Of a stretch of DNA of 58,102 nucleotides, positions 1-58,102 are shown piece after piece. The notes beneath the pieces were generated by a model. That model ran no database searches. It was not told the DNA's origin and was given only the letters and a program-made list of their open reading frames with translations. Source of the DNA: a virus; the IMG/VR virus record IMGVR_UViG_3300046010_004921, positions 1-58,102 of that record. One strand, given 5' to 3'. Position numbers and translations under genes: made by a program. Within the stretch, counting starts at the first letter, position 1, and each line of letters begins with the position of its first letter.

Positions 1-436
1 GGTGTTTTCTACACCAGTCAAGCCAGTTTGACGGCTGCTCAACTGCGGTTGTTCCGACAACGGGGTATTTGATTGGGTGGGCAACAACGAAATAGCAGAC
101 AAAACGCTCTCCGTCTCGGATTGCTCTGACGTGAAGATTGACCCATACGATTTCTCCTGACTTGGTGATGTATCGCTTGGTAACGGTATAGACCTCGGTT
201 TCAAGATCGGTTTTAAGGCTTTCGGCTCCAGATTCGTCGCCAGCGAGGTCGTCCGGGTGAGTAAATGACTTCCACGTTCTTGATGCAAGCTCACCTCGGC
301 TGTAACCAACAAGACGGCAATACGCATCGTTAGGTCTAAACACCCGATGCTCAGGAGACACAAGAGCCATCGGCGTAGGCGATTCGGTGAAGAGTGCTCT
401 AACCCAATCGTCATCAAGTTCATCGAATGTTTGCAT
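1..436 (-). CDS. PAS-domain protein (3' end cut by window start)
   Basis: An open minus-strand frame runs from an ATG at 436 to base 1 without a stop (145 codons). Residues about 12-125 read as a PAS fold: ESPTPMALVSPE, then RPNDAYCRLVGYSRGEL, then FTHPDD, then a C-terminal strand pair with KSGEIVWVNLHVRAIRD. PAS domains sense small ligands, light or redox state, or mediate protein contacts; no output domain is visible in the portion present. It follows the 470-844 gene by 33 bases in the same reading frame, separated from it by one TAA. It lies in a virion-type gene cluster, so a structural or injected role is possible. If the map is circular the gene continues at the right edge. Confidence 0.8.
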   Translation of the reverse strand, partial: MQTFDELDDDWVRALFTESPTPMALVSPEHRVFRPNDAYCRLVGYSRGELASRTWKSFTHPDDLAGDESGAESLKTDLETEVYTVTKRYITKSGEIVWVNLHVRAIRDGERFVCYFVVAHPIKYPVVGTTAVEQPSNWLDWCRKH

Positions 437-469
437 GTCATGTTGTTGCGGCGTCCAGCCGTGGTGAGG

Positions 470-844
470 TTACTGCAAGTAAGGAAGCAGAGGCTCCAAA
501 TCAGGAAGCGTTTCCTGGGCTTCAAACTCAGCGAGCGACAGGGTGCCAAGGTCGCCGACATCACAGGTGGATTGATTGATCTCGGTGATTTGTTTCACCA
601 CCTCCGCAAAGGCTGGATGATCGGGCGGCACACGACCGCCGTGGGCGGCGATGACGGCGTTCACGGCTTCCTCGCACGCGGTCACATGCGGTGTGAGCTT
701 GCTCTTCATCCGGGCAATCGCGAGGCAGGTTTTGCCGCTGAACGACAAACGAACTTCTGTGGGCTTACCCTCCTTGGAAATGGTGATGGGCTTCGACAGT
801 TCGGCGAGTGTGGCGTAGAGGCGGTTGGCTTGGAGGTTGGTCAT
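470..844 (-). CDS. hypothetical protein in virion gene cluster
   Basis: 124 residues, starting MTNLQANRLY and ending LLPYLQ. It is soluble and mixed alpha/beta, with no signal peptide or membrane segment and no family I recognise. It lies 4 bases after the 849-1097 gene and just before the PAS protein, all on the minus strand, so it is probably co-transcribed with fibre and capsid genes and may be a minor virion or assembly protein. Its stop codon is in frame with the PAS reading frame. The function is inference from position only. Confidence 0.7.
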   Translation of the reverse strand: MTNLQANRLYATLAELSKPITISKEGKPTEVRLSFSGKTCLAIARMKSKLTPHVTACEEAVNAVIAAHGGRVPPDHPAFAEVVKQITEINQSTCDVGDLGTLSLAEFEAQETLPDLEPLLPYLQ

Positions 845-848
845 AAGG

Positions 849-1097
849 TCAGGCTAACTGCGTTTCAGCATAGTTGAAAATGTCCGATTGAGTGGCCGCA
901 TCGGCGGTCTTGATGCGCTCGTAGAGGCTGCGCACATAGGTATCGCGTGCAGTCGCCGCATAAGAGTCCGCCGCCGCGCTGACAAGTTGCGTGGCGATCT
1001 CCTCGGCGGTGGTCGGGATGGCATTCGGCACCGCATTGCGGCGGGTGGCTTCGGCTTCGAGCGAAGCAAGGCGTTCGGGTGTCAGGGTGATGTTCAT
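849..1097 (-). CDS. small hypothetical protein after fibre gene
   Basis: 82 residues from the ATG at 1097 (MNITLTPERLASLEAEATRR...). I chose this start because an upstream alternative would extend 16 residues into the fibre gene. The protein is mainly helical, Ala-rich and charged, with no cysteines and no membrane segment. It sits 11 bases after the fibre stop, which suggests co-expression. It could be a small chaperone or assembly protein of the fibre, but that is only inferred from position; there is no recognised family. Confidence 0.65.
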   Translation of the reverse strand: MNITLTPERLASLEAEATRRNAVPNAIPTTAEEIATQLVSAAADSYAATARDTYVRSLYERIKTADAATQSDIFNYAETQLA

Positions 1098-1108
1098 GAT
1101 GTTTAGCT

Positions 1109-2272
1109 TTAGGTTCCGATGGCTGGCGTGCCCGCGTTGTTCCAAAGAATGCCGGGGCCGGGATTGCTGGTGGGCAGGCTGGAAATGTGCAGCACATTGC
1201 CGCTGGCTCCGGTTCCCGCGCCTTCGGCTGTAATAGAAAACACGCCTGCCGTGGTGCTGCCGATGGCAAGACGGCGATAATTGCTGGCGTCGGTGTAGGT
1301 GCCGTAAACTCGGAGCGTTTGGGCAGCACTGGCATTTCTGAGGGCAAACACATCCGCTGCATCCACAGCCACCACAAACGTAACTGCCACGCTATTGACG
1401 TTCTTGGCGAACTTGAATGGGTTATCTCCGTAGTTGGCAAGTTGAATCGGACACCCTTGCCCGACAATAGATGTATCAGTATTGCCAAGCCCAAAGCGCA
1501 AGGTGGCTGAGAAGCCGTTATTGAATGAAACTTCCGAAGCCGCCTGAGTGATTGTCGTCGAGGCTCCGTTGCCTGAAAAAATAACTTGGGTTCCCGCCGT
1601 GGCGCTGTTTGCGACAACCTTAAATTTTGATGTGCCGCCAACTTGCAAGTCCATGAGCATGGATGTTGCGGCGGCGGCGGTGGCTGTGTAGTTGGCCTTG
1701 ATGCCGGTAAAGGCTACTGCTCCAGCATTCCAAGTTTGTGACAGGTCTAGCAGAGGTGTGCTAACCGTGACCGTCCCACCGGATACAGTTTGAGCTGCTG
1801 TGAACGTATTCGCCACCCCCAAAAGCGCCGCCGTGCCGGTCGCCGGGACGGTCAGGGTAAAGCCACCGAGGGCGATGGTGCCGCTGCCGGTGGTAGTGAA
1901 GTTGCCTCCAAGGGTCAGGTTGCCGCTCAGATCAAGCGTCCGGTTGGCGTTGTTGGTCTTGAGCGATAGAACCCGTGGTGAGGAAAGAACCTCGTTGACT
2001 TGGAAAAACAAGCCATACCCGCTGGCGTCGGCGTTAGCCAAACCGAACGAAGTCAGGCCGGTTACGGAGCCGCCAGTGATCGCAGCCGCAGCGTTGTTGG
2101 TCTTGAGGTTGAGCGCCGTCTGAAGGTCGGTCTGATTGCTCAGGGTTCCGGTAATGGAACCCCATGCGGTGCTGCCACCGCTTCCGCTAGAAGTGGCTTG
2201 ATAAATGCCGTAGAGAAGCGTCTGAACGCTAACTGGCGGCGGTGTATTAAGTGTTTGGAGTTGTCCAGACAT
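1109..2272 (-). CDS. tail-fibre / spike-like protein
   Basis: 387 residues, very rich in Gly, Ala, Thr, Ser and Asn, with repeated short beta-strand patterns (for example LDLSGNLTLGGNFTTTGSGT), as in trimeric phage fibres and appendages. The N-terminus MSGQLQTLNTPPPVSVQTL is shared with the neighbouring 2277-2480 protein and probably forms a common attachment or oligomerisation module. The C-terminal end is Gly/Pro/Asn-rich, typical of phage appendage ends. It would act on the virion surface in host recognition. The receptor-binding part cannot be identified by eye. Confidence 0.7.
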   Translation of the reverse strand: MSGQLQTLNTPPPVSVQTLLYGIYQATSSGSGGSTAWGSITGTLSNQTDLQTALNLKTNNAAAAITGGSVTGLTSFGLANADASGYGLFFQVNEVLSSPRVLSLKTNNANRTLDLSGNLTLGGNFTTTGSGTIALGGFTLTVPATGTAALLGVANTFTAAQTVSGGTVTVSTPLLDLSQTWNAGAVAFTGIKANYTATAAAATSMLMDLQVGGTSKFKVVANSATAGTQVIFSGNGASTTITQAASEVSFNNGFSATLRFGLGNTDTSIVGQGCPIQLANYGDNPFKFAKNVNSVAVTFVVAVDAADVFALRNASAAQTLRVYGTYTDASNYRRLAIGSTTAGVFSITAEGAGTGASGNVLHISSLPTSNPGPGILWNNAGTPAIGT

Positions 2273-2276
2273 GGCG

Positions 2277-2480
2277 TTAGGATTGTAGCTCGCCCTGTGC
2301 TGCTTTTAAGGCAGCGTAAATCAATGTTTGAACGCTGACATTGGGCGGTGGAACTGTCAACGGATTATAGGAAATTGCGCCGGGATGATTACGGTTGACG
2401 AACGCCACCCGAATTGCGTTCCAGAGAGTCTGGATGCTAACAGGTGGCGGAACGTTTAGTGTCTGTAGTTGACCGGGCAT
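2277..2480 (-). CDS. small protein with two copies of the fibre N-terminal motif
   Basis: 67 residues. The start (MPGQLQTLNVPPPVSIQTLW) is clearly homologous to the N-terminus of the next gene's fibre protein, and residues about 41-60 (LTVPPPNVSVQTLIYAALKA) repeat the same PPP-VSxQTL pattern. The three copies across two adjacent genes suggest duplication of a short structural module, perhaps a particle-docking or trimerisation helix. It lies 4 bases upstream of the fibre gene and 3 bases after the 2484-2768 gene. A role as fibre adaptor is inference. Confidence 0.7.
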   Translation of the reverse strand: MPGQLQTLNVPPPVSIQTLWNAIRVAFVNRNHPGAISYNPLTVPPPNVSVQTLIYAALKAAQGELQS

Positions 2481-2483
2481 GGC

Positions 2484-2768
2484 TTAGAATAGACCGGCTT
2501 TTTGAGCACGCATCATCATTTCTTCGGGGCCGGTCATACCTTCCTCGTTCTTGGCAGGCTTCTTTTTGCCGCCAACCTCGATTTCGATTTCGGTTTCCTC
2601 GCCTTCCATCTCAGGTTCTTCATACCCTTCAATGGGCGAACCGTCGATTTCCATCAACGTGAGGTTTCCGGCTTCGTCAGCCACGAATGTTCCGACAGCC
2701 TGAAAAGGTTGTCCCGGCGTTGCATCAGTAGGCATTTCCCAGCCTTCAGGGGTTTTGAAACTTGGCAT
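2484..2768 (-). CDS. small acidic hypothetical protein
   Basis: 94 residues. An N-terminal mixed region (MPSFKTPEGWEMPTDATPG) leads into a strongly acidic Glu-rich stretch (residues about 50-68) and a Met/Glu-rich tail. The low complexity and position directly after the capsid gene could suit a head decoration or capsid-associated protein, but there is no recognisable family. It sits downstream of the hairpin at 2784-2816, so its expression relative to capsid may be reduced by attenuation. Confidence 0.6.
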   Translation of the reverse strand: MPSFKTPEGWEMPTDATPGQPFQAVGTFVADEAGNLTLMEIDGSPIEGYEEPEMEGEETEIEIEVGGKKKPAKNEEGMTGPEEMMMRAQKAGLF

Positions 2769-2783
2769 AGTGGTAAGTAAGAA

Positions 2784-2816
2784 GGGCGGGGCCAGCAGTT
2801 GATGCCGACCCCGCCC
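2784..2816 (-). terminator. hairpin terminator/attenuator after capsid gene
   Basis: GGGCGGGG (2784-2791) pairs perfectly with CCCCGCCC (2809-2816), with a further inner CGGC/GCTG pairing. On the minus strand it is followed by TTCTTACTTACC, which is T-rich but not a clean U-run. It lies between the capsid stop at 2841 and the next start at 2768, a usual place for partial termination after an abundantly expressed capsid gene. Confidence 0.6.
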
Positions 2817-2840
2817 GGTTAGAGGTTAGACCGTTCGGGA

Positions 2841-4019
2841 TTAGGAGCAGGCGGTGTTCACCGTCCAGCTAAGCGGGCAACGTTTGAAGCGAATAACCGC
2901 ACCGTATTCAGGGATACCCGGCTGCGCACCGTAGCCGAGCTTGCCACGGAAGTAGCCGATGTTCTCGTCAGGGTTGCACTCAAGGTCATACTTGTTGATC
3001 CAGCGGAAGTTACCGAGGTAATCCTGCGGAGCGAACTTGAGGTCGCCAGCCTGAAGGGCAGAACCCGGAATGGCGAACTTGACCACCTGATTAGAGGCGA
3101 TGTAGAGGTCTTCGTAACCAGCGGTGTAGTAGTCAGGATTGACTTCCGCAGCTTCACCAGCCGAGGAGGCCGGAAGGAAGAAGGGAACACGCACCCAAGC
3201 ACCGCCAACAAGGTTCCAGCGAGGAGCCTGAATGTCGATCATGTGCTTGAAGCCCTCAAGGTTCACGAAGGAACCGCGAGGCCCAAGGAGCTTGTCGCTG
3301 CTATTCGACCAGCGGATGTTGTTCAGGCTCGTCTCGTTGTTCACAAGAGTGGCCTGAGCTTCACGGCTGAGGATCAGCGGCAGAACCGGCTGCCCATACT
3401 GGTTGGTGCCAAGACCGTTGCCCTGATGAGCGCCGTCAGCCACAAGGCGATCATACCAGTAGTCAAGGACTTCACGGTTGATGGTGCCGATGGTGCCGGT
3501 GCCGAAGCTGGAGCTAGAGGTCGTCATGGACGAGTCAAGCACAGCCTTGTTGGAGCAAACGCTGGTGAACTCGTCACGGCGCTGATTGGCCCAAGCGTAG
3601 CGTGAGTTGTTCTGGAGGTTACGCAGAATGTGCGAACCCTGCTGAACGATTTCGTAGGCCATGCGACCGTCTTCCATGCAGATTTTCTCGGACTGAACCG
3701 CAGCCAGCTTGAGAGCCATCGTGCGGCGGGTGTAAGCCTGATAGACCGTGACAGTCGTAGGAGTGCAGGAACCACCAGCATCGCCTTCACCGCCATCGTT
3801 GAAGCCGACAGTATCAAAGGTGATTGCGTTGTTGAGCGGGGTGCTACGTTCAAAAACCAAAAAATTAGGCGTTGCGCCCATTCCATCAGGCCAACGAGTC
3901 TTAGGAACAATAGTATTGTCGTCCCAGGGAGTGGTTACCCAGTTACGGTAGGAAGGATCATTACTGATGCGGTTAGCTTCGCTTACGAAGAAGTTGTTGA
4001 TATTATCACACGCGGCCAT
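2841..4019 (-). CDS. probable major capsid protein
   Basis: 392 residues from the first ATG at 4019 (MAACDNINNFFVSEANRI). An upstream GTG at 4091 would add 24 residues, but it is a weaker choice. Length, single-domain alpha/beta composition, absence of signal peptide, and segments such as LLGPRGSFVNLEGFKHMID and YTAGYEDLYIASNQVVKF fit an HK97-fold phage capsid protein. The following hairpin also fits a highly expressed structural gene. It lies in the virion cluster, with portal, scaffold and terminase elsewhere on the plus strand. The assignment is by composition and context, not a catalytic motif. Confidence 0.65.
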   Translation of the reverse strand: MAACDNINNFFVSEANRISNDPSYRNWVTTPWDDNTIVPKTRWPDGMGATPNFLVFERSTPLNNAITFDTVGFNDGGEGDAGGSCTPTTVTVYQAYTRRTMALKLAAVQSEKICMEDGRMAYEIVQQGSHILRNLQNNSRYAWANQRRDEFTSVCSNKAVLDSSMTTSSSSFGTGTIGTINREVLDYWYDRLVADGAHQGNGLGTNQYGQPVLPLILSREAQATLVNNETSLNNIRWSNSSDKLLGPRGSFVNLEGFKHMIDIQAPRWNLVGGAWVRVPFFLPASSAGEAAEVNPDYYTAGYEDLYIASNQVVKFAIPGSALQAGDLKFAPQDYLGNFRWINKYDLECNPDENIGYFRGKLGYGAQPGIPEYGAVIRFKRCPLSWTVNTACS

Positions 4020-4192
4020 AGTGGTTTGCCCTAAGGGCGGAAGAAGATTGAGTAGAACTTTATTTGACCAGTTTTGGTTCCAGCACGCCACAGTGGCATG
4101 AGGAAAAACAGGTCATGTTCTAATCCCGAGCGAAAGATTAGGATGTTTTGCTCTTATCGCACGTTCCGTCCGGTGAGCATTCCGAAGCCGTG
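4020..4192 (-). other. intergenic leader of capsid gene with small hairpin
   Basis: This non-coding stretch lies between the HNH stop (4193) and the capsid start (4019). It contains an inverted repeat, CTAATC (4120-4125) with GATTAG (4136-4141). No convincing promoter or Shine-Dalgarno site is visible next to the capsid ATG. Confidence 0.4.
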
Positions 4193-5026
4193 TTACATAC
4201 GGATTTTACACTCGTTGCCAGTGACTTTGCACAAGTTGTTCCAAAGCGCAAGGAAATTTTCTGGCAAATTATCACTTTTCTTTAAATTCTCACTTCCCCA
4301 CATTGGCTTCAGGTTGGTGTAATAGTTCAACATCTTAACCTCCTGAACATCTCTTGCTGCATCTATTGGGATGTGATGGTCAATGTGCCATTCGTCTTTA
4401 TTCTCCCATGAGAGTCCTCCAGTGAATTGAGATTCAATATGTGCAACAAATTCGCCCCAAGAGCACCCCAAAACGTCCATTGTTAGAGAGTCCTTACCAT
4501 ATCCTCTTTCGGACAGCGCCACCCTTAGACGAGCGCGAATCCGCTCTGCCATAAGAACTTGTGGGTTTTCACGGCGTCTGCGCTTCACATATTCGCGCAT
4601 GTATTCCTTACCCTTGTCGGATGCTTTGTGCTTCCTGCTATATTCTAGCAGTTTTTCGGGATTTTCCTCATTCCACCGATCAATCAAGGCGCGGTGCTTT
4701 TCCCTGTTAGCCATAGACCACTCCTTGTTCTTCTTCAGAATACGATCCCTATTTTGGCGATAATGCTCGCGCTCTTTCTCATGGTTCCGTGCATGGCTTT
4801 CCCGCGATTGCTGCCTAGCTTTTTCGGGATCAGCCATTCTCCTTGCCTTGGTTTTGGCTGCGCAGTTCTTTCTGACTTCGGCTAGCCTTTCCGGCGTCAC
4901 CCACTTTTCCTTGCCTCTTTTATACCCCCAAAACACCATCCCATCCTCCCGTATCTCTCCGCGTTTCCTCTTGCGGGTTTCGGTGTCGTGTGTTTGATTT
5001 GATTCAGCGGCGTTCATTTCGTTCAT
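4193..5026 (-). CDS. HNH homing-type endonuclease
   Basis: 277 residues. A long Arg/Lys/Glu-rich helical region (about 35-165) precedes a C-terminal HNH/beta-beta-alpha-metal domain with EWHIDHHIPI (residues 212-221) and then LNYYTNLKPMWGSENLKKSDN-type residues (about 233-253), where the His and Asn residues would bind metal and catalyse phosphodiester cleavage. Such free-standing nucleases are usually selfish homing elements between phage genes. It begins 114 bases from the divergent Dps-like gene and ends 173 bases before the capsid start. Confidence 0.85.
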   Translation of the reverse strand: MNEMNAAESNQTHDTETRKRKRGEIREDGMVFWGYKRGKEKWVTPERLAEVRKNCAAKTKARRMADPEKARQQSRESHARNHEKEREHYRQNRDRILKKNKEWSMANREKHRALIDRWNEENPEKLLEYSRKHKASDKGKEYMREYVKRRRRENPQVLMAERIRARLRVALSERGYGKDSLTMDVLGCSWGEFVAHIESQFTGGLSWENKDEWHIDHHIPIDAARDVQEVKMLNYYTNLKPMWGSENLKKSDNLPENFLALWNNLCKVTGNECKIRM

Positions 5027-5041
5027 TGATGGATGTCGTTA

Positions 5042-5074
5042 GAGGCTCGCAGGGCTGTTCTCCTTGCGGGCCTC
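5042..5074. other. strong hairpin between divergent HNH and Dps-like genes
   Basis: GAGGCTCGCAGG (5042-5053) can pair over 12 positions (two G-T pairs) with CTTGCGGGCCTC (5063-5074). It lies in the 114-base divergent spacer. There is no U-run in either direction, so it is not a classical terminator; it may be an RNA stem or protein site. Confidence 0.45.
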
Positions 5075-5140
5075 AACTTTTACTACATCTGAGCGCAGAT
5101 TTCCACTTGTAATTTCTAGCAAGTCAAGCACGCTACCTCT

Positions 5141-5545
5141 ATGGACTCCCTCATCACTCAGTATCGCGCCCTTCAGTTTCTCGCCCATCGTGCTCACAAC
5201 ATGGTCAAAGGCCCGAATTTCTTCGAGGATCACGAGTTCCTTGGCGAGCTTTATCCGGCCTATGAAGCAGCTTACGACTCCCTTGTTGAGCGCGTTATCG
5301 GACTCGGCAGCGAAAAGCTCTCCATCACCAAAATTAACCGTGTGGCGGCAGATATGTCAGCAGTAGCCCCTGATGAAACAAAAGCAGAAACCTTCTTCCG
5401 TATCATTCTCAAAGGTGAGAAAGACCTCTGTGGCCTGATTGACAAGGCGATGGCAAAAGCGTCCAACGGCACACAAGACTTGCTGCAAGGGCTTTGCAAT
5501 GCCAGCGAGGCTAGGCAGTACCAGTTGAAGCAGCGTCTCGGTTGA
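5141..5545 (+). CDS. Dps-like ferritin (DNA-protection / iron storage family)
   Basis: 134 residues. The N-terminal two helices match Dps: the segment HNMVKGPNFFEDHEFLGELY (residues 19-38), followed by YEAAYDSLVERVIGLG. The ferroxidase ligands keep the Dps spacing: H19, H31 (+12), D46 (+15), E50 (+4), corresponding to the His, His, Asp and Glu of the Listeria-type inter-subunit iron site. Dps proteins oxidise iron with peroxide, store it, and may coat DNA. The length is slightly below the usual 150-165, mainly at the N-terminus. It is first in the plus-strand block, divergent from the HNH gene and followed by a promoter and a small basic protein. Role (virion component or protection of DNA from oxidative damage) is inference. 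Confidence 0.8.
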   Translation: MDSLITQYRALQFLAHRAHNMVKGPNFFEDHEFLGELYPAYEAAYDSLVERVIGLGSEKLSITKINRVAADMSAVAPDETKAETFFRIILKGEKDLCGLIDKAMAKASNGTQDLLQGLCNASEARQYQLKQRLG

Positions 5546-5552
5546 TTTTCGC

Positions 5553-5581
5553 TTGCCGGGTTCATTCTAATGCCGTAAGGT
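5553..5581 (+). promoter_or_regulatory. promoter TTGCCG-17-TAAGGT, leaderless type
   Basis: The -35 TTGCCG (5553-5558) and -10 TAAGGT (5576-5581) are separated by exactly 17 bases, and the -10 is flanked by CCG and T as in the other copies of this element. The ATG at 5587 lies five bases after the -10, so transcription should start at about the start codon. Confidence 0.6.
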
Positions 5582-5586
5582 TTCTC

Positions 5587-5829
5587 ATGGCAAAGAAATC
5601 ACCATCACTATCGGTAGGCCGAGGCGAAAAACTTCCTGTCTCTAAGGGGGCGGGTTTGACCGCCAAGGGCCGTGCAAAATACAACGCTGCCACGGGTAGC
5701 AATCTCAAAGCACCAGCGCCGCATCCCAAGACTGAAGCTGACGCAGCACGCAAAAAGTCGTTCTGCGCACGTTCACAAGGATGGACTGGCGAACGCGGTA
5801 AAGCTGCTCGCAAGCGTTGGGCTTGCTGA
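5587..5829 (+). CDS. small basic phage protein, DUF6321-like
   Basis: 80 residues starting MAKKSPSLSVGRGEKLP. It contains the conserved pattern KGAGLTAKGRAKYNAATGSN, then KKSFCARSQG and a basic end ARKRWAC, which I recognise as the DUF6321-type family common in phages. It is strongly basic, consistent with nucleic-acid contact, but its function is unknown. I chose this ATG rather than an upstream one at 5542 because it matches the family's start and lies directly behind the promoter at 5553-5581. Confidence 0.8.
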   Translation: MAKKSPSLSVGRGEKLPVSKGAGLTAKGRAKYNAATGSNLKAPAPHPKTEADAARKKSFCARSQGWTGERGKAARKRWAC

Positions 5830-5927
5830 ACAAATCATGCCGGAGTCGGGTGTTCGAGCCACCCCAAGTTAGCCTTCTTGTAGTGTAGCGGAAACATAGC
5901 CGGGGAGGAAGATAAAAAGGCAATTTT
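5830..5927 (+). other. tRNA-like remnants upstream of tRNA-Trp
   Basis: This non-coding stretch contains a perfect T-arm-like hairpin, GGGTG-TTCGAGC-CACCC (5848-5864), and then a segment resembling a tRNA 5' half (GCCTTCTTGTAGTGTAGCGG, whose GTGT could pair with ACAT as a D-stem). Neither can be completed to a full cloverleaf. They look like degenerate or partly deleted tRNA genes beside the intact one. Confidence 0.35.
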
Positions 5928-6003
5928 AACCGGCCATGTTCCAAGGTTGGCGAGTTGGACTCCAAATCCGATTGGTAAGGTTCGATTCCTTAGCCGGTTG
6001 CCA
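5928..6003 (+). tRNA. tRNA-Trp(CCA)
   Basis: 76 bases including an encoded CCA. The acceptor AACCGGC (5928-5934) pairs perfectly with GCCGGTT (5993-5999), discriminator G and CCA. Anticodon stem TTGGA/TCCGA holds the loop CTCCAAA, with anticodon CCA at 5962-5964, U33 and A37. The T-stem TAAGG/CCTTA is perfect with loop TTCGATT. The D-arm is atypical, since no clean 4-bp stem forms. Phage tRNAs compensate for codon use or resist host tRNA cleavage. It lies 17 bases upstream of the next gene's ATG. Confidence 0.8.
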
Positions 6004-6019
6004 CTTTCCCTTAACTCTT

Positions 6020-6316
6020 ATGACAAAACTACAACAAGAACTGCAACGCCTGCAAAAACTCACGAATGAGTTCCACAAGAACGTCTCTCAAATCACAGAG
6101 AAATACAAAACTGCGAGGTCTGGCTATGTCAATCGCATTGGCATGGAACTCAAAAAGTTTCGCGTGGAGAAGCGAATGAAACAGCGTGAGCTTGCTTTTC
6201 AAATTGGCATCAACAGCGCATTTCTCTCGTTTATCGAGAACGGCGACTCTTGCGCCTCCACAAGCGATAGTGTCATTACTCAAATCGCGGAATGGGTGTC
6301 TAAAAACCAATCTTGA
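6020..6316 (+). CDS. XRE-family helix-turn-helix protein
   Basis: 98 residues from ATG 6020. An upstream ATG at 5936 lies inside the tRNA and is rejected. Residues about 1-35 form a basic coiled-coil-like helix. Residues about 42-92 are an HTH_3/XRE domain: MELKKFRVEKRMKQRELAFQ as helices 1-2, then GINSAFLSFIENG for the recognition helix. It probably binds DNA as a dimer and regulates transcription. The stop overlaps the next ATG (TGATG), so it is translationally coupled to the large glycosyltransferase. Confidence 0.75.
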   Translation: MTKLQQELQRLQKLTNEFHKNVSQITEKYKTARSGYVNRIGMELKKFRVEKRMKQRELAFQIGINSAFLSFIENGDSCASTSDSVITQIAEWVSKNQS

Positions 6317-8733
6317 TGAAAATAATCTCTCTCTGCCACGCAACAAAACGTCCTCATGTAGCCAAAAAGTGTCACGAATTGTGGCTCAGTATGGCAAAAA
6401 ACCCTGAGCGTGTCGAGATTGTTCTTGGCATTGATCTTGGTGACGAGGCTTTGTTTGAGGACTTCAACTGCCCCACGTTCATAGGCAGGGAGAACTCATG
6501 TGTTGCTGCGTGGAATGCCGCCTCTGCTGGCTGCAAGGGAGATATTCTCATCGGCCTAGACGACGATTGGGAGCCAGTTCAAAATTGGGATGAGATTGTG
6601 GAGGCCCGTCTTGGCGACAACGACGTTTTGCGCATTGGCGACTTGCACCGCAAAGACGACTTGATCTGCCATGCCATCGTTTCCCGCGATTGGTATGAGA
6701 CGGTTGGCTACCTCTATCACCCCCTATTTAAATCCGTTTACTGCGACAACTTCTTTACCCAACAAGCTATCCGACATGCCAACATTGCTGACGCGACTGA
6801 CATCCAGTTCATCCACAAAAACCCAAGTCAAAACTACGGCACCGAAGATGAGGTCGCTCGCAATAGCAATTCGCCTGCGCGTTATGAGCATGGCCGAATG
6901 GTTTTTGACTCACTGATGGGGCCGGAACATGCAATCTTGGCGTTTACCTGCGCTGGCAGGCCGATGTATCTGCAAGAGTCTTTGGAAAGCTGGCTGAAAA
7001 ACGATTTGTCGCTGGTGAAAAGCGTTCAGTTCTTTGTGGAGCCGACGAATCAACGTGATTTGATCCTTGCCATCATTGATGATTTCGCGCTCAAATGCCC
7101 GGTTCCTGTGATCGTTCACAAGAACAAGGAGGTCTTGGGCGTGCTAAAGAATCCGTGGCACCTGTTTGAAAATTGCTTCAGCGAGCAAATGGCAAGCCGC
7201 GTTATTCTTGGCGAGGACGATTTTGTGGTTGCTCCTGACACGCTGAGATTCCTGCTGTCCATGACGACTCACATGGACAACAAAACTATGGCTGTTTGCG
7301 CCAAGTGGGTTGGAAAGAATGCAGACCACAATCCTGAGACATGGCACCGTAGCACGGAGTTCACGGGCAACATTTGGATGATGCCACGACACATCTGGAA
7401 GGATTATGTGCGTGACACTTGGGACTTCGACTATTCCAGTGGCAATGCCGACAAAACACCTTCTGGCTGGGATTGGAACATTCAGCTTCGCGTCATTCCT
7501 CGCAATGGGCTGCATTGCATTGTGCCTACTGCCTCTCGTTCCCGCCACATTGGCGTTGACGGCGTTCATTGCCACAAGGACGTGTTTGATGAAACGGTGG
7601 CGTGGAATGCGATCAACACTCCCTACTCTGGGTCATACGTTCAGCTTGGGCATCACATTGTTCGCTCCGCAAAGACGTATTCAGGCGTCAAGCATGTCAC
7701 CTCTTCTGGCGATTTGGGCGACATTATCGTGTCCTTGGCTACACTGCACCACCTTGGATGTGAGGCCGTGTATCTGTTGCGCGACAACGGGCAAACCAAA
7801 GGCATCACCAGCAAGATTGACATCATCAAGCCAATTTTGATGGCGCAGTCATACATCAAGGATGTCAAGATTTACGAGGGCGAGCCTGTTGACTGGCAAA
7901 GCGAAGGCTTCCGCTCAGGATGGGTTCAGCACGACATGTCCTTGGCTCACAATCATGCCAAGCACGCCTTGGATCATGGGTTCATTTCGACCATGCCAAA
8001 TCTCTCTGAACGCTGGCTGTTCAATATTGAGCCTAGCAAGCTGACGCGAGGGCGGGTTGTCATCAATCGTTCTCCGCGATACGGGAACCCTCACTTCCCT
8101 TGGCGCAAGGTTGTCGAGTTTTATGGAGAGAAGCTGTTGTTCCTTGGCCTAGACCATGAGCACCGAGCTTTCTGTGATGCGTTTGGCGCTGTGGAATACA
8201 AGCACACAGCCAACATGCTAGAGGTCGCAGAATTGATCGCTGGCAGCAAGCTGTTCATCGGCAATCAATCCTCCTGCATGACGATTGCGGAAGCGATGAA
8301 ACATCCCCGCATTCAAGAGGCAAGCCTTGTCATTTCGGACTGCGTTTATCCAAATGCACACAACGCCCAGTATGTTTTTGATGGCTCGGTGAATCTTCCG
8401 TGCCTGAGCGACGACACCGTGTATCACATTGATTCTCAGGTAAAAACTTGGCGAAACTATCTGGTTAACGAAGTTCCCATTTGCGGCAATGGCATCATCG
8501 GATGGCATTATCAATGTGGCAACGTCATGGTGAACGAGGGCTACTTTGAGTTTGCCGTCAAGAAGGTCAAGAAGCTCACTGGATGGGATGACGAGACGGC
8601 ATCAAAAGCCATTGTCGAGTTCACGGTTGCCCTCAATCCCAAGTGGTTTGAAAAGAAAGTCAGGCTTCCACAGCTAGACGTGGCACGCAGAGCTTTGCGA
8701 AATGCTGGATATAACCAGCACGCAATTCTGTGA
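6316..8733 (+). CDS. three-domain glycosyltransferase (two GT-A, one GT-B/GT9-like)
   Basis: 805 residues from ATG 6316. Domain 1 (1-195) is GT-A-like, with sheet ISLCHATKRP and the metal motif DDDW at 82-85. Domain 2 (205-430) is a second GT-A unit, starting ILAFTCAGRPMYLQESLESW and carrying EDD at 300-302, as in GNT-I-like enzymes. Domain 3 (455-700) is GT-B, similar to ADP-heptose/GT9-type enzymes: TSSGDLGDIIVSLATL and a late GNQSSCMTIAEA (649-660) that would contact the nucleotide sugar. Residues 700-805 are an unrecognised tail. The family transfers sugars from activated donors to acceptors; here the acceptor may be a virion protein, DNA base or host glycan. It is coupled to the HTH gene upstream and followed by another glycosyltransferase. 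Confidence 0.8.
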   Translation: MKIISLCHATKRPHVAKKCHELWLSMAKNPERVEIVLGIDLGDEALFEDFNCPTFIGRENSCVAAWNAASAGCKGDILIGLDDDWEPVQNWDEIVEARLGDNDVLRIGDLHRKDDLICHAIVSRDWYETVGYLYHPLFKSVYCDNFFTQQAIRHANIADATDIQFIHKNPSQNYGTEDEVARNSNSPARYEHGRMVFDSLMGPEHAILAFTCAGRPMYLQESLESWLKNDLSLVKSVQFFVEPTNQRDLILAIIDDFALKCPVPVIVHKNKEVLGVLKNPWHLFENCFSEQMASRVILGEDDFVVAPDTLRFLLSMTTHMDNKTMAVCAKWVGKNADHNPETWHRSTEFTGNIWMMPRHIWKDYVRDTWDFDYSSGNADKTPSGWDWNIQLRVIPRNGLHCIVPTASRSRHIGVDGVHCHKDVFDETVAWNAINTPYSGSYVQLGHHIVRSAKTYSGVKHVTSSGDLGDIIVSLATLHHLGCEAVYLLRDNGQTKGITSKIDIIKPILMAQSYIKDVKIYEGEPVDWQSEGFRSGWVQHDMSLAHNHAKHALDHGFISTMPNLSERWLFNIEPSKLTRGRVVINRSPRYGNPHFPWRKVVEFYGEKLLFLGLDHEHRAFCDAFGAVEYKHTANMLEVAELIAGSKLFIGNQSSCMTIAEAMKHPRIQEASLVISDCVYPNAHNAQYVFDGSVNLPCLSDDTVYHIDSQVKTWRNYLVNEVPICGNGIIGWHYQCGNVMVNEGYFEFAVKKVKKLTGWDDETASKAIVEFTVALNPKWFEKKVRLPQLDVARRALRNAGYNQHAIL

Positions 8734-8788
8734 TTTAGCATAAAATTCCGGTTGCCAACCTTACGGAACATGCTACGAGAGCACTACC

Positions 8789-9850
8789 ATGCTCTTAGCA
8801 ATTCCTGTATCGCAGTCTGATGTTCATTTGCTCGCCAAGCGAGTTGACCTAATCAAGAAGTTCGGGCCTTACCCGCGTCACGTTTTGGCTATTGTGCCAG
8901 ATGTTACCGTGGAACAACCTGCCAAGGAGGCGCTGGAAAAGCTGTCTCCGCTGTTCAGCCGAGCGGAGCTTCTTCGCGTCAACCTGAACGGCATCACTGG
9001 CTGGCCCCTTGCTTCCAACAAGCACTTTAAGCTAGCTGCTCAGGCCATTCACGCCCTCAACATTCGGGAAGCGTTCTATTTCTTTGAGATTGATAACGCG
9101 CCGCTGTGCTCAGGCTGGCTTGACCGCCTGCACGACGAATACGTTTCTGCGAACAAACCCTACATGGGTTGCATTGTTCCTACACGCGGTTTTCAGGATA
9201 CTCCGCAAGGTCGAGTTCCCATTCTTGGCGAGCCTCACATGGTTGGCACGGGTATTTACCCGCCGAATTACGCCGCATACTCGCCTAAGATTCAGCACAT
9301 TGACCGTGTAGCTGCGTTTACGGGTATGCCTTTGGAGCCATTTGACGTGGCAATCCGGCATGAGGTGATCCCGCATTCTCACTCCACAAGCCTGATTCAG
9401 CACCTTTGGCGCACCTGCAATTTCCGCAAGGAAGGCAAGCAAATCGTCTGCGATGACATGCCGGGTGTCGGGCCAAACGAATCTCACAAGGCTCCAGTTT
9501 CCTCTTCAGCGGTGGTCGTCCATGGTTGTAAAGACGACTCGCTGCCGAATCTGCTGCTCTCAGCGGCAGACCCCATTGTATCACCGACGACTGACGGTGC
9601 CGTAGCAGGGGCAAGTGCTGCGGATTCATGTGCCCCGCCCGTCGCCGGGGATCAGTCGAGCGACGGACTTCCTAAGCACAAGACGTTTATCGGCACGCAA
9701 GTTGGCAAGCTGGTGGCGGACAAACCCATGAGAATCAAGGAGCTGGCGAAGCTGCTCAAGCTGGAGACAGAACAGTTGAGGGCGGAAATCGACAATCCTG
9801 TGAACGGCCTAGTTCTTTCCAATAAAGCTGGATGGGTGAAGCTGGCATGA
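8789..9850 (+). CDS. glycosyltransferase with C-terminal winged-helix-like domain
   Basis: 353 residues. Residues 1-230 look GT-A-like: LLAIPVSQSDVHLLAKRVDL at the start, a YFFEIDNAPL strand in the place of a DxD metal site, and a later PHSHSTSLIQHLW. A low-complexity Ala/Ser/Pro linker (about 255-295) joins a small C-terminal domain (about 300-353, KLVADKPMRIKELAKLLKLE...) resembling a winged helix or DprA/MarR-type HTH. The combination suggests a modifying enzyme with a nucleic-acid- or protein-binding tail. It sits between the triple glycosyltransferase and the portal gene. Substrate is unknown. Confidence 0.65.
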   Translation: MLLAIPVSQSDVHLLAKRVDLIKKFGPYPRHVLAIVPDVTVEQPAKEALEKLSPLFSRAELLRVNLNGITGWPLASNKHFKLAAQAIHALNIREAFYFFEIDNAPLCSGWLDRLHDEYVSANKPYMGCIVPTRGFQDTPQGRVPILGEPHMVGTGIYPPNYAAYSPKIQHIDRVAAFTGMPLEPFDVAIRHEVIPHSHSTSLIQHLWRTCNFRKEGKQIVCDDMPGVGPNESHKAPVSSSAVVVHGCKDDSLPNLLLSAADPIVSPTTDGAVAGASAADSCAPPVAGDQSSDGLPKHKTFIGTQVGKLVADKPMRIKELAKLLKLETEQLRAEIDNPVNGLVLSNKAGWVKLA

Positions 9851-9893
9851 AACCCCTTGATTATCAAACGAAGGATGGGAGAATCGCCTAATT

Positions 9894-12167
9894 ATGGAAC
9901 TAGCAACTGCCCTCAATAATTACGCGCCACCTGTCGTTGACACGGAGGGCAAACCTCTTGAACGCCGTATCGCCGACGTGGCTGGCGCTCGCTCTCTCTG
10001 GTTTCGGATGCAGCAGGCTGACATTGCCAGCAATCAGCAGATGGCAAAGGTTCAGGCGATGGTTGACGGCAAAGAGCCTTACGACCCCGTAATGCTGCAA
10101 AAACAAGGTTTAGGCCACATGTCCAACTTCAATCCCGGTGACGCCAAGGCTTTCTTGGACACCTCGATTGCCGCTTTCATGGACTTGATTACGGGTTCCG
10201 AGGCGCTGATTGACGTGCAAACCAAGTATGGCGAGCCTTCCGAGCGTCAGAATCTTTCTCAGCGCATCAGCCTGCACCTGAGCAGGACTATTCGTCAATG
10301 GCCTGAGTTCTTCTTCCGTTACGCCTACATTCCGCATTATCGCACCCTACATGGTGTTGGCATTGCCTACTTCCCCGACCCTCAGAACTGGCAGTGGGAC
10401 GTTACGAGTCTTTCCTACCTGAAAATTCCTCGTCAAACCCGTACCTGCGAGGACTCGATTCAGTATGCAGCAATGAAGAAGCTGGAGCAGCCAGACCAAC
10501 TGATGCGCTACATCAAGCTTGGTCAATACGCTGCCGAGGAAGGCTGGAACATCGAAATGCTCAAACGGGCTATGATGAACGCAACGCCGCAGTTGATTGA
10601 CCCCTTCAACTGGATGGAATGGGAACAACGTTGGAAGAACAACGACCTCGTTCTTGGCGAAACTGGCCCTACAATTCCCCTGATTTACATGTGGGTGCGT
10701 GAAAACGACGGCCAAATCAGCCTAATGATCTTCACCGAATCCGCGCTTTCTACCACGAATGGCGAGCCAGAGGACTTCATCTTCTACCGTCAGGGCGTGT
10801 TCTCATCCGCTCAGGAGGCATTCATTTTCTTCACTCGTGGCATTGGCACAAACGCCACCTACCACGGTGTTCGTGGACTTGGTAGCGACATGTTCAACGC
10901 CTTCAACCAGTTGATGCGCCTTCGCAATCGCGCTGTGGATACCGCGTTCTCAGCAGGCCCGACTTGGCAGGTGGAAAGCGAAGAGGCTGTCGAGAACTTC
11001 CGCATCGTTCCATACGGTTTTGGCTTCCTCGTCACCCCCGGTGCCAACTTCATTCAGCAGCAACCGCCGAATATCACGGCGTCTATTGCCCCTGCTATTG
11101 AAATGCTTCAACAGACGGTGGCAACGAATATCGGTCAATACACCAGCACAAAGACGCTGGATACGGGACGCGAGATTTCCAAGTTTGAGGCGATGGCCCG
11201 CTTGGACTTGAATGCGCAGCTTTCTGTCACCGAAATCAACATGTTCATGCAGCAATTTGACCGTCTATGCAATCAGGTGGTTCGCCGCATGATGCGTTCG
11301 GGCTATCAGCGCAGCGATCCCGGTGGTCAATATGTTTGGGAGTTCAAGGAGCGCTGCCTTGAGGACGGTATTCCTATGGCCGCGCTTGAACAGCTTGACC
11401 TGCGCTATACCCGCGCAAGTCGCACGATTGGTTCTGGCTCTCCTGCCGCACGTCGTTTGAGCTACGAGTCGCTGATGGCGCTCTATCCCTACTACGATGA
11501 CTACGGCAAGCAGCAGCTTGTGCGCCTTCAAACGGCCTCCGTGGCTGGATGGGATATTGCGAATCAGCTTACGACGCCTCCCGGCTCGGATCAGCGTCCT
11601 CCGATTGATGCTGCCATTGCGGATTCTCAGAACGTGGCGCTCGCTCAGGGATTCCAGCAGATGATCCTGCCGAACGAGAACAAGACGGTTCATCTTCAGG
11701 TTCACATCTCCAAGCTCAACGAATACTATCAGCAGTTTGATGCCGCTGGTCAAAATCCTGCGCTGTATGCTGAGATTGTGCCTCCGATGGCGAACATCTT
11801 CGATCACGCCGCTCAGACGCTTGAGCAATACACAGGCAACGAAGCCCCGATGTTCCGTCAGCAGCTTCAGCAGTTTAACGAAATCATCACGAACGGCACC
11901 CGCCACCTGCAAAAGCAGCAGGCTCAGGAGGCTGAACAGGCCGCAATGGCGCAAGGCCAGCCAGCACCGCAGGCACAAGGCCCGTCTGACATCGAAAAGA
12001 TGCTCGCCGAATGGCGCGTCAAGATGGATCAGCGGGAAGAAGAGTTCCGCATGAAAATGCAGCAGAGACAGGTTGAGGCGGCTCAGAAGATGGCCCTCAA
12101 GCAGCAGGAATTTGCTGCGGATATGTCTCGCAAGGCCGCGTCTGCTCAGTTGCAGCGGGCTGTCTAA
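9894..12167 (+). CDS. portal / head-tail connector protein
   Basis: 757 residues. Length, the N-terminal helical region (FRMQQADIASNQQMAKVQAM), central SEALIDVQTKYGEPSERQNL and following helices (HLSRTIRQWPEFFF) match the long podovirus-type portal family that forms the dodecameric DNA gate. The C-terminal 130 residues are Gln/Ala/Glu-rich coiled coil (about 660-757), as in portals with a barrel extension. It precedes a small protein, a scaffold-like protein and the terminase large subunit with spacings of 4-10 bases, the standard packaging order. Confidence 0.8.
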   Translation: MELATALNNYAPPVVDTEGKPLERRIADVAGARSLWFRMQQADIASNQQMAKVQAMVDGKEPYDPVMLQKQGLGHMSNFNPGDAKAFLDTSIAAFMDLITGSEALIDVQTKYGEPSERQNLSQRISLHLSRTIRQWPEFFFRYAYIPHYRTLHGVGIAYFPDPQNWQWDVTSLSYLKIPRQTRTCEDSIQYAAMKKLEQPDQLMRYIKLGQYAAEEGWNIEMLKRAMMNATPQLIDPFNWMEWEQRWKNNDLVLGETGPTIPLIYMWVRENDGQISLMIFTESALSTTNGEPEDFIFYRQGVFSSAQEAFIFFTRGIGTNATYHGVRGLGSDMFNAFNQLMRLRNRAVDTAFSAGPTWQVESEEAVENFRIVPYGFGFLVTPGANFIQQQPPNITASIAPAIEMLQQTVATNIGQYTSTKTLDTGREISKFEAMARLDLNAQLSVTEINMFMQQFDRLCNQVVRRMMRSGYQRSDPGGQYVWEFKERCLEDGIPMAALEQLDLRYTRASRTIGSGSPAARRLSYESLMALYPYYDDYGKQQLVRLQTASVAGWDIANQLTTPPGSDQRPPIDAAIADSQNVALAQGFQQMILPNENKTVHLQVHISKLNEYYQQFDAAGQNPALYAEIVPPMANIFDHAAQTLEQYTGNEAPMFRQQLQQFNEIITNGTRHLQKQQAQEAEQAAMAQGQPAPQAQGPSDIEKMLAEWRVKMDQREEEFRMKMQQRQVEAAQKMALKQQEFAADMSRKAASAQLQRAV

Positions 12168-12173
12168 TCACTC

Positions 12174-12500
12174 ATGGCTAAGAAAACACTCATACAAAGG
12201 TGGCGTGAAGAGGGTCTTGCACCCGAACTCGCCCATATCATGCAATCCACCGTGTTCGCACGGGCAATGGAAATCGTCAAAGAGCACACGGAGCCGAATG
12301 ATCTGGTGATCCAGCGTGTCTATCGGGAGAACCCCGTTCACGCAGACCAAATCATATCCTCCATGCACAAGATGCAGGCTGGAGAACGGCGCGTCTGGAG
12401 AATGTTGAAATGGCTGTCGGAAGTTCAACCCGAAACCAACGGGTCGATTCCAGAGCCATTCCAGCAATACGACGAACAATACTTTGAACCACGCCAATAA
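12174..12500 (+). CDS. small protein between portal and scaffold
   Basis: 108 residues, starting MAKKTLIQRWREEGLAPELA. It is helical and charged, with no membrane segment or cysteines. It lies 6 bases after the portal stop and 3 bases before the scaffold-like gene. Short proteins in this location are usually head-completion or assembly factors, but I do not recognise this family. Confidence 0.7.
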   Translation: MAKKTLIQRWREEGLAPELAHIMQSTVFARAMEIVKEHTEPNDLVIQRVYRENPVHADQIISSMHKMQAGERRVWRMLKWLSEVQPETNGSIPEPFQQYDEQYFEPRQ

Positions 12501-12503
12501 CCC

Positions 12504-13718
12504 ATGAATACCGAAGCATCGCCAGCAGTACCGCAGCCCTCACAGGAACAAGCCACGCCCGGAGTCGGAGATTTCGACATCGGGCCAATGATGGAGCGTT
12601 TCACCGCACAGGAAAACGCCGCCAAACAGGCAGCCGTGTCTGAACCCGTGAAAACGGAGGAAGTTGCGCAGAAAACCACCGAGGAAGCAGCGCCAGAAGC
12701 GAAAACCGAGGAGAAAGCCACTGAATCCAACGATGTTCCCGACGATTTCCCGTCCAAGAAGCACGCCACTCCAGAGGCAATCAACACTTGGAAGGGCATG
12801 AAGGAGGAGTTGAGCAAACTCCGCACCGAGCTTGGTGAACTCAAGGACAAGCAGCTTCCCGCCAAAGACCAAGAGCTTCAGGCTAAGTTGCTTGAAATCG
12901 AGGAGTCCAAGAAGCGTCTTGCTGAGTTTGAGGGCAAGGACATCTCTCAATACGAGAAGCGCATCAAGGAACTGGAAGAACGCGATGCCGAGAACGAGAA
13001 GTTCCGCGCCGTCCATGACGTAATGAACTCGCGCACGTTCCATAACGAAATCATCGCTCCTGCCGAGAAGATTGGTGCTGCCGTCGAAGAGCTTGCCAAG
13101 TCCTACGAACTGTCACCTGACACCGTCAAGGAAGCGTTGAAGACGGAAGACCCTGTGGAGCTTCGCCGTAAGCTGCGTGAGCTTACGTCCGACTGGAATC
13201 CGATGGACGCAGCCGAGCTTGCCTCTTATGCCAAGACGCATCGTGAGCTTTCTGACAAAGCTCAGCAGATGATCGACAACGCGGAAAAGGCCAAGCAGGA
13301 GCTTCGCTACATTGAAGAAACTGAGTCCAAGAAGAAGTCTGAGGCTCAACTTGCTGCCGAGAAAGCAGCCTACGAGGCTGTGGACAAACAGCTTGGCGAG
13401 AAGTTCGCCATCCTGAAGGACGATCCTGAACTGGCAGAAACTCTGAAAAACGCTAAGTTTGAGGACACGCCAGCCAATCGCGCTCTTGCCGCCAAGACTG
13501 CTCCTATGGTGATGAAGCTCAATGACTTGTATCACAAAGCACAGTCTGAAATCAAGGTGCTCAAGGAGGAGCTTGCCAAGCGCAATGCTGCCAAGCCGAA
13601 TCCTAGCCAGACGACTCAGCCTGCCAAGGACATCGAGGATCGCACCAAGGAGCAACGTGGATACACGCCGGAAGATGCGATGAATCGTTGGTTTGCCATG
13701 CAGGCTCAGGGAGCGTAA
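12504..13718 (+). CDS. scaffolding-like coiled-coil protein
   Basis: 404 residues, dominated by Glu, Lys and Ala. An N-terminal disordered Pro/Glu-rich part (1-95) is followed by nearly continuous coiled coil (about 95-380: LSKLRTELGELKDKQ, then KELEERDAENEKF and so on) and a basic tail. Such acidic helical proteins encoded between portal and terminase or capsid are typical internal scaffolds that direct procapsid assembly and leave before DNA entry. Confidence comes from composition and gene order rather than a specific motif. Confidence 0.7.
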   Translation: MNTEASPAVPQPSQEQATPGVGDFDIGPMMERFTAQENAAKQAAVSEPVKTEEVAQKTTEEAAPEAKTEEKATESNDVPDDFPSKKHATPEAINTWKGMKEELSKLRTELGELKDKQLPAKDQELQAKLLEIEESKKRLAEFEGKDISQYEKRIKELEERDAENEKFRAVHDVMNSRTFHNEIIAPAEKIGAAVEELAKSYELSPDTVKEALKTEDPVELRRKLRELTSDWNPMDAAELASYAKTHRELSDKAQQMIDNAEKAKQELRYIEETESKKKSEAQLAAEKAAYEAVDKQLGEKFAILKDDPELAETLKNAKFEDTPANRALAAKTAPMVMKLNDLYHKAQSEIKVLKEELAKRNAAKPNPSQTTQPAKDIEDRTKEQRGYTPEDAMNRWFAMQAQGA

Positions 13719-13727
13719 TCTCCTGCC

Positions 13728-15533
13728 ATGACCAAAGCCCCACAGAAACCCGTTGTCGCCAAACTGACAAAGGGGCCGCTGAACACCTACGGGATGCGGG
13801 AGAAGTTCAGGGCCAAAAACCAGTTGGAGATTGAGCTTATCTTGATGCAAGTCAGGTCAGGCTCGCTCCGACATCGGGATGGCAGCGTGAACGCCAAGGG
13901 CTTTCCTGCGTGGCGGCATTTCTGCAACGCGGTTGACATCCTGTGGAACTTCCAAGGATCGCAAACCAAGTTCCTGTGGCATCCTTGGGCGCTAACCATG
14001 ATTCGGGACGCATTCAAGCACAAGCGTCTGGCGATCACATCGGGTGGCTCAGGCGGCAAGACTGACGTTTTCGCCGTCTATGCCCTCGTCTGGTGGCTGG
14101 CAAAGCCGTTCAAGAATGTTGTTCTTGTGAACACTACCACGAAGGCAGCAGCTATGGGCCGTATCTGGGGTCGTATCGTGCGTTATTTCAACGGCATGGT
14201 AGCGCCACCTCCAGGCAAGCTGGTTGGCTCATCCTACTCCATCAAGGCGGTTGATCCTAACACGCAGGTTGTCATGGAGGAATACGGAATCCGACTGTTT
14301 GCAGGTGAACCCGCCAAGGCAGCAGAATCCGCGACAGCCATTCGAGGCTTGAAACACGGTGCTGGTGGTAAGCTAATCGTGATCCTTGATGAGTGCGCCG
14401 AACTCTCATGGAGCATCGTTAACACATTCGAGGAAAACATCACGCAGAACCCGAATGTCCAGCTTATCGCCCTAGCCAACGCCAATTCGCCTTTTGACAC
14501 GTTTGGCCGTCTTTGCGAGCCTTGGGATGGTTGGGATAGATACGACCCGTCTTGGGACGAATGGGAAGGTAAAGGAGCGCATGTGAGGCGAATCAACATC
14601 GAGACTTCGCCCAACATTACCGAGGGAAAGGTTATTTACCCGTTCCTAATGACTCAGGAGATGCTTGCCGAGAAGCGGGAAAAGCTGGGGCCGAACACAC
14701 GCTCATACTGGCGAGGCGTCCTTGGTTCGTTCATGCTGGATGCTGACGACGAGACAATCTACTCACCCGGCGAGCTTCTGCGCATCCCGAATGACTGCGT
14801 TTGGCAGGGGATTCCAACGAAGGTTGCTGGCTTCGATATCTCGCACACAGCAGGCGGCGACAAATCTGTGCTCACCGTTGGCAGCATTGGCGTCTGCACC
14901 GATGGTAAAAAGCGTCTCAAATTTGAGAAACACTACGAACTCAATGAGGACATGGGACGTAAGGATGTGGACAGAACCACGCAGATGATCGAGAAGTTGC
15001 GCGAGATTTGCACGAAGGAAGGTATCGCCATCGAGAATATGGCTATTGATGCCAGCGCCGGGGGTGGAAAGACCTTTGCTGACGCCATCTGGTCAAAATG
15101 GAGCAACCGTTTCCTCCGTGTCGACTTTGGCGGAAAAGCATCAGACCGCCCTGTGTCATCTGCGGATAGGGAGAAATCCAGCGTCCGATATGGCAATAAA
15201 GTGGCAGAACTTTGGGGGGTTGGCAAAGAACTGATTCGCTGCGACCAGCTTCGCAACATCACGAAGGAAATGGCGGACGACATGACATCGCGCCGTTACA
15301 AGGAAAACAAAGCGCAGGACGGCGGCTCACGCATCAAGGTAGAATCCAAGGTCGAGATGAAGCAGCGTATTGGACGCAGCCCCGACCACTTTGACAGCGC
15401 GGCGGTGCTTATCGAGCTTTGCCGTGAACGACATGGCCTGTCTGGTATCGACAAACCGGGGAATTACAGCAGCAAGGTCAAATCACCGCTCAAGAAGCGG
15501 TTTGACTCGCTGGCGTCGTTGTATGCGGCGTAG
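13728..15533 (+). CDS. terL: terminase large subunit
   Basis: 601 residues. The ATPase domain has Walker A GGSGGKT (106-112) and Walker B LIVILDE (216-222) with the catalytic Glu, followed by ANANSP coupling residues. The C-terminal RNase H-like nuclease has D370 (AGFDISH), D441 (MAIDASAGG) and D553/D556 (SPDHFDSA), the expected acidic triad for headful or site-specific DNA cutting. The enzyme translocates DNA through the portal encoded just upstream. It ends the plus-strand packaging block and converges with the minus cluster at 15569. The likely small subunit gene is separate, at 19786-20370. Confidence 0.92.
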   Translation: MTKAPQKPVVAKLTKGPLNTYGMREKFRAKNQLEIELILMQVRSGSLRHRDGSVNAKGFPAWRHFCNAVDILWNFQGSQTKFLWHPWALTMIRDAFKHKRLAITSGGSGGKTDVFAVYALVWWLAKPFKNVVLVNTTTKAAAMGRIWGRIVRYFNGMVAPPPGKLVGSSYSIKAVDPNTQVVMEEYGIRLFAGEPAKAAESATAIRGLKHGAGGKLIVILDECAELSWSIVNTFEENITQNPNVQLIALANANSPFDTFGRLCEPWDGWDRYDPSWDEWEGKGAHVRRINIETSPNITEGKVIYPFLMTQEMLAEKREKLGPNTRSYWRGVLGSFMLDADDETIYSPGELLRIPNDCVWQGIPTKVAGFDISHTAGGDKSVLTVGSIGVCTDGKKRLKFEKHYELNEDMGRKDVDRTTQMIEKLREICTKEGIAIENMAIDASAGGGKTFADAIWSKWSNRFLRVDFGGKASDRPVSSADREKSSVRYGNKVAELWGVGKELIRCDQLRNITKEMADDMTSRRYKENKAQDGGSRIKVESKVEMKQRIGRSPDHFDSAAVLIELCRERHGLSGIDKPGNYSSKVKSPLKKRFDSLASLYAA

Positions 15534-15544
15534 AACTTGCGCTG

Positions 15545-15566
15545 CACCGAACGCTTCGCGTCGGTG
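15545..15566. terminator. hairpin between convergent terL and minus cluster
   Basis: CACCG-A-ACGC-TTC-GCGT-CGGTG forms a 9-bp stem with one bulged A. A second inverted repeat, GTGAGC (15564-15569) with GCTCAC (15580-15585), overlaps it. There is no U-run, but its place between convergent genes fits a bidirectional transcription barrier. Confidence 0.45.
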
Positions 15567-15568
15567 AG

Positions 15569-15952
15569 CTATTGGTTCGGCTCACTGCGGTAGTGCTTTG
15601 CCCAACGATGCGGACGATCACCGCCACGCAGTGACGGCCACGATGTCAGCGTCATGGGCTGATACAATGACGGCCTGCGGATGCGCCCTCGAATGTCGTA
15701 AAGATGATCTCCTATTTTCGTCGCCACATGTTGCCCAACACCAAGAGTCACGTCGTCAGTCCATGAGTGGTAAGGTTGAGCCTCTGGCCAGACATTACGC
15801 AGAAGGCAGAACATTTCCCAGCACCCGCCGCGCATAAAGAATCGCTCGCTGTCTTGGCGCGAACGACGAATGACCGCAATGAAATCAAGCACCGAAAGCC
15901 GAACAAATCGGATGCAGGACAACCGCTCTGGTGCGCTGGTCGTGTTATTCAT
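15569..15952 (-). CDS. conserved phage-type hypothetical protein
   Basis: 127 residues from ATG 15952. The core ERFFMRGGCWEMFCLLRNVW, then WPEAQPYHSW and ATKIGDHLYDIRGRI, resembles a short protein family seen in many phages whose function is unknown. The start overlaps the previous gene's stop by 8 bases (ATGAATAA), which means translational coupling. It is last in the minus cluster. The last 45 residues are Arg/Pro-rich and less conserved-looking. Confidence 0.65.
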   Translation of the reverse strand: MNNTTSAPERLSCIRFVRLSVLDFIAVIRRSRQDSERFFMRGGCWEMFCLLRNVWPEAQPYHSWTDDVTLGVGQHVATKIGDHLYDIRGRIRRPSLYQPMTLTSWPSLRGGDRPHRWAKHYRSEPNQ

Positions 15953-16847
15953 GGTCTTGGGTTCGCGGTGTCTGATCCGAGACGCTCCCTCCAACCTTCT
16001 CCGCGCATTCCGCATACCCGATGATGTCAATCAGCGTGTCCTGCTTCTTGCTGGTCTTTGCGCGGCTGACTTTGAGGAGGATCATCATCATGGCTACATC
16101 CCAAGAGGTGAACTCGACACCCTTCCACGCGCTCCACAGGGCGGCAATGCGGGCAAACGATTCTGATGCGTCACCGTAGTCTTTGGCCCTGTCTCCAGCA
16201 ACGATGGACTTGGCGGTGTCAGAGATGGAGGTTGGTATGGTTTCTTTTGGAGACTCATCAGCGTAGCGCCATCCGATGATGTAGGGTTTTGTGGTATTTT
16301 TCCACACCCACGTTTTTGCCTTGGAAGGACGGTGGCAAGCGTGGTGGCAGACACGGTGATCTTCTCCGATCACCCATACCTCGCGCTCCCCATCGCACGG
16401 CATTGGATCGCCCGGACGGTGCCATGTCCATTCGTGGCCTTCGTAAGTGAAGGTCAGGGGGCGGGTGGTGCGAAAGAAATAATCGTTTGCTCTGTCTTGA
16501 CTGAAAGTGGAATCACATACGTTAATGGTCTCCCCCAAATACAGAGGTCTTGTTCCAGATGGCAGCATGTCAGCCGTCCATCCGTCTTCGCGGTGCCACT
16601 TCATGCCCGGTGGCGGAGTTGGAAGTTTGAACTCATTCTTTGGTGTGGACTCAGATTTCTTGCCAACAGCATCCAGAATATGCTTGGCAATCGCCAGCCT
16701 GTGAGGGGCTTCATTGTCCCAATAAGGGTAATCAGATGGATCTGATTCGAGAGAGCCAATTCCTTTTGGAAGCGCAAGGAAAGAGTCGTCTGCAATTTGC
16801 TGGAGATTGTCGGGGTGGTTCATGTGAAGGAAAGCATCGCCCATCAT
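15945..16847 (-). CDS. hypothetical protein with C-terminal DUF6378-like domain
   Basis: 300 residues. The N-terminal 200 residues contain a Trp/Pro-rich region with PPPGMKWHREDGWTADMLP and a section with several His and Cys (VIGEDHRVCHHACHR) of unknown role. The C-terminal part SIVAGDRAKDYGDASESFAR, then VEFTSWDVAMMMILLKVSR and DTLIDIIGYAECAE (about 205-290) matches the DUF6378 domain, a small helical phage family of unknown activity. Its start region is doubled (MMGDAF), and the position of the true first Met is uncertain by one codon. Confidence 0.75.
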   Translation of the reverse strand: MMGDAFLHMNHPDNLQQIADDSFLALPKGIGSLESDPSDYPYWDNEAPHRLAIAKHILDAVGKKSESTPKNEFKLPTPPPGMKWHREDGWTADMLPSGTRPLYLGETINVCDSTFSQDRANDYFFRTTRPLTFTYEGHEWTWHRPGDPMPCDGEREVWVIGEDHRVCHHACHRPSKAKTWVWKNTTKPYIIGWRYADESPKETIPTSISDTAKSIVAGDRAKDYGDASESFARIAALWSAWKGVEFTSWDVAMMMILLKVSRAKTSKKQDTLIDIIGYAECAEKVGGSVSDQTPRTQDHE

Positions 16848-16876
16848 CGGGCTGGATTCAAGTTAAAAGCGTAAGG

Positions 16877-17092
16877 TTATGCTTCATCCCCCAACGCCAA
16901 GGAATACGCCGGGTTGAGAATAACAAGAGCTTCGCGCAAGGCTTCGTTCGCCTTTTCGTCCTCGCCGTATTTCGCAATTCTGCGAATCTCCTCGTAGGCA
17001 GCGATCACTTTGCCGGACAAAGCGGAGGCATTCGAGGCAAGCCGGAACTCGTCTTGTTCTTCAGGAAGGTAGAAGGTCAGGGTGGCTGTCAT
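16877..17092 (-). CDS. small hypothetical protein
   Basis: 71 residues (MTATLTFYLPEEQDEFRLAS...). The beginning resembles the short helical family found next to phage DUF6378 genes: acidic, helical, one tyrosine-rich strand at the start. ATG overlaps the stop of 17089-17286 (ATGA), so both are co-translated. No enzyme motif is visible. Confidence 0.65.
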   Translation of the reverse strand: MTATLTFYLPEEQDEFRLASNASALSGKVIAAYEEIRRIAKYGEDEKANEALREALVILNPAYSLALGDEA

Positions 17093-17286
17093 GATTTGCG
17101 GATTTGTTGAAGCAGGTTAAAGCAGGCAGACTCGTAGGAGGTGCCAGACCCATAAACAACATCACCTCCACAATAGGAGCGAACACGAAGAATCCATAGG
17201 CCATTAATGCTTGGACTAGTGGTGAGAAGGCTGACTTCCGGCTGATCCTGAAGCCATTGAAGGAGGGATGAGTGGGCGGTGGGCAT
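17089..17286 (-). CDS. small hypothetical protein
   Basis: 65 residues (MPTAHSSLLQWLQDQPEVSL...), with a central WILRVRSYCGGDVVYGSGTS and helical end. I prefer this frame to the longer overlapping frame 17061-17318 because its ATG lies 6 bases after the upstream stop and its stop makes an ATGA overlap with the next gene. Function is unknown. Confidence 0.6.
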   Translation of the reverse strand: MPTAHSSLLQWLQDQPEVSLLTTSPSINGLWILRVRSYCGGDVVYGSGTSYESACFNLLQQIRKS

Positions 17287-17292
17287 GGGTGG

Positions 17293-17577
17293 TTAGGTTT
17301 TGGATGAAATAGCTTCAAGAATGCGACTCACCAGTTTGTCGTTCCACGGCCTGATCTTTTTCTCCAAGGCGTAGATGTAGGCTTTAGAGACTCCACACAG
17401 AGAGCCAAATTGCCTTGCTGTCATCCCGGTTTCTTTGCGCAGCTCCAGCATGGCTTCTTGGAGGAGGGAGGTGCCGTTATCCAGATGACATTGACCAATC
17501 GACCTCTCGCTTAAGGCTAGGTTGATTTGATCGAACGCTTTTTGACTGATGGATTTAATGGATGCAGGGATTGTCAT
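17293..17577 (-). CDS. XRE-family HTH regulator
   Basis: 94 residues. Residues about 35-90 form an HTH_3 domain: AMLELRKETGMTARQFGSLC followed by GVSKAYIYALEKKIRPWNDK. It overlaps the previous gene by 4 bases (ATGA). Two perfect palindromes upstream of the cluster (18358-18374 and 18396-18412) are plausible binding sites, which would make this an autoregulator of its own operon. That link is inference. Confidence 0.75.
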   Translation of the reverse strand: MTIPASIKSISQKAFDQINLALSERSIGQCHLDNGTSLLQEAMLELRKETGMTARQFGSLCGVSKAYIYALEKKIRPWNDKLVSRILEAISSKT

Positions 17578-18293
17578 GGTAGGTAGATGGCTATTTTATT
17601 ATGGTTTTCTGGATATTGAATCTGCTTGATGATTTTCTTTTCGGACACCCCATCGTTAATCATTTCCTGCACAATGGATTGAAAATTCATGACTTGTGAT
17701 GGGGTGAGTCTGACTTTCGCGGCTTCAGCCTTGGATGTCTTTTCACGCCCAAGGGCGACCCGATATGCCACAAATTTCCTAAACTCATCCCGTATTCTAT
17801 CGCTCCATCCGGGAGGTGTATCAACTGACAGTGACAATTCAAGTTCCCGCCTATGGTTCGCCATCCATGTTGGGGGTGGCATTCCCTCCACATATTCATC
17901 GGGGTATTCGGGCGCAAATTTAAGAATGTCCAATTCCCTCCAAGCCTCGATAAACGGAGTCAGATTGTCTTTGGTAGCCTTCCATCGTAGCTCCAACTGA
18001 CGCCACATTTTTGTCTGAACCTTCATCGTGCGCGAAAACGTGCCGATAGTGGTTTTGAGATACCTGCTCAGGATAACCTCGTTGCCATCCAAGACTTTGA
18101 CCCGGTTTCCAAAGTGAAGCAAATCCTCGTACTGATACCGTATGCCGGTCAATCCAAGAATCATGTCCATGTTGGCAACAATGTGCCCAATCTCGTTTGC
18201 CCGACTCCAAAGCGTCAAATACAACAGTTTGTGCATTCCACTGATCGGGCCAAGCTCTGCAATGATGTCTGCCTCATAGGCTAGTTTTGCCAT
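17574..18293 (-). CDS. hypothetical helical protein heading the minus cluster
   Basis: 239 residues starting MAKLAYEADIIAELGPISGM. It is strongly alpha-helical and charged, with many Arg/Trp residues (MWRQLELRWKATKDNLTPFI) and a C-terminal helix region (LTPSQVMNFQSIVQEMIND). It resembles phage proteins of replication or DNA-binding type, but I cannot name a family. It is the first gene behind the promoter at 18299-18327, with only five bases between -10 and ATG. Confidence 0.65.
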   Translation of the reverse strand: MAKLAYEADIIAELGPISGMHKLLYLTLWSRANEIGHIVANMDMILGLTGIRYQYEDLLHFGNRVKVLDGNEVILSRYLKTTIGTFSRTMKVQTKMWRQLELRWKATKDNLTPFIEAWRELDILKFAPEYPDEYVEGMPPPTWMANHRRELELSLSVDTPPGWSDRIRDEFRKFVAYRVALGREKTSKAEAAKVRLTPSQVMNFQSIVQEMINDGVSEKKIIKQIQYPENHNKIAIYLP

Positions 18294-18298
18294 CCCTT

Positions 18299-18327
18299 AT
18301 TCTACCTCAATATAGCCTGAGAATCAA
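18299..18327 (-). promoter_or_regulatory. promoter TTGATT-17-TAGAAT, leaderless type
   Basis: On the minus strand, TTGATT (18327-18322) and TAGAAT (18304-18299) are 17 bases apart. The ATG of the 17574-18293 gene is five bases beyond the -10, so the transcript should start at or next to it. The element has the same geometry as the promoters at 5553, 24383, 31021 and 56137. Confidence 0.6.
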
Positions 18328-18357
18328 CTATTTTTGTGTGTCTTACTAAAAAAGGCA

Positions 18358-18374
18358 ATGCATTAACAATGCAT
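18358..18374. promoter_or_regulatory. operator palindrome 1
   Basis: ATGCATT-AAC-AATGCAT is a perfect 7-3-7 inverted repeat. It lies upstream of the minus-cluster promoter and 38 bases (centre to centre) from an almost identical copy. Likely ligand: an HTH repressor such as the product of 17293-17577. Confidence 0.6.
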
Positions 18375-18395
18375 ATTCTGTACTCTTATATATAT

Positions 18396-18412
18396 ATGCA
18401 TTATCAATGCAT
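18396..18412. promoter_or_regulatory. operator palindrome 2
   Basis: ATGCATT-ATC-AATGCAT is a perfect 7-3-7 inverted repeat differing from operator 1 only in the spacer. An AT-rich tract (TATATATAT) lies between the two. A further short dyad, GACAA-CTT-TTGTC, follows at 18414-18426 and overlaps the end of the next gene. Confidence 0.6.
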
Positions 18413-18424
18413 AGACAACTTTTG

Positions 18425-18631
18425 TCATACTTTCCTCACACCCTTTGGCTGACACCCGCAAGATTGCGTATGCAGGCTCTTCAGATTGTGATGCAAATAC
18501 CCGCTCCTGACGTTTCCGCAGTCGCACAACGCCTCGTAAATGGCTACTCCAGCTTTGGACTTCCCCACCCTCCGCAAAACAACAAGGTGTCCAAATCTCT
18601 CCCTAGACAGGTCTTTTCTTGGTCTTGGCAT
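18425..18631 (-). CDS. small zinc-ribbon (homing-nuclease-associated) protein
   Basis: 68 residues from ATG 18631. The pattern RERFGHLVVLRRVGK, then ALCDCGNVRSGYLHHNL and TQSCGCQPK is the compact beta-sheet/zinc-ribbon unit (CxCG...SCGC) often found alone or fused to HNH homing endonucleases in phages. It would bind DNA. Two related copies exist here, in the 18664-19539 gene and at 53661-53888. A longer start at 18712 adds a hydrophobic stretch unlikely to be real. Confidence 0.65.
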   Translation of the reverse strand: MPRPRKDLSRERFGHLVVLRRVGKSKAGVAIYEALCDCGNVRSGYLHHNLKSLHTQSCGCQPKGVRKV

Positions 18632-18663
18632 AGGCCCAAAGATGGTAGAAGAAATGAGTAAAT

Positions 18664-19539
18664 TCAAGCTCCAACAGGAGAATATGGCGAAAAAGGACGC
18701 TTTACACTCCAATCAATCTTCTCATTCAAAGACCCGTCATAGTCCGAAGGAAGCGGCCCGCGATACTTGATGGCATCACAACGGCAAATGCACTGCCACA
18801 GACGCCGATCCTCCGCATTGGAGGACATCGCGCCCCCACCCAATGCCACAAGCTCAGCCTTGGTGGTTTCCGGCATAATCTCACCCTCTCTGGGAAGATA
18901 CTTGTGCCCGTCATACCTCACCTTCAAAACCGCAGTCCTCACATCCATGCCCTTGTTTTTCAGCGCAAGAGCACGCCCATATTCCACATTCATGCGACGG
19001 CAAATCTCCCGCAACGAAATGCGCTCACCATCCCATTCATGGCACCTGCGGGTATTGTTCGCCTGCTGCATCTGCGTGGCCCAACGGCAGTTCTCAGGAG
19101 AATACCCCATGTCGTTGTCAATCCTGTCCAAAGACATCCCTTCCGGCTTCGGGTGCATGTCATCCACAAAACGATCAAAGTCCTGCCAACGCTCGCAAAC
19201 CGTGATCCCACGGCCACCGTAATTGGCATAGCTCGAATTAGCCGGATTCTCGCACCTCTGACGCATCATCTGCCACGTTGAATACAGCGAGTTCTCCTTC
19301 GACCTAGAACGCTCAGGCGGACACTTCAACGCAGCACGCATGTAGTCGCTCCTCAAGCAGCCACAGGACGAAGAACGCCCCGTCACCAAAGACCCATAGT
19401 TCACCTCACGCCGGTTGCCACATTCACAACGGCACAACCACCGAGACTGGTAAGTTCCCGGTGAACGCAATGCCTCGCAAACCACCGTCCATCGTCCGAA
19501 GGTTTTGCCAGCCAGATTTTTGAAGTCGCTTCTACGCAT
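18664..19539 (-). CDS. zinc-ribbon plus HNH-like homing endonuclease
   Basis: 291 residues from ATG 19539; an in-frame ATG five codons upstream is possible. Residues 9-63 are the zinc-ribbon unit: GKTFGRWTVV, then LCRCECGNRREVNYGSL and SSSCGC. Residues about 84-160 match a homing nuclease core: YSTWQMMRQRCENP, then YANYGGRGITVCERW, SLDRIDN and YSPENCRWAT. Asn and Asp residues in the last two would form the active site. Residues about 165-215 are a DNA-binding NUMOD-like segment. The final 70 residues have a different, unrecognised character, perhaps a fusion to a neighbouring reading frame. Confidence 0.75.
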   Translation of the reverse strand: MRRSDFKNLAGKTFGRWTVVCEALRSPGTYQSRWLCRCECGNRREVNYGSLVTGRSSSCGCLRSDYMRAALKCPPERSRSKENSLYSTWQMMRQRCENPANSSYANYGGRGITVCERWQDFDRFVDDMHPKPEGMSLDRIDNDMGYSPENCRWATQMQQANNTRRCHEWDGERISLREICRRMNVEYGRALALKNKGMDVRTAVLKVRYDGHKYLPREGEIMPETTKAELVALGGGAMSSNAEDRRLWQCICRCDAIKYRGPLPSDYDGSLNEKIDWSVKRPFSPYSPVGA

Positions 19540-19785
19540 GAGTAAATATCGCATAGAAGGGAGTAAATTCAACTTTGGAGGAGGAATTTTTGAGGGGTTA
19601 TATATCGTATTGAACCCGCCGGGCTTGCCCCGCTCCACCTGCCCCACCGCCCCGTGGTCATGCTATAGGCCACCATCGCCACACCTCGCCGGGTGCCTCG
19701 ATTAACTACCAGACTACACCGCTACGCATAAGGTGTACCTACCTGACTAATGAGGAGTGTGTAGATAGCTCTAATCAACTGGCAA
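19540..19785. other. intergenic region without a supported gene
   Basis: 246 bases between the homing nuclease start and the terminase-small-subunit-like stop. It contains an open minus-strand extension of the nuclease frame (from a GTG) and GC-rich stretches, but no convincing gene, tRNA or terminator was seen. Confidence 0.4.
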
Positions 19786-20370
19786 TCAATCATTTACGTC
19801 GATCACGGGAAAATCATCCCCCCCAAAGTCGGCGCTTCCATCGGTCACGATGTTCACCTGAACGCTGTTGGACTGCTCGATTCCGTAGAGTTTGAGCGCC
19901 AGACCGCCCAATTGGACAAGCTCCGACACATTCTCAGGAATGATAGATTGCGCCTCCGGGCTGTTAATCGCGTTTTTGAGCGTTTTGGCGAGTCCAAGCA
20001 GCGTTTGGCTCCTGTGACTCTCCAGTGTCTCTGCGACGGCCTGAGAAGCCAAAAGAACGGGTTTCTCGGCTTTTCCAGCCTCTTGTGACAATTTCTCTTT
20101 TTCCGTGACAGCCAATTCACGCTTCATATTCTCAATTTTGAGAGGTGTGAGCCAGTTCTCACGGCATGAACGCTGACGAATAGCATCATAGCTTGTTTTG
20201 AAGATGCGGGCGGCGTCTTGATAGCTCATTCCAGCAACGCAGGCATCTTTGACTTGTGACCACTGTTCCGGCGTTAAGATAGGGGCAGGAAATGCCGCTT
20301 TCGGCTCGATTTTAGCCTCCTGATATTGTGCTGGCGCTTCGCTTTCTACTTCTTTCTCTTGTGTCTCCAT
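19786..20370 (-). CDS. terminase small subunit-like protein
   Basis: 194 residues. After a disordered acidic N-terminus, residues about 35-72 form an HTH: TPEQWSQVKDACVAGMSYQD, then AARIFKTSYDAIRQRSCRENW. This is the DNA-recognition motif of many phage small terminases. A helical oligomerisation part follows (about 75-170), then an acidic Gly/Asp tail ending DDFPVIDVND that could bind the large subunit. It is far from terL (13728-15533). It could instead be a generic phage HTH regulator. Confidence 0.55.
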   Translation of the reverse strand: METQEKEVESEAPAQYQEAKIEPKAAFPAPILTPEQWSQVKDACVAGMSYQDAARIFKTSYDAIRQRSCRENWLTPLKIENMKRELAVTEKEKLSQEAGKAEKPVLLASQAVAETLESHRSQTLLGLAKTLKNAINSPEAQSIIPENVSELVQLGGLALKLYGIEQSNSVQVNIVTDGSADFGGDDFPVIDVND

Positions 20371-20397
20371 GCCTTAACGCTTCCCTTCATTCCCTCG

Positions 20398-20412
20398 CTT
20401 TGTCAAACAAAG
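20398..20412. promoter_or_regulatory. dyad CTTTGT-CAA-ACAAAG
   Basis: A perfect 6-3-6 inverted repeat in the divergent spacer, 28 bases upstream of the 20370 minus start and just before the plus promoter at 20436. It contains a TTGACA-like sequence on the minus strand. Candidate repressor or activator site. Confidence 0.45.
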
Positions 20413-20435
20413 TGAATCAATCCCTCTTTTCCTCC

Positions 20436-20463
20436 TTGCAATATACGCTTCTGCGCGTATAAT
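20436..20463 (+). promoter_or_regulatory. strong sigma70-like promoter with embedded palindrome
   Basis: TTGCAA (20436-20441), 16 bases, then the consensus TATAAT (20458-20463). The spacer and -10 hold an inverted repeat, ATACGC-TTCTGC-GCGTAT (20443-20460), so a bound protein would cover the -10. It drives the small-gene block beginning at 20651. Confidence 0.65.
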
Positions 20464-20485
20464 GTACATGCCTTGAATGAGAGCT

Positions 20486-20566
20486 AGTACCTCTCTGCCG
20501 GTACTTGGAAACAAGCGGCGCGCCCCGAGTCGCCAGGATTCGGCCATGCCTCAAAGGATAGAGAGG
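20486..20566 (+). ncRNA. structured leader, possible pseudoknot
   Basis: Within the untranslated region between the promoter and the 20651 gene, AGTACC (20486-20491) pairs with GGTACT (20500-20505). The hairpin loop TCTCT (20492-20496) is complementary to AGAGA (20560-20564), giving a potential pseudoknot; the extended pairing would be CCTCTCT with AGAGAGG. A second hairpin GGCG/CGCC (20517-20534) lies between. No known riboswitch or ribozyme consensus was recognised. Confidence 0.4.
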
Positions 20567-20650
20567 ATGCTAATGCAACCAGACTGCGCACAACGCGCCT
20601 TCTGCCGGTCACAAGTCCGACTTAATGCAGAGTGGCAACCATAACAAAAA

Positions 20651-21073
20651 ATGCAGAACCAAACGCTTAAGCCATACCTGTTCGCCTTTCTTGCACGCCA
20701 GCGTGGCGCTATCGGGGTATTTTACCCCATACAACGCATCCTGGCTTTGCCAGAAGGTGAGCAAAATAACATGCTGGAAATCGTCACGCGATGCGCTGAC
20801 TTGGAAATCCAAGGCATTGAACTATGTTGTGAAATGGCGCATGGCCAAACGCATCCAGCTCCTGAGGGGCCAACAATCGCGTACGAATTGATCAATGATG
20901 TGGCAAACGGCCCGTTTAGCTTGGGCTTTATGCGTGTCTCAGACTTTGGAGACGGCCCTTTCTCAAAAGTGAAAGAGTTGATCAGATCAACTTATCGTCC
21001 TTTGTTGGTCGCGTGGACACGCAACCAGCTAGAGGAATACGTAAAGCACAACGCGCTGAAAGTCATCCAGTAG
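20651..21073 (+). CDS. hypothetical protein, first gene of small-gene block
   Basis: 140 residues (MQNQTLKPYLFAFLARQRGA...), with a central IELCCEMAHGQTHPAPEG and a helical C-terminal half ending LEEYVKHNALKVIQ. No membrane segment or nuclease motif is seen. It is the first reading frame after the strong promoter at 20436 and a 190-base leader, and is followed by a perfect 13-bp hairpin, so it may form its own transcription unit. Early phage genes in such positions often act on the host, but no function can be assigned. Confidence 0.65.
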   Translation: MQNQTLKPYLFAFLARQRGAIGVFYPIQRILALPEGEQNNMLEIVTRCADLEIQGIELCCEMAHGQTHPAPEGPTIAYELINDVANGPFSLGFMRVSDFGDGPFSKVKELIRSTYRPLLVAWTRNQLEEYVKHNALKVIQ

Positions 21074-21080
21074 AGATACA

Positions 21081-21113
21081 AGCGCAGGGCCGCTAGTTAG
21101 GCGGCCCTGCGCT
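21081..21113 (+). terminator. 13-bp perfect hairpin after 20651 gene
   Basis: AGCGCAGGGCCGC (21081-21093) pairs perfectly with GCGGCCCTGCGCT (21101-21113) around TAGTTAG. It is followed by TCGTGCTC, without a U-run, so it may be a processing or stability hairpin rather than a classical terminator. A smaller CCCGG/CCGGG hairpin follows at about 21129-21145. Confidence 0.5.
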
Positions 21114-21165
21114 TCGTGCTCTGCATTCTGCCCGGAATTAGCCGGGTAGAAACCAAAGCACAAAA

Positions 21166-21411
21166 ATGAAAACAGAATATCCAATCTACGACAAGCGCGA
21201 CGGCGCAAAAGATGCCTCACTCCAATTCCAGCCAATCCGAAAAATTCTCGGCTTACCTTGGAATCGAGGTGTTGAACGCTCGCTTGAACATTGCCAGTTA
21301 GATCACTCTAAAGCCTTGGAGACGCTCAAACGACGCGCCAAGAAAGCAGGCGAAACGATCCTTGCGGCAGTTTTTGACAACTACGCCGTTACGATTCTGG
21401 TGGAGAATTGA
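21166..21411 (+). CDS. small hypothetical protein
   Basis: 81 residues (MKTEYPIYDKRDGAKDASLQ...), soluble, basic, ending DNYAVTILVEN. It lies between two hairpin-containing gaps of about 95 bases. No recognised domain. The repeated small-gene/hairpin layout suggests it belongs to the same accessory block as 20651-24230. Confidence 0.6.
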   Translation: MKTEYPIYDKRDGAKDASLQFQPIRKILGLPWNRGVERSLEHCQLDHSKALETLKRRAKKAGETILAAVFDNYAVTILVEN

Positions 21412-21507
21412 CAAAAGGGCGCGGGCAACCCTAAATCCCGCAAAATTTCGGCCCTATAAGCCCGTCCCGCATGACGAAAACTGCCGACACAACAAACCAA
21501 AGAACAG

Positions 21508-21711
21508 ATGAGAACAGAATACTATCAGCCAAAAACGGGGGCGCGCTGCCCTTGTAAGCGAGGCATTCAGCGTGATAATTGCCCCTCATGCGAGGGTACG
21601 GGATGGAAAATTAATTTTGCCGCCATTCGTGCCCATGCTTTGTTGCGGCATCATGTCACGGGGGCAATCGAGCGAGGCGAGAAACAACCAATCACGGAGG
21701 TTCTGGCCTAA
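21508..21711 (+). CDS. small zinc-binding protein
   Basis: 67 residues. Residues 14-33 contain CPCKRGIQRDNCPSCEGTGW, that is CxC-7-CxxCxGxG, resembling one half of a DnaJ-type cysteine-rich zinc motif. The remainder is helical (FAAIRAHALLRHHVTGAIER). It probably binds one zinc and contacts nucleic acid or protein. The preceding gap contains a GCGGG/CCCGC hairpin near 21430-21450. The next gene starts 4 bases after its stop. Confidence 0.65.
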   Translation: MRTEYYQPKTGARCPCKRGIQRDNCPSCEGTGWKINFAAIRAHALLRHHVTGAIERGEKQPITEVLA

Positions 21712-21715
21712 CTCT

Positions 21716-21853
21716 ATGCCGTACCACATGCAGCAACATTACAGAGAAGCCGCAAGGCGACGCCAGCAAGCCCATGATCAAGCCAGTTTTATACGCTGGC
21801 TCTTCATCTACGGCGGACTGATACTAGCCGCACTCGCTGCGGCTATAATGTAA
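21716..21853 (+). CDS. small membrane protein
   Basis: 45 residues from ATG 21716. The basic N-terminal half (MPYHMQQHYREAARRRQQAH) precedes one membrane segment (about residues 28-45, WLFIYGGLILAALAAAIM). A positively charged inside and a C-out helix would fit a single-pass inner-membrane protein, perhaps a superinfection or lysis accessory, but it is too generic to call a holin. An A/G-rich CACGGAGG lies 20 bases upstream, within the end of the previous gene. Confidence 0.55.
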   Translation: MPYHMQQHYREAARRRQQAHDQASFIRWLFIYGGLILAALAAAIM

Positions 21854-21884
21854 GAACAAAAACAACAAACAGAAAGAAACGACT

Positions 21885-22305
21885 ATGCACTACATGAAAA
21901 CAAAAGAGGGGCAGATTATCAAAACCGATTCTCCCCAATACTGGAACGAATGCGAAAAGCTGCCGAAAAAAAGCAGGGCAAGAAGCGTACCGACAACAGC
22001 AAATCGAGAAGCTGAAGGGCTGGATTTCTACCGGCTCCACAGTTTACACGATGCTAAAACACGTTTCCGCATCTGGCATGTCTCGCCGGATTACTCCGCT
22101 GATCATCTTGAATGGCGAGGTTGCGAACATCTCTAGCATCGTTTCGGATGTGCTGGAATGGCGATATAACGACGAAGGCTCCGTGGTTGTCGGCGGCTGT
22201 GGAATGGACATGGGTTTCCACCTTGTCTATTGCCTTTCCAGCGTTCTTTTCCGTGGTGAAACTGAAAAAGATGCTGGCTATGCTCTGAAACAACGCTGGC
22301 TCTGA
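21885..22305 (+). CDS. conserved phage protein split by a +1 frameshift at an A7 run
   Basis: The first frame (ATG 21885 or 21894) reads MKTKEGQIIKTDSPQYWNEC then EKLPKK. At AAAAAAA (21966-21972) the natural continuation moves one base forward: AGQEAYRQQQIEKLKGWIST, then VYTMLKHVSASGMSRR and GGCGMDMGFHLVYCL, ending at 22305. The combined protein of about 139 residues matches a phage family with SGMSR and GGCGMDMGFHLVY motifs, of unknown function. Read without a shift, each part is incomplete. The cause may be a one-base homopolymer error, a mutation, or programmed slippage. Confidence 0.65.
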
Positions 22306-22317
22306 TTGCCTCCTTGT

Positions 22318-22388
22318 CTCCCCTTCCTTTATGGGAGGGGAGCAAAGGGCGCAAACCCTCTCGTTAGACGTTGCCCATGTCTAGCGAG
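22318..22388 (+). other. gap with two strong hairpins
   Basis: CTCCCCTTCC (about 22319-22328) pairs with GGGAGGGGAG (22333-22342) around TTTAT, and CTCGTTAGAC (22360-22369) pairs over 10 bp with GTCTAGCGAG (22379-22388). Neither is followed by a U-run. They resemble the other intercistronic hairpins of this block. Confidence 0.5.
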
Positions 22389-22422
22389 TTAAAACCGGGC
22401 AAAGCACAAACCACTAAAACAA

Positions 22423-22758
22423 ATGAACATGCAACTAAACCACAATCCAGCAGATTTCTGCGCAACCAACAACATAGTCGGCCTTAGCCTTGACCGCCTC
22501 CCAAGCGGGAAAGTCATGGCCTGCGAAGTAAGGAGAGACGAGGCTGGCGAGCTTCGCGTACCCATCGCCCAAATGAGCCTTGACGAGCTTTATCGGCTCG
22601 CTTCCCGGCTCCATTTGGAGATTCTGCCATCCAAATTCGCCACACGGCAAGAAATGGACAGTCACCGCGCCCATGTTCGCCGACTCTCCGAGCGTGCCGA
22701 ACAAGCGCGGGAGCTTCGCGGGGAACGCGAGGCGGAAGGATGGAAACAAGCTGAATAA
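22423..22758 (+). CDS. hypothetical protein
   Basis: 111 residues (MNMQLNHNPADFCATNNIVG...), with a central YRLASRLHLEILPSK and a highly charged helical end (RRLSERAEQARELRGEREAE). No catalytic motif. An in-frame second Met two codons downstream is an equally good start. It lies between two hairpin-rich gaps in the small-gene block. Confidence 0.6.
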   Translation: MNMQLNHNPADFCATNNIVGLSLDRLPSGKVMACEVRRDEAGELRVPIAQMSLDELYRLASRLHLEILPSKFATRQEMDSHRAHVRRLSERAEQARELRGEREAEGWKQAE

Positions 22759-22760
22759 CT

Positions 22761-22804
22761 CTCCCGTCTGCTCTGTCGGCTAAAGCTGGCAGAGTAGCGG
22801 GGAG
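22761..22804 (+). other. 20-bp near-perfect intercistronic hairpin
   Basis: Positions 22761-22780 pair with 22785-22804 in 18 of 20 places (G-T pairs allowed) around a TAAA loop. It starts 2 bases after the previous stop and has no U-run. Such a stem could terminate transcription or protect or process the mRNA. Confidence 0.5.
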
Positions 22805-22843
22805 CGTTAAGCTCCGATAAACAACAAAACGAAAGGAAACGAC

Positions 22844-23038
22844 ATGAACGAAAAATGCAAACGGCATAAATGGCAAAATATCGGAGGCTGCAAGGAAAAC
22901 CCTGGCATCATGGGCATCGGTGGCGCTGCCATACTACACACGCAGCAATGCACCAAGTGCCAGCGCACGCGCTCTCGCGTGTTCGGTGACGTGAATGCTT
23001 GCGGCAACCGCAACCATGGCTGGAGGATTCACGAATGA
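22844..23038 (+). CDS. small zinc-ribbon-like protein
   Basis: 64 residues. Cysteines are arranged as CKRHKW, then GGCKENPG, then QQCTKCQRTR and NACGNRNHGW, which suits a zinc ribbon common in phage small genes. A good Shine-Dalgarno site (GAAAGGAAACGAC) precedes the ATG. Its stop overlaps the next ATG (ATGA), so the two are co-translated. Confidence 0.6.
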   Translation: MNEKCKRHKWQNIGGCKENPGIMGIGGAAILHTQQCTKCQRTRSRVFGDVNACGNRNHGWRIHE

Positions 23039-23139
23039 ACCCCCTAGAACCACAGGAGCCGCATTTCCTGATCCAATTCGCCGTCACACTGGCCTTTGCG
23101 ATTTTCTTTGCCGCATTGGTACTCGGATGCTGTCACTAA
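23035..23139 (+). CDS. tiny membrane protein
   Basis: 34 residues: MNPLEPQEPHFLIQFAVTLA then FAIFFAALVLGCCH. A single hydrophobic helix spans about residues 11-31. It overlaps the previous gene by 4 bases and is directly followed by a Rho-independent terminator. It could be an inner-membrane peptide; no homologue is recognised, but coupling and the terminator support it being a gene. Confidence 0.5.
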   Translation: MNPLEPQEPHFLIQFAVTLAFAIFFAALVLGCCH

Positions 23140-23144
23140 ACCAC

Positions 23145-23183
23145 GCCGCCAGTCTGCTTAATTGCCAGACTGGCGGCTTTTTT
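23145..23183 (+). terminator. Rho-independent terminator
   Basis: GCCGCCAGTCTG (23145-23156) pairs perfectly over 12 bp with CAGACTGGCGGC (23166-23177), followed by TTTTTT. It ends the plus-strand transcription of the preceding small genes and lies next to the stop of the minus-strand HNH gene. Confidence 0.85.
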
Positions 23184-23185
23184 AT

Positions 23186-23719
23186 TTATACATGCCTCCA
23201 TGTTTTACGATTTAAAACACGTGCCACGGTTTGCTTATCTATATTATAAATAGCCGCCAACTTCCTGTGGCTAACTTTTCTTGGAACGTAGGAGTTTCTT
23301 ATCTCAAGAACAAGAGCCGTCGTCAATTTGGATAGATGTTGTCGTTCTCCGATACCAACCTTTGCGCGACCTTTTTTAACCTTGTCTAAAATATTCTCAT
23401 GATTTGTTCCGGTCCACAAATGATCTGGATTCACACAAGGCGGGTTGTCGCAGGAATGGAGAACGCACATGCCGTGATGACCACCCAAGACGCCCAACTT
23501 GCCATAAGTAATTTCAAAAGAAGCGCGATGCGCCCGAATAACCTTGCCGTTAAAGCCCACTTGCCCATATCCATTCTTATCTTTGCAGGCCGTCCAAACC
23601 CAGCACCCTCCGGGGTGGCTTGTTTTGTCAACTTTTGACCAGAACCTTTCGATTTGTTCTGGTGTGTATTTGACCAATTTGGGTTCCGCTTGTACGGTTT
23701 CTTCAGCTTCAGCATTCAT
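23186..23719 (-). CDS. HNH homing-type endonuclease
   Basis: 177 residues. Motifs: RFWSKVDKTSHPGGCWVWTA (25-44), AHRASFEITYG (63-73), VLHSCDNPPCVNPDHLWTGT (86-105) with the HNH catalytic His and zinc-type Cys residues, then NHENILDKVKKGRA. The C-terminal 55 residues are an HTH (SHRKLAAIYNIDKQTVARVL) for site recognition. It is encoded against the direction of its neighbours and directly after a terminator, typical of a mobile free-standing homing nuclease. Confidence 0.88.
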   Translation of the reverse strand: MNAEAEETVQAEPKLVKYTPEQIERFWSKVDKTSHPGGCWVWTACKDKNGYGQVGFNGKVIRAHRASFEITYGKLGVLGGHHGMCVLHSCDNPPCVNPDHLWTGTNHENILDKVKKGRAKVGIGERQHLSKLTTALVLEIRNSYVPRKVSHRKLAAIYNIDKQTVARVLNRKTWRHV

Positions 23720-23831
23720 GACGTATATGTGTGTTGAGGTTAGATGCCGCTGCTTCTGACAGGAAGTGGCGGCATTGCCATTTTACCAAGCAAACCAATA
23801 AAAACAACAATAAATAAACGAATGGAGCAAA

Positions 23832-23984
23832 ATGCAAACCAACGAACAAAAACTCGCCGCTTTCTTTGACCTTCTAGCTAAACGCTGGCAGGAACATGAG
23901 GCGGAGCAGGAAAGGGAACGGAAGGAAAAAGAGGACGCTAAGCTAACACGGCTAAAACCGTGGTACTTGCAAGCGAGCCAGTAA
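23832..23984 (+). CDS. tiny charged helical protein
   Basis: 50 residues: MQTNEQKLAAFFDLLAKRWQ then a Glu/Arg/Lys-rich stretch and LKPWYLQASQ. It looks like a single amphipathic helix. The ATG is supported by spacing to the next gene (24006) and by the lack of a competing frame. A GAAAGGA site follows for the next gene. Unknown function. Confidence 0.5.
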   Translation: MQTNEQKLAAFFDLLAKRWQEHEAEQERERKEKEDAKLTRLKPWYLQASQ

Positions 23985-24005
23985 ACAAAGAAAGGACACA
24001 CCAAT

Positions 24006-24230
24006 ATGACAGAAATGGAAGCAGCCGCAAAGATAGCCGGGATGCGTGACGGATACCGGAAGGCGGAAGAAACCGAGGCCGTGTTCGGGCTTAAAGCTCA
24101 CGAATGGCCGACGTTGATCCACATTCACCGTAGCGGCCTTGTGTCACGAACGGAAAAAGCTAGAAAGCTGGCGACAGCTCACGCGGCATGGACAAAGGCC
24201 AATCTCCATGCGCTAGGCATCGCCTGCTAA
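24006..24230 (+). CDS. small hypothetical protein
   Basis: 74 residues (MTEMEAAAKIAGMRDGYRKA...), soluble and helical. A clear Shine-Dalgarno site (AAAGAAAGGACACC) precedes the ATG, in contrast to the leaderless-type genes. It ends just before a strong terminator, so it closes this transcription unit. No recognised domain. Confidence 0.6.
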   Translation: MTEMEAAAKIAGMRDGYRKAEETEAVFGLKAHEWPTLIHIHRSGLVSRTEKARKLATAHAAWTKANLHALGIAC

Positions 24231-24236
24231 AGATCA

Positions 24237-24271
24237 AGCCCTCGCTGGCCTAGTGCTGGCGGGGGCTTTTT
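24237..24271 (+). terminator. Rho-independent terminator
   Basis: AGCCCTCGC (24237-24245) pairs with GCGGGGGCT (24259-24267) over 9 positions with one G-T pair, followed by TTTTT. It closes the block ending with the 24006-24230 gene. Confidence 0.8.
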
Positions 24272-24309
24272 CGTGCCCTCACGCCATTCTCAATTCTGAT
24301 AACCCGGCG

Positions 24310-24408
24310 ATGCGTTTACACCCTACCACTTCCGCACTCGATGAAATCCTACCAGAGCCGCGAAAAAGAGCCGCAAACATCCTTGCATTCATCCGCGAAT
24401 TAGCGTAA
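24310..24408 (+). CDS. tiny hypothetical protein
   Basis: 32 residues (MRLHPTTSALDEILPEPRKR then AANILAFIRELA). Its 3' end overlaps the promoter for the next gene (TAAGGT at 24406-24411 shares the TAA stop). It may be a real small gene or only an accidental frame; the helical, charged composition is mild support. Confidence 0.4.
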   Translation: MRLHPTTSALDEILPEPRKRAANILAFIRELA

Positions 24409-24411
24409 GGT
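24383..24411 (+). promoter_or_regulatory. promoter TTGCAT-17-TAAGGT, leaderless type
   Basis: TTGCAT (24383-24388), a 17-base spacer and TAAGGT (24406-24411), with GCG before and TG after the -10 as in the other copies. The ATG of the next gene is at 24418, six bases beyond the -10. Confidence 0.6.
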
Positions 24412-24417
24412 TGATTC

Positions 24418-24570
24418 ATGTTCAACAAAACAAAGCCCGCACGTTTCCGCGTCACTTACCGGATTCAGAGCCGCGAATACTGGTTTACGATTCCAGCCGT
24501 TTCAGCCAGCGCAATCTGGCGTTCGTGGGATCGTCTCGGTTCCACGCTAGTTGATGTCAGTGAAGTTTAA
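24418..24570 (+). CDS. small hypothetical protein
   Basis: 50 residues (MFNKTKPARFRVTYRIQSRE then YWFTIPAVSASAIWRSWDRL), mostly beta-like. It sits directly behind the promoter at 24383-24411, so it should be translated from a leaderless or near-leaderless message. First gene of a run of tightly packed small genes to 26020. Function unknown. Confidence 0.55.
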   Translation: MFNKTKPARFRVTYRIQSREYWFTIPAVSASAIWRSWDRLGSTLVDVSEV

Positions 24571-24575
24571 CAACC

Positions 24576-24782
24576 ATGAAACCCCTCGTTTCAACAAAAG
24601 CCCTCTTAAACCTAGTTTGGTGGCACGAACACGCCATCAGCGTCATGCAAACCATTGGCGAATACCAAATGCACAAGCGTCCAGAACAATTCAAACGAGC
24701 CGCAAATCAAGTGATCGAGGCCGCGTCACTGGCGGAAAAATGGCATAATGAGTGGCGGAAAACTTTTCCACAAACAGCATGA
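24576..24782 (+). CDS. small hypothetical protein
   Basis: 68 residues (MKPLVSTKALLNLVWWHEHA...), helical with many His and Trp. The stop overlaps the next ATG (ATGA). No catalytic motif or membrane segment. Its 5-base spacing to the previous gene supports co-transcription. Confidence 0.6.
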   Translation: MKPLVSTKALLNLVWWHEHAISVMQTIGEYQMHKRPEQFKRAANQVIEAASLAEKWHNEWRKTFPQTA

Positions 24783-24973
24783 ACAAAATAGCCGAACTAC
24801 TACGAAAACACTTGTCCGAATCTCCACGCGGAGAGCAAGCGCGAATTGTCCGCGATCTGAACATCAACAAAAGCACAATGACACGCTGGCTTGACGGCGA
24901 CATGCACCCCAATGGGCAGCATACGATGACGATTGTTGAATACATTCGCCGCAAGAGGGGAGGAACGCTATGA
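24779..24973 (+). CDS. HTH protein, XRE/Cro-like
   Basis: 64 residues from ATG 24779. Residues about 5-60 look like a compact helix-turn-helix: AELLRKHLSESPRGEQARIV then RDLNINKSTMTRWLDG, which is the turn and recognition helix. It is a Cro-size regulator lacking an oligomerisation domain. An upstream start at 24752 is rejected because the ATG at 24779 makes the typical 4-base overlap with the previous gene. It overlaps the next gene similarly. Confidence 0.65.
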   Translation: MNKIAELLRKHLSESPRGEQARIVRDLNINKSTMTRWLDGDMHPNGQHTMTIVEYIRRKRGGTL

Positions 24974-25335
24974 CCCAAGACGAAAAACGAATCAAGCTGG
25001 CTGAGGCTGCTGGATGGAAAGGCATCGTCGCCAGTCACATGATCGGCTACGCACCGTGGCGATTAATGCCGTATGAAAAATGTGTGCAAAAAACACCCAT
25101 TGACGATCTGGCTGGAATCCCGCTCGATCCACTGCCGGATTACTTCAACGACCTCAACGCGGTGCATGAGTTGGAAAAAATGCTAACTGATGAACAATGG
25201 CTCGAGTATAGAGAAGAATTAAGGACAATCGTTATCGGAAAAATCCGACTGGTTTCTCAATGGTGTAAAGCCGACCTTCACACCACCGCAGCCCAACGCT
25301 GTGAAGCCCTCGGACAAACCCTCAACCTTTGGTAA
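24970..25335 (+). CDS. phage ABA-sandwich-like protein
   Basis: 121 residues. Start KRIKLAEAAGWKG, then LPDYFNDLNAVHELEKMLTD and EQWLEYREEL, resembles the family of small phage proteins called ABA-sandwich or DUF2591-like, of unknown function. The segment LPDYFNDLNAxHELE is the recognisable part. It overlaps both neighbours or lies within 1-4 bases of them, consistent with one operon. Confidence 0.7.
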   Translation: MTQDEKRIKLAEAAGWKGIVASHMIGYAPWRLMPYEKCVQKTPIDDLAGIPLDPLPDYFNDLNAVHELEKMLTDEQWLEYREELRTIVIGKIRLVSQWCKADLHTTAAQRCEALGQTLNLW

Positions 25336-25336
25336 C

Positions 25337-25534
25337 ATGACAACAACCGAACACCTTCAAAAAATCAAAACCAAGTGCCAGCAGCTACTCTCTAAATATC
25401 CGCCGTGCGAATCAACCGCAGGCTGGCGCTGTACCATTGTGGCAATAAATGCAATTCCTTGGCTTGATATTGACAGCCAAGAACATTTAACGGGAAATAT
25501 GATTTCTTCATGGCCCGCAGAACTACTCGATTAA
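25337..25534 (+). CDS. small hypothetical protein
   Basis: 65 residues from ATG 25337 (MTTTEHLQKIKTKCQQLLSK...), with CESTAGWRCTIVAINAIPW in the middle. An upstream frame start at 25301 overlaps the previous gene by 35 bases and is rejected. Unknown function. Confidence 0.55.
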   Translation: MTTTEHLQKIKTKCQQLLSKYPPCESTAGWRCTIVAINAIPWLDIDSQEHLTGNMISSWPAELLD

Positions 25535-25535
25535 C

Positions 25536-25724
25536 ATGACTCTCCGCCCCTCAATCATGGTTGATGCCGCCACTCGCTACTGCCTTGAGCAAAGCGTGTC
25601 GTTTGAGAAACCTGTGGCGTTCCTTGACTCGACGGTGCTGCGTCGTGTAAGATTTCCGGTCACGTTCAAGTATCGCAAACGCAAACAGAAACGCCTAGCA
25701 CTACCGGAGAAAGCGTCATCATGA
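25536..25724 (+). CDS. small basic protein
   Basis: 62 residues (MTLRPSIMVDAATRYCLEQS...), ending in a very basic stretch KYRKRKQKRLALPEKASS. The basic end suggests nucleic-acid binding. The stop overlaps the next ATG (ATGA). No named family. Confidence 0.55.
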   Translation: MTLRPSIMVDAATRYCLEQSVSFEKPVAFLDSTVLRRVRFPVTFKYRKRKQKRLALPEKASS

Positions 25725-26020
25725 AAACCACCACAGTTGAAGTCTTTACCGAAGATTTGGGCCTCAAAGATTGCTTCGAGGTGTCAGCCACCGTTGACGT
25801 TGAGCATTGCGACGACTCTGACTACAACCGAGAACACGGATACGGCCATGCGGAATACATCGGCGATGCTGAGATTTTCTTCTTGGTTGTCCGCGAAGTT
25901 GACCGGGAAACTGGAGACGTGATTGACCACGACGTTTTGCAGCCTGCGATTGTCAAGCAAGCCGAGGAATGGGCCATCGAGAAAGCCAAAGAAAAGATTC
26001 GTAATGGAGATTTGCCTTGA
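25721..26020 (+). CDS. acidic hypothetical protein
   Basis: 99 residues (MKTTTVEVFTEDLGLKDCFE...), rich in Asp and Glu, alpha/beta with strands AEIFFLVVREVDRE and a C-terminal helix. It is ATGA-coupled to the basic protein upstream, so an acidic/basic pair could be partners; this is only inference. It is the last gene of the packed run. Confidence 0.6.
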   Translation: MKTTTVEVFTEDLGLKDCFEVSATVDVEHCDDSDYNREHGYGHAEYIGDAEIFFLVVREVDRETGDVIDHDVLQPAIVKQAEEWAIEKAKEKIRNGDLP

Positions 26021-26146
26021 AGTCCATTCGTCCGCAGCATAAGTTTTCTTCGTCACCGACAGACATTGAAGCCGAGGTTTATTCTTTTTTCCTTGTTATC
26101 GCTGCCCTCTCCAGCGTAGGCATGTCGGCGAGAGGTTAATTTCACC

Positions 26147-26296
26147 ATGAGCACTACACCAGAACAACCCGAAACTGAGCAAGTCACCAAGACCTGCAAT
26201 TCGTCGCAACCTTGCTGCCTGATGGACGACGATCTAAACGAAGAACTCGGAACGCCAGCCTGCGATGTTGAGGGTGGTTGCGAGTCGTGTCAGTAA
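26147..26296 (+). CDS. tiny cysteine-rich acidic protein
   Basis: 49 residues (MSTTPEQPETEQVTKTCNSS then QPCCLMDDDLNEELGTPACD, ending GGCESCQ). Six Cys in 34 residues suggest a metal site or disulfides. It has a reasonable ATG but no clear Shine-Dalgarno or promoter signal, so it may be spurious. It lies just before the RNA-like region. Confidence 0.45.
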   Translation: MSTTPEQPETEQVTKTCNSSQPCCLMDDDLNEELGTPACDVEGGCESCQ

Positions 26297-26387
26297 ACTT
26301 TCAGCCTAGTATTGAGCAATGGCCCGACGAGGTTTGGCTGCAAAGCCGATTAAACTGACAATGCTAGGTTGATGATCTTTGATAAAT

Positions 26388-26529
26388 TTGCCTGCCGTGC
26401 CTGTGCTGGCCCTCTGTGAATCACCCGCGACTTGCCTCGTTGGCATGAGTGAGCAGAAAGCGCGAGAGAGCACTTAATCCAATGTAGCGGAACTCAGTTC
26501 CAAAGCTGGACTCTCGCGGCGGCAGGCAA
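26388..26529 (+). ncRNA. candidate structured RNA
   Basis: A closing stem TTGCCTGCCG (26388-26397) with CGGCAGGCAA (26520-26529) is 10 bp and perfect. Inside, GCGAGAG (26462-26468) pairs with CTCTCGC (26511-26517), and within that AGC-GGAAC-TCA-GTTCC-AAA-GCT (26486-26507) forms a nested hairpin. A further TGCC/GGCA hairpin lies near 26435-26447. GTGCT (about 26399-26406) could pair with AGCAC (26468-26473) as a pseudoknot. The stretch carries no supported gene, and the surrounding 26297-26765 gap is otherwise empty. It fits no class I can name; the neighbouring HNH gene suggests comparison with HEARO/omega-like RNAs or intron remnants. Confidence 0.5.
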
Positions 26530-26734
26530 CCAATTTGATTAAATAATGAGAGCCTAATGCAAAACGGACTGTTGCCCGTGAGGGAGGATTGGGGACTTTC
26601 CAACATATTTGGAAGCAGTATTTCTCATTTCCACTTTCTGTAAGGTTCGTGTTGCTTTTCAGCGCACAAAATGATAAGATTGACTTCTATGAGCGAAACA
26701 ATTGGACTTAAAAATACCAAAACTAATTATTGGT

Positions 26735-26763
26735 TTGACTAACCCTAGCGTTTGGGATATAAG
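26735..26763 (+). promoter_or_regulatory. promoter TTGACT-17-TATAAG
   Basis: TTGACT (26735-26740), 17 bases, TATAAG (26758-26763). The first ATG (26766) is only two bases beyond the -10, and a second ATG in another frame (26770) lies at the expected transcription start, so the two overlapping genes could be selected by the exact start point. Confidence 0.45.
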
Positions 26764-26765
26764 TT

Positions 26766-26924
26766 ATGAATGAACTCTCAAAAATCGCATCTATTCTTGG
26801 CAAGGTTGGCGGCTCCTCGAAAAGCGAAGCTAAGAAAAGAGCGGCTCGCGCAAATGGAAAAAAGGGAGGAAGACCGCCAAAAGCTGATAAACGATCCAAA
26901 TCTAAAACCAATCAAGGGATATGA
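26766..26924 (+). CDS. small basic protein with RAARANGKKGGRPPK motif
   Basis: 52 residues (MNELSKIASILGKVGGSSKS then EAKKRAARANGKKGGRPPKA). The ARANGKKGGRPPK core is a common small phage or bacterial protein motif, rich in Lys and Gly, with an AT-hook-like GRPPK that would contact DNA. The reading frame overlaps the start of the HNH frame by 155 bases, so only one of the two N-termini is likely to be translated as drawn. The function is unknown. Confidence 0.55.
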   Translation: MNELSKIASILGKVGGSSKSEAKKRAARANGKKGGRPPKADKRSKSKTNQGI

Positions 26925-27387
26925 AGATTTTTATCGAGCATCCCCATCTGGACATATTATCGGGTTGAGACAAAGAAAGCCTTTGGTTGGAGCATTAAGT
27001 GGTTTTGGTTATCTTCATGTAACATTGTGCCGAAACAAAAACGATCAAAAACAGTTTCAAGTTCATCGCCTTATTTGCCAAGCGTTTCACGGTGATCCTC
27101 CTTCTAACTTGCATCAAGTAAATCATAAAAATGGAATCAAACACGATAACCGTCCCGACAATCTTGAATGGGTTACAGTTAGCGAAAATCGTCTGCACGC
27201 TTATCAACTTGGCTTAAATGAATCTGGCGAAACTCACCATTGGGCCTCCTTAACAAGGGGGCAGGTGAAAGAAATACGCAAAATAGGAAACTCAATTTCT
27301 CAACAAAAAATAGCTAACATTTTTGGAGTCAGTCAAACCTGCATCAGTAAAATACTAAACAACAAACATTGGAAACACGACGCATGA
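26770..27387 (+). CDS. HNH endonuclease with NUMOD4 domain
   Basis: 205 residues from 26770; an internal ATG at 26854 is a plausible true start. Residues about 46-75 (LKPIKGYEDFYRASPSGHII) form a NUMOD4 DNA-binding unit. The HNH core is VHRLICQAFHG (98-108) and VNHKNGIKHDNRPDNLEWVT (117-136), with H99, N118, H119 and Asn residues for metal-dependent cleavage. A C-terminal HTH (QQKIANIFGVSQTCISKILN) reads the target. It is AT-richer than its neighbours and overlaps the next gene by 4 bases, indicating insertion into a recombination operon. Confidence 0.85.
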   Translation: MNSQKSHLFLARLAAPRKAKLRKERLAQMEKREEDRQKLINDPNLKPIKGYEDFYRASPSGHIIGLRQRKPLVGALSGFGYLHVTLCRNKNDQKQFQVHRLICQAFHGDPPSNLHQVNHKNGIKHDNRPDNLEWVTVSENRLHAYQLGLNESGETHHWASLTRGQVKEIRKIGNSISQQKIANIFGVSQTCISKILNNKHWKHDA

Positions 27388-28181
27388 GCGAAGAACTAGA
27401 AATCTTGAAACCGGAACGTATCACCGCCATTGAGCAAGTCACGCGAGCGGAGGTTGACACTCAAATCAGCACGGCCAAAAAGTATCCACGCACACTTTCC
27501 AAGGTGAAAGCTGACATGCTTTCCTTTGCCACGCTGGATCAAGAAACCGCCGAGAACTGCTTCTACACCTTGCCTCGTGGTGGCAAAAGCATTCAAGGCC
27601 CGTCTGTTCGTTTGGCTGAAATTGCTGTGTCTTGCTACGGCAATCTTCGCGCTGGCAGCCGAATCATTGACACAGTATCAACCGGCGATAGCCCTCACGT
27701 TGTAATTCAAGCCATCTGCCATGATCTTGAAAAAAATGTAGCCGTCACCGTCGAGAAGCGTCGCCGCATTGTTGGTAAAAAGTCCAAGAATGGAGCGATT
27801 GACGAGGATGACATTAATCTTGCCGCCAACGCGGGTGCTGCCATTGCGTTCCGCGATGCGGTATTCAAAGTTGTGCCGGGTGCTCTTATCAAGCCAATTT
27901 TTGAGCAGGCCAAACAGGTTGCTATTGGTGATGCCAAAACACTTGCAGAACGTCGCCAGCGAGCCGTGGATTCCTTTGCCAAAATGGGCGTGCAAAAGGA
28001 AAAGATTTTAACCTTGCTCAATAAGCGGTCAGTTGACGATATTGATCTGGCCGATCTTGAAACTCTTTTTGGTCTTCATACAGCTATCAAAGACGGTCAA
28101 ACGACTATTGATGAGGCGTTTTCAAAAGAGGTGGCAAAAGCAACTCTCAACCTTCCTAGCCAAGCGGAGGTGGAAGCATGA
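27384..28181 (+). CDS. conserved recombination-cassette protein
   Basis: 265 residues from ATG 27384. Segments STAKKYPRTLSKVKADML, ENCFYTLPRGGKSIQGPSVR and VVPGALIKPIFEQAKQVAIG match a widespread phage protein found next to exonucleases. I believe it acts like a single-strand annealing or ssDNA-binding recombinase partner, but it is distinct from RecT/Erf in sequence and its activity is not certain. The C-terminal third is helical. It overlaps its neighbours by 4 bases on both sides, so its synthesis is coupled with the exonuclease. Confidence 0.7.
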   Translation: MSEELEILKPERITAIEQVTRAEVDTQISTAKKYPRTLSKVKADMLSFATLDQETAENCFYTLPRGGKSIQGPSVRLAEIAVSCYGNLRAGSRIIDTVSTGDSPHVVIQAICHDLEKNVAVTVEKRRRIVGKKSKNGAIDEDDINLAANAGAAIAFRDAVFKVVPGALIKPIFEQAKQVAIGDAKTLAERRQRAVDSFAKMGVQKEKILTLLNKRSVDDIDLADLETLFGLHTAIKDGQTTIDEAFSKEVAKATLNLPSQAEVEA

Positions 28182-28975
28182 TTATCCTTGAAGACGATAT
28201 TTACCGGGCGCATTCCGCTCTAAATTTTAGCAGCATCAAAAACATCCTGCTATCGCCAAAACACTACAAGGCTTCTCTGGCAAAGAAGATTGATCCTAGT
28301 GAAGACATGCTTATCGGTTCCGTGGTTCACGCCAAAGTCCTTGAAGGCAAAGACTATCCAGTGGCCGTCATGCCGGAAGGCATGGACGGTAGAACAAAGG
28401 AGGGAAAGTCGTGGAAAGCTGCCAACGCAGACAAAGAGACAATGAGCCGAGATGGCTATGCGACATGCCAGCGGCTTATCCAGTCGATTCAGGGCAATGC
28501 AGACGTTCAATACTTGCTTGGCAAATGCACCAAGCGTGAAATCGGCATCGTGCAAAAGTATCGCGGCATTGAAATCAAAGGCAAAATTGACGCGGCGGGG
28601 CAGGATGAATCTGGCAACTGGTTCATCGTTGACCTCAAAACTGCAAAAGATGCGAATCCGCAGGTATGGGCCAAAGAAGCATCCAGCAGGTTCTATTTCT
28701 TGCAGTTGATCTGGTATCGGACTCTGCTTGCTCTTGAGCTTGGCCTTGATTACCCGCCTCCGTTTTATTGGCTTGTGGCGGAAAAGACAGAAGCGAGCGA
28801 TGTTTGCATCTTTAGCCCGCCAGCCGAGGCCGTTGAGATTGGTCAGGCTCAAATGGACAAGGCCATTGACCTCTACACCGAATGCTCAACCACGGGCAAA
28901 TGGAATGGCTACGGCAATGGCATCCTCGAATTGGAGATAAGCCCGTGGGAGCGGAAGAAGTGGCTCAAACAGTAA
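28178..28975 (+). CDS. PD-(D/E)XK exonuclease (DUF3799/RecE-type)
   Basis: 265 residues. Key positions: H51 in IGSVVHAKVLE, D138 in KGKIDAAG, and D152-x-K154 in FIVDLKTAKDANP, the D...DxK signature of the restriction-like nuclease fold. It would degrade double-stranded DNA ends to give 3' single strands for the annealing protein. It overlaps the upstream gene by 4 bases (ATGA) and is followed by the SSB-like gene, which fits a Red/RecET-type module used for recombination, repair or concatemer formation. Confidence 0.85.
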   Translation: MIILEDDIYRAHSALNFSSIKNILLSPKHYKASLAKKIDPSEDMLIGSVVHAKVLEGKDYPVAVMPEGMDGRTKEGKSWKAANADKETMSRDGYATCQRLIQSIQGNADVQYLLGKCTKREIGIVQKYRGIEIKGKIDAAGQDESGNWFIVDLKTAKDANPQVWAKEASSRFYFLQLIWYRTLLALELGLDYPPPFYWLVAEKTEASDVCIFSPPAEAVEIGQAQMDKAIDLYTECSTTGKWNGYGNGILELEISPWERKKWLKQ

Positions 28976-28992
28976 TTTAACCTCAAACACCA

Positions 28993-29397
28993 ATGCCTAA
29001 TAACAACATCAACATCAGCTTTGACATTCTCAAAGTCCAAGGAGCGAAGAAAATCACCGGCAAAGACGGCAAAGAATACGCTGCCATCTGCATCCCAGAA
29101 AGTCGCCTCAAGCGTTTCCAGCGCAAAGATGGTAGCGAGAGCCTGTTCTTTGAACTCGACGTGAAAGCCAACCGAGACGGCGAAGACAAGTTTGGCAAGA
29201 CGCATTTTGTTGCCGAAGCTGCCTCCAAAGAAGAGCGCATGGCAAAGACTCGTCTGCCCATCATTGGCAACGGCAAAGAGTTCGTCTTTGGTGGGTCGTC
29301 TGGCGGTTCTCGCGCTAGTCAGCATGGAGCGGTCAAAGCCGCTAATCACCCCCTGATGAAAGACGATGGCCTTGAAGAAGACCAGATTCCGTGGTGA
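28993..29397 (+). CDS. SSB-like protein
   Basis: 134 residues. It has a basic beta-rich core (FDILKVQGAKKITGKDGKEY) then a flexible Gly/Ser-rich linker and an acidic C-terminus ending DDGLEEDQIPW, similar to the peptide tail that bacterial SSB uses to recruit partner enzymes. It lies between the exonuclease and later recombination genes, so binding of single-stranded DNA is likely, though the OB fold is not certain from sequence alone. Confidence 0.65.
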   Translation: MPNNNINISFDILKVQGAKKITGKDGKEYAAICIPESRLKRFQRKDGSESLFFELDVKANRDGEDKFGKTHFVAEAASKEERMAKTRLPIIGNGKEFVFGGSSGGSRASQHGAVKAANHPLMKDDGLEEDQIPW

Positions 29398-29471
29398 GCA
29401 AATTACTACACCTGACAACAACCGAGGGGCGCGACTCGACAACGCGCAAAACTCAGCTTACAGTTGCCTAT

Positions 29472-29753
29472 ATGCCTTGCTACGACGCAGAAGCACGCGA
29501 ACGACCACAAAGACTTGAATCCAAAGTTCATAAACTTACAGCAATGCTTTGTGGTCTTTGCACAAAAATTGAAAATTCATCATTGCGCTCAATGATCGAC
29601 TCCGACCCGAATCTTTCCGATTGGTGGCAAAACCACAAAACTCATGACGAAAGAATTGCTGCTATCAAACAAAAGAGAGATGCTTTAGGTTCTCATTGTC
29701 TGACGGATAAGGAGTTTGAGCTTTTGTGGAATGCGGATGACATTTCTTATTAA
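29472..29753 (+). CDS. conserved phage protein with MPCYD start
   Basis: 93 residues from ATG 29472, MPCYDAEARERPQRLESKVH, then LTAMLCGLCTKIE and SDWWQNHKTHDERIAAIKQK. This matches a family of small helical phage proteins beginning MPCYD; function is unknown. A GTG at 29394 overlapping the previous stop would add 26 residues, but the family start favours 29472. The Cys residues may bind a metal. Confidence 0.65.
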   Translation: MPCYDAEARERPQRLESKVHKLTAMLCGLCTKIENSSLRSMIDSDPNLSDWWQNHKTHDERIAAIKQKRDALGSHCLTDKEFELLWNADDISY

Positions 29754-29771
29754 CACACATCAAAAGAACAC

Positions 29772-30128
29772 ATGACCTCCGATCAAATCGACACCATCAA
29801 CGCCATCGCCGCCGACTGCTACGAGAAGGCTGCGATGAAAGGCTTTCATGACAGCGACCTCGATAAAAACGACGTTGAACTCATGGCAGCGTGGACGGCA
29901 AACCTGCACGGAGAAGTATCTGAGCTTTGGGAGGCTGCTCGCAAGGGTAAACTCAACCATCAATGCGACAAAGAGGCTGCTCTGACATGCGCAGAAGAGG
30001 AGTTTGCGGACATCTTCATTCGTGTCTGCGACTCGTCACGCGCTTTTGGAATCAACCTTGGACGCGCCGTTTACCTGAAAATGCAATACAACGCCAGCCG
30101 TCCGCACATGCACGGCAAACTTGCTTGA
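29772..30128 (+). CDS. MazG-like nucleotide pyrophosphohydrolase
   Basis: 118 residues. The MazG pattern is NLHGEVSELWEAARKG (E48, E51) and EEEFADIFIRVCDSSR (E76/E77, D80), which bind the magnesium ions that hydrolyse (d)NTPs to the monophosphate and PPi. Phage MazG proteins are thought to alter nucleotide or alarmone pools in the infected host. The short single-domain form is usual in phages. It lies between the recombination module and the RuvC-like gene. Confidence 0.85.
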   Translation: MTSDQIDTINAIAADCYEKAAMKGFHDSDLDKNDVELMAAWTANLHGEVSELWEAARKGKLNHQCDKEAALTCAEEEFADIFIRVCDSSRAFGINLGRAVYLKMQYNASRPHMHGKLA

Positions 30129-30131
30129 CCT

Positions 30132-30314
30132 ATGTACGCCACAGAAATCATCGCAGAATTGAAGCGGCTCATCGAAATCCACGGCGATGTTCCGGTAAAG
30201 ACACTCATCGTCAATGGCGAATCATTCACAAAAGCCGAGGCCGAAGTGACTGATATTCGCTACACAAGCTCCGAAGCATGGCGTAAACCCATCATCAAAA
30301 TCGTATCAAAATGA
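30132..30314 (+). CDS. small hypothetical protein
   Basis: 60 residues (MYATEIIAELKRLIEIHGDV...), alpha/beta. It lies 3 bases after MazG and overlaps the next ATG by 4 bases. No named family. The start resembles other phage proteins with I-ELKxLIxxHGDxPV, a small module of unknown function. Confidence 0.6.
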   Translation: MYATEIIAELKRLIEIHGDVPVKTLIVNGESFTKAEAEVTDIRYTSSEAWRKPIIKIVSK

Positions 30315-30457
30315 ACGGCATTACCAAGGAAAAGATCGAAATGCTTGATGAAGCCATTGCTTGGCACTCCGCACAGGAGGATGTCAGTGATACTGAAATC
30401 GAGTGGATTGAGTGGGCAAGGAAACGTGTGAAGGAATTGGAAAGGGGTGAGTCATGA
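30311..30457 (+). CDS. tiny helical protein
   Basis: 48 residues (MNGITKEKIEMLDEAIAWHS then AQEDVSDTEIEWIEWARKRV). It is one long charged helix pair. ATGA overlaps at both ends support its translation. Unknown function; it may be a partner of the RuvC-like nuclease that follows. Confidence 0.55.
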   Translation: MNGITKEKIEMLDEAIAWHSAQEDVSDTEIEWIEWARKRVKELERGES

Positions 30458-30888
30458 AGCTGTGGCTAGGTGTGGACGTTGGAATCAACGGTGGAATTGC
30501 TTTCATTCCAGAAAAGGGTAACTCTTGGGCTATTAAGATGCCCGATACTTTATGTGATCTTTGGGATGCGATTGATAACATTGGCTTTGATTTTACATAT
30601 CTGCACGCATGCCTTGAGCGTGTGCATTCATCTCCGCAAATGGGCGTCAAAAGTGCGTTCACTTTCGGCCAAGGATTCGGTCATCTTGAAATGGCTCTGA
30701 CTGCCGCCAAGATTCCATTCACTTACGTCACTCCTCAGAAGTGGCAAAAGGAGCTTGGATGCCTCACTGGTGGCGACAAAAACGTGAGTAAAGGCCGCGC
30801 CCAGCAACTTTTTCCGCACATCAAATGCACGCACGCCATCTCAGATGCGTTGCTCATCGCTGAATACTGCCGCAGAACCATCAGATAG
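30454..30888 (+). CDS. RuvC-like Holliday junction resolvase
   Basis: 144 residues. LGVDVGINGGIA (D8), CLERVHSSPQMGVKSAFTFG (E55), TPQKWQKELG and HAISDALLIAEYC (H128, D131) follow the RNase H-like RuvC fold with its acidic active site. It would cut four-way junctions and branched replication intermediates before packaging. It is co-translated with the preceding tiny gene and belongs to the recombination set at 27384-30888. Confidence 0.85.
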   Translation: MKLWLGVDVGINGGIAFIPEKGNSWAIKMPDTLCDLWDAIDNIGFDFTYLHACLERVHSSPQMGVKSAFTFGQGFGHLEMALTAAKIPFTYVTPQKWQKELGCLTGGDKNVSKGRAQQLFPHIKCTHAISDALLIAEYCRRTIR

Positions 30889-30890
30889 CC

Positions 30891-30989
30891 ATGAACCCCG
30901 ACGACGAAACAAGCCCTATCCCCGCCTTCATTATGATGGCTATCATCACGACGCTCGCTGCTGCAATCCTGCTCAAAGCCCTGCTCTAG
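30891..30989 (+). CDS. tiny membrane protein
   Basis: 32 residues: MNPDDETSPIPAFIMMAIIT then TLAAAILLKALL. It is one hydrophobic helix after a short acidic start. It begins 2 bases after the RuvC-like stop. It has the same size and layout as 23035-23139. Function unknown; a membrane peptide is the only supported statement. Confidence 0.5.
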   Translation: MNPDDETSPIPAFIMMAIITTLAAAILLKALL

Positions 30990-31020
30990 CACACTTGAAA
31001 TAGTAAGCTGGTAAAGAACA

Positions 31021-31049
31021 TTGACAATATCCGCTTAAAAGCGTAAGAT
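31021..31049 (+). promoter_or_regulatory. promoter TTGACA-17-TAAGAT
   Basis: The -35 is the sigma70 consensus TTGACA (31021-31026), a 17-base spacer, and TAAGAT (31044-31049), preceded by GCG and followed by TG. The spacer contains TTAAAAGCG shared with the motif at 16867. The ATG at 31059 is nine bases beyond the -10. Confidence 0.7.
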
Positions 31050-31058
31050 TGAAGTCAC

Positions 31059-31850
31059 ATGAAAACACAAATTAAGAACAGGTTTACAGGCAGTGTGATA
31101 CATGAGGGCGACTACGCTTCTATTTATGAGGCAGTTGCGACGGCCATCAAATCAAAAACTAACCTTCGCGTCGCTAACCTTCACGGTGCTGACCTTCGCG
31201 ATGCTAACCTTCGCGATGCTGATCTTCGCGATGCTGACCTTTGCGGTGCTAACCTTCGCGGTGCTGATCTTTGCGATGCTGATCTTGGCTGTGCTAACCT
31301 TCGCGATGCTGATCTTCGCGATGCTGACCTTCGCGATGCTAACCTTCACGGTGCTGACCTTCGCGATGCTAACCTTCGCGATGCTGATCTTCGCGATGCT
31401 GACCTTTGCGGTGCTAACCTTCGCGGTGCTGATCTTTGCGGTGCTAACCTTCACGGTGCTGATCTTCGCGATGCTGACCTTTGCGATGCTGATCTTCACG
31501 GTGCCAAATACGCAACATTAATCATTGCACAAACACGCATTCTTCCAGACGGGGAAATTATTGGTTGGAAGAAGCTGCAAAATGGAAGTATTGCAAAATT
31601 GCGCATTCCTGAATCCGCAAAACGCTCTAATGCTTTTGGTCGCAAGTGTCGATGCTCTGAGGCTATTGTTGTGGCAATTTATGATGGTGACAACGAAGTG
31701 GATGTGGGTTTTTCCTCGCACGATCCAGCCTTTGAATACAAAAAAGGCGAAATCGTCAGGCCCAAAAAGCCGTTTTCTGAAGACTGGCAAGATGAGTGTG
31801 CTTCAGGTATTCACTTTTTCATCACGCGAGAGGAAGCTGAAAATTACTAA
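31059..31850 (+). CDS. pentapeptide-repeat protein with C-terminal DUF5758-like domain
   Basis: 263 residues. A short head (1-34) is followed by 23 consecutive A(D/N)LxxA-type pentapeptides (residues 35-149), which would form a right-handed quadrilateral beta-helix that can mimic DNA. The C-terminal region IIGWKKLQNGSIAKLRIPES, then RCSEAIVVAIYDGD and SGIHFFITREEAENY is the DUF5758-type domain often linked to such repeats. It sits alone behind its own promoter. Pentapeptide proteins can protect gyrase or act as scaffolds; the role here is unknown. Confidence 0.88.
   Translation: MKTQIKNRFTGSVIHEGDYASIYEAVATAIKSKTNLRVANLHGADLRDANLRDADLRDADLCGANLRGADLCDADLGCANLRDADLRDADLRDANLHGADLRDANLRDADLRDADLCGANLRGADLCGANLHGADLRDADLCDADLHGAKYATLIIAQTRILPDGEIIGWKKLQNGSIAKLRIPESAKRSNAFGRKCRCSEAIVVAIYDGDNEVDVGFSSHDPAFEYKKGEIVRPKKPFSEDWQDECASGIHFFITREEAENY
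31161..31505 (+). repeat. 15-bp tandem coding repeat with a 165-bp duplication
   Basis: 23 units of about 15 bases encode the pentapeptides. Bases 31173-31275 recur, apparently identically, at 31338-31440 (offset 165 bases, 11 units), indicating a recent segmental duplication. The low complexity leaves long open frames on the opposite strand and in another frame that are artefacts. Confidence 0.85.
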
Positions 31851-31853
31851 TTT

Positions 31854-32093
31854 ATGCCAAACGAGAAAGCATCGCCCGCGCATCGTCTAGCATACCGGCT
31901 GGAATCCATTCTAGTGTCAAGTAAAGTTGACGCTGACGAGATTACGAAGATTCTGATCGACCTTCTGGCGCATCACATCGCTGGCTACGAGCCGATTCAC
32001 CGGGAATACATCTGGGATGCGGCTGTGGATGAACTCGACGACATGGTGGAGATTTTCTCTGCTATCGAGGACGAGGATTATCAGAAGAATTGA
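31854..32093 (+). CDS. small acidic hypothetical protein
   Basis: 79 residues (MPNEKASPAHRLAYRLESIL...), helical, acidic end. It starts 3 bases after the pentapeptide gene and is probably co-transcribed with it. The length and helicity resemble small immunity or partner proteins, but no family is recognised. Confidence 0.6.
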   Translation: MPNEKASPAHRLAYRLESILVSSKVDADEITKILIDLLAHHIAGYEPIHREYIWDAAVDELDDMVEIFSAIEDEDYQKN

Positions 32094-32160
32094 CACACCC
32101 TCCTCGCTGAGATAGGGTTGGAGTGCCGACTGGAAACGGCCTGTAACTATGACGATAAAT

Positions 32161-32221
32161 GATCCCCACCTTTCAAGGAACCTGTGTCATGCAGATTTCC
32201 AGCCTTGAGAGCGTGGGGATC
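32161..32221 (+). other. long near-perfect hairpin upstream of the wHTH-GIY-YIG gene
   Basis: GATCCCCACCTTTCAAGG (32161-32178) pairs over 18 positions with CCTTGAGAG (32203-32211) and GTGGGGATC (32213-32221), with one bulged C and one G-T pair. The loop is 24 bases and itself contains a short CTG/CAG pairing. It is followed by GCCTTTTGG. It may be an attenuator, an RNA control element or a replication or packaging signal. Confidence 0.5.
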
Positions 32222-32236
32222 GCCTTTTGGTGAATT

Positions 32237-32794
32237 ATGCAAATACTATTTGATAGTCGAATGGTGAAAATTTGTGGATCGGTTCACGCCGCCATCATGC
32301 TTTGTTACGTTAAGGGAAGATGTGGGTGGTTTAGAATGACTCAAAAAGAGTGGGAAAATGCAACTGGATTGAGTAGATGCGAACAAGAATCATGTAGATT
32401 TCTTTTAAGGAATAGAGGCTTTATCAGCGAAGAGCTTCGCGGAATACCTGCATGTTTACATTTTTTAGTTCACACCGACAGAATTAACGATGCTCTTTGC
32501 GCTAACCCTCATGGATCACCCCCTCGCAGGAGACAGTTTGTTTATTTAATGAAGAACAAACGAAATGGCTTTGTGAAAATAGGCGTTTCAACAAATCCAA
32601 CCCAGAGGGAAAAGACCCTACAATCAGAGGAGCCAGACATTGACATGTTCTTTTCAGAGGCTTCGAGTATGAAGATTGAGAAGGAGCTTCATAAGCATTT
32701 TGCTCACAAAAGGGCTAGGGGAGAGTGGTTCAAACTTACCGACGATGATGTGTCTTACTGCGTCAGTTACATCACAGAAAACTCAAACAAATGA
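32237..32794 (+). CDS. winged-helix protein fused to T5orf172 (GIY-YIG-like) domain
   Basis: 185 residues. Residues 1-95 look like a winged helix: IMLCYVKGRCGWFRMTQKEW, then LSRCEQESCRFLLRNRGFIS, similar to replication or repressor proteins. Residues about 98-180 are T5orf172: FVYLMKNKRNGFVKIGVSTN, then TLQSEEPDIDMFFSEASSMK and KRARGEWFKLTDDDV. That superfamily of GIY-YIG-like proteins is often nuclease-related. Codon use is AT-richer than neighbours, suggesting import. The stop overlaps the next ATG, so it is coupled to the replication gene. Confidence 0.75.
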   Translation: MQILFDSRMVKICGSVHAAIMLCYVKGRCGWFRMTQKEWENATGLSRCEQESCRFLLRNRGFISEELRGIPACLHFLVHTDRINDALCANPHGSPPRRRQFVYLMKNKRNGFVKIGVSTNPTQREKTLQSEEPDIDMFFSEASSMKIEKELHKHFAHKRARGEWFKLTDDDVSYCVSYITENSNK

Positions 32795-33570
32795 CAACGA
32801 TTCACCGCCGAAAACTTTCTGAGCACTTCACCGTGTTGCCGAACCAACTGCTTTGCGACAAGCGGCTATCTTTCAAAGCTCGCGGCCTATTGGTCATGAT
32901 GCTGTCTAAGCCTGAAAACTGGAGGACGAATGCCTCTTGGATTGAGGATCAGGCAACCGAGGGTAGAGAGGCTTTGCAAGGTGCCTTCAAAGAGCTAGAG
33001 ACTTTCGGGTACTTGAAGCGGGTCTGCGAACGCGATCCACATACTCAGCGCGTAACCTGCATGACGTGGCACTGGAGCGACGCATCTAGTCCGACTAACG
33101 GGATTCCAGATGACGGCTTCCCGTCTGACGGAGAGCCGTTCTCTACAAAGAACAGAATAGAAAAAGAATATACATCTCCCGAATTAAAAAATTCGGGCAA
33201 CGAGCGGGTTGAATTGTTCGCTTTCCCGAAAGGGGTCGAGAAGCCAATCATTCATTCCAATCCACCCGCAAAGCGTGGCAGACCGCCAAAACCCGCCGAT
33301 CCTCGCCATCAAGAAGCCATCGAAATGTGGCGCGACATGTGGAATGAGCGGTTTAACACGCCGTATTCCTTTCATTCTAAGGACTTTAAGCACCTAAAGG
33401 AGTTTTTGCGAGCCAATCCAACTGTTGAAGTCTCAAAAATGAGAGACGCATTAAGCGGAATTTGGTCGCTTGAGGTGCAAAAGGGCGCTTTTGCCCCCAA
33501 CTCCATCCGAATCCTCAACCTTTGCGACCTTTGCCTTCGCTGGAACACCATCATCGGAAACATCCAATAA
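32791..33570 (+). CDS. phage replication protein with winged-helix domain
   Basis: 259 residues. The N-terminus HFTVLPNQLLCDKRLSFKAR then GLLVMMLSKPENWRTNASWI and GREALQGAFKELETFGYLKR is the winged-helix domain of phage or plasmid replication initiators. A disordered Pro/Lys segment (about 150-170) contains GRPPKPADP. A C-terminal helical domain (about 170-259) could load helicase. DnaB lies 530 bases downstream, so it probably recruits helicase to the origin, like lambda O/P-type systems. It starts within the previous stop (ATGA). Confidence 0.75.
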   Translation: MTTIHRRKLSEHFTVLPNQLLCDKRLSFKARGLLVMMLSKPENWRTNASWIEDQATEGREALQGAFKELETFGYLKRVCERDPHTQRVTCMTWHWSDASSPTNGIPDDGFPSDGEPFSTKNRIEKEYTSPELKNSGNERVELFAFPKGVEKPIIHSNPPAKRGRPPKPADPRHQEAIEMWRDMWNERFNTPYSFHSKDFKHLKEFLRANPTVEVSKMRDALSGIWSLEVQKGAFAPNSIRILNLCDLCLRWNTIIGNIQ

Positions 33571-33580
33571 ACCACAAACC

Positions 33581-33841
33581 ATGAACTATACATCACTCCC
33601 TGAAAATATTGAATCTTCGGCTCAGCGCAGACTGAACGAAATTGTGAGAAAACTCAATGAGGTTCGAGTCATGGTTATGAACCATTGGCCCGACGCCATT
33701 TTTTTCGTCAACTCAGACGAGACGGGATCATATTTATATATTTCACGCCGCGAGGACTCCATCGAATGTGTGCAATCTGACATCTCTGCTGAAAAATGGC
33801 AGACGCTTGATTTAGACGATTGCGGAATTGACGAAGAATAA
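33581..33841 (+). CDS. hypothetical protein
   Basis: 86 residues from ATG 33581 (MNYTSLPENIESSAQRRLNE...), with strands AIFFVNSDETGSYLYISR and an acidic end. It is alpha/beta with no known family. It lies between the initiator-like and helicase genes, so it may have a replication accessory role. An earlier in-frame ATG at 33470 would overlap the previous gene by 100 bases and is rejected. Confidence 0.6.
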   Translation: MNYTSLPENIESSAQRRLNEIVRKLNEVRVMVMNHWPDAIFFVNSDETGSYLYISRREDSIECVQSDISAEKWQTLDLDDCGIDEE

Positions 33842-33872
33842 TTTACCCAAATACACCCAAGAAAGGAACACC

Positions 33873-34100
33873 ATGATAGCAAACCTAGACACGCCACCTC
33901 AATCGACTCATCCAGATTATGACTGGTGGGTTTTCTCAACCGCCCTCAGCGAAGGCTGGTTGATGCTTTATTGCCCCAAGACTGGCAAAACAGGCTCAGT
34001 ACGCAATCCATCGAAAGCTGAGTGGGCCAAGGCATTTGATGCGCCAAATAACCCTTACCAATGGCATGACAATTCTCGTGTCGTCATAGACGTTAAATGA
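33873..34100 (+). CDS. hypothetical protein
   Basis: 75 residues from ATG 33873 (MIANLDTPPQSTHPDYDWWV...), with a central YCPKTGKTGSVRNPSKAEWA. A good Shine-Dalgarno site (AAGAAAGGAACACC) precedes it. The stop overlaps the next ATG by 4 bases. The WW-containing, CPKTGK-type core suggests a small zinc or nucleic-acid-binding protein, without a name. Confidence 0.6.
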   Translation: MIANLDTPPQSTHPDYDWWVFSTALSEGWLMLYCPKTGKTGSVRNPSKAEWAKAFDAPNNPYQWHDNSRVVIDVK

Positions 34101-35482
34101 CACCTCCTCCCACAATCGAACAGCTTCTAGCGTCCTTCAAAGACGCCCAGCTTCCGTGGTCTGAGGAGGCTGAACAGACGGTTGTTTCCTCGATTTTCCA
34201 CCACCCAAGGCTGATTGAGGAGTGCCCGCCCGTGGATTCATTCTTCCACGTCCATCACCGCTGGCTGATCGAGGCTTTCTTGGAGCTTTTCAACGCTGGA
34301 AGGCCGATTGATCTGCCTTCCGTGACAATCAATCTCCGTGAAAAAGGGCTTCTCGACAACATGGGAGGCCCGGCGAGGCTCAGTGTCTTCTACTCGAACA
34401 TCCCGATGGTGTCGCATTTCGGCTACTACGCCGGGATTGTGCGGCAGAAATACCAGCTTAGGGCCATGATTGGCGTTCTTGCCGCTGGAATGGACGTTCT
34501 TTTGCGTTTTAACGAGTCGGAGGGTTCTTCCGCTGCCGATACCCTCCAGAACGTCATTAAAAGCGTTGTGGAGGCTGCAAATGACGATGGCAGCCCTGAT
34601 TTGGAGCATCGCCCGATGGCGGAACTCATTAACGAGGTCTTGCAGGACGCCGAGGATATGGCGAAGTCGGGGCGGAAAATCACCGGGGTTTCGACTGGTA
34701 TCGCCGAATTTGATGACATCATGGGCGGTCTTGAACCCGGATGCCTGACGGTTGTGGCGGCTGAGTCCAGTGATGGCAAGTCCAGTTTGTGCCGACAAAT
34801 GCTCGAATGGGTGGCTATCGAGGGTGGTTGCGCCGTTGACTACACCTACGAAATGATGCCCAAGGCGGAAGTGAAGCGCATTTTGTGCTCTCAGGGCAAG
34901 ATTGACGCCAAAAACCTCAAAACGGGGATGCTGACGCGCAATGAAATGCTCAACCTTGGCCTTGTGGCAAACAAGGCGGCGAAATGGGACTTCAGCATCG
35001 TGGATGTGGCTGGAAAGACGATTGAGCAAATCTGCCGCGATATTTCACGCAGGTCGCGTAAATTGAACGCTGGCAAAAGGCTTGTTGCGATGATTGACTA
35101 CATCCAGCTATGCAAGACTACCGAAAATTCTCAAAATCGAGAACGCGAGGTTGCTCACATCACGGCTACCACCAAGCAGTGCGCCAAGATGACGGGGGCA
35201 CACATCATCATGCCTTCGCAGGTGAACAACGATGGCGAGGTGCGTGAATCCCGCGCCATTGAGCAGGACGCCGACAACCTCATCAAGATCAAGAAGATTG
35301 GCGTCAAGAACGACGGCCCCTCATGGAAAAAGGGCAAAGAAGAGGAGAAGCCCAATTTCCAGCGCCAGATGTTCTTCCACAAGGTTCGTGACGGTGAACG
35401 CTACCGCACCGTGGACATGGAGCTTGTCGGCAAGCACTTCAGGTTTGAGGTTTTGCGAAAAGAGGTTGATTCTGAGGGATAA
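34097..35482 (+). CDS. dnaB: replicative DNA helicase, DnaB family
   Basis: 461 residues. The N-terminal helical collar domain (1-175: LPWSEEAEQTVVSSIF, then LLDNMGGPARLSVF) is joined to a RecA-like ATPase. Walker A is an unusual AESSDGKS (222-229), with Ala in the usual Gly place; Walker B is AMIDYIQL (331-338). The later SQVNNDGEVRESRAIEQDAD and GERYRTVDMEL segments carry the arginine-finger region. It unwinds DNA 5'-3' at the phage fork. It begins in the ATGA overlap of the preceding gene. A promoter starts just at its 3' end. Confidence 0.9.
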   Translation: MTPPPTIEQLLASFKDAQLPWSEEAEQTVVSSIFHHPRLIEECPPVDSFFHVHHRWLIEAFLELFNAGRPIDLPSVTINLREKGLLDNMGGPARLSVFYSNIPMVSHFGYYAGIVRQKYQLRAMIGVLAAGMDVLLRFNESEGSSAADTLQNVIKSVVEAANDDGSPDLEHRPMAELINEVLQDAEDMAKSGRKITGVSTGIAEFDDIMGGLEPGCLTVVAAESSDGKSSLCRQMLEWVAIEGGCAVDYTYEMMPKAEVKRILCSQGKIDAKNLKTGMLTRNEMLNLGLVANKAAKWDFSIVDVAGKTIEQICRDISRRSRKLNAGKRLVAMIDYIQLCKTTENSQNREREVAHITATTKQCAKMTGAHIIMPSQVNNDGEVRESRAIEQDADNLIKIKKIGVKNDGPSWKKGKEEEKPNFQRQMFFHKVRDGERYRTVDMELVGKHFRFEVLRKEVDSEG

Positions 35483-35494
35483 TTGGCGTAAGAT
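35466..35494 (+). promoter_or_regulatory. promoter TTGATT-17-TAAGAT
   Basis: TTGATT (35466-35471) inside the end of the helicase gene, 17-base spacer, TAAGAT (35489-35494) with GCG before and TG after. Unlike the other copies, about 70 bases separate it from the next start (35565), so this transcript has a leader. Confidence 0.6.
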
Positions 35495-35564
35495 TGAACT
35501 TATAAACAGGCCAGAACGCGGAGGTCAGCCAGTCCGAAACGAAGCCCACAACCCAAGAAGACCA

Positions 35565-35921
35565 ATGAGCACCCTAGAAACCACTGACACAGCAGTCCAA
35601 GCCACGAGGACTTGGATGCACCGTTTTGTTCGCCTTTTGGGCTATGTTTGTCCAGTCTGCGAGGATGTGAGGCACCGTCTCAAGGGACACCGCTGCTCAA
35701 AGCTGGATGGTGAGCACGGACTTGCTGCCGCTACCATGAGAGCATGGGAGCAAGAGTGGGGAGACGGAGCCAGCGGAGATGCTGGCGCGATGCTCAGGCG
35801 AGAACTGCGGAGCGTAATCCGCCGCTACGGTCAGGAGTCGGACGTGACCGCATATCAGGCCATCGGTGCGCTCCACATGGTGGAACATGATATTGTGGAC
35901 ATGCTCGACTGCGCAGCGTGA
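35565..35921 (+). CDS. hypothetical protein with Cys pair
   Basis: 118 residues from ATG 35565 (MSTLETTDTAVQATRTWMHR...). YVCPVCEDVRHRLKGHRCSK resembles a small zinc-binding head (CPVC...C), and the rest is helical (MLRRELRSVIRRYGQESDVT). It is downstream of the promoter at 35466-35494 and 15 bases before the methyltransferase. A role in methylation or regulation is possible but unproven. Confidence 0.55.
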   Translation: MSTLETTDTAVQATRTWMHRFVRLLGYVCPVCEDVRHRLKGHRCSKLDGEHGLAAATMRAWEQEWGDGASGDAGAMLRRELRSVIRRYGQESDVTAYQAIGALHMVEHDIVDMLDCAA

Positions 35922-35936
35922 AGGCGAACGACTAGC

Positions 35937-36713
35937 ATGAGCCACGCCGCCACAGACTCACGCATACAGGACCAACGCCAAACGGCGTTGGCTCTATGCG
36001 CTTGTTATGCCTCTTCGTGTGGCCGGGTGACGTTGTATCTCGGGGACTGCATGGAAGTGCTGCCAACTCTCGGGCAGGTCGATGCGTGCATCACTGATCC
36101 GCCGTATGGGATCGCCTATGATCCAAGCAAAAGCACCCAGAAAGGAATCCAACGCTTCGGCATGGTGATCGGCGACGATGAAATCTTCGACCCGTCGCAT
36201 CTGATGGAATACCCGGACGTGATCCTTTGGGGAGTGAACAACTACTGCCACGCAATCCCGCCAAGAATCGGGCAATGGTATTTCTGGGACAAGGTGACGC
36301 AAAACGCGCTCAAGGTGCGAATTGCCGAAGGCGAATACGCATGGCACAAGAAGGGAACTAAACCCCGCGCATTCCGGCACCTATGGAGCGGAGCGTATCG
36401 CGGAAGCGAAGGCGGCGAGAAGTCGCAGCATCCGACCCAGAAACCCGTGATCCTGATGCAATGGTGCATGGATGCAGCAAAGCTCGCCGATGGCGCAACG
36501 GTGCTTGATCCGTATATGGGGAGCGGAACCACTGGAGTCGCCGCCGTGCGGTCTGGACGCCGATTCATCGGCATCGAGAAAGACCCGACGCACTATGCCA
36601 CGGCACTCGAACGCATCCAGCGCGAACTCGCGCAGGGTGATTTGTTTCTGCCCAACGCTCAATCTCTGCCAACCCTGGGGCACGACCAGGACAACACGAC
36701 AAAGGCCCAATAA
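35937..36713 (+). CDS. DNA (adenine-N6 or cytosine-N4) methyltransferase
   Basis: 258 residues. Catalytic motif DPPY (54-57) is followed by HPTQKP (165-170) and the SAM-binding DPYMGSGTTG (191-200) with GIEKD (212-216). The order catalytic before SAM motif is the beta class. The enzyme would methylate a specific sequence on phage DNA, most likely to resist restriction or mark DNA. No cognate restriction gene is adjacent. The C-terminal 40 residues have no motif. The next gene starts 1 base after its stop. Confidence 0.85.
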   Translation: MSHAATDSRIQDQRQTALALCACYASSCGRVTLYLGDCMEVLPTLGQVDACITDPPYGIAYDPSKSTQKGIQRFGMVIGDDEIFDPSHLMEYPDVILWGVNNYCHAIPPRIGQWYFWDKVTQNALKVRIAEGEYAWHKKGTKPRAFRHLWSGAYRGSEGGEKSQHPTQKPVILMQWCMDAAKLADGATVLDPYMGSGTTGVAAVRSGRRFIGIEKDPTHYATALERIQRELAQGDLFLPNAQSLPTLGHDQDNTTKAQ

Positions 36714-36714
36714 C

Positions 36715-37113
36715 ATGACCGAAGCAAGCACACTAACAATGACCCAAGACCAGCCCCAGAGGTTGGTAGCAGAGCCGGGTTGTCCTCCCGAATGGCTGGA
36801 AGAGATAGTCGAAACTATCGGCATTACCGATGGCGTCGATCTCGTTGAATGGCACCTAGACCAGACGGGCGACTACATCGTCAAAATCGAATACGGCGAG
36901 GAAGAAATGAGCTTCCGCGCGGGCACAGATGGCGAGAGCCACGGCCAAGACTACGATGGCACAATCATCGACATGACCACGACTGACCAAGTGCAGTGGT
37001 GGTGCGCTGGTGAACTCTACACGCGGCTCCAAAGGGCCAAGCGCAAGATCGAGGACTTGGAGGCGAACGCCGAAGGTGAGGCGACGCTACCCGCAACCCC
37101 AACCCATTCCTAG
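36715..37113 (+). CDS. hypothetical acidic protein
   Basis: 132 residues from ATG 36715 (MTEASTLTMTQDQPQRLVAE...). The middle WLEEIVETIGITDGVDLVEW and DYIVKIEYGEEEMSFRAGTD is alpha/beta, followed by a charged helical end with low-complexity Pro/Thr. No named family. It is adjacent to the methyltransferase and probably in the same operon. Confidence 0.6.
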   Translation: MTEASTLTMTQDQPQRLVAEPGCPPEWLEEIVETIGITDGVDLVEWHLDQTGDYIVKIEYGEEEMSFRAGTDGESHGQDYDGTIIDMTTTDQVQWWCAGELYTRLQRAKRKIEDLEANAEGEATLPATPTHS

Positions 37114-37116
37114 ACT

Positions 37117-37386
37117 ATGAACGATCCCAAACCTACTACGGAGCCGGTGGCGGTCGCCTCGACCACCTTGTTAGCTGATTTTTTGCGACAACTCATCGCG
37201 CACAATTCGGACACCTCTCTTTGGGGGCTGCAAGGAATCGTGGACACCCCCGAAGGCGAGGCGCAACCAGACTTGCAATTCGGAGAGGTATACGTCGAGC
37301 AACATCAAAGTGGCGACAATTCTTTTTACGGCTACATTTGGTATCCGCTTCCGTGTGGGAATTGGCTGCAAACTTATTTCAGCTAA
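37117..37386 (+). CDS. hypothetical protein
   Basis: 89 residues (MNDPKPTTEPVAVASTTLLA...), with an N-terminal helix and a Trp/Tyr-rich beta-like end (YVEQHQSGDNSFYGYIWYPL). It lies 3 bases after the previous gene. No motif or family is seen. It ends this operon; the next structural block begins at 37500 after a gap. Confidence 0.55.
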   Translation: MNDPKPTTEPVAVASTTLLADFLRQLIAHNSDTSLWGLQGIVDTPEGEAQPDLQFGEVYVEQHQSGDNSFYGYIWYPLPCGNWLQTYFS

Positions 37387-37499
37387 CCAATAGCTGAGCC
37401 GCAAGCGAGCCAAAGCGAGTCTGTCGGCTCCAGCGGAAGTTCGGCTCAAATATGAAAATTACCTATTGCCAGAAATGCCGCACGGATTAGAATCGGGCA
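37387..37499 (+). other. gap before the structural block
   Basis: 113 bases. TGAGCCG (37395-37401), CGGCTC (37425-37430) and CGGCTCA (37442-37448) can form alternative stems but there is no U-run. A 12-codon frame with CxxC is present near 37452 but cannot be supported as a gene. Confidence 0.4.
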
Positions 37500-38465
37500 A
37501 TGCCCACAGGTCTAACAGTTGCCGCCGCCCGTGCTGCGCTATACACGCAAGTTGATCCCAACGACGTTAACTCGACGTTGTTTTTGCCGTATTTGAACCA
37601 AGCCTGCGAGCGGATCATAAATTCTGGCGCGTGGAAAAACACCTATGGTCAGGTAGATTTCCAGACTTCGACAGGCTACATCACGCTTCCTAGACGCTGG
37701 GAATCAATCATCGGAGTTACCCGCGTGAACTATCCCACTGGCGTATATCCGAGAATGGTTGAGTTCATGACTTCGGGGCCGGGGTATTTCGATGACGAGG
37801 CAATGGATGAGAACCTTCGCACGATCATTGACCAAGGCGACTGCTGCACGATGGAGTTTCAGACCGATGCTGGACTGCCGCAGCTTGTCATCGCCAACGC
37901 CGCTGACGCAGGTAAAATCGTGCGCGTTTACGGTTACGACACGAACGGAGACGAGGTTTTTGACTCGTCTGGCAACGCTGGTTTGGCCCTTACGCTGGCA
38001 AATACCACGGTGACGGGTGCAACGTCCATGACCATAACGCAGATCGTTAAGCCTGCGACCCTTGGTTCCGTGACGCTGAACGTGGTTGTGAGCGGCACTC
38101 CCGTTGAGCTTTCCGTTTACGAGCCAAGCGAGACGAACCCAATTTACCGCCGCTACAAGACTGGCACGATGACAAGCCGGAGCGACGGCAAGCCCTGGCT
38201 GCGCTGCCTGTGCAAACGTCGCTACGTCCCTGCCGTGGCTGAAACCGACCTTGTTTGGCCTGACAACCTTGGCGCTTTGAAGCACGCATTGATCGCCGTG
38301 AAGCTGGAAAATGACGGTGCGTATGAAGAAGCCGCCGCCGAGCAACGTTGGCAGAAGTGCTATCAGATTCTCAATCAGGGACTTAAGCAAAATCGTGGCG
38401 CGATTCGGCCTACGATGCCGTTTTGGTTCCCGCAGTCGGCAGGTTCCACTCCTCAAACTCGATAA
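37500..38465 (+). CDS. probable neck / head-tail adaptor virion protein
   Basis: 321 residues. The N-terminal helix region (TVAAARAALYTQVDPNDVNS then FLPYLNQACERIINSGAW) and middle beta-rich domain with Gly/Thr/Asn (about 150-210) resemble head-tail adaptor or tail-tubular proteins of podovirus-like phages. Position at the head of the late structural block, right before four further virion-type genes, supports this. The exact ring component cannot be told from the sequence. Confidence 0.55.
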   Translation: MPTGLTVAAARAALYTQVDPNDVNSTLFLPYLNQACERIINSGAWKNTYGQVDFQTSTGYITLPRRWESIIGVTRVNYPTGVYPRMVEFMTSGPGYFDDEAMDENLRTIIDQGDCCTMEFQTDAGLPQLVIANAADAGKIVRVYGYDTNGDEVFDSSGNAGLALTLANTTVTGATSMTITQIVKPATLGSVTLNVVVSGTPVELSVYEPSETNPIYRRYKTGTMTSRSDGKPWLRCLCKRRYVPAVAETDLVWPDNLGALKHALIAVKLENDGAYEEAAAEQRWQKCYQILNQGLKQNRGAIRPTMPFWFPQSAGSTPQTR

Positions 38466-38468
38466 ATT

Positions 38469-38957
38469 ATGGCAAAGGCATCAGCACGCAGTTTTAGTCA
38501 GTATTCCGGTGTCCAGCGACAGAAGGACATGCAATACATGCCTTCGACTACGGAGCGCCTTCAAGACCCTGCGAGATACGGCGCTGGCACCTTTGCTCGG
38601 CAAGCCTTGGAAAGTCCTGCCTATTCTTGGGCGCTTCCTTTATCTGAACGTCCTGCCGCAGCAGTTGGTCGCTCAAGCCGTGACCCATTCCGCGTTGGCG
38701 AGCAAGTCATGCGTGGAGTCAAGAGCCGTGACCAATTCCGCACGGCCTTGGAGTTGGATGCAATGACACCCCCTCCTGACCAGTTCCAGCAAATCATGGC
38801 GGATCAAGTTCAGCAGGACATGGGTGACACCAAGAATTACGGCAACTCCCAAGGTCAAGGCCCGCTTCGCAACTACATGGGGCGCTCGCCTTCTAGCTGG
38901 GGGCGAAATACAGTGACCAATTCGATGTTTCCACGCAGACCCTCTTACTCTCTTTGA
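38469..38957 (+). CDS. virion-type hypothetical protein
   Basis: 162 residues (MAKASARSFSQYSGVQRQKD...), polar, with Gln/Asp/Pro-rich parts and a basic start. No transmembrane segment. It sits 3 bases after the adaptor-like gene and 3 bases before the next, which indicates one late operon. Its role, possibly tail or internal, is not established. Confidence 0.55.
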   Translation: MAKASARSFSQYSGVQRQKDMQYMPSTTERLQDPARYGAGTFARQALESPAYSWALPLSERPAAAVGRSSRDPFRVGEQVMRGVKSRDQFRTALELDAMTPPPDQFQQIMADQVQQDMGDTKNYGNSQGQGPLRNYMGRSPSSWGRNTVTNSMFPRRPSYSL

Positions 38958-38960
38958 TTT

Positions 38961-39698
38961 ATGGCTGAAGAAAACCGCTTCAAGAAATACTTCCCCGCTT
39001 TGGCGGAAGACCCGAACTCTCTTCTCAATATCAATACGCCAAGCCGTGCTACAGTCTCCACTGGCGGGTTGGACTATCAAGCGCCATCTTTCGGCCTCGA
39101 CTTGACTAAGCTGGCTCCCAAATTTGAGGATGTGTATATTGGCGGTGAGCGTCCAGCCACACCTCAAGTTGACCTTGATTACCTCTTGGAAATGGCCCGC
39201 CGCAAGCGCATGATGCAAGAGGCTGGCGCCAACGTCGCTGGACGCAGGCAGGAATTGCGTGAGCGTGGGATGCTTGGATATGAAAATGCCACTATGCCTA
39301 TGGCGGCAGCTGAGCGCGTAATGACCCGACTGACTCCAGAACAGGTTGCGCAAATGGCTACCATTCCACAATCAGCCTTGAAAGAATCCACAGTTAAGAC
39401 GATGCCGGGAATCGGCACCGCTGTTAAATTTGGCAATGGCGGAACCGCAGTGGTTGGCCGTTACGGCACTGGAATCGCCACACCACGCACAGAAAATCAA
39501 GGTGAAGCTATGATCGAAGGTATGCCAGCCTCCAAATACTTTGCCGAGAAAGCTGGCGAACAAGGCGTCTCCAATCGCTATGCAACTGCCGTGCCAACAG
39601 GCGTCACCGACAAGCAAGACCCTTGGGGCGTCAAGCCTCGCTACACGGGAAAAGCTATTGTTGAAGGCGCGATGAACAAGAAAAAGGCCAAAGCGTAA
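38961..39698 (+). CDS. virion-type hypothetical protein
   Basis: 245 residues (MAEENRFKKYFPALAEDPNS...), partly disordered, with a helical centre (YLLEMARRKRMMQEAGANVA) and a Gly/Thr-rich C-terminal half ending in KKKAKA. Probably an internal or tail component by position, but no family is seen. It is followed 6 bases later by the 39705 gene. Confidence 0.5.
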   Translation: MAEENRFKKYFPALAEDPNSLLNINTPSRATVSTGGLDYQAPSFGLDLTKLAPKFEDVYIGGERPATPQVDLDYLLEMARRKRMMQEAGANVAGRRQELRERGMLGYENATMPMAAAERVMTRLTPEQVAQMATIPQSALKESTVKTMPGIGTAVKFGNGGTAVVGRYGTGIATPRTENQGEAMIEGMPASKYFAEKAGEQGVSNRYATAVPTGVTDKQDPWGVKPRYTGKAIVEGAMNKKKAKA

Positions 39699-39704
39699 TC
39701 CTAT

Positions 39705-41603
39705 ATGCCCGTCATCTCTCTGCCAGAATACCTTGGAATTTCGGAGGCTCCACAGCAGCCGGTTTTTCAACGCACCCGTCAAGTCGAGCCTGATTCACCT
39801 TGGGCGCGAACGATGCAGGTGGCAGACTCGTTGACGGCACTTCGCAACCAGCGTCCGATGGCGCAAATTCAGGCGATTCAGAACGAATACGACATGATTC
39901 GTGAGAATGCCGAAAAGCTGCGCAGGGAACGTGAGGCAGCGATGCAGGCTGAGCAGGCAGTTGGTGCTCTATTTGACGTGGACGGACAGAAACCAGACTA
40001 TCTGGAGCGCAAGCAGGCCGTGCTGAAGCAGTTCCCGATGGCGCAATTCGACCCGCGTGTTCAAAATTACATCGAGAATAACGACAGGATGTTTGACGCC
40101 CAACAGAAGGCGGAAGCGCGTCGTCAGGAGGAGATTACCACCCGTGCGGCTGAATTGGCTGGCGTTGGCATAAACCCGCAAGAGGCTATGCAGTATGCTC
40201 AACGTGGGCCGATTGCTGTGTCTGAGGCTAAATATAAGGCTACGCAAAAACCACCAGCGGAAATGTCTCCGTTGGCTCAACGCGGCCTTGAAGAGATGAT
40301 GAAACTTGAAGCTGCTGGTGATGCAGCCGGTGTGGCAAGAGTCAATAATTTCATGGTGAATCAGGGCATTCATCCAAATCCATCTGCTAGAATTATACCA
40401 ATTCCAGAAGAGGATGGTATGTATTTCGGAACTCAATCACCTTCATCTACCGGCACTCGTCGTGGTGGGGTGAATCCAGTTTTTGAGGAATACCGTAAGC
40501 TGTATCAAAACGCCCTTGAGCGTGAAGCTAAAGCGCGTGAAGCCATCAATGAGGACGAATTCCCCCCATTAACAGATGCAAATGGCAAGCCAATTCCGAC
40601 CAAAGCGCCGCCTCAACCATATGAATTAGAGTCGTCCAAGATTGTCCAGCAGGCGTTGCAAATGGGCTACGACCCTCGCTATAACACAATGGTTCCGGTT
40701 CCTGCTGAGCCGATTGCTGGAATTAACCCGCGATCATTTGTCGAAGCTGCTGAATCTATCGCTAATTCGGGCAATCGAATCGTAACTCCGATTGATTACA
40801 GTCAGGCTGAATTGACACCATATGCAGGATTGGGCAATCAAGCGCCTATTCTGGGTCGTCCAGAACAGCCATTCCAGCCCGGCATGACTTCCTTCATCCC
40901 TTCTGGAACATCTGCCAATATCACCAATATTGAGCCAGCGTCTTTGGATAAGAGCGCGTTGATGTCCATGCCAAAAGATGCTCGCAGTGATTCTTTCTAC
41001 AAGGAAACACTCAAACGTACGGATTTGACTCCGGTGGAGCGTGCCGGACTATTGGAAGAATACAAGAAAACGGCAATGCAAAATGTTCCGATTGAGCAGG
41101 CTGGAACTTCTATCAAAAAGGTTTTAGATCGACCACAAACGTTGGAAAAACGCATTCGTGACGTGGAGAGAATCAGCGAGAGGGCTGACGATACTCAGAA
41201 ATGGTCTGATGCGTGGGAGGCTTCAAAAAACAAAATTCGTGACGCAGTTGATACGATTTCTAATGAAACCGGATATACGTCAGAACAGATTTTCAACTCA
41301 CTCAAGGAAGGTGAGCGCATTAAGTTTAAGGTTGACGGGCAAAACATTGATTTGAAGCAATGGATTGCCAATCTTGTTGGTTCTCGTAATTGGAGAACCG
41401 TGCCATTGGTTGATACGCCGTCCGAATTTACACCTTGGAAAAAGGATGGGCTTGGAGCGTCTGCGCGGTCAGATAGAAGTCCGCCGATTTGGAAGGCTGT
41501 ATTGGATGATGTGTTGAAAAATCCAACAGGAAACGCATTGCCCACCAACAAAGTTGGTGTTAGCGTTGATAACCCTGTCAGATCAATCACTCCCATTCAA
41601 TAA
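39705..41603 (+). CDS. large coiled-coil virion-type protein
   Basis: 632 residues. Residues about 40-120 are coiled coil (IQAIQNEYDMIRENAEKLRR, then REREAAMQAEQAVGALFDVD), then helical, disordered and mixed domains. It resembles internal or ejection proteins of podovirus-like phages. Its last base is the first base of the next ATG (TAATG), so synthesis of the giant protein depends on it. The two probably act together in the virion. Confidence 0.6.
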   Translation: MPVISLPEYLGISEAPQQPVFQRTRQVEPDSPWARTMQVADSLTALRNQRPMAQIQAIQNEYDMIRENAEKLRREREAAMQAEQAVGALFDVDGQKPDYLERKQAVLKQFPMAQFDPRVQNYIENNDRMFDAQQKAEARRQEEITTRAAELAGVGINPQEAMQYAQRGPIAVSEAKYKATQKPPAEMSPLAQRGLEEMMKLEAAGDAAGVARVNNFMVNQGIHPNPSARIIPIPEEDGMYFGTQSPSSTGTRRGGVNPVFEEYRKLYQNALEREAKAREAINEDEFPPLTDANGKPIPTKAPPQPYELESSKIVQQALQMGYDPRYNTMVPVPAEPIAGINPRSFVEAAESIANSGNRIVTPIDYSQAELTPYAGLGNQAPILGRPEQPFQPGMTSFIPSGTSANITNIEPASLDKSALMSMPKDARSDSFYKETLKRTDLTPVERAGLLEEYKKTAMQNVPIEQAGTSIKKVLDRPQTLEKRIRDVERISERADDTQKWSDAWEASKNKIRDAVDTISNETGYTSEQIFNSLKEGERIKFKVDGQNIDLKQWIANLVGSRNWRTVPLVDTPSEFTPWKKDGLGASARSDRSPPIWKAVLDDVLKNPTGNALPTNKVGVSVDNPVRSITPIQ

Positions 41604-44600
41604 TGCCCAAATATCTTGTCGAACTCAAGGATGGAAGAAGGTTTCAGGTTGAGGCTGACAGACAGCCAACGCCTGAAGAATTGGCTCCATTTTTCACCCC
41701 CAAACCAGCAATTCCACGCGGTCAAGAGCCCGGTTATCTGTCTCAGTTGGGCGGTGCTCTTGATGTTGGCTTCAGGCAGATGGCATCGGGTGTTGGCACG
41801 ACTTTCAATGCTCTGACCGGTGACGAACAAGATGCCGCTCAATATCTTGCTCAAATGGGCGCTCTGCAAAAAGAGCAGGAAGCATCTCGCACGGCGGAAG
41901 ATGTGGCTTTGATGCAGGAGTTTAAGGAAAGCGAGGAGGCTTACAAACAGGCTCGCGGGCCACTCGAAACCATTGAAGCTCTTGGGGGATATTTGGGAAC
42001 GACAGCAAGACATCCGGGAGCTGCCTTCAAACAGGCAGTTCAGTCTGCCCCCAATGCGTTGATTAGCGGAGCAACAGGACTTGCTGGATATGCCATTGGT
42101 GGTGCTCTTGGTGCTGGCGCTGGACTTGAAACTGGCCCTGGTGCAATTCTCACGGGTATTGCTGGAGCCACCGCTGGCGGTGCCATCTCCAATACCTTAA
42201 TGGAGGCAGGGCCAGCGATTTACGACATCCTCAACGAAAGAACAAATGGCGCTGCCGCCAACATGACGGCGGATGAGATTTCTGCATATCTGAAACAGAA
42301 CCCCGACATTATGTCTGAGGGTTTGAAAGCCGGGGCTATTCGCGGAACAGTTATTGGCGCTGTCGAAGGGCTTGGATTGAAGGGCGCTGGCGCATTGATG
42401 ACAATTCCAGAGCGTGCCGCCGCTCGCGCTGCTCAAAAAACGCTAGTCAACGCTGGTGTTGATATTGCCTCCAAGGAGGCGGTTGACGCGGCATTGCTCA
42501 ATCCGGCGTTGAATGCGGCTGTCAAAAGTGCTGCCACGGCTGCGAAACAACAATTCACGCCATCAGGCAATGTGGCACGAATATTGGGTGGCGCTGCGAT
42601 TGAAACAGGATCGGCGGGAGCGGGTGAAATTGGTGCTCAATATGCCATGGGGCAGGAAATCAACCCAACCGAGGCATACATGGAGATGCTTGGTGATGTT
42701 GGCTTGTCTCTTCCGAGCGCACTTGCCTCAAAGACTATTGCCGGAACGAAGGAGCTTATGCTTCCGACTCCCGAAGCAGTTGCAACTGAAACTGCTGCCG
42801 CGCCAACAACTCCCGCCGCCCCCGCAGAAGAGCCTTCAATGCCGCCTCCGCCTGAGACTCCGGTTGCAAGAGCAAATCTTAATGCCACAAAAGGAGTTCC
42901 CGGCACAGAAATTTCAGGCGCAACCGCAGAAGAAGTTCTCAATGCAAACGAACAAATCACCAAAAACCTTCAAGCAATTCAAGCGCAAACCGCTCAGCCG
43001 CCAATTCAGCCTGAGCAAGCGGCTGAAGCGCCTGCGGTAGTTGAAATGCCAGCGCCAACACAGGCTGGCGCAATTCCCCTTTCCGAAGGCGCTGAACGCA
43101 ATCGCGCCATCATTGCTGACGCCGCTGCGAAAATGCGCGGTCAACTGCCCCCTGAAGTTTCTGCCGGACTTGAATCCGTCATTCCAGCGCAACCCACAAC
43201 ACCACCCGAAGATGTCCTTATCGAAATCCCCGACGAAGAAAGCCTTCTCCAAGAACCTCAAGACGGAGTTGAAGGCCGGGAAACCGCTGAAGCAAGCCTT
43301 AGCGATCAGCTACTCAGTCCAGCGCCAAGCCAAAAAGAAGTAGTTGGCACCAATTTAATGAAGCCCTACGCGGCAATTTCAGTTCCAGATTTGGAAAAAC
43401 TGCCCGAACCAGATTGGTTAAAACGCCGAGCCTATCTGCAAGGCAAGCTCCAAAACGCACAGAAAGATAAAGATAATCTCAACAAAACACCCAAAAATCA
43501 ATGGGGTGATTACGAATACAATGAAAACGCCAAAATCAATGAAGTGTTCTCAAGCGTGCGAGCAGCCATCCAAGACATGCAGCTTGCAAGACCAGACCTC
43601 GAAAAAGGCTTTGCTCAAAGCCAAGGCGGAAGCGAGGCGAAAGGAATACGACGCGCAACGGGCGAGGTTCGGACTACCACCCCTGACGAGAGAGGAACAG
43701 GAGGCGAACTTCAACAGCAACCTGAGGCACTTTCAGGCATCAGCAGTCAGTCTCAAGTTACCGAGACACCCCGGCAGCTTGGGGGTAATCTTGCACGCAC
43801 TGGGAGCGGCGGAGGCTACATCATAGGGCCAAACGCCCAAAAGTTTGCCGCCGATATTCGCGCTCAATTTCAAGTAGATGAACTCGCTGAAAAAGCTGAT
43901 AAGCTGAAAGAACGATACTATTCGATCAATGCCAGCAAGGGTAAAAAAGAGGCTGATGCTAAAGAGCAATCTTTCATGCAGTGGAAACAAGCAGAGGCAA
44001 AAGCGACTAAAGCCAAGGCTGATGCCTTTGCGGAACTTCGCAAACAAAATAAGGGTTTCACCGTTGCTCAATTAGAAGATCGTGAGCCGTTCATGGTCGC
44101 TAAAACCTTGGAAAAGCATGACTTGGTTAAGATGGCAACTGACATGGGTTATGTGCGCCAAGGTGAAACATTTGCATTCGCGCAACCAATCACCCCGCAA
44201 GGGACGCCGACGCCCGCTACCGAAGGCAAGGTCATGTTGCGAGGCGTTGGCAGTGAGCGGGATGCGACTAAGCCGGAGCAGATGACGCCGGAGGAATTAA
44301 CGAGCATAGCAAAACAGGCAAAAGAATGGGCCTCTACCCCGATTTCAGAAATAAAAAGAAAGTACCAAGCAGAGTTTGGGGCGTCAGACGCGTACATGGC
44401 TGCCTATCCCTATGCCGCTGAGATATACCAAGAGAGACAGGTTGCTTTGTCTAAAATAACTGACAAAAAAGCACAAAAACAACACGCATCTAATATCCAG
44501 TCGGCTCTTGAAGATAGGAAGCCGGTGTCTGCCGAAGCCGTTGACACCTACGGCATTAGACTTCCAGAAGGCTACATCAAGCAGGGTGAACTCTACATCT

Positions 44601-47600
44601 TTCAACCGGGGGCAACTGGCGAACCAGTTCAGGCAGCGCCCACTCGGTTAGATGTCGCAAGGCAAGAGCTTGAGCAAGCACGAGGCGTAAAACCAAACTG
44701 GGCACCCAAGGCCGAAAGGTTTGCCCAAATTTACGAAGGTGAAGATATTCGCCCTGAAGTAGCCGCAAAGAACGGCGAGGCATTGATGTCTGCCATACAA
44801 AATAAGCAGTGGACCGATCTGCTTCATCCCGACAATAAAATTTCTCGCAAAGTTTGGAAGGAGTGGACCGGCAAAGCCCTTCCGGCTGGACTCAAAGCAT
44901 CTCAAAAGGCATTCAAGGATTTTCTCGACGCCGCATATCCATCTCCCCAAACCACAACGGTAGCCACAAACGAAACCGCCCCTCCCTCGGCTAAGGGAGA
45001 GGCGGTAGCCAGTGCTGAGCTTCAGCCCGTGGAAGGGTCGATTCCCACGGTTCCTAAAGTCTCCGCCGAAGAAACCGTAAAGTCAACAGAAAAATCCTTA
45101 GAAGCCAAGACCCCGGCTTTGGTCAATCGCCGTGTTGAGCAGATTCTCAACGCTGGCGGCAGGACGATGGTGGACGATTTGGACAAGTTCTTGAAGAGTT
45201 TGAGCGATCAGGAGTTCAACGACTTCGTTCAGAGCGATTTCTTTGAAGACCCAAGTGTTGCCATCAAGCCTACAGATAGCAGGCAGGCAAAGAACGCCAA
45301 AAGGAAGGCTGCGACTGATGCGCTGGCTCAGGGATTTATTCCGTCTCCCAAGGCGCAAAAGGAGGCCAACGCCTTTGAGCGGGCAGAACGCGAGCTTGAG
45401 CAGGAGCAGCAGAAGCAAAACGCTCAGTCCATTTCCAACCTGTTTAGCCCAAAACGCACGAATCCTGTCAGAAATCAGGTCAAGTCTGCGGATGTTGAGC
45501 AGGCAATCGGCGAACTGCAAAACTCAGGAGAGGTGCCAAGTGCCGTGTTCACATGGCGTGGAACTTCTGCGGATATGCGTCGTGAGCGTGCCAAGTATCA
45601 GGCGCAATTCCCCGGTGCTGTGGCTGCTGCCGAGGCTGAGAATGTCGAAGGCGTGTTCGAGAACGGCATGTCGTTCATCTTCACAGACCGCGTGGTTGTC
45701 ACCGATCTTGACCGCGCAAAAGCCAAGGAAGATGGCGTGACACCTGCTGTTGCCGCAGCAAAGCGTGTTTTGACGCACGAAAACATGCACAAAGGCTTCT
45801 GGCTTCTTCCTGCCAAGCAGCAGGCGCAAATCATGCGATTCCTGCGCGAGATGTTCCCGGCAGAGGAGCTTGATGAGCTTGCGAAGGTTTACAAGCAATA
45901 CGCCGACTGGAGGACGAACCCGGCGCATGAGGTCGCTCTTCTCGATGAACGCCTGCAAAAGTATATCGAGGAGACGAAAACCATCCCCACAGATGGCGTC
46001 TGGAAGCAATTCTGGGACTACATCAAGGAAATCTGGCGCAAGTGGACGGGCAAGCCAAAGGGCGAGCCTACGCTGTCCAGCATGAAGGACGTTGTTCGTC
46101 TGCTTCGCGGTGCTCTCAAGAACGCTCACAAGGCACGTCCTGATGTGACGGTGGGTGGGGATCAAATACTGATTTATGGATACAAGCCATTTGTTCAAAC
46201 AGGAATCGCCACGCGAGATGGTGGCATCGGCATGGCGTCAATTTCGAGAGCAGACGACTCTGCAAGAGAGGCTGCAATTCGAGAAGGCGTTTCAAAAACA
46301 AATTGGAATGCGCTTTCGGCAACTGAGAGGGCGAAAGCCCTGGAAGAATTTGGACTTAAATCTATTTTATCGCGTTACTCCTTCGATGCCGCGATACTTC
46401 CTGTTCGCATTACCAACAAAAGAACGGGAGAAGGTAGACCTGCTAGTGTATATGTTGCGGGAGCTAATCCAGCAATTGAGGTGCGATTCGACACCAGAAA
46501 TTTGACTGATTTGCAAAACGCTGACGCTGTAACTGCATTCACCGGCATTTACGACATGTCACAAGAAGAGGTTATCCATACCGCTCAGCATCTCAATGCC
46601 TACCAAAAATGGAAAGATTCTGATTCAAAACAGGATTTTGAAGACTTTGAGGTCAATTATTACAATTCAATGCTGATTGACATGCTTCAAGCATCTTCAG
46701 ATGGATTGAGCCGTGGCGATTCAAGAGTTGCTAATATCGTCGTATCAGCGTGGAATCTTTACAACCCCAACATTCCACTTTATGATATAAATGAGATTGT
46801 CGCCAGATTGGTCAAATCACAAACAGCGCCAGCCTTTACGATGGAAATTGGCCGTCAACTGATTCAGTTCAACCGCCAAGACTTCACCACAGAAACCGGA
46901 TGGATGCGCTTTGTGGAAGCGATGAAGAAATATCTCACTGAGGTTTTGAACGCTCTCAGAACTTCGTTGCAGATGGTTAAAATCGGCCAATCTGGCGATA
47001 TGATTCGCTCTGAAATTGAGCAAGTTGAAGCTATTTTCGATGCTTTTGAGTTTGGTGGAGGTATTGATACTGGAATAAGGTATAGCTACGCCTCCGAATC
47101 CGCCCAAAACAGCGCGGCAGGTCAACAAGCAGCGCGTTCCACGTCCTACACTCCGCGTCAGCTTGAAGTGTTCTTTGGCGTGCGCAAAGCCTACGAGCAG
47201 ATGCCAAAACAGAATGGCCCGTCTGTGCCGCTTTCCGAGCTTTTCAGCAAGACTGGCGAGCTTGTGGACAACCTGACGCAAGCCGAGTTTGACAAGATCG
47301 TGCAGGACATGTACGCGGACAATGCGGCGCTGCAAAACGACCAATTTGAGCCAAATTCCATCGTCATCCTCCCCACAGGCGCGATGCAGTCTCTCAGCAA
47401 TCCTGCGCTACTCACGCTGGATGATGCGATTCAGCGCATCGAAGGCTTCACCGCTGACAACGAGGATGTCGATAGCTGGCCCGACGACGTTCAGCGGCGT
47501 TTTGAGGAATCGGAATACAACAGCGCGATTCAGGATAACGACGTTCTTGCTGCATGGGAACTGGCATCACCTGACGTGCGTGATCCAAAGCTGGAGCCGT

Positions 47601-50600
47601 TGGTGGAGATTGCTCGCAAAGGCAGGCAGCATGATGTGGAATGGGACAAGGTTGCCAATGAGCTTCGCGCTGCTGGCAAATACTCGATTGAGAACGTCGA
47701 TGCCGAACTCGCCAAGCGTCTTCCGCAGGACATTATTGATGCCGCACAAGATGACACAAGCGCGTTGGACGAATGGCTGGCATCAGATGAAGTGCTGGCA
47801 GACGCGAAGAAGCCATTCATCGCCGAGGTTGAGCAACGCATTGAAGCCGCCATCAAGCGTGTTGAGGACACTGGACGCTATACTTGGAGCGGCTCTGAGT
47901 TTGAGCCTGTTGAGGACGAGGATGTGAGCGTGCGTTACTCGCTTGCTGCAAGTTCTGAGGTTGCGCAGAAGGATTCTGAATACCTCGCTGCCGTCGAAGC
48001 GGGCGACATGGAGAAGGCGCAGCGGATGGTCGATGAGGCGGCTGGAGGAGATCAGATTATCAAAAATGCCTCGACCTTTGATTTCCAAACTGGCGTTCGT
48101 TATGTCGTCAATGCGTTTCACGGCTCAAAGTCTCAAACGCCGATAACCGTTTTTGACAAATCTAAGCTAGGAAGCAACACTTTTGCAGAATCGGCTAAGA
48201 AAGGATTCTTCTTTGCGGGCTCAAAGGAAACGGCATCAAGCAAGGATTATTACATTCGCCGAGAATTTGAAGCGTCCGAAAGCGGCGAGGAGTGGGTTCG
48301 TGATTACAATAAGGCAATTAAGGCGTTGATCCGCGAAGCCGTGGAATTGACCTCAGTCGAGGAAGTTAACGATCTTCCGTTTGGATCTGGCGAATTCGTT
48401 TCAGAGTGGGGCGACATTAGCATTGCTACTCTTCTTGACGGGAGCATTTCCGACGACCCTGAATACATAATCTCATCAAGGATGCAATTCCTTCGCGATG
48501 AGCTTGCGCCTGCGTTAGAGGCTCTTGGAGTTGACGCAAAGGCGGATATTGACGCACTATCTGCGTCACTGCCTGACAGTTATCTGGACACCTCAGAAGG
48601 CCAGATGGTGAACGCCTATCTGTTCTTGAATAATCCGATGGTGTTTGACGACAATAGCAACGAATACCGCGAACAATCGTATGCCGACAGAATTGATGAG
48701 GCGCTGGAAAATGGGCATGATTCGGTCATTATCAAAAACACTTTCGACGGCGGGCCACTTGATGCGATTTTTGTTGTTTTCGATCCGTCTCAAATCAAAT
48801 CCGCCGACCCCGTAACCTACGACGAGTCCGGCAACGTGATCCCGCTTTCCCAGCGGTTCCAGACTACTTCGCCGGACATTCGTTACTCCTACGCTCAAAC
48901 GCCAGCGCAACGCTCGGCTGTCAGCCAGTTCAAGGCAGATATTACGGAAGCAGCGCAAGGCTTGCCCAATTTCGCTGACTACGAAGGCCGTCCAATCAAG
49001 GATTTTGAGTCATTCCCGCACGCCAAGCTGTGGTTCAACGCCTATCAAAACGCCGCCCAAGAGTTGCTTTCCAAGCTGGAAAAGGATGGCATGACGCTGG
49101 AGGACATCTTCAACAAGTTCAAAGGCGACATGGATTTCCGCATCGCTCTTGGCTTGTATGGCAGAGACACAGGTGGCCCGATTGCGCAGACCATTCTTGA
49201 AGCCCAACTTTTGCAGCGCGTATATCTGGCAATCAACAAGGCAAGAACGCCAAGTCAGAGAGCACAGGCTCAAAAGCTGCATGACAAGATTGCGGCATTC
49301 TTCCAGCAAGGGGCGACATTGCGTGGTCAGAACCTCTATGTGAACAATCTCATCTACCAAGACCCGCGCACGGCTTTTGCGTTCGGCATTCTTCAAGCTG
49401 AGAAGAAGATGAAGGATAACGGCACCGAGGCCGTGAATAACGCGATGGAAGGCTCACTGCCACAGGTGAAGGCGAATCTGTCCAATGAGATTCCGAAGGT
49501 GGATGAACAAGCTGCTACGGCTGCTGCTGAGGCCGAGGAGGAAGATTCTAATACCTCTCTTCTCCGTGAAGCGGAGGAGGGAATGGATTCTGAAACGAAA
49601 TCTCTTTGGGAGGCAACCAAAGACCTCTTTCGCAAGATTGCTTACCTCAATAGAAGGAAACAGCAAGCCAAGTCAGCCGCTAAAGCATCTCTGTCGGCAG
49701 CGGATTTTAATGAATTGGACTCCATTCCGCTTGACGAAATTGACAAAAAACAAGCAGAGTTCTTAGCTCAAGCTCAGGCCAATCTGAGAAAACTCCTTGG
49801 TCAGGAATCGGCTACTGATACGCCATCCCAGAAAGCAACTCGCGCCAAACGCAAGAAGGGTGCCGATGTGCTCAAAAAGCGTGCCGAGAAAGGTCAGGAG
49901 ATTGATCCAGCCGAGAAAGAAGCTGCTGAAATTGAGCTTGCTGAAAACAAGGCATCTCAAATCATCTACCGCTTTGAGGAACTTTATCGCCAAGGCTTCA
50001 AGAATCCTCCGGAAGGAATGTCGAAGAAGCAGCAAAAGGACTCCATCATCAAGGCGTTCAGGGATCAGGTTCGCAACCCTGTGTCATTTGAGCAATTTGC
50101 TGAACGTCTAGCCAATCTCAAAGTTGGCGAGGAAGTCGCTGAACGCATGTTCCTTACCGCATCCAGAGAACGCGCCGATTTGGTTCGCATGAAGGACTTT
50201 AAGATCGGAAAGCGCAAAGTGGAGATTGCCGACAAGCAGGCATCACGCTTGATTTACGCTACTGAAGAACGCTTCCGCCAAGGCTCAAAAGACCTCACAA
50301 AGTCAACTGACGGAGACTCTATCAACAAGGCTTTCCGCGATCAGGTCAGTGACCCGGTTTCTGAGTCGGATTTCGCCAAACGCCTGTCCAAATTGAATGT
50401 CTCGCAGGATGTTGCTTCTCGCTTGTTCAAGACGGCAGCAAGGGAAAAGCTGGATCAAGAAGCGATGGCTGCTTACGACCTCCTTGAAGGCCCGAAAGCT
50501 CAGAGCAAAATTGCCCGTGAGATTGCCCGTATGCGCCTCGGCGAGGAAATCCCGCTGAAAACCCCGATTCCTTGGCTTCAGTTATTCTCTCAACGTGCGT

Positions 50601-53032
50601 CCACGGTTGAGGCATACCGCCAACGTGTATTTGACGCCATTGCTTCCAGTGACGTGTTCAAGAACATCAGCGATGCGCAAAAGACCAAGCTGGCAGACCT
50701 GTTTGCCGAATCTTGGAATGGTCAACGCGAGAAGATCATCAATCGCATGATTGACAAAAATCGCGACATGCTTGCAAATCAAGACAAGAAGAAAGCCGCA
50801 AAAGCCCTCAACGACTCGCGCAATCGCATCCTTGAAGCAGTCAACCTTGGCGTTTTCGACAACGACGAGTTGGTTGCCATCCTTGGCGACAAGTTCGGCA
50901 TTAAGATGAAGTTCACCGAGGCTGAGAAGGCGAAACTACGCGACCTTGCCGAGCAACTTCAGGATGACACACTGAACAAGGCCAAGCGGAACAAGTTGGG
51001 ACGCGAGTTCCTGATGGAGCTTGAGGCGGCTTCGCAGGTTCCGATGGCTGAGTTGATGGCAAACTTCTGGGTGTCATCGGTTCTGTCTGGCTGGAATACC
51101 ATCATCTCGATTGGCTTGTCCTTCCTCAACGCCACGGGAATCAATATCGTGGGCATCCATGTGGCGAGGGCGGTTACCGCCTTTGCCAAAGGGGATGTGG
51201 CTGGTGCTGTTAAGGCTATCACTACAATGTTCAGCGATTACGCGAGGCATTTGCTGTCTTTCCCATCTGCTATGAATCGCGCTTGGCAGTATCTTTGGAC
51301 GGGTGACATATCATTCCTTGAGTCTGGTGCTAACGACCCCTTCAAGAAGGTGAACTCGCTCAAAGAGGTTGCCCGCTATCAGGTTGTGGCTGACTTGATT
51401 GCCAAAGACCCGAATGCTGTAAAAGCCGTTCTCGGACGCTTCATGCAGTTCATGAGTCGCCTTCTGACCGCTCTGGACGGCTTCAACGTGATGGTGACCA
51501 AAGCTGGAACATTGCACGCCGCCATGTTGCAATCCAACATCACGCCTGAGCAGATTCGGGACATCACGCTGAAGTCCGACCTCAAGATTTACAAGGATCG
51601 CATCGTCAAAAGCGAGTTTGGTGGCAATTACCCCACTAGCCTACGCGATAAGGCTTACTTGAACTCGTTGGCAGAAGCCGAGATGTATGCCGACTTGTCC
51701 AAGCTAGGACTCAAGGTTGAGAACCAAGACTATCTTGCGGCGGAATCGGCAATGACGCTTGACCCGACTGGCGTTGGCGGGCACTTCTACAATCTTGTGC
51801 GTTCCTTCGACACGCGCATCATGACTTCGACCAAAGAGCGGCTGAAGCAGGCTGAAGCGGATTGGGCTGTGAAAAAAGACCCTTGGAATGCTCTCAACTA
51901 CGTTGTCTGGAATACGCTCAACTTCATCGCTGAGCAGGGAACGAATATCACAGGTGTTCGATTCGCCCGATTTGCAGGCAACAAGTTCAACCAGTCTGTG
52001 AGCTTTATTCCGCTGGCTGGACTCCTTCGACTTTATGAAGCTGACAACGCCAAGCTGGAAAACGCACAGCAGGCTTTCCGTGACTCCATTTGGCGCAATC
52101 AGATTGTGGGCGTTGTGGTGACAGCCATTGGTGTTCAACTTATCAGGGCTATCTCAGACGAGCCGGATGACAAGAAGCGCGGTTGGTTCATCAACGGCGG
52201 CTGGAATAACCTTACTCCTGCACAGAAGAAGCAGAAGCTCTCTGAGGGCCAGCGCGAATACACCCTTGGATTCGGCGACAAGGTGTTCAACTACCAGAAC
52301 TGGCTTCCTAGTGCATTGCTGGCAGCAATAGGCAACGTTTCAGACATGATTCGCTATTCGCCCGATGAATGGAAATCGAAAGGATTCGCCAATCAAGTCA
52401 TCACCGCTGGTGTTTCTGGCGTGCAATCCTCGCTGGAAATCCCCGCCCTTGCTCAGCTTGGGCAGTTGTTCGCCAACGACCTCGCCACCAAAGACCCGGC
52501 TGAAAAGGCCATCGGACGCTTGGGACAGGTTTTGGCAGGATGGGCTGGCGGATTCATGCCTCGCTTCCTCAAGGACATTGATTACATGACGGCACCTGAC
52601 ATGCGCCGTTACACCACGTTCTACGAAAAAGTCGCATCGCACATCCCGGTTTACCGCCGCTACGTTGGCAATGACTACTACGATATTCTTGGCAACAAGA
52701 TTCAGAAGAACGCATATCCCGGCAGCCGTGATTTTGGCAAGCTCAAGGACGAGCCTGAATACCAGATGCTCGGTGCCCTGAACGCCCGTGGAATCTGGCT
52801 GACACCTGCCAATGCCGAATACCGCATGGTGGGCAAAGGACGCTACCGCCGCCGTTTGACGCAGGAGGAAGCCGACGCTTATAGCCTTGAAACGGGCAAG
52901 CTCTACAAGCAAATGATCCTTCGATACGGCCCTAGAGCCTTGCAAATGCCCGCTGAACGCGCTAAGGACTACATCTCAGACAAGGCAGACGCCATGCGCG
53001 ATCTTGCCCTCCAAAGAGCAATGAGACGATGA
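41603..53032 (+). CDS. giant polyvalent virion protein with zincin and ADP-ribosyltransferase-like regions
   Basis: 3809 residues. Order: N-terminal YLVELKDGRRFQVEADRQPT motif; Gly/Ala-rich membrane-active segment (about 150-207); Pro/Ala linkers (about 395-560); mixed helical modules; a zincin with HENMH at 1392-1396 and Glu/His residues downstream (NPAHEVALLDE); an AT-rich block with an EEVIHTAQH feature; a region bounded by three RYS motifs (1826, 2111, 2427); an ADP-ribosyltransferase-like module (about 2165-2402: VVNAFHGSKS, then KGFFFAG and VFDPSQIKSADP); a tandem helical repeat (about 2783-2955); membrane-like helices (about 3163-3195, 3501-3517); and a basic C-terminus. Such multi-domain proteins are thought to travel in the virion and enter the host with DNA to counter defences. 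Domain calls are by motif and known family resemblance. Confidence 0.75.
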   Translation: MPKYLVELKDGRRFQVEADRQPTPEELAPFFTPKPAIPRGQEPGYLSQLGGALDVGFRQMASGVGTTFNALTGDEQDAAQYLAQMGALQKEQEASRTAEDVALMQEFKESEEAYKQARGPLETIEALGGYLGTTARHPGAAFKQAVQSAPNALISGATGLAGYAIGGALGAGAGLETGPGAILTGIAGATAGGAISNTLMEAGPAIYDILNERTNGAAANMTADEISAYLKQNPDIMSEGLKAGAIRGTVIGAVEGLGLKGAGALMTIPERAAARAAQKTLVNAGVDIASKEAVDAALLNPALNAAVKSAATAAKQQFTPSGNVARILGGAAIETGSAGAGEIGAQYAMGQEINPTEAYMEMLGDVGLSLPSALASKTIAGTKELMLPTPEAVATETAAAPTTPAAPAEEPSMPPPPETPVARANLNATKGVPGTEISGATAEEVLNANEQITKNLQAIQAQTAQPPIQPEQAAEAPAVVEMPAPTQAGAIPLSEGAERNRAIIADAAAKMRGQLPPEVSAGLESVIPAQPTTPPEDVLIEIPDEESLLQEPQDGVEGRETAEASLSDQLLSPAPSQKEVVGTNLMKPYAAISVPDLEKLPEPDWLKRRAYLQGKLQNAQKDKDNLNKTPKNQWGDYEYNENAKINEVFSSVRAAIQDMQLARPDLEKGFAQSQGGSEAKGIRRATGEVRTTTPDERGTGGELQQQPEALSGISSQSQVTETPRQLGGNLARTGSGGGYIIGPNAQKFAADIRAQFQVDELAEKADKLKERYYSINASKGKKEADAKEQSFMQWKQAEAKATKAKADAFAELRKQNKGFTVAQLEDREPFMVAKTLEKHDLVKMATDMGYVRQGETFAFAQPITPQGTPTPATEGKVMLRGVGSERDATKPEQMTPEELTSIAKQAKEWASTPISEIKRKYQAEFGASDAYMAAYPYAAEIYQERQVALSKITDKKAQKQHASNIQSALEDRKPVSAEAVDTYGIRLPEGYIKQGELYIFQPGATGEPVQAAPTRLDVARQELEQARGVKPNWAPKAERFAQIYEGEDIRPEVAAKNGEALMSAIQNKQWTDLLHPDNKISRKVWKEWTGKALPAGLKASQKAFKDFLDAAYPSPQTTTVATNETAPPSAKGEAVASAELQPVEGSIPTVPKVSAEETVKSTEKSLEAKTPALVNRRVEQILNAGGRTMVDDLDKFLKSLSDQEFNDFVQSDFFEDPSVAIKPTDSRQAKNAKRKAATDALAQGFIPSPKAQKEANAFERAERELEQEQQKQNAQSISNLFSPKRTNPVRNQVKSADVEQAIGELQNSGEVPSAVFTWRGTSADMRRERAKYQAQFPGAVAAAEAENVEGVFENGMSFIFTDRVVVTDLDRAKAKEDGVTPAVAAAKRVLTHENMHKGFWLLPAKQQAQIMRFLREMFPAEELDELAKVYKQYADWRTNPAHEVALLDERLQKYIEETKTIPTDGVWKQFWDYIKEIWRKWTGKPKGEPTLSSMKDVVRLLRGALKNAHKARPDVTVGGDQILIYGYKPFVQTGIATRDGGIGMASISRADDSAREAAIREGVSKTNWNALSATERAKALEEFGLKSILSRYSFDAAILPVRITNKRTGEGRPASVYVAGANPAIEVRFDTRNLTDLQNADAVTAFTGIYDMSQEEVIHTAQHLNAYQKWKDSDSKQDFEDFEVNYYNSMLIDMLQASSDGLSRGDSRVANIVVSAWNLYNPNIPLYDINEIVARLVKSQTAPAFTMEIGRQLIQFNRQDFTTETGWMRFVEAMKKYLTEVLNALRTSLQMVKIGQSGDMIRSEIEQVEAIFDAFEFGGGIDTGIRYSYASESAQNSAAGQQAARSTSYTPRQLEVFFGVRKAYEQMPKQNGPSVPLSELFSKTGELVDNLTQAEFDKIVQDMYADNAALQNDQFEPNSIVILPTGAMQSLSNPALLTLDDAIQRIEGFTADNEDVDSWPDDVQRRFEESEYNSAIQDNDVLAAWELASPDVRDPKLEPLVEIARKGRQHDVEWDKVANELRAAGKYSIENVDAELAKRLPQDIIDAAQDDTSALDEWLASDEVLADAKKPFIAEVEQRIEAAIKRVEDTGRYTWSGSEFEPVEDEDVSVRYSLAASSEVAQKDSEYLAAVEAGDMEKAQRMVDEAAGGDQIIKNASTFDFQTGVRYVVNAFHGSKSQTPITVFDKSKLGSNTFAESAKKGFFFAGSKETASSKDYYIRREFEASESGEEWVRDYNKAIKALIREAVELTSVEEVNDLPFGSGEFVSEWGDISIATLLDGSISDDPEYIISSRMQFLRDELAPALEALGVDAKADIDALSASLPDSYLDTSEGQMVNAYLFLNNPMVFDDNSNEYREQSYADRIDEALENGHDSVIIKNTFDGGPLDAIFVVFDPSQIKSADPVTYDESGNVIPLSQRFQTTSPDIRYSYAQTPAQRSAVSQFKADITEAAQGLPNFADYEGRPIKDFESFPHAKLWFNAYQNAAQELLSKLEKDGMTLEDIFNKFKGDMDFRIALGLYGRDTGGPIAQTILEAQLLQRVYLAINKARTPSQRAQAQKLHDKIAAFFQQGATLRGQNLYVNNLIYQDPRTAFAFGILQAEKKMKDNGTEAVNNAMEGSLPQVKANLSNEIPKVDEQAATAAAEAEEEDSNTSLLREAEEGMDSETKSLWEATKDLFRKIAYLNRRKQQAKSAAKASLSAADFNELDSIPLDEIDKKQAEFLAQAQANLRKLLGQESATDTPSQKATRAKRKKGADVLKKRAEKGQEIDPAEKEAAEIELAENKASQIIYRFEELYRQGFKNPPEGMSKKQQKDSIIKAFRDQVRNPVSFEQFAERLANLKVGEEVAERMFLTASRERADLVRMKDFKIGKRKVEIADKQASRLIYATEERFRQGSKDLTKSTDGDSINKAFRDQVSDPVSESDFAKRLSKLNVSQDVASRLFKTAAREKLDQEAMAAYDLLEGPKAQSKIAREIARMRLGEEIPLKTPIPWLQLFSQRASTVEAYRQRVFDAIASSDVFKNISDAQKTKLADLFAESWNGQREKIINRMIDKNRDMLANQDKKKAAKALNDSRNRILEAVNLGVFDNDELVAILGDKFGIKMKFTEAEKAKLRDLAEQLQDDTLNKAKRNKLGREFLMELEAASQVPMAELMANFWVSSVLSGWNTIISIGLSFLNATGINIVGIHVARAVTAFAKGDVAGAVKAITTMFSDYARHLLSFPSAMNRAWQYLWTGDISFLESGANDPFKKVNSLKEVARYQVVADLIAKDPNAVKAVLGRFMQFMSRLLTALDGFNVMVTKAGTLHAAMLQSNITPEQIRDITLKSDLKIYKDRIVKSEFGGNYPTSLRDKAYLNSLAEAEMYADLSKLGLKVENQDYLAAESAMTLDPTGVGGHFYNLVRSFDTRIMTSTKERLKQAEADWAVKKDPWNALNYVVWNTLNFIAEQGTNITGVRFARFAGNKFNQSVSFIPLAGLLRLYEADNAKLENAQQAFRDSIWRNQIVGVVVTAIGVQLIRAISDEPDDKKRGWFINGGWNNLTPAQKKQKLSEGQREYTLGFGDKVFNYQNWLPSALLAAIGNVSDMIRYSPDEWKSKGFANQVITAGVSGVQSSLEIPALAQLGQLFANDLATKDPAEKAIGRLGQVLAGWAGGFMPRFLKDIDYMTAPDMRRYTTFYEKVASHIPVYRRYVGNDYYDILGNKIQKNAYPGSRDFGKLKDEPEYQMLGALNARGIWLTPANAEYRMVGKGRYRRRLTQEEADAYSLETGKLYKQMILRYGPRALQMPAERAKDYISDKADAMRDLALQRAMRR

Positions 53033-53664
53033 AAGAGCTAATCCGCACCATCGAAATCCCCAAGTTCACCAAAGAACGCCTTCGCGGTATGTTCCCAGAT
53101 TGCACGGTTGTTGGCGACCCCTACGGCTGGTTCTACAAGGTCGAGGAGACCAAGGTGGTTCTTGTCAGCTACGGATGGTCGTCACTCATAGCGGACGTTA
53201 AAGCGCATCTGGCTGGCAACGGGATCAAGGAGCCATTGACCATCGAAATCATGATGGCTGACTTCATCTGCCAGTATATCCCCGAATGGTGCGATGAGAT
53301 TCGGCCTGACCGGGAGGTGAAAGTCTCAGCGTGGAAGATGATGAAGAAGTTCTACAAGGCCGTGGAGGCACGCTGGCATGAAGGACAGGTAAGCCAAGAG
53401 GAGGCCGAACGCAGGGCTGCTATTTGCGCCACATGCCCGAAGAACACGGATCAACTCACTGAGTTTTGCATAGGGTGTCATACACGGGATTTGCTGTCAA
53501 AAGTGACGGATTTCATGCGGTCAAAGAGGACGAGCAAGGATGCGGAGTTGAAGGTGTGTGCAGCTTGCCATTGCAACCTGCGGCTCAAAGTGCATTTTCC
53601 GATTGTGAAGGAGACTGACCCGGACGTGGTGTATGATCCTCGTTGCTGGATGAACGAGGCTTAA
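53029..53664 (+). CDS. zinc-binding conserved phage protein
   Basis: 211 residues. The last 90 residues have four Cys groups: ICATCPKN, EFCIGCHTRD, VCAACHCNL and RCWMNEA, indicating two zinc sites. The N-terminal part is alpha/beta. It overlaps the giant gene by 4 bases (ATGA), so it is produced together with it and may be a virion or partner component. The Cys-rich end resembles a conserved phage zinc domain, without known activity. Confidence 0.65.
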   Translation: MKELIRTIEIPKFTKERLRGMFPDCTVVGDPYGWFYKVEETKVVLVSYGWSSLIADVKAHLAGNGIKEPLTIEIMMADFICQYIPEWCDEIRPDREVKVSAWKMMKKFYKAVEARWHEGQVSQEEAERRAAICATCPKNTDQLTEFCIGCHTRDLLSKVTDFMRSKRTSKDAELKVCAACHCNLRLKVHFPIVKETDPDVVYDPRCWMNEA

Positions 53665-53888
53665 GCCTTTCTTTTCGTCCCTTTTTTCACCCCGCGCTTG
53701 ATGATTCCACACTTCCCGCAGGACTTCTTATCACCTTGAACAAGGTGCTGGTAGTATGCCGTGGTCAATTCGCCGCAGTCGCAAACGCAGGCCCAGATCG
53801 AGTTGCAGTGCGCATTGCGCTCCATGAACTCGACAACTTTGAGGTGTCCGAATCGTTTTCCTAGAAGATTGACCTTGGGGTATGGCAT
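53661..53888 (-). CDS. small zinc-ribbon protein
   Basis: 75 residues. GKRFGHLKVVEFM, then CVCDCGELTTAYYQHLVQGD and KSCGKCG form the same compact zinc-ribbon unit as 18425-18631 and the N-terminus of 18664-19539; here the last pair is CGKCG. The C-terminus is strongly basic (KRGVKKGTKRKA). It converges on and overlaps the end of the previous plus-strand gene by 4 bases. DNA binding, possibly homing-related, is likely. Confidence 0.65.
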   Translation of the reverse strand: MPYPKVNLLGKRFGHLKVVEFMERNAHCNSIWACVCDCGELTTAYYQHLVQGDKKSCGKCGIIKRGVKKGTKRKA

Positions 53889-53922
53889 AATAGCTCCTAG
53901 CTTACGGGAAATAAGTAGGAGG

Positions 53923-54144
53923 TCAAGACCTGACTTTTCGGTTCAAATACCACCAAAACGGACGGGTTAGAAAGTAGCTGAGCGCATTACAATCCCACAG
54001 GACTTTGGGATAGAAATCAACGCACTCGTATGCCCGGATGCCGTAGAACATCTTCACGCGGCCATTGGTGAGATAGCCTTCGTCCTCGCGCCAAGACTTC
54101 CAATCGAGCATCATGGCGATGATTTGCGGGGTGGTGTATTTCAT
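53923..54144 (-). CDS. small hypothetical protein
   Basis: 73 residues from ATG 54144 (MKYTTPQIIAMMLDWKSWRE...), helical then Tyr/Phe/Trp-rich (FYPKVLWDCNALSYFLTRPF). The ATG overlaps the previous stop (ATGA), so it is translated with the glycosyltransferase before it. No membrane helix of normal length. Function unknown. Confidence 0.55.
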   Translation of the reverse strand: MKYTTPQIIAMMLDWKSWREDEGYLTNGRVKMFYGIRAYECVDFYPKVLWDCNALSYFLTRPFWWYLNRKVRS

Positions 54145-55415
54145 GTGGTTGGTATCCAATCAGCTTTAATTTCCCAAGGTCTTGGCTTTCCGTGAAAACA
54201 ACAAATTCGTGTACCTTCTGGGGGGTTCTTCAAACCTGCATCTCTCACATCTCTTTTGTAGGAAATGATGCCATCAATTTTATCTTGAATGAAGTTCAGC
54301 TTTCGATTGAAAATCAATCCAGTTTTGACCGCGTATCGAGTAAACTCTTGATTGCCGCGATGCGATTTCATTTGTTTTTCCGTGCAAATTTCATCTAACT
54401 TTCGCCAATTGCCATTCCATATAGTGACACCAGATGCCCATTCGTGGGGTTGATAAAAGTCTCTTATTCCATACAGGGTGTCTTTTGGACACGCTTCCGC
54501 AAGATCAAGCAATGGCGAAACATCGCCCATTATGATTGAATCCAGACCAGTTAATATATGCGGCCCCTTAAATTGAAAGGACTCCATAATTGACCACCAC
54601 CCCATTTTTTCTGATTTCAGCGGCAAATGCCAGTTTTCTGACGGCTTGTCAGTAAGACAAATAAACCTCCAATCAGTTCTGGTAACAAATTTTTCAAACT
54701 GCTTTTTGATGTTAGCAGCCTGCGAAAGATTAAACTCATCTGAGTGTCGGCATACCACAATCCATGCCTTGCCAATATCAATTGGATTGACCAACTCATC
54801 ATAGCATCTCTTCCAAGGAAGGTGATTCTGGTGAGACTCTTGCTCAAGAATCCAATGTTGGATGTCAAATTTTGTTAAACCAGCGTGTCCAGCAGAACGA
54901 AGCAATAAATGAATCGGCAACGAATCACCGCCTCCATCAATGATCCATTGAGGATGTTTCAAGAAATTGAAGCCAGCAATTAACATTTGCCACTTATGCA
55001 GTGTGTCAAAAATCACATGAGTTGCCGCAATTTTATCCCCTGACAGAAGGTGATATTTGCACAAAATACATGCGCTCCTTAGTGCATTCAAAGTGCATTC
55101 GGGTGTCTGAATTAAAGACCTGCATTGTTCAAAACAGCTTATTGCATCTACCAAGTTTCCTTGCCGAAAAAGGCATAGACCAAATGCAAAATGCAACGAT
55201 CCAACCCATCGTGATGAAGGGTTTAATTTAATATCCCGAACATGCTGAATCCAATCAGCGTATGTTACCTCGCCATCAAAACATCTGTATGTTAACCAAC
55301 ACTTAGCGTGCGCTCTGGCGTCATCTGAATATGATGGCTTTAGCGTTTCCCATGCCAAAGTATATTTGTCCTTTTGAGACAATTTAGAAGTTGGGAGAAG
55401 ATTTTCAACGCTCAT
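54141..55415 (-). CDS. glycosyltransferase with N-terminal helical (TPR-like) region
   Basis: 424 residues. Residues 30-150 look like helical repeats (HFAFGLCLFRQGNLVDAISC), a likely protein-binding part. Residues about 215-420 form a GT-A catalytic domain: FICLTDKPSENWHLPLKSEK, LTGLDSIIMGD (D292...D298) for metal and nucleotide sugar, ASGVTIWNGNW, and a late GTRICCFHGKPRPWEI. It is markedly AT-richer than its neighbours, suggesting a separate origin. It is ATGA-coupled with the next glycosyltransferase (55412), so both may act on one product. Confidence 0.75.
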   Translation of the reverse strand: MSVENLLPTSKLSQKDKYTLAWETLKPSYSDDARAHAKCWLTYRCFDGEVTYADWIQHVRDIKLNPSSRWVGSLHFAFGLCLFRQGNLVDAISCFEQCRSLIQTPECTLNALRSACILCKYHLLSGDKIAATHVIFDTLHKWQMLIAGFNFLKHPQWIIDGGGDSLPIHLLLRSAGHAGLTKFDIQHWILEQESHQNHLPWKRCYDELVNPIDIGKAWIVVCRHSDEFNLSQAANIKKQFEKFVTRTDWRFICLTDKPSENWHLPLKSEKMGWWSIMESFQFKGPHILTGLDSIIMGDVSPLLDLAEACPKDTLYGIRDFYQPHEWASGVTIWNGNWRKLDEICTEKQMKSHRGNQEFTRYAVKTGLIFNRKLNFIQDKIDGIISYKRDVRDAGLKNPPEGTRICCFHGKPRPWEIKADWIPTT

Positions 55416-56128
55416 CGCATGTCAAAAATACGAGCGGTTTCAAATTGATAGGCTTCTGCGCAGACAATCAGATTGTCTTGCTTGAAGACTTGCTCCTGAA
55501 CTTGTAGCGCCTGCAACTTGTCCTCGCGTTTGTATCCAGCCGCATGAAGGCCAATGATGTCTCGCGGAATATAAGGCACCTGCCCCCAGACTGAAGCCTT
55601 GTGATAGTAATTGAACTTCAATGGCACCAGATTCAAGCCAACCCCAAGCTCCTGCACGGCATAGTTCAGGTAGAACTGATCCGTCACATCCACAGGCTTC
55701 GGAAACTTCTTCCGCTGAACCTTGGCGTGAATCTGCCGAGCACGCTGGAACACCTTGCGATGCATCGGATTGCGCAGGTCGCAGATGAAGAAGCCGCTGT
55801 TGAAATAGCGCAGCTTGTCCAGCTTGTATAGTCCGCAGTCCGTGCTTGGAAACGCATGAGGATTGAAGACAGCGGAATCGTGGGTTGCATACCAATGCGG
55901 CGCATCCCATGCGTCAAACTTCACTGGACGAAGGAGCCAAAAATCCACATCGAAGAACACCACCCTCTGCTTTCCGCAATAACGGTCTAGCTCCATCTTG
56001 GCGGTAAATCCTTCAGCATCCTTGACGCGAATCACCTGCACGGGCAAGCCTGAGTGCTTTTTGAAGCGTTTAACGGCTTCTTTCTCAAGATGCTTATAGG
56101 ACGGCGTGACGACGGTGACTGCGATCAT
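55412..56128 (-). CDS. glycosyltransferase, GT8-like
   Basis: 238 residues from ATG 56128. The metal motif is DVD (60-62) within VVFFDVDFWLLRPV. Further marks are FNSGFFICDLR, DQFYLNYAVQELGVGLNLVP and GLHAAGYK, arranged as in family 8-type retaining enzymes. A TTG start nine bases upstream is weaker and rejected. It is preceded by a promoter (56137-56165) and is the first of three coupled genes. The acceptor is unknown; virion or cell-surface glycan is inferred. Confidence 0.8.
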   Translation of the reverse strand: MIAVTVVTPSYKHLEKEAVKRFKKHSGLPVQVIRVKDAEGFTAKMELDRYCGKQRVVFFDVDFWLLRPVKFDAWDAPHWYATHDSAVFNPHAFPSTDCGLYKLDKLRYFNSGFFICDLRNPMHRKVFQRARQIHAKVQRKKFPKPVDVTDQFYLNYAVQELGVGLNLVPLKFNYYHKASVWGQVPYIPRDIIGLHAAGYKREDKLQALQVQEQVFKQDNLIVCAEAYQFETARIFDMR

Positions 56129-56136
56129 GTCTGACA

Positions 56137-56165
56137 ACCTTACGGTTATCTTGCGAGCAAATCAA
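56137..56165 (-). promoter_or_regulatory. promoter TTGATT-17-TAAGGT, leaderless type
   Basis: On the minus strand, TTGATT (56165-56160) and TAAGGT (56142-56137) are 17 bases apart, with CCG before and TG after the -10. The ATG of the glycosyltransferase (56128) is eight bases beyond the -10. The -35 overlaps the stop of the previous small gene. Confidence 0.65.
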
Positions 56166-56341
56166 GCGGGAACGTATGTGAAGCTCTGAACAGTCACCCG
56201 CTTTGATGGCAGGGTGCCGATTACCGTGGTGTTTCCATCCCGGCTGACATCCACTCCAACGCCTGCATATCCCCACGTCCACGGGCGCATGGCAAACGGG
56301 CTGCTGGCAGGCTTGAAGTCTCCTTGGACAGTCGTAATCAT
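56162..56341 (-). CDS. small hypothetical virion-cluster protein
   Basis: 59 residues: MITTVQGDFKPASSPFAMRP, then WTWGYAGVGVDVSRDGNTTV and IGTLPSKRVTVQSFTYVPA. It is beta-rich. The ATG overlaps the upstream stop by 4 bases. It probably forms a partner of the 56338 protein. No family is recognised; its strand content fits a tail or decoration protein. Confidence 0.55.
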   Translation of the reverse strand: MITTVQGDFKPASSPFAMRPWTWGYAGVGVDVSRDGNTTVIGTLPSKRVTVQSFTYVPA

Positions 56342-57177
56342 CGGATGATGGCTTCTGGTGTCGGCGGCGGAAAGATTTGAACGGATTCACGCAGCCACAA
56401 GCCGTTGACCTGCTGCTGCCTGTCCTCGATGTAGAAATCAGCCCAATCGGTGAAATTCGTGGCAGGGAAAATCTGGCCGTTCAGCGACCTGTCCAGCGGA
56501 GGATTGATGATGCCAGCGCCATAGACAATTTGAGCACCCGGCACCAGTTCTCGGAATCTGGCCGTGTCATGCAGGCACCTCTCAAAATTGATATTCAGGC
56601 CGATGAAGTCCGCGTTGATGTCAGTCGGAACGGGTTGCTCATGCTCCAAGGCACCATCGGGCCAAGGGACTTCGGACAGGTATTGCCGAACGATGATCCT
56701 GCTGTTGTAGCTGACGGCAGGGCGGAACTTGTATTTTGGGATGTAGCGCGGCGTTGAGGTGACGCTGGTGCCGTTGTTGATATACTGCGCCACGGTGGAA
56801 CTAACAATGTAAAGGTCTTCCAGCACCGAGGGCCAAGTGTATTGTCGATTATCCCGATAGACAGAGAAGGGTGTATTGCGCTCGTCCGTAGTCCTTGCCT
56901 TACCAAAGAAGAACGTGACGTAATCCGCGCTGTTTTTCTCACATTTGAGATAGACGTAGTTGGCGAATCCGTCTGCCACACGCTCTTGATTTACGGCCCA
57001 CAGGAACTCGGCATAGGTGGTAGCCGTCCCGCCCGTTCTGAACGCCGTCTGAGCAGAAACAAGCGTGCTTCCGGGCTTCAGAAGCAGCCCCGTGTTGATC
57101 TTGCGGTCAGGAACCCGCACAGAGAAGCTGAACTCCTCTGGATTCGGCGTTGGGAGTATCTGGAAGTCGGAGGCCAT
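56338..57177 (-). CDS. virion-type hypothetical protein
   Basis: 279 residues (MASDFQILPTPNPEEFSFSV...). It is mixed beta with many Asn, Thr and Tyr and a conserved-looking segment ITTGLLLKPG-like (INTGLLLKPGSTLVSAQTAF). It has no enzyme motif or signal peptide. It starts at the base where the preceding gene's stop codon ends, and is coupled to the following small gene. A tail or baseplate role is inferred only from the surrounding virion cluster. Confidence 0.55.
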   Translation of the reverse strand: MASDFQILPTPNPEEFSFSVRVPDRKINTGLLLKPGSTLVSAQTAFRTGGTATTYAEFLWAVNQERVADGFANYVYLKCEKNSADYVTFFFGKARTTDERNTPFSVYRDNRQYTWPSVLEDLYIVSSTVAQYINNGTSVTSTPRYIPKYKFRPAVSYNSRIIVRQYLSEVPWPDGALEHEQPVPTDINADFIGLNINFERCLHDTARFRELVPGAQIVYGAGIINPPLDRSLNGQIFPATNFTDWADFYIEDRQQQVNGLWLRESVQIFPPPTPEAIIR

Positions 57178-57833
57178 TACTGAGTCGGGGCGTTGTCGGC
57201 GATAACATCACCCGCCTGATATTCGGCATAGAGGTAGCGAGGTGCGGCAGAGGCACCACGGTCAAAAATCCAGAATGTGCGGTTTACAAGGGTCTGGCGG
57301 AGGGGGTAATGAGCCTCATCATCAGAATCAGCAGAAAATGTGGGGGTTAGCTTAGCGCCTCCAGCGGTGGCGGCTACCTCGGCGTCAATAATTTGACCGG
57401 GGGTTGTCAGGCTAAACGGCCCATAACTTCCACTTGTGCCAGAGACAGAGCTTTGAAAAACGTCCCTAAACTCGCTAGACCACACACGGAACTGAGGATT
57501 GACCACGATAGCCGAGCCAGCCGTGATATTGCTGCCGAGGGCGATTGCCGTGCCACCTTCCGTCGTGGCCAGCTTGCAGGTCGCCCCGCTGGAATTGACG
57601 GCGAAATAGGCTACCCCGGTAGAAAGGCTGGAACCGCCCGTCAGGCTGGTGAAAATCACCTGCATCCCGTCTGCCATCGTGGAACCCGTGATGGTGACTA
57701 CTCCGGTAGCAGAAACGCCCGTGACAGCCGCGTAAGCCGTTCTCAATCCTGAGAGAACAACTTCGGTGACGGCTGAGTATTTGACGGAACGGGGATTGGC
57801 TGTTCGCCGAATGAGATAAACGTCTTGCGCCAT
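57177..57833 (-). CDS. beta-rich appendage-type protein
   Basis: 218 residues from ATG 57833 (MAQDVYLIRRTANPRSVKYS...). Residues about 35-115 contain a repeated-type phage appendage or Ig-like pattern: TVTIT-like strands, ADGMQVIFTSLTGGSSLSTG then VAYFAVNSSGATCKLATTEG. The C-terminal part is Ser/Ala-rich. An upstream ATG (57878) adds 15 residues without resemblance, so it is rejected. Such domains occur in tail fibres and decoration proteins. It is the first gene after the terminator. Confidence 0.6.
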   Translation of the reverse strand: MAQDVYLIRRTANPRSVKYSAVTEVVLSGLRTAYAAVTGVSATGVVTITGSTMADGMQVIFTSLTGGSSLSTGVAYFAVNSSGATCKLATTEGGTAIALGSNITAGSAIVVNPQFRVWSSEFRDVFQSSVSGTSGSYGPFSLTTPGQIIDAEVAATAGGAKLTPTFSADSDDEAHYPLRQTLVNRTFWIFDRGASAAPRYLYAEYQAGDVIADNAPTQ

Positions 57834-57952
57834 AAAATTTGGGTTTGCTGAGAATATCACTTGCAAGGGCGGGCGCAAGGGAATAAGCTTGGTTCAGCTT
57901 GAAAGAGCTGTGCTTCGGGTGAGACTGGAGCAATCCAAGAAATCCGAAGCAG

Positions 57953-57996
57953 AAAAGCCCGAATTTCCGTTTCTCACCCCGGAGTTCGGGCTTTTT
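57953..57996 (-). terminator. terminator at the end of the gene entering from the right edge
   Basis: AAAGCCCGAA (57954-57963) pairs perfectly with TTCGGGCTTT (57985-57994), with runs of A and T at both ends, so it could stop transcription in both directions. The loop contains the TGA stop of the gene at 57974-58102. It lies between that gene and the 57833 start. Confidence 0.7.
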
Positions 57997-58102
57997 CATG
58001 CTCCTGAACCATCTGTCCACCGGAAACGCTGAGATAAGTTCTTGAGCCAAAGCAGGCCAGCCCTGCATCTTTCCAAGCATTAAATAGCTTGGCGTGTAGT
58101 CC
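57974..58102 (-). CDS. 3' end of a gene continuing beyond the right edge
   Basis: 42 codons from base 58102 to the TGA at 57974, reading HAKLFNAWKDAGLACFGSRT then YLSVSGGQMVQEHEKARTPG. The frame is the only one with a stop before the terminator stem ends. It may be the C-terminus of the PAS protein from the left edge if the map is circular, but a direct join of the two ends would shift the frame, so this cannot be decided. Confidence 0.45.
   Translation of the reverse strand, partial: GLHAKLFNAWKDAGLACFGSRTYLSVSGGQMVQEHEKARTPG

What the first reader, a model, noticed from the sequence alone, without database searches (positions are those of the whole stretch)
41603..53032. 3809-residue polyvalent protein with zincin and ADP-ribosyltransferase-like modules
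Seen: one uninterrupted frame of 11.4 kb (a fifth of the genome) with HENMH at 1392-1396, a VVNAFHGSKS...DPSQIKSADP block matching polyvalent ADP-ribosyltransferases, membrane-like segments at both ends, and a tandem helical repeat. Known: such proteins (Iyer/Aravind 'polyvalent' class) are injected with DNA and carry several anti-defence effectors. Inference: this is a large injected effector and the best candidate for an undescribed system, coupled to the 39705 coiled-coil protein.
Basis: partly seen in the sequence, partly recalled or inferred. Interest (0 to 1): 0.85.

Follow-up and report, generated by a model that had tools for sequence, protein, structure and literature searches.

The report
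Phage giant protein with swappable effector cassettes
A bacterial virus carries one enormous multi-part protein, probably delivered into the host with its DNA, and near-identical viruses have replaced whole enzyme segments of it, at least one of which also sits in an otherwise different virus's giant protein, swapped at short conserved border sequences.

Summary
The 3,809-aa frame at 41603-53032 is real, on an uncultured tailed-phage record. It is a polyvalent-type protein (Iyer et al. 2017). ART domain confirmed (PF18760, 48.4 bits alone; H2173, F2203/4, D2373). One zincin-like block (HENMH 1392-1396, Glu1449) is conserved in relatives, but no solved zincin matched. A second zincin-like segment has HTAQH and is not canonical. 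Membrane segments are weak. Virion delivery is untested.

The main result goes beyond the finding. Two phages with 100% identical terminase carry the same gene with modules cleanly replaced. Window vs G001: flanks 96% DNA identity, ART core 22%. Window vs an otherwise different giant protein (L136-L138): flanks 38%, core 93%. Exchange falls inside a conserved leader (D.EYLAAVE.GDMEKAQRMVDEAA) and trailer (IKSADPVTYD..GNVIPLSQRF....DIR[YF]S). In G002 the ART cassette is absent at an 8-nt RYS microhomology. Across 38 cassettes, leaders and trailers are about 80% identical, cores 27%; similar exchanges occur in other gene families.

Best explanation: an ejected multi-effector protein diversified by cassette exchange at conserved borders. 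RYS as processing site is speculation. Known class, new variant.

The parts
41603..53032 (+). giant polyvalent-type gene, 3809 aa
41603..42997 (+). residues 1-465: N-terminal module, replaced in G001 together with the C-terminal part of the upstream gene
42998..43255 (+). residues 466-551: Pro/Ala-rich conserved linker block
43256..44188 (+). residues 552-862: module absent from G001
44189..44641 (+). residues 863-1013: conserved block; 46-nt and 38-nt exact DNA runs shared with distant phages at its two edges
44642..44944 (+). residues 1014-1114: cassette; G001 has an unrelated ~300-aa module here; L017 shares 1019-1150 at 84% DNA identity while its backbone is ~66%
44945..45469 (+). residues 1115-1289: conserved block opening with a 73-nt stretch 100% identical to distant phage L173
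45470..46162 (+). residues 1290-1520: zincin-like block
45776..45790 (+). HENMH (1392-1396)
46163..47077 (+). residues 1521-1825: cassette with HTAQH (1659-1663), no catalytic Glu; replaced in G001 by LPD23 + LLHEVQH module; 74-76% DNA identical to L020/L173
47075..47086 (+). IRYS motif (1825-1828)
47084..47968 (+). residues 1828-2122: conserved helical block, 95-97% identical in relatives
47930..47941 (+). VRYS motif (2110-2113); in G002 fused directly to the sequence after the second RYS
47969..48043 (+). residues 2123-2147: conserved cassette leader
48044..48784 (+). residues 2148-2394: ART core (H2173, F2203/F2204, D2373)
48785..48889 (+). residues 2395-2429: conserved cassette trailer ending DIRYS (2425-2429)
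48890..49522 (+). residues 2430-2640: backbone block, diverged from relatives
49928..50179 (+). helical repeat copy 1 (2776-2859)
50216..50455 (+). helical repeat copy 2 (2872-2951); the repeats are absent from G001
50555..53029 (+). residues 2985-3809: conserved helical C-terminal core shared by distant phages
39705..41603 (+). 632-aa neighbour; first 149 aa identical to G001, remainder replaced
38961..39698 (+). 245-aa neighbour, also partly mosaic

Best explanation
The gene encodes a polyvalent-type phage protein: a conserved helical C-terminal core and a conserved zincin-like block form a chassis into which effector modules such as an ADP-ribosyltransferase are plugged. Modules are exchanged between phages by recombination inside short conserved borders (leader and trailer for ART cassettes, other linkers elsewhere), so near-identical phages carry different effector sets. 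Shown: the frame, the ART family assignment, the mosaicism, exchange between otherwise different giant genes, and breakpoints at conserved borders. Inferred: the protein is packaged and delivered with the DNA; the effectors act on host targets early in infection; the zincin processes the chain; RYS marks module ends for a protein-level reason.
For: Terminase identical in all three phages and the 5095-15581 region 100% covered, but only 46% (G001) and 28% (partial gene in G002) of the giant gene aligned at >=85%. Mirror-image DNA identities: window/L136 flank 38%, leader 78%, core 93%, trailer 90%, post 43%; window/G001 flank 96%, core 22%, trailer 82%, post 100%. L136-L138 share only this cassette with the eight window proteins tested in the fetched stretches. 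In G002 the ART cassette is absent at CGTTACTC. 38 cassettes, 703 pairs: median aa identity leader 77%, core 27%, trailer 82%. Ten DNA islands between otherwise dissimilar genes: 6 end at the trailer/DIR[YF] and 4 start at the leader, versus 0.17 and 0.10 expected (p<=5e-5). Longest exact DNA runs with distant relatives: 5 of 6 lie at window/G001 switch points (p=2.5e-4). ART family. Zincin motif and secondary structure.
Against: No evidence of virion packaging or injection; nearby virion genes were not recognisable. Zincin fold not confirmed by structure search. C-terminal core model is low confidence (pLDDT 54.7). Only three alleles of this phage, at least two of them metagenomic contigs. 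Borders could be conserved for protein function, with recombination there merely a by-product. Loci were fetched with a leader/trailer query, which biases the survey towards genes having such cassettes.
Confidence: 0.72

Rival explanations
1. The mosaic is an artefact of metagenome assembly: contigs from different phages were joined at repeated linkers.
For: The alleles come from IMG/VR virus records built from metagenomes, and borders are near-repeats in other phages.
Against: Frames stay open. The shared ART core is 93% identical, not 100% as a misjoin of the same reads would give. L136, L137 and L138 come from three different metagenome records with the same cassette arrangement, and L002 and L003 share the LPD23/LLHEVQH module from two. 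Most exact border runs are <=46 nt, the longest 73 nt.
Confidence: 0.06
2. It is a tail tape-measure protein (long, helical, hydrophobic C-terminal segments) that happens to carry enzyme domains.
For: Largest gene, strongly helical C-terminal core, two C-terminal hydrophobic stretches.
Against: Length differs by 430 aa between phages with identical terminase; several unrelated modules; tape-measure proteins appear among structure hits only at E>0.1.
Confidence: 0.12
3. Leader, trailer and RYS are part of the ART fold (last strand plus a cap) and are conserved for folding; exchange breakpoints fall there only because conserved DNA recombines best.
For: IKSA is the end of the PF18760 match and the leader is a predicted helical hairpin beside the ART. 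RYS codons vary although residues are conserved.
Against: Ends are ~80% identical while ART cores are 27% identical; [YF]S motifs lie within 25 aa upstream of 17 of 49 leaders in unlike contexts versus 3.6 expected. These do not exclude this rival; it is compatible with the main exchange claim and only removes any dedicated role of the borders.
Confidence: 0.35

Closest known systems
Polyvalent proteins (Iyer et al. 2017, PMC5512222)
   Same: Phage-encoded giant protein combining ART, zincin-like and uncharacterised domains; LPD23 occurs in the G001 and L020 homologues.
   Different: In the 2017 main text searched here there is no mention of linkers or an RYS motif; it notes mosaicism in Helicobacter proteins and possible cassette recombination at one Verrucomicrobium locus. 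The chassis here matches no Pfam or PHROGs family.
ART-PolyVal (PF18760) / Tox-ART-HYD2
   Same: Segment scores above the curated cut-off; His, aromatic and Asp positions aligned.
   Different: A ~110-aa insertion splits the match; embedded between conserved leader and trailer.
Polymorphic toxin systems (own knowledge, and as compared in PMC5512222)
   Same: Conserved carrier with exchangeable effector modules at conserved junctions.
   Different: Phage protein, internal rather than C-terminal cassettes, several cassette sites per chain; immunity genes were not looked for.
T7 gp14/gp15/gp16 ejection proteins (own knowledge)
   Same: Three successive genes of rising size (245, 632, 3809 aa), helical C-terminal core.
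   Different: No sequence match; fold not determined.

Membership tests
Polyvalent proteins | several domains of disparate activity in one chain | tested here: met
   ART plus zincin-like block plus further unrelated modules
Polyvalent proteins | encoded by phage or conjugative element | tested here: met
   virus record with terminase large subunit and DnaB-like helicase
Polyvalent proteins | delivered into the host with DNA | not testable with these tools
   needs virion proteomics
ART-PolyVal PF18760 | score above curated cut-off | tested here: met
   48.4 bits alone vs 31.2; 29 bits in full-length context
ART-PolyVal PF18760 | H-Y-D active site | tested here: met
   H2173, aromatic F2203/F2204 (Phe in place of Tyr), D2373 aligned with relatives
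ART-PolyVal PF18760 | ART fold | tested here: inconclusive
   viral model A0A8S5UGT4 (PolyVal ART) E=3e-4, TM 0.60 of target; PDB tankyrase only E=0.25
zincin-like metallopeptidase | HEXXH with downstream Glu | tested here: met
   HENMH; HENGH in L017/L020/L021; HEXXXH in L173; Glu1449 conserved
zincin-like metallopeptidase | three-stranded sheet plus two helices | tested here: inconclusive
   predicted order consistent; no zincin in PDB search
zincin-like metallopeptidase (second copy at 1521-1825) | HEXXH motif | tested here: not met
   HTAQH, catalytic Glu missing; second His lost in L021
T7 gp16-like ejection protein | homologous core domain | tested here: inconclusive
   low-confidence model; structure hits with TM<0.25

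The most novel reading that the evidence does not exclude
The leader, trailer and RYS borders form a shared cassette format used by phages and prophages of several bacterial phyla, letting effector cores be traded between unrelated injected proteins, with RYS also being the site where the zincin cuts the chain into separate effectors.
Probability: 0.25. Interest if true: 0.82.

Novelty: new variant of a known kind. Interest (0 to 1): 0.62.

Why it matters
Polyvalent proteins are thought to be a first strike against host defences. Showing that phages with identical terminases carry different effector modules, and that an ART core moves almost intact between different giant proteins through conserved borders, makes effector diversification in incoming phage proteins directly measurable. 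The borders also give a search handle: core segments between leader and trailer are candidate effectors, some of them below family thresholds.

Tried and rejected
Near-DNA search in INPHARED: none; tblastn found only a Helicobacter prophage ART, and weak ART/leader hits. PHROGs for the giant protein: none. PDB sequence searches with the ART segment, a G001 cassette and the C-core profile: nothing meaningful. Isolated scan of the other window segments against Pfam: nothing above cut-off; LPD23 only in G001 and L020. First combined alignment A3 was misaligned and dropped; A5 replaced it. C-core model too poor for fold claims. Codon sharing in leader and trailer (0.51 and 0.54) exceeds chance (0.37 and 0.34) but ordinary homologous core is similar (0.42-0.52), so I do not claim DNA-level selection. 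RYS as a DNA recombination signal: rejected, since codons vary. RYS enrichment outside trailers and leaders is modest: 29 of 83 [VIL]R[YF]S versus 12 expected in all, several belonging to the C-core. The ~300-aa G001 cassette looked TGT-like to me from memory; no search supported it. Literature: no paper on an RYS motif.

Full report
OBSERVATION. The window is the whole of a 58,102-b virus record. The frame 41603-53032 is open and 3,809 aa long. HENMH occurs once (0.008 expected). The ART call survives: PF18760 gives 29 bits in the full-length protein and 48.4 bits when the segment is scanned alone, with H2173, F2203/F2204 and D2373 aligned to relatives. Two helical repeat copies are real. The membrane-like segments are weak except two near the C-terminus.

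PHAGE. A tailed phage with a terminase large subunit, DnaB-like helicase, endonuclease VII-like gene and glycosyltransferases, without near relatives in INPHARED. IMG/VR holds two close relatives, G001 (67,561 b) and G002 (53,067 b): most long aligned segments are 90-99.9% identical and the terminase is identical over 601 aa.

MOSAIC. Aligning the window protein with the G001 homologue (3,379 aa) shows near-identical blocks (466-550, 863-1013, 1115-1520, 1828-2147, 2395-2450, ~3040-3809) alternating with replaced modules (1-465, 552-862, 1014-1114, 1521-1825, 2148-2394) and a diverged helical region. The 632-aa upstream protein is identical to G001 over its first 149 residues and then unrelated; the replaced tract continues into the giant gene to about residue 465, which fits the two proteins being inherited as a pair.

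ART CASSETTE. In G001 the ART core is replaced (22% DNA identity, i.e. unrelated) between a 5' flank of 96% and a stretch after the trailer of 100% identity. In G002 the sequence runs from VRYS straight into what follows the second RYS, through CGTTACTC shared by both sites. The direction, deletion or insertion, is not known. The window's core is 93% identical in DNA to that of L136-L138, giant genes from three metagenome records that share nothing else with the eight window proteins tested; identity falls to 38% and 43% outside leader and trailer. Within the leader identity is 78%, so the crossover probably lay inside it.

GENERALITY. An alignment of leader, core and trailer retrieved 70 loci in bacterial genomes (Clostridia, Verrucomicrobia, Bacteroidales, Armatimonadota and others) and 277 confirmed IMG/VR stretches, of which 80 were kept. 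In 38 paired cassettes leaders are 77%, trailers 82% and cores 27% identical (medians of 703 pairs). Ten DNA islands of 82-95% identity join otherwise dissimilar genes; six end at the trailer or DIR[YF] and four begin at the leader, against 0.17 and 0.10 expected for random placement (p<=5e-5 each; the same when near-duplicate pairs are removed). The longest exact DNA runs between the window gene and distant relatives, 73, 46, 41, 38 and 35 nt, lie where the window and G001 switch. The survey is biased because loci were fetched with these borders.

RYS. Of 103 trailers, position 7 after the RF is Ile in 93, position 8 Arg in 71, position 9 Tyr/Phe in 74, position 10 Ser in 54; all six Arg codons are used. 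[VIL]R[YF]S occurs 83 times in 123 proteins versus 12 in shuffles, 50 of them after trailers. This suggests a protein-level motif at module ends. Zincin processing at this site is a guess; Iyer et al. proposed zincin autoprocessing of polyvalent proteins without naming a site in the passages read.

ZINCIN AND CORE. Block 1290-1520 keeps HE..H and Glu1449 in divergent relatives, with HEXXXH in L173, a variant described by Iyer et al.. The model (confident over roughly 1291-1485) gives strands and helices in the expected order, but Foldseek found no zincin. Module 1521-1825 has HTAQH and is not a canonical zincin; G001 has LPD23 and LLHEVQH instead. The C-terminal core recurs in distant phages at 22-49% identity; its model is helical but poor.

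MECHANISM. Most likely: chassis plus exchangeable effectors, delivered with DNA, diversified by recombination at conserved borders. Exchange is shown by sequence; delivery, targets and processing are inferred. Assembly joining is unlikely because the shared core is 93%, not 100%, identical and arrangements recur in separate records.

KNOWN OR NEW. The protein belongs to the polyvalent class on the features tested. The exchange format with conserved borders was not found in the papers searched, a limited library. I rate it a new variant of a known kind.

Noticed in passing
35937-36713: N4/N6 DNA methylase gene (PF01555) is missing from both close relatives, whose alignment runs from 35930 to 36654.
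   Followed up: no
31162-31497: 15-nt tandem repeat (22 copies) inside a 263-aa ORF encodes a pentapeptide-repeat stretch (ADLRDA...); alignments to G001 and G002 break up here.
   Followed up: partly
6313-8733: 806-aa protein with a GNT-I family match (PF03071, 29.7 bits, cut-off 25.4), unexpected in a phage.
   Followed up: no
15948-16847 (-): 300-aa protein with a strong DUF6378 match.
   Followed up: no
4196-5095: Endonuclease VII-like gene region is not conserved in the two close relatives.
   Followed up: no
L003 7104-8060: ~300-aa cassette of unknown family replacing the window's 1014-1114 module; no Pfam or PDB match.
   Followed up: partly
window 43886-44632 (residues 762-865 and 870-1010): Block 863-1013 is partly duplicated within the protein (EDR.P...GY..QGE.Y.F.P); it also recurs in L164, L171 and L034.
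   Followed up: partly
5928-6003: tRNA-Trp (CCA) gene on the phage.
   Followed up: no
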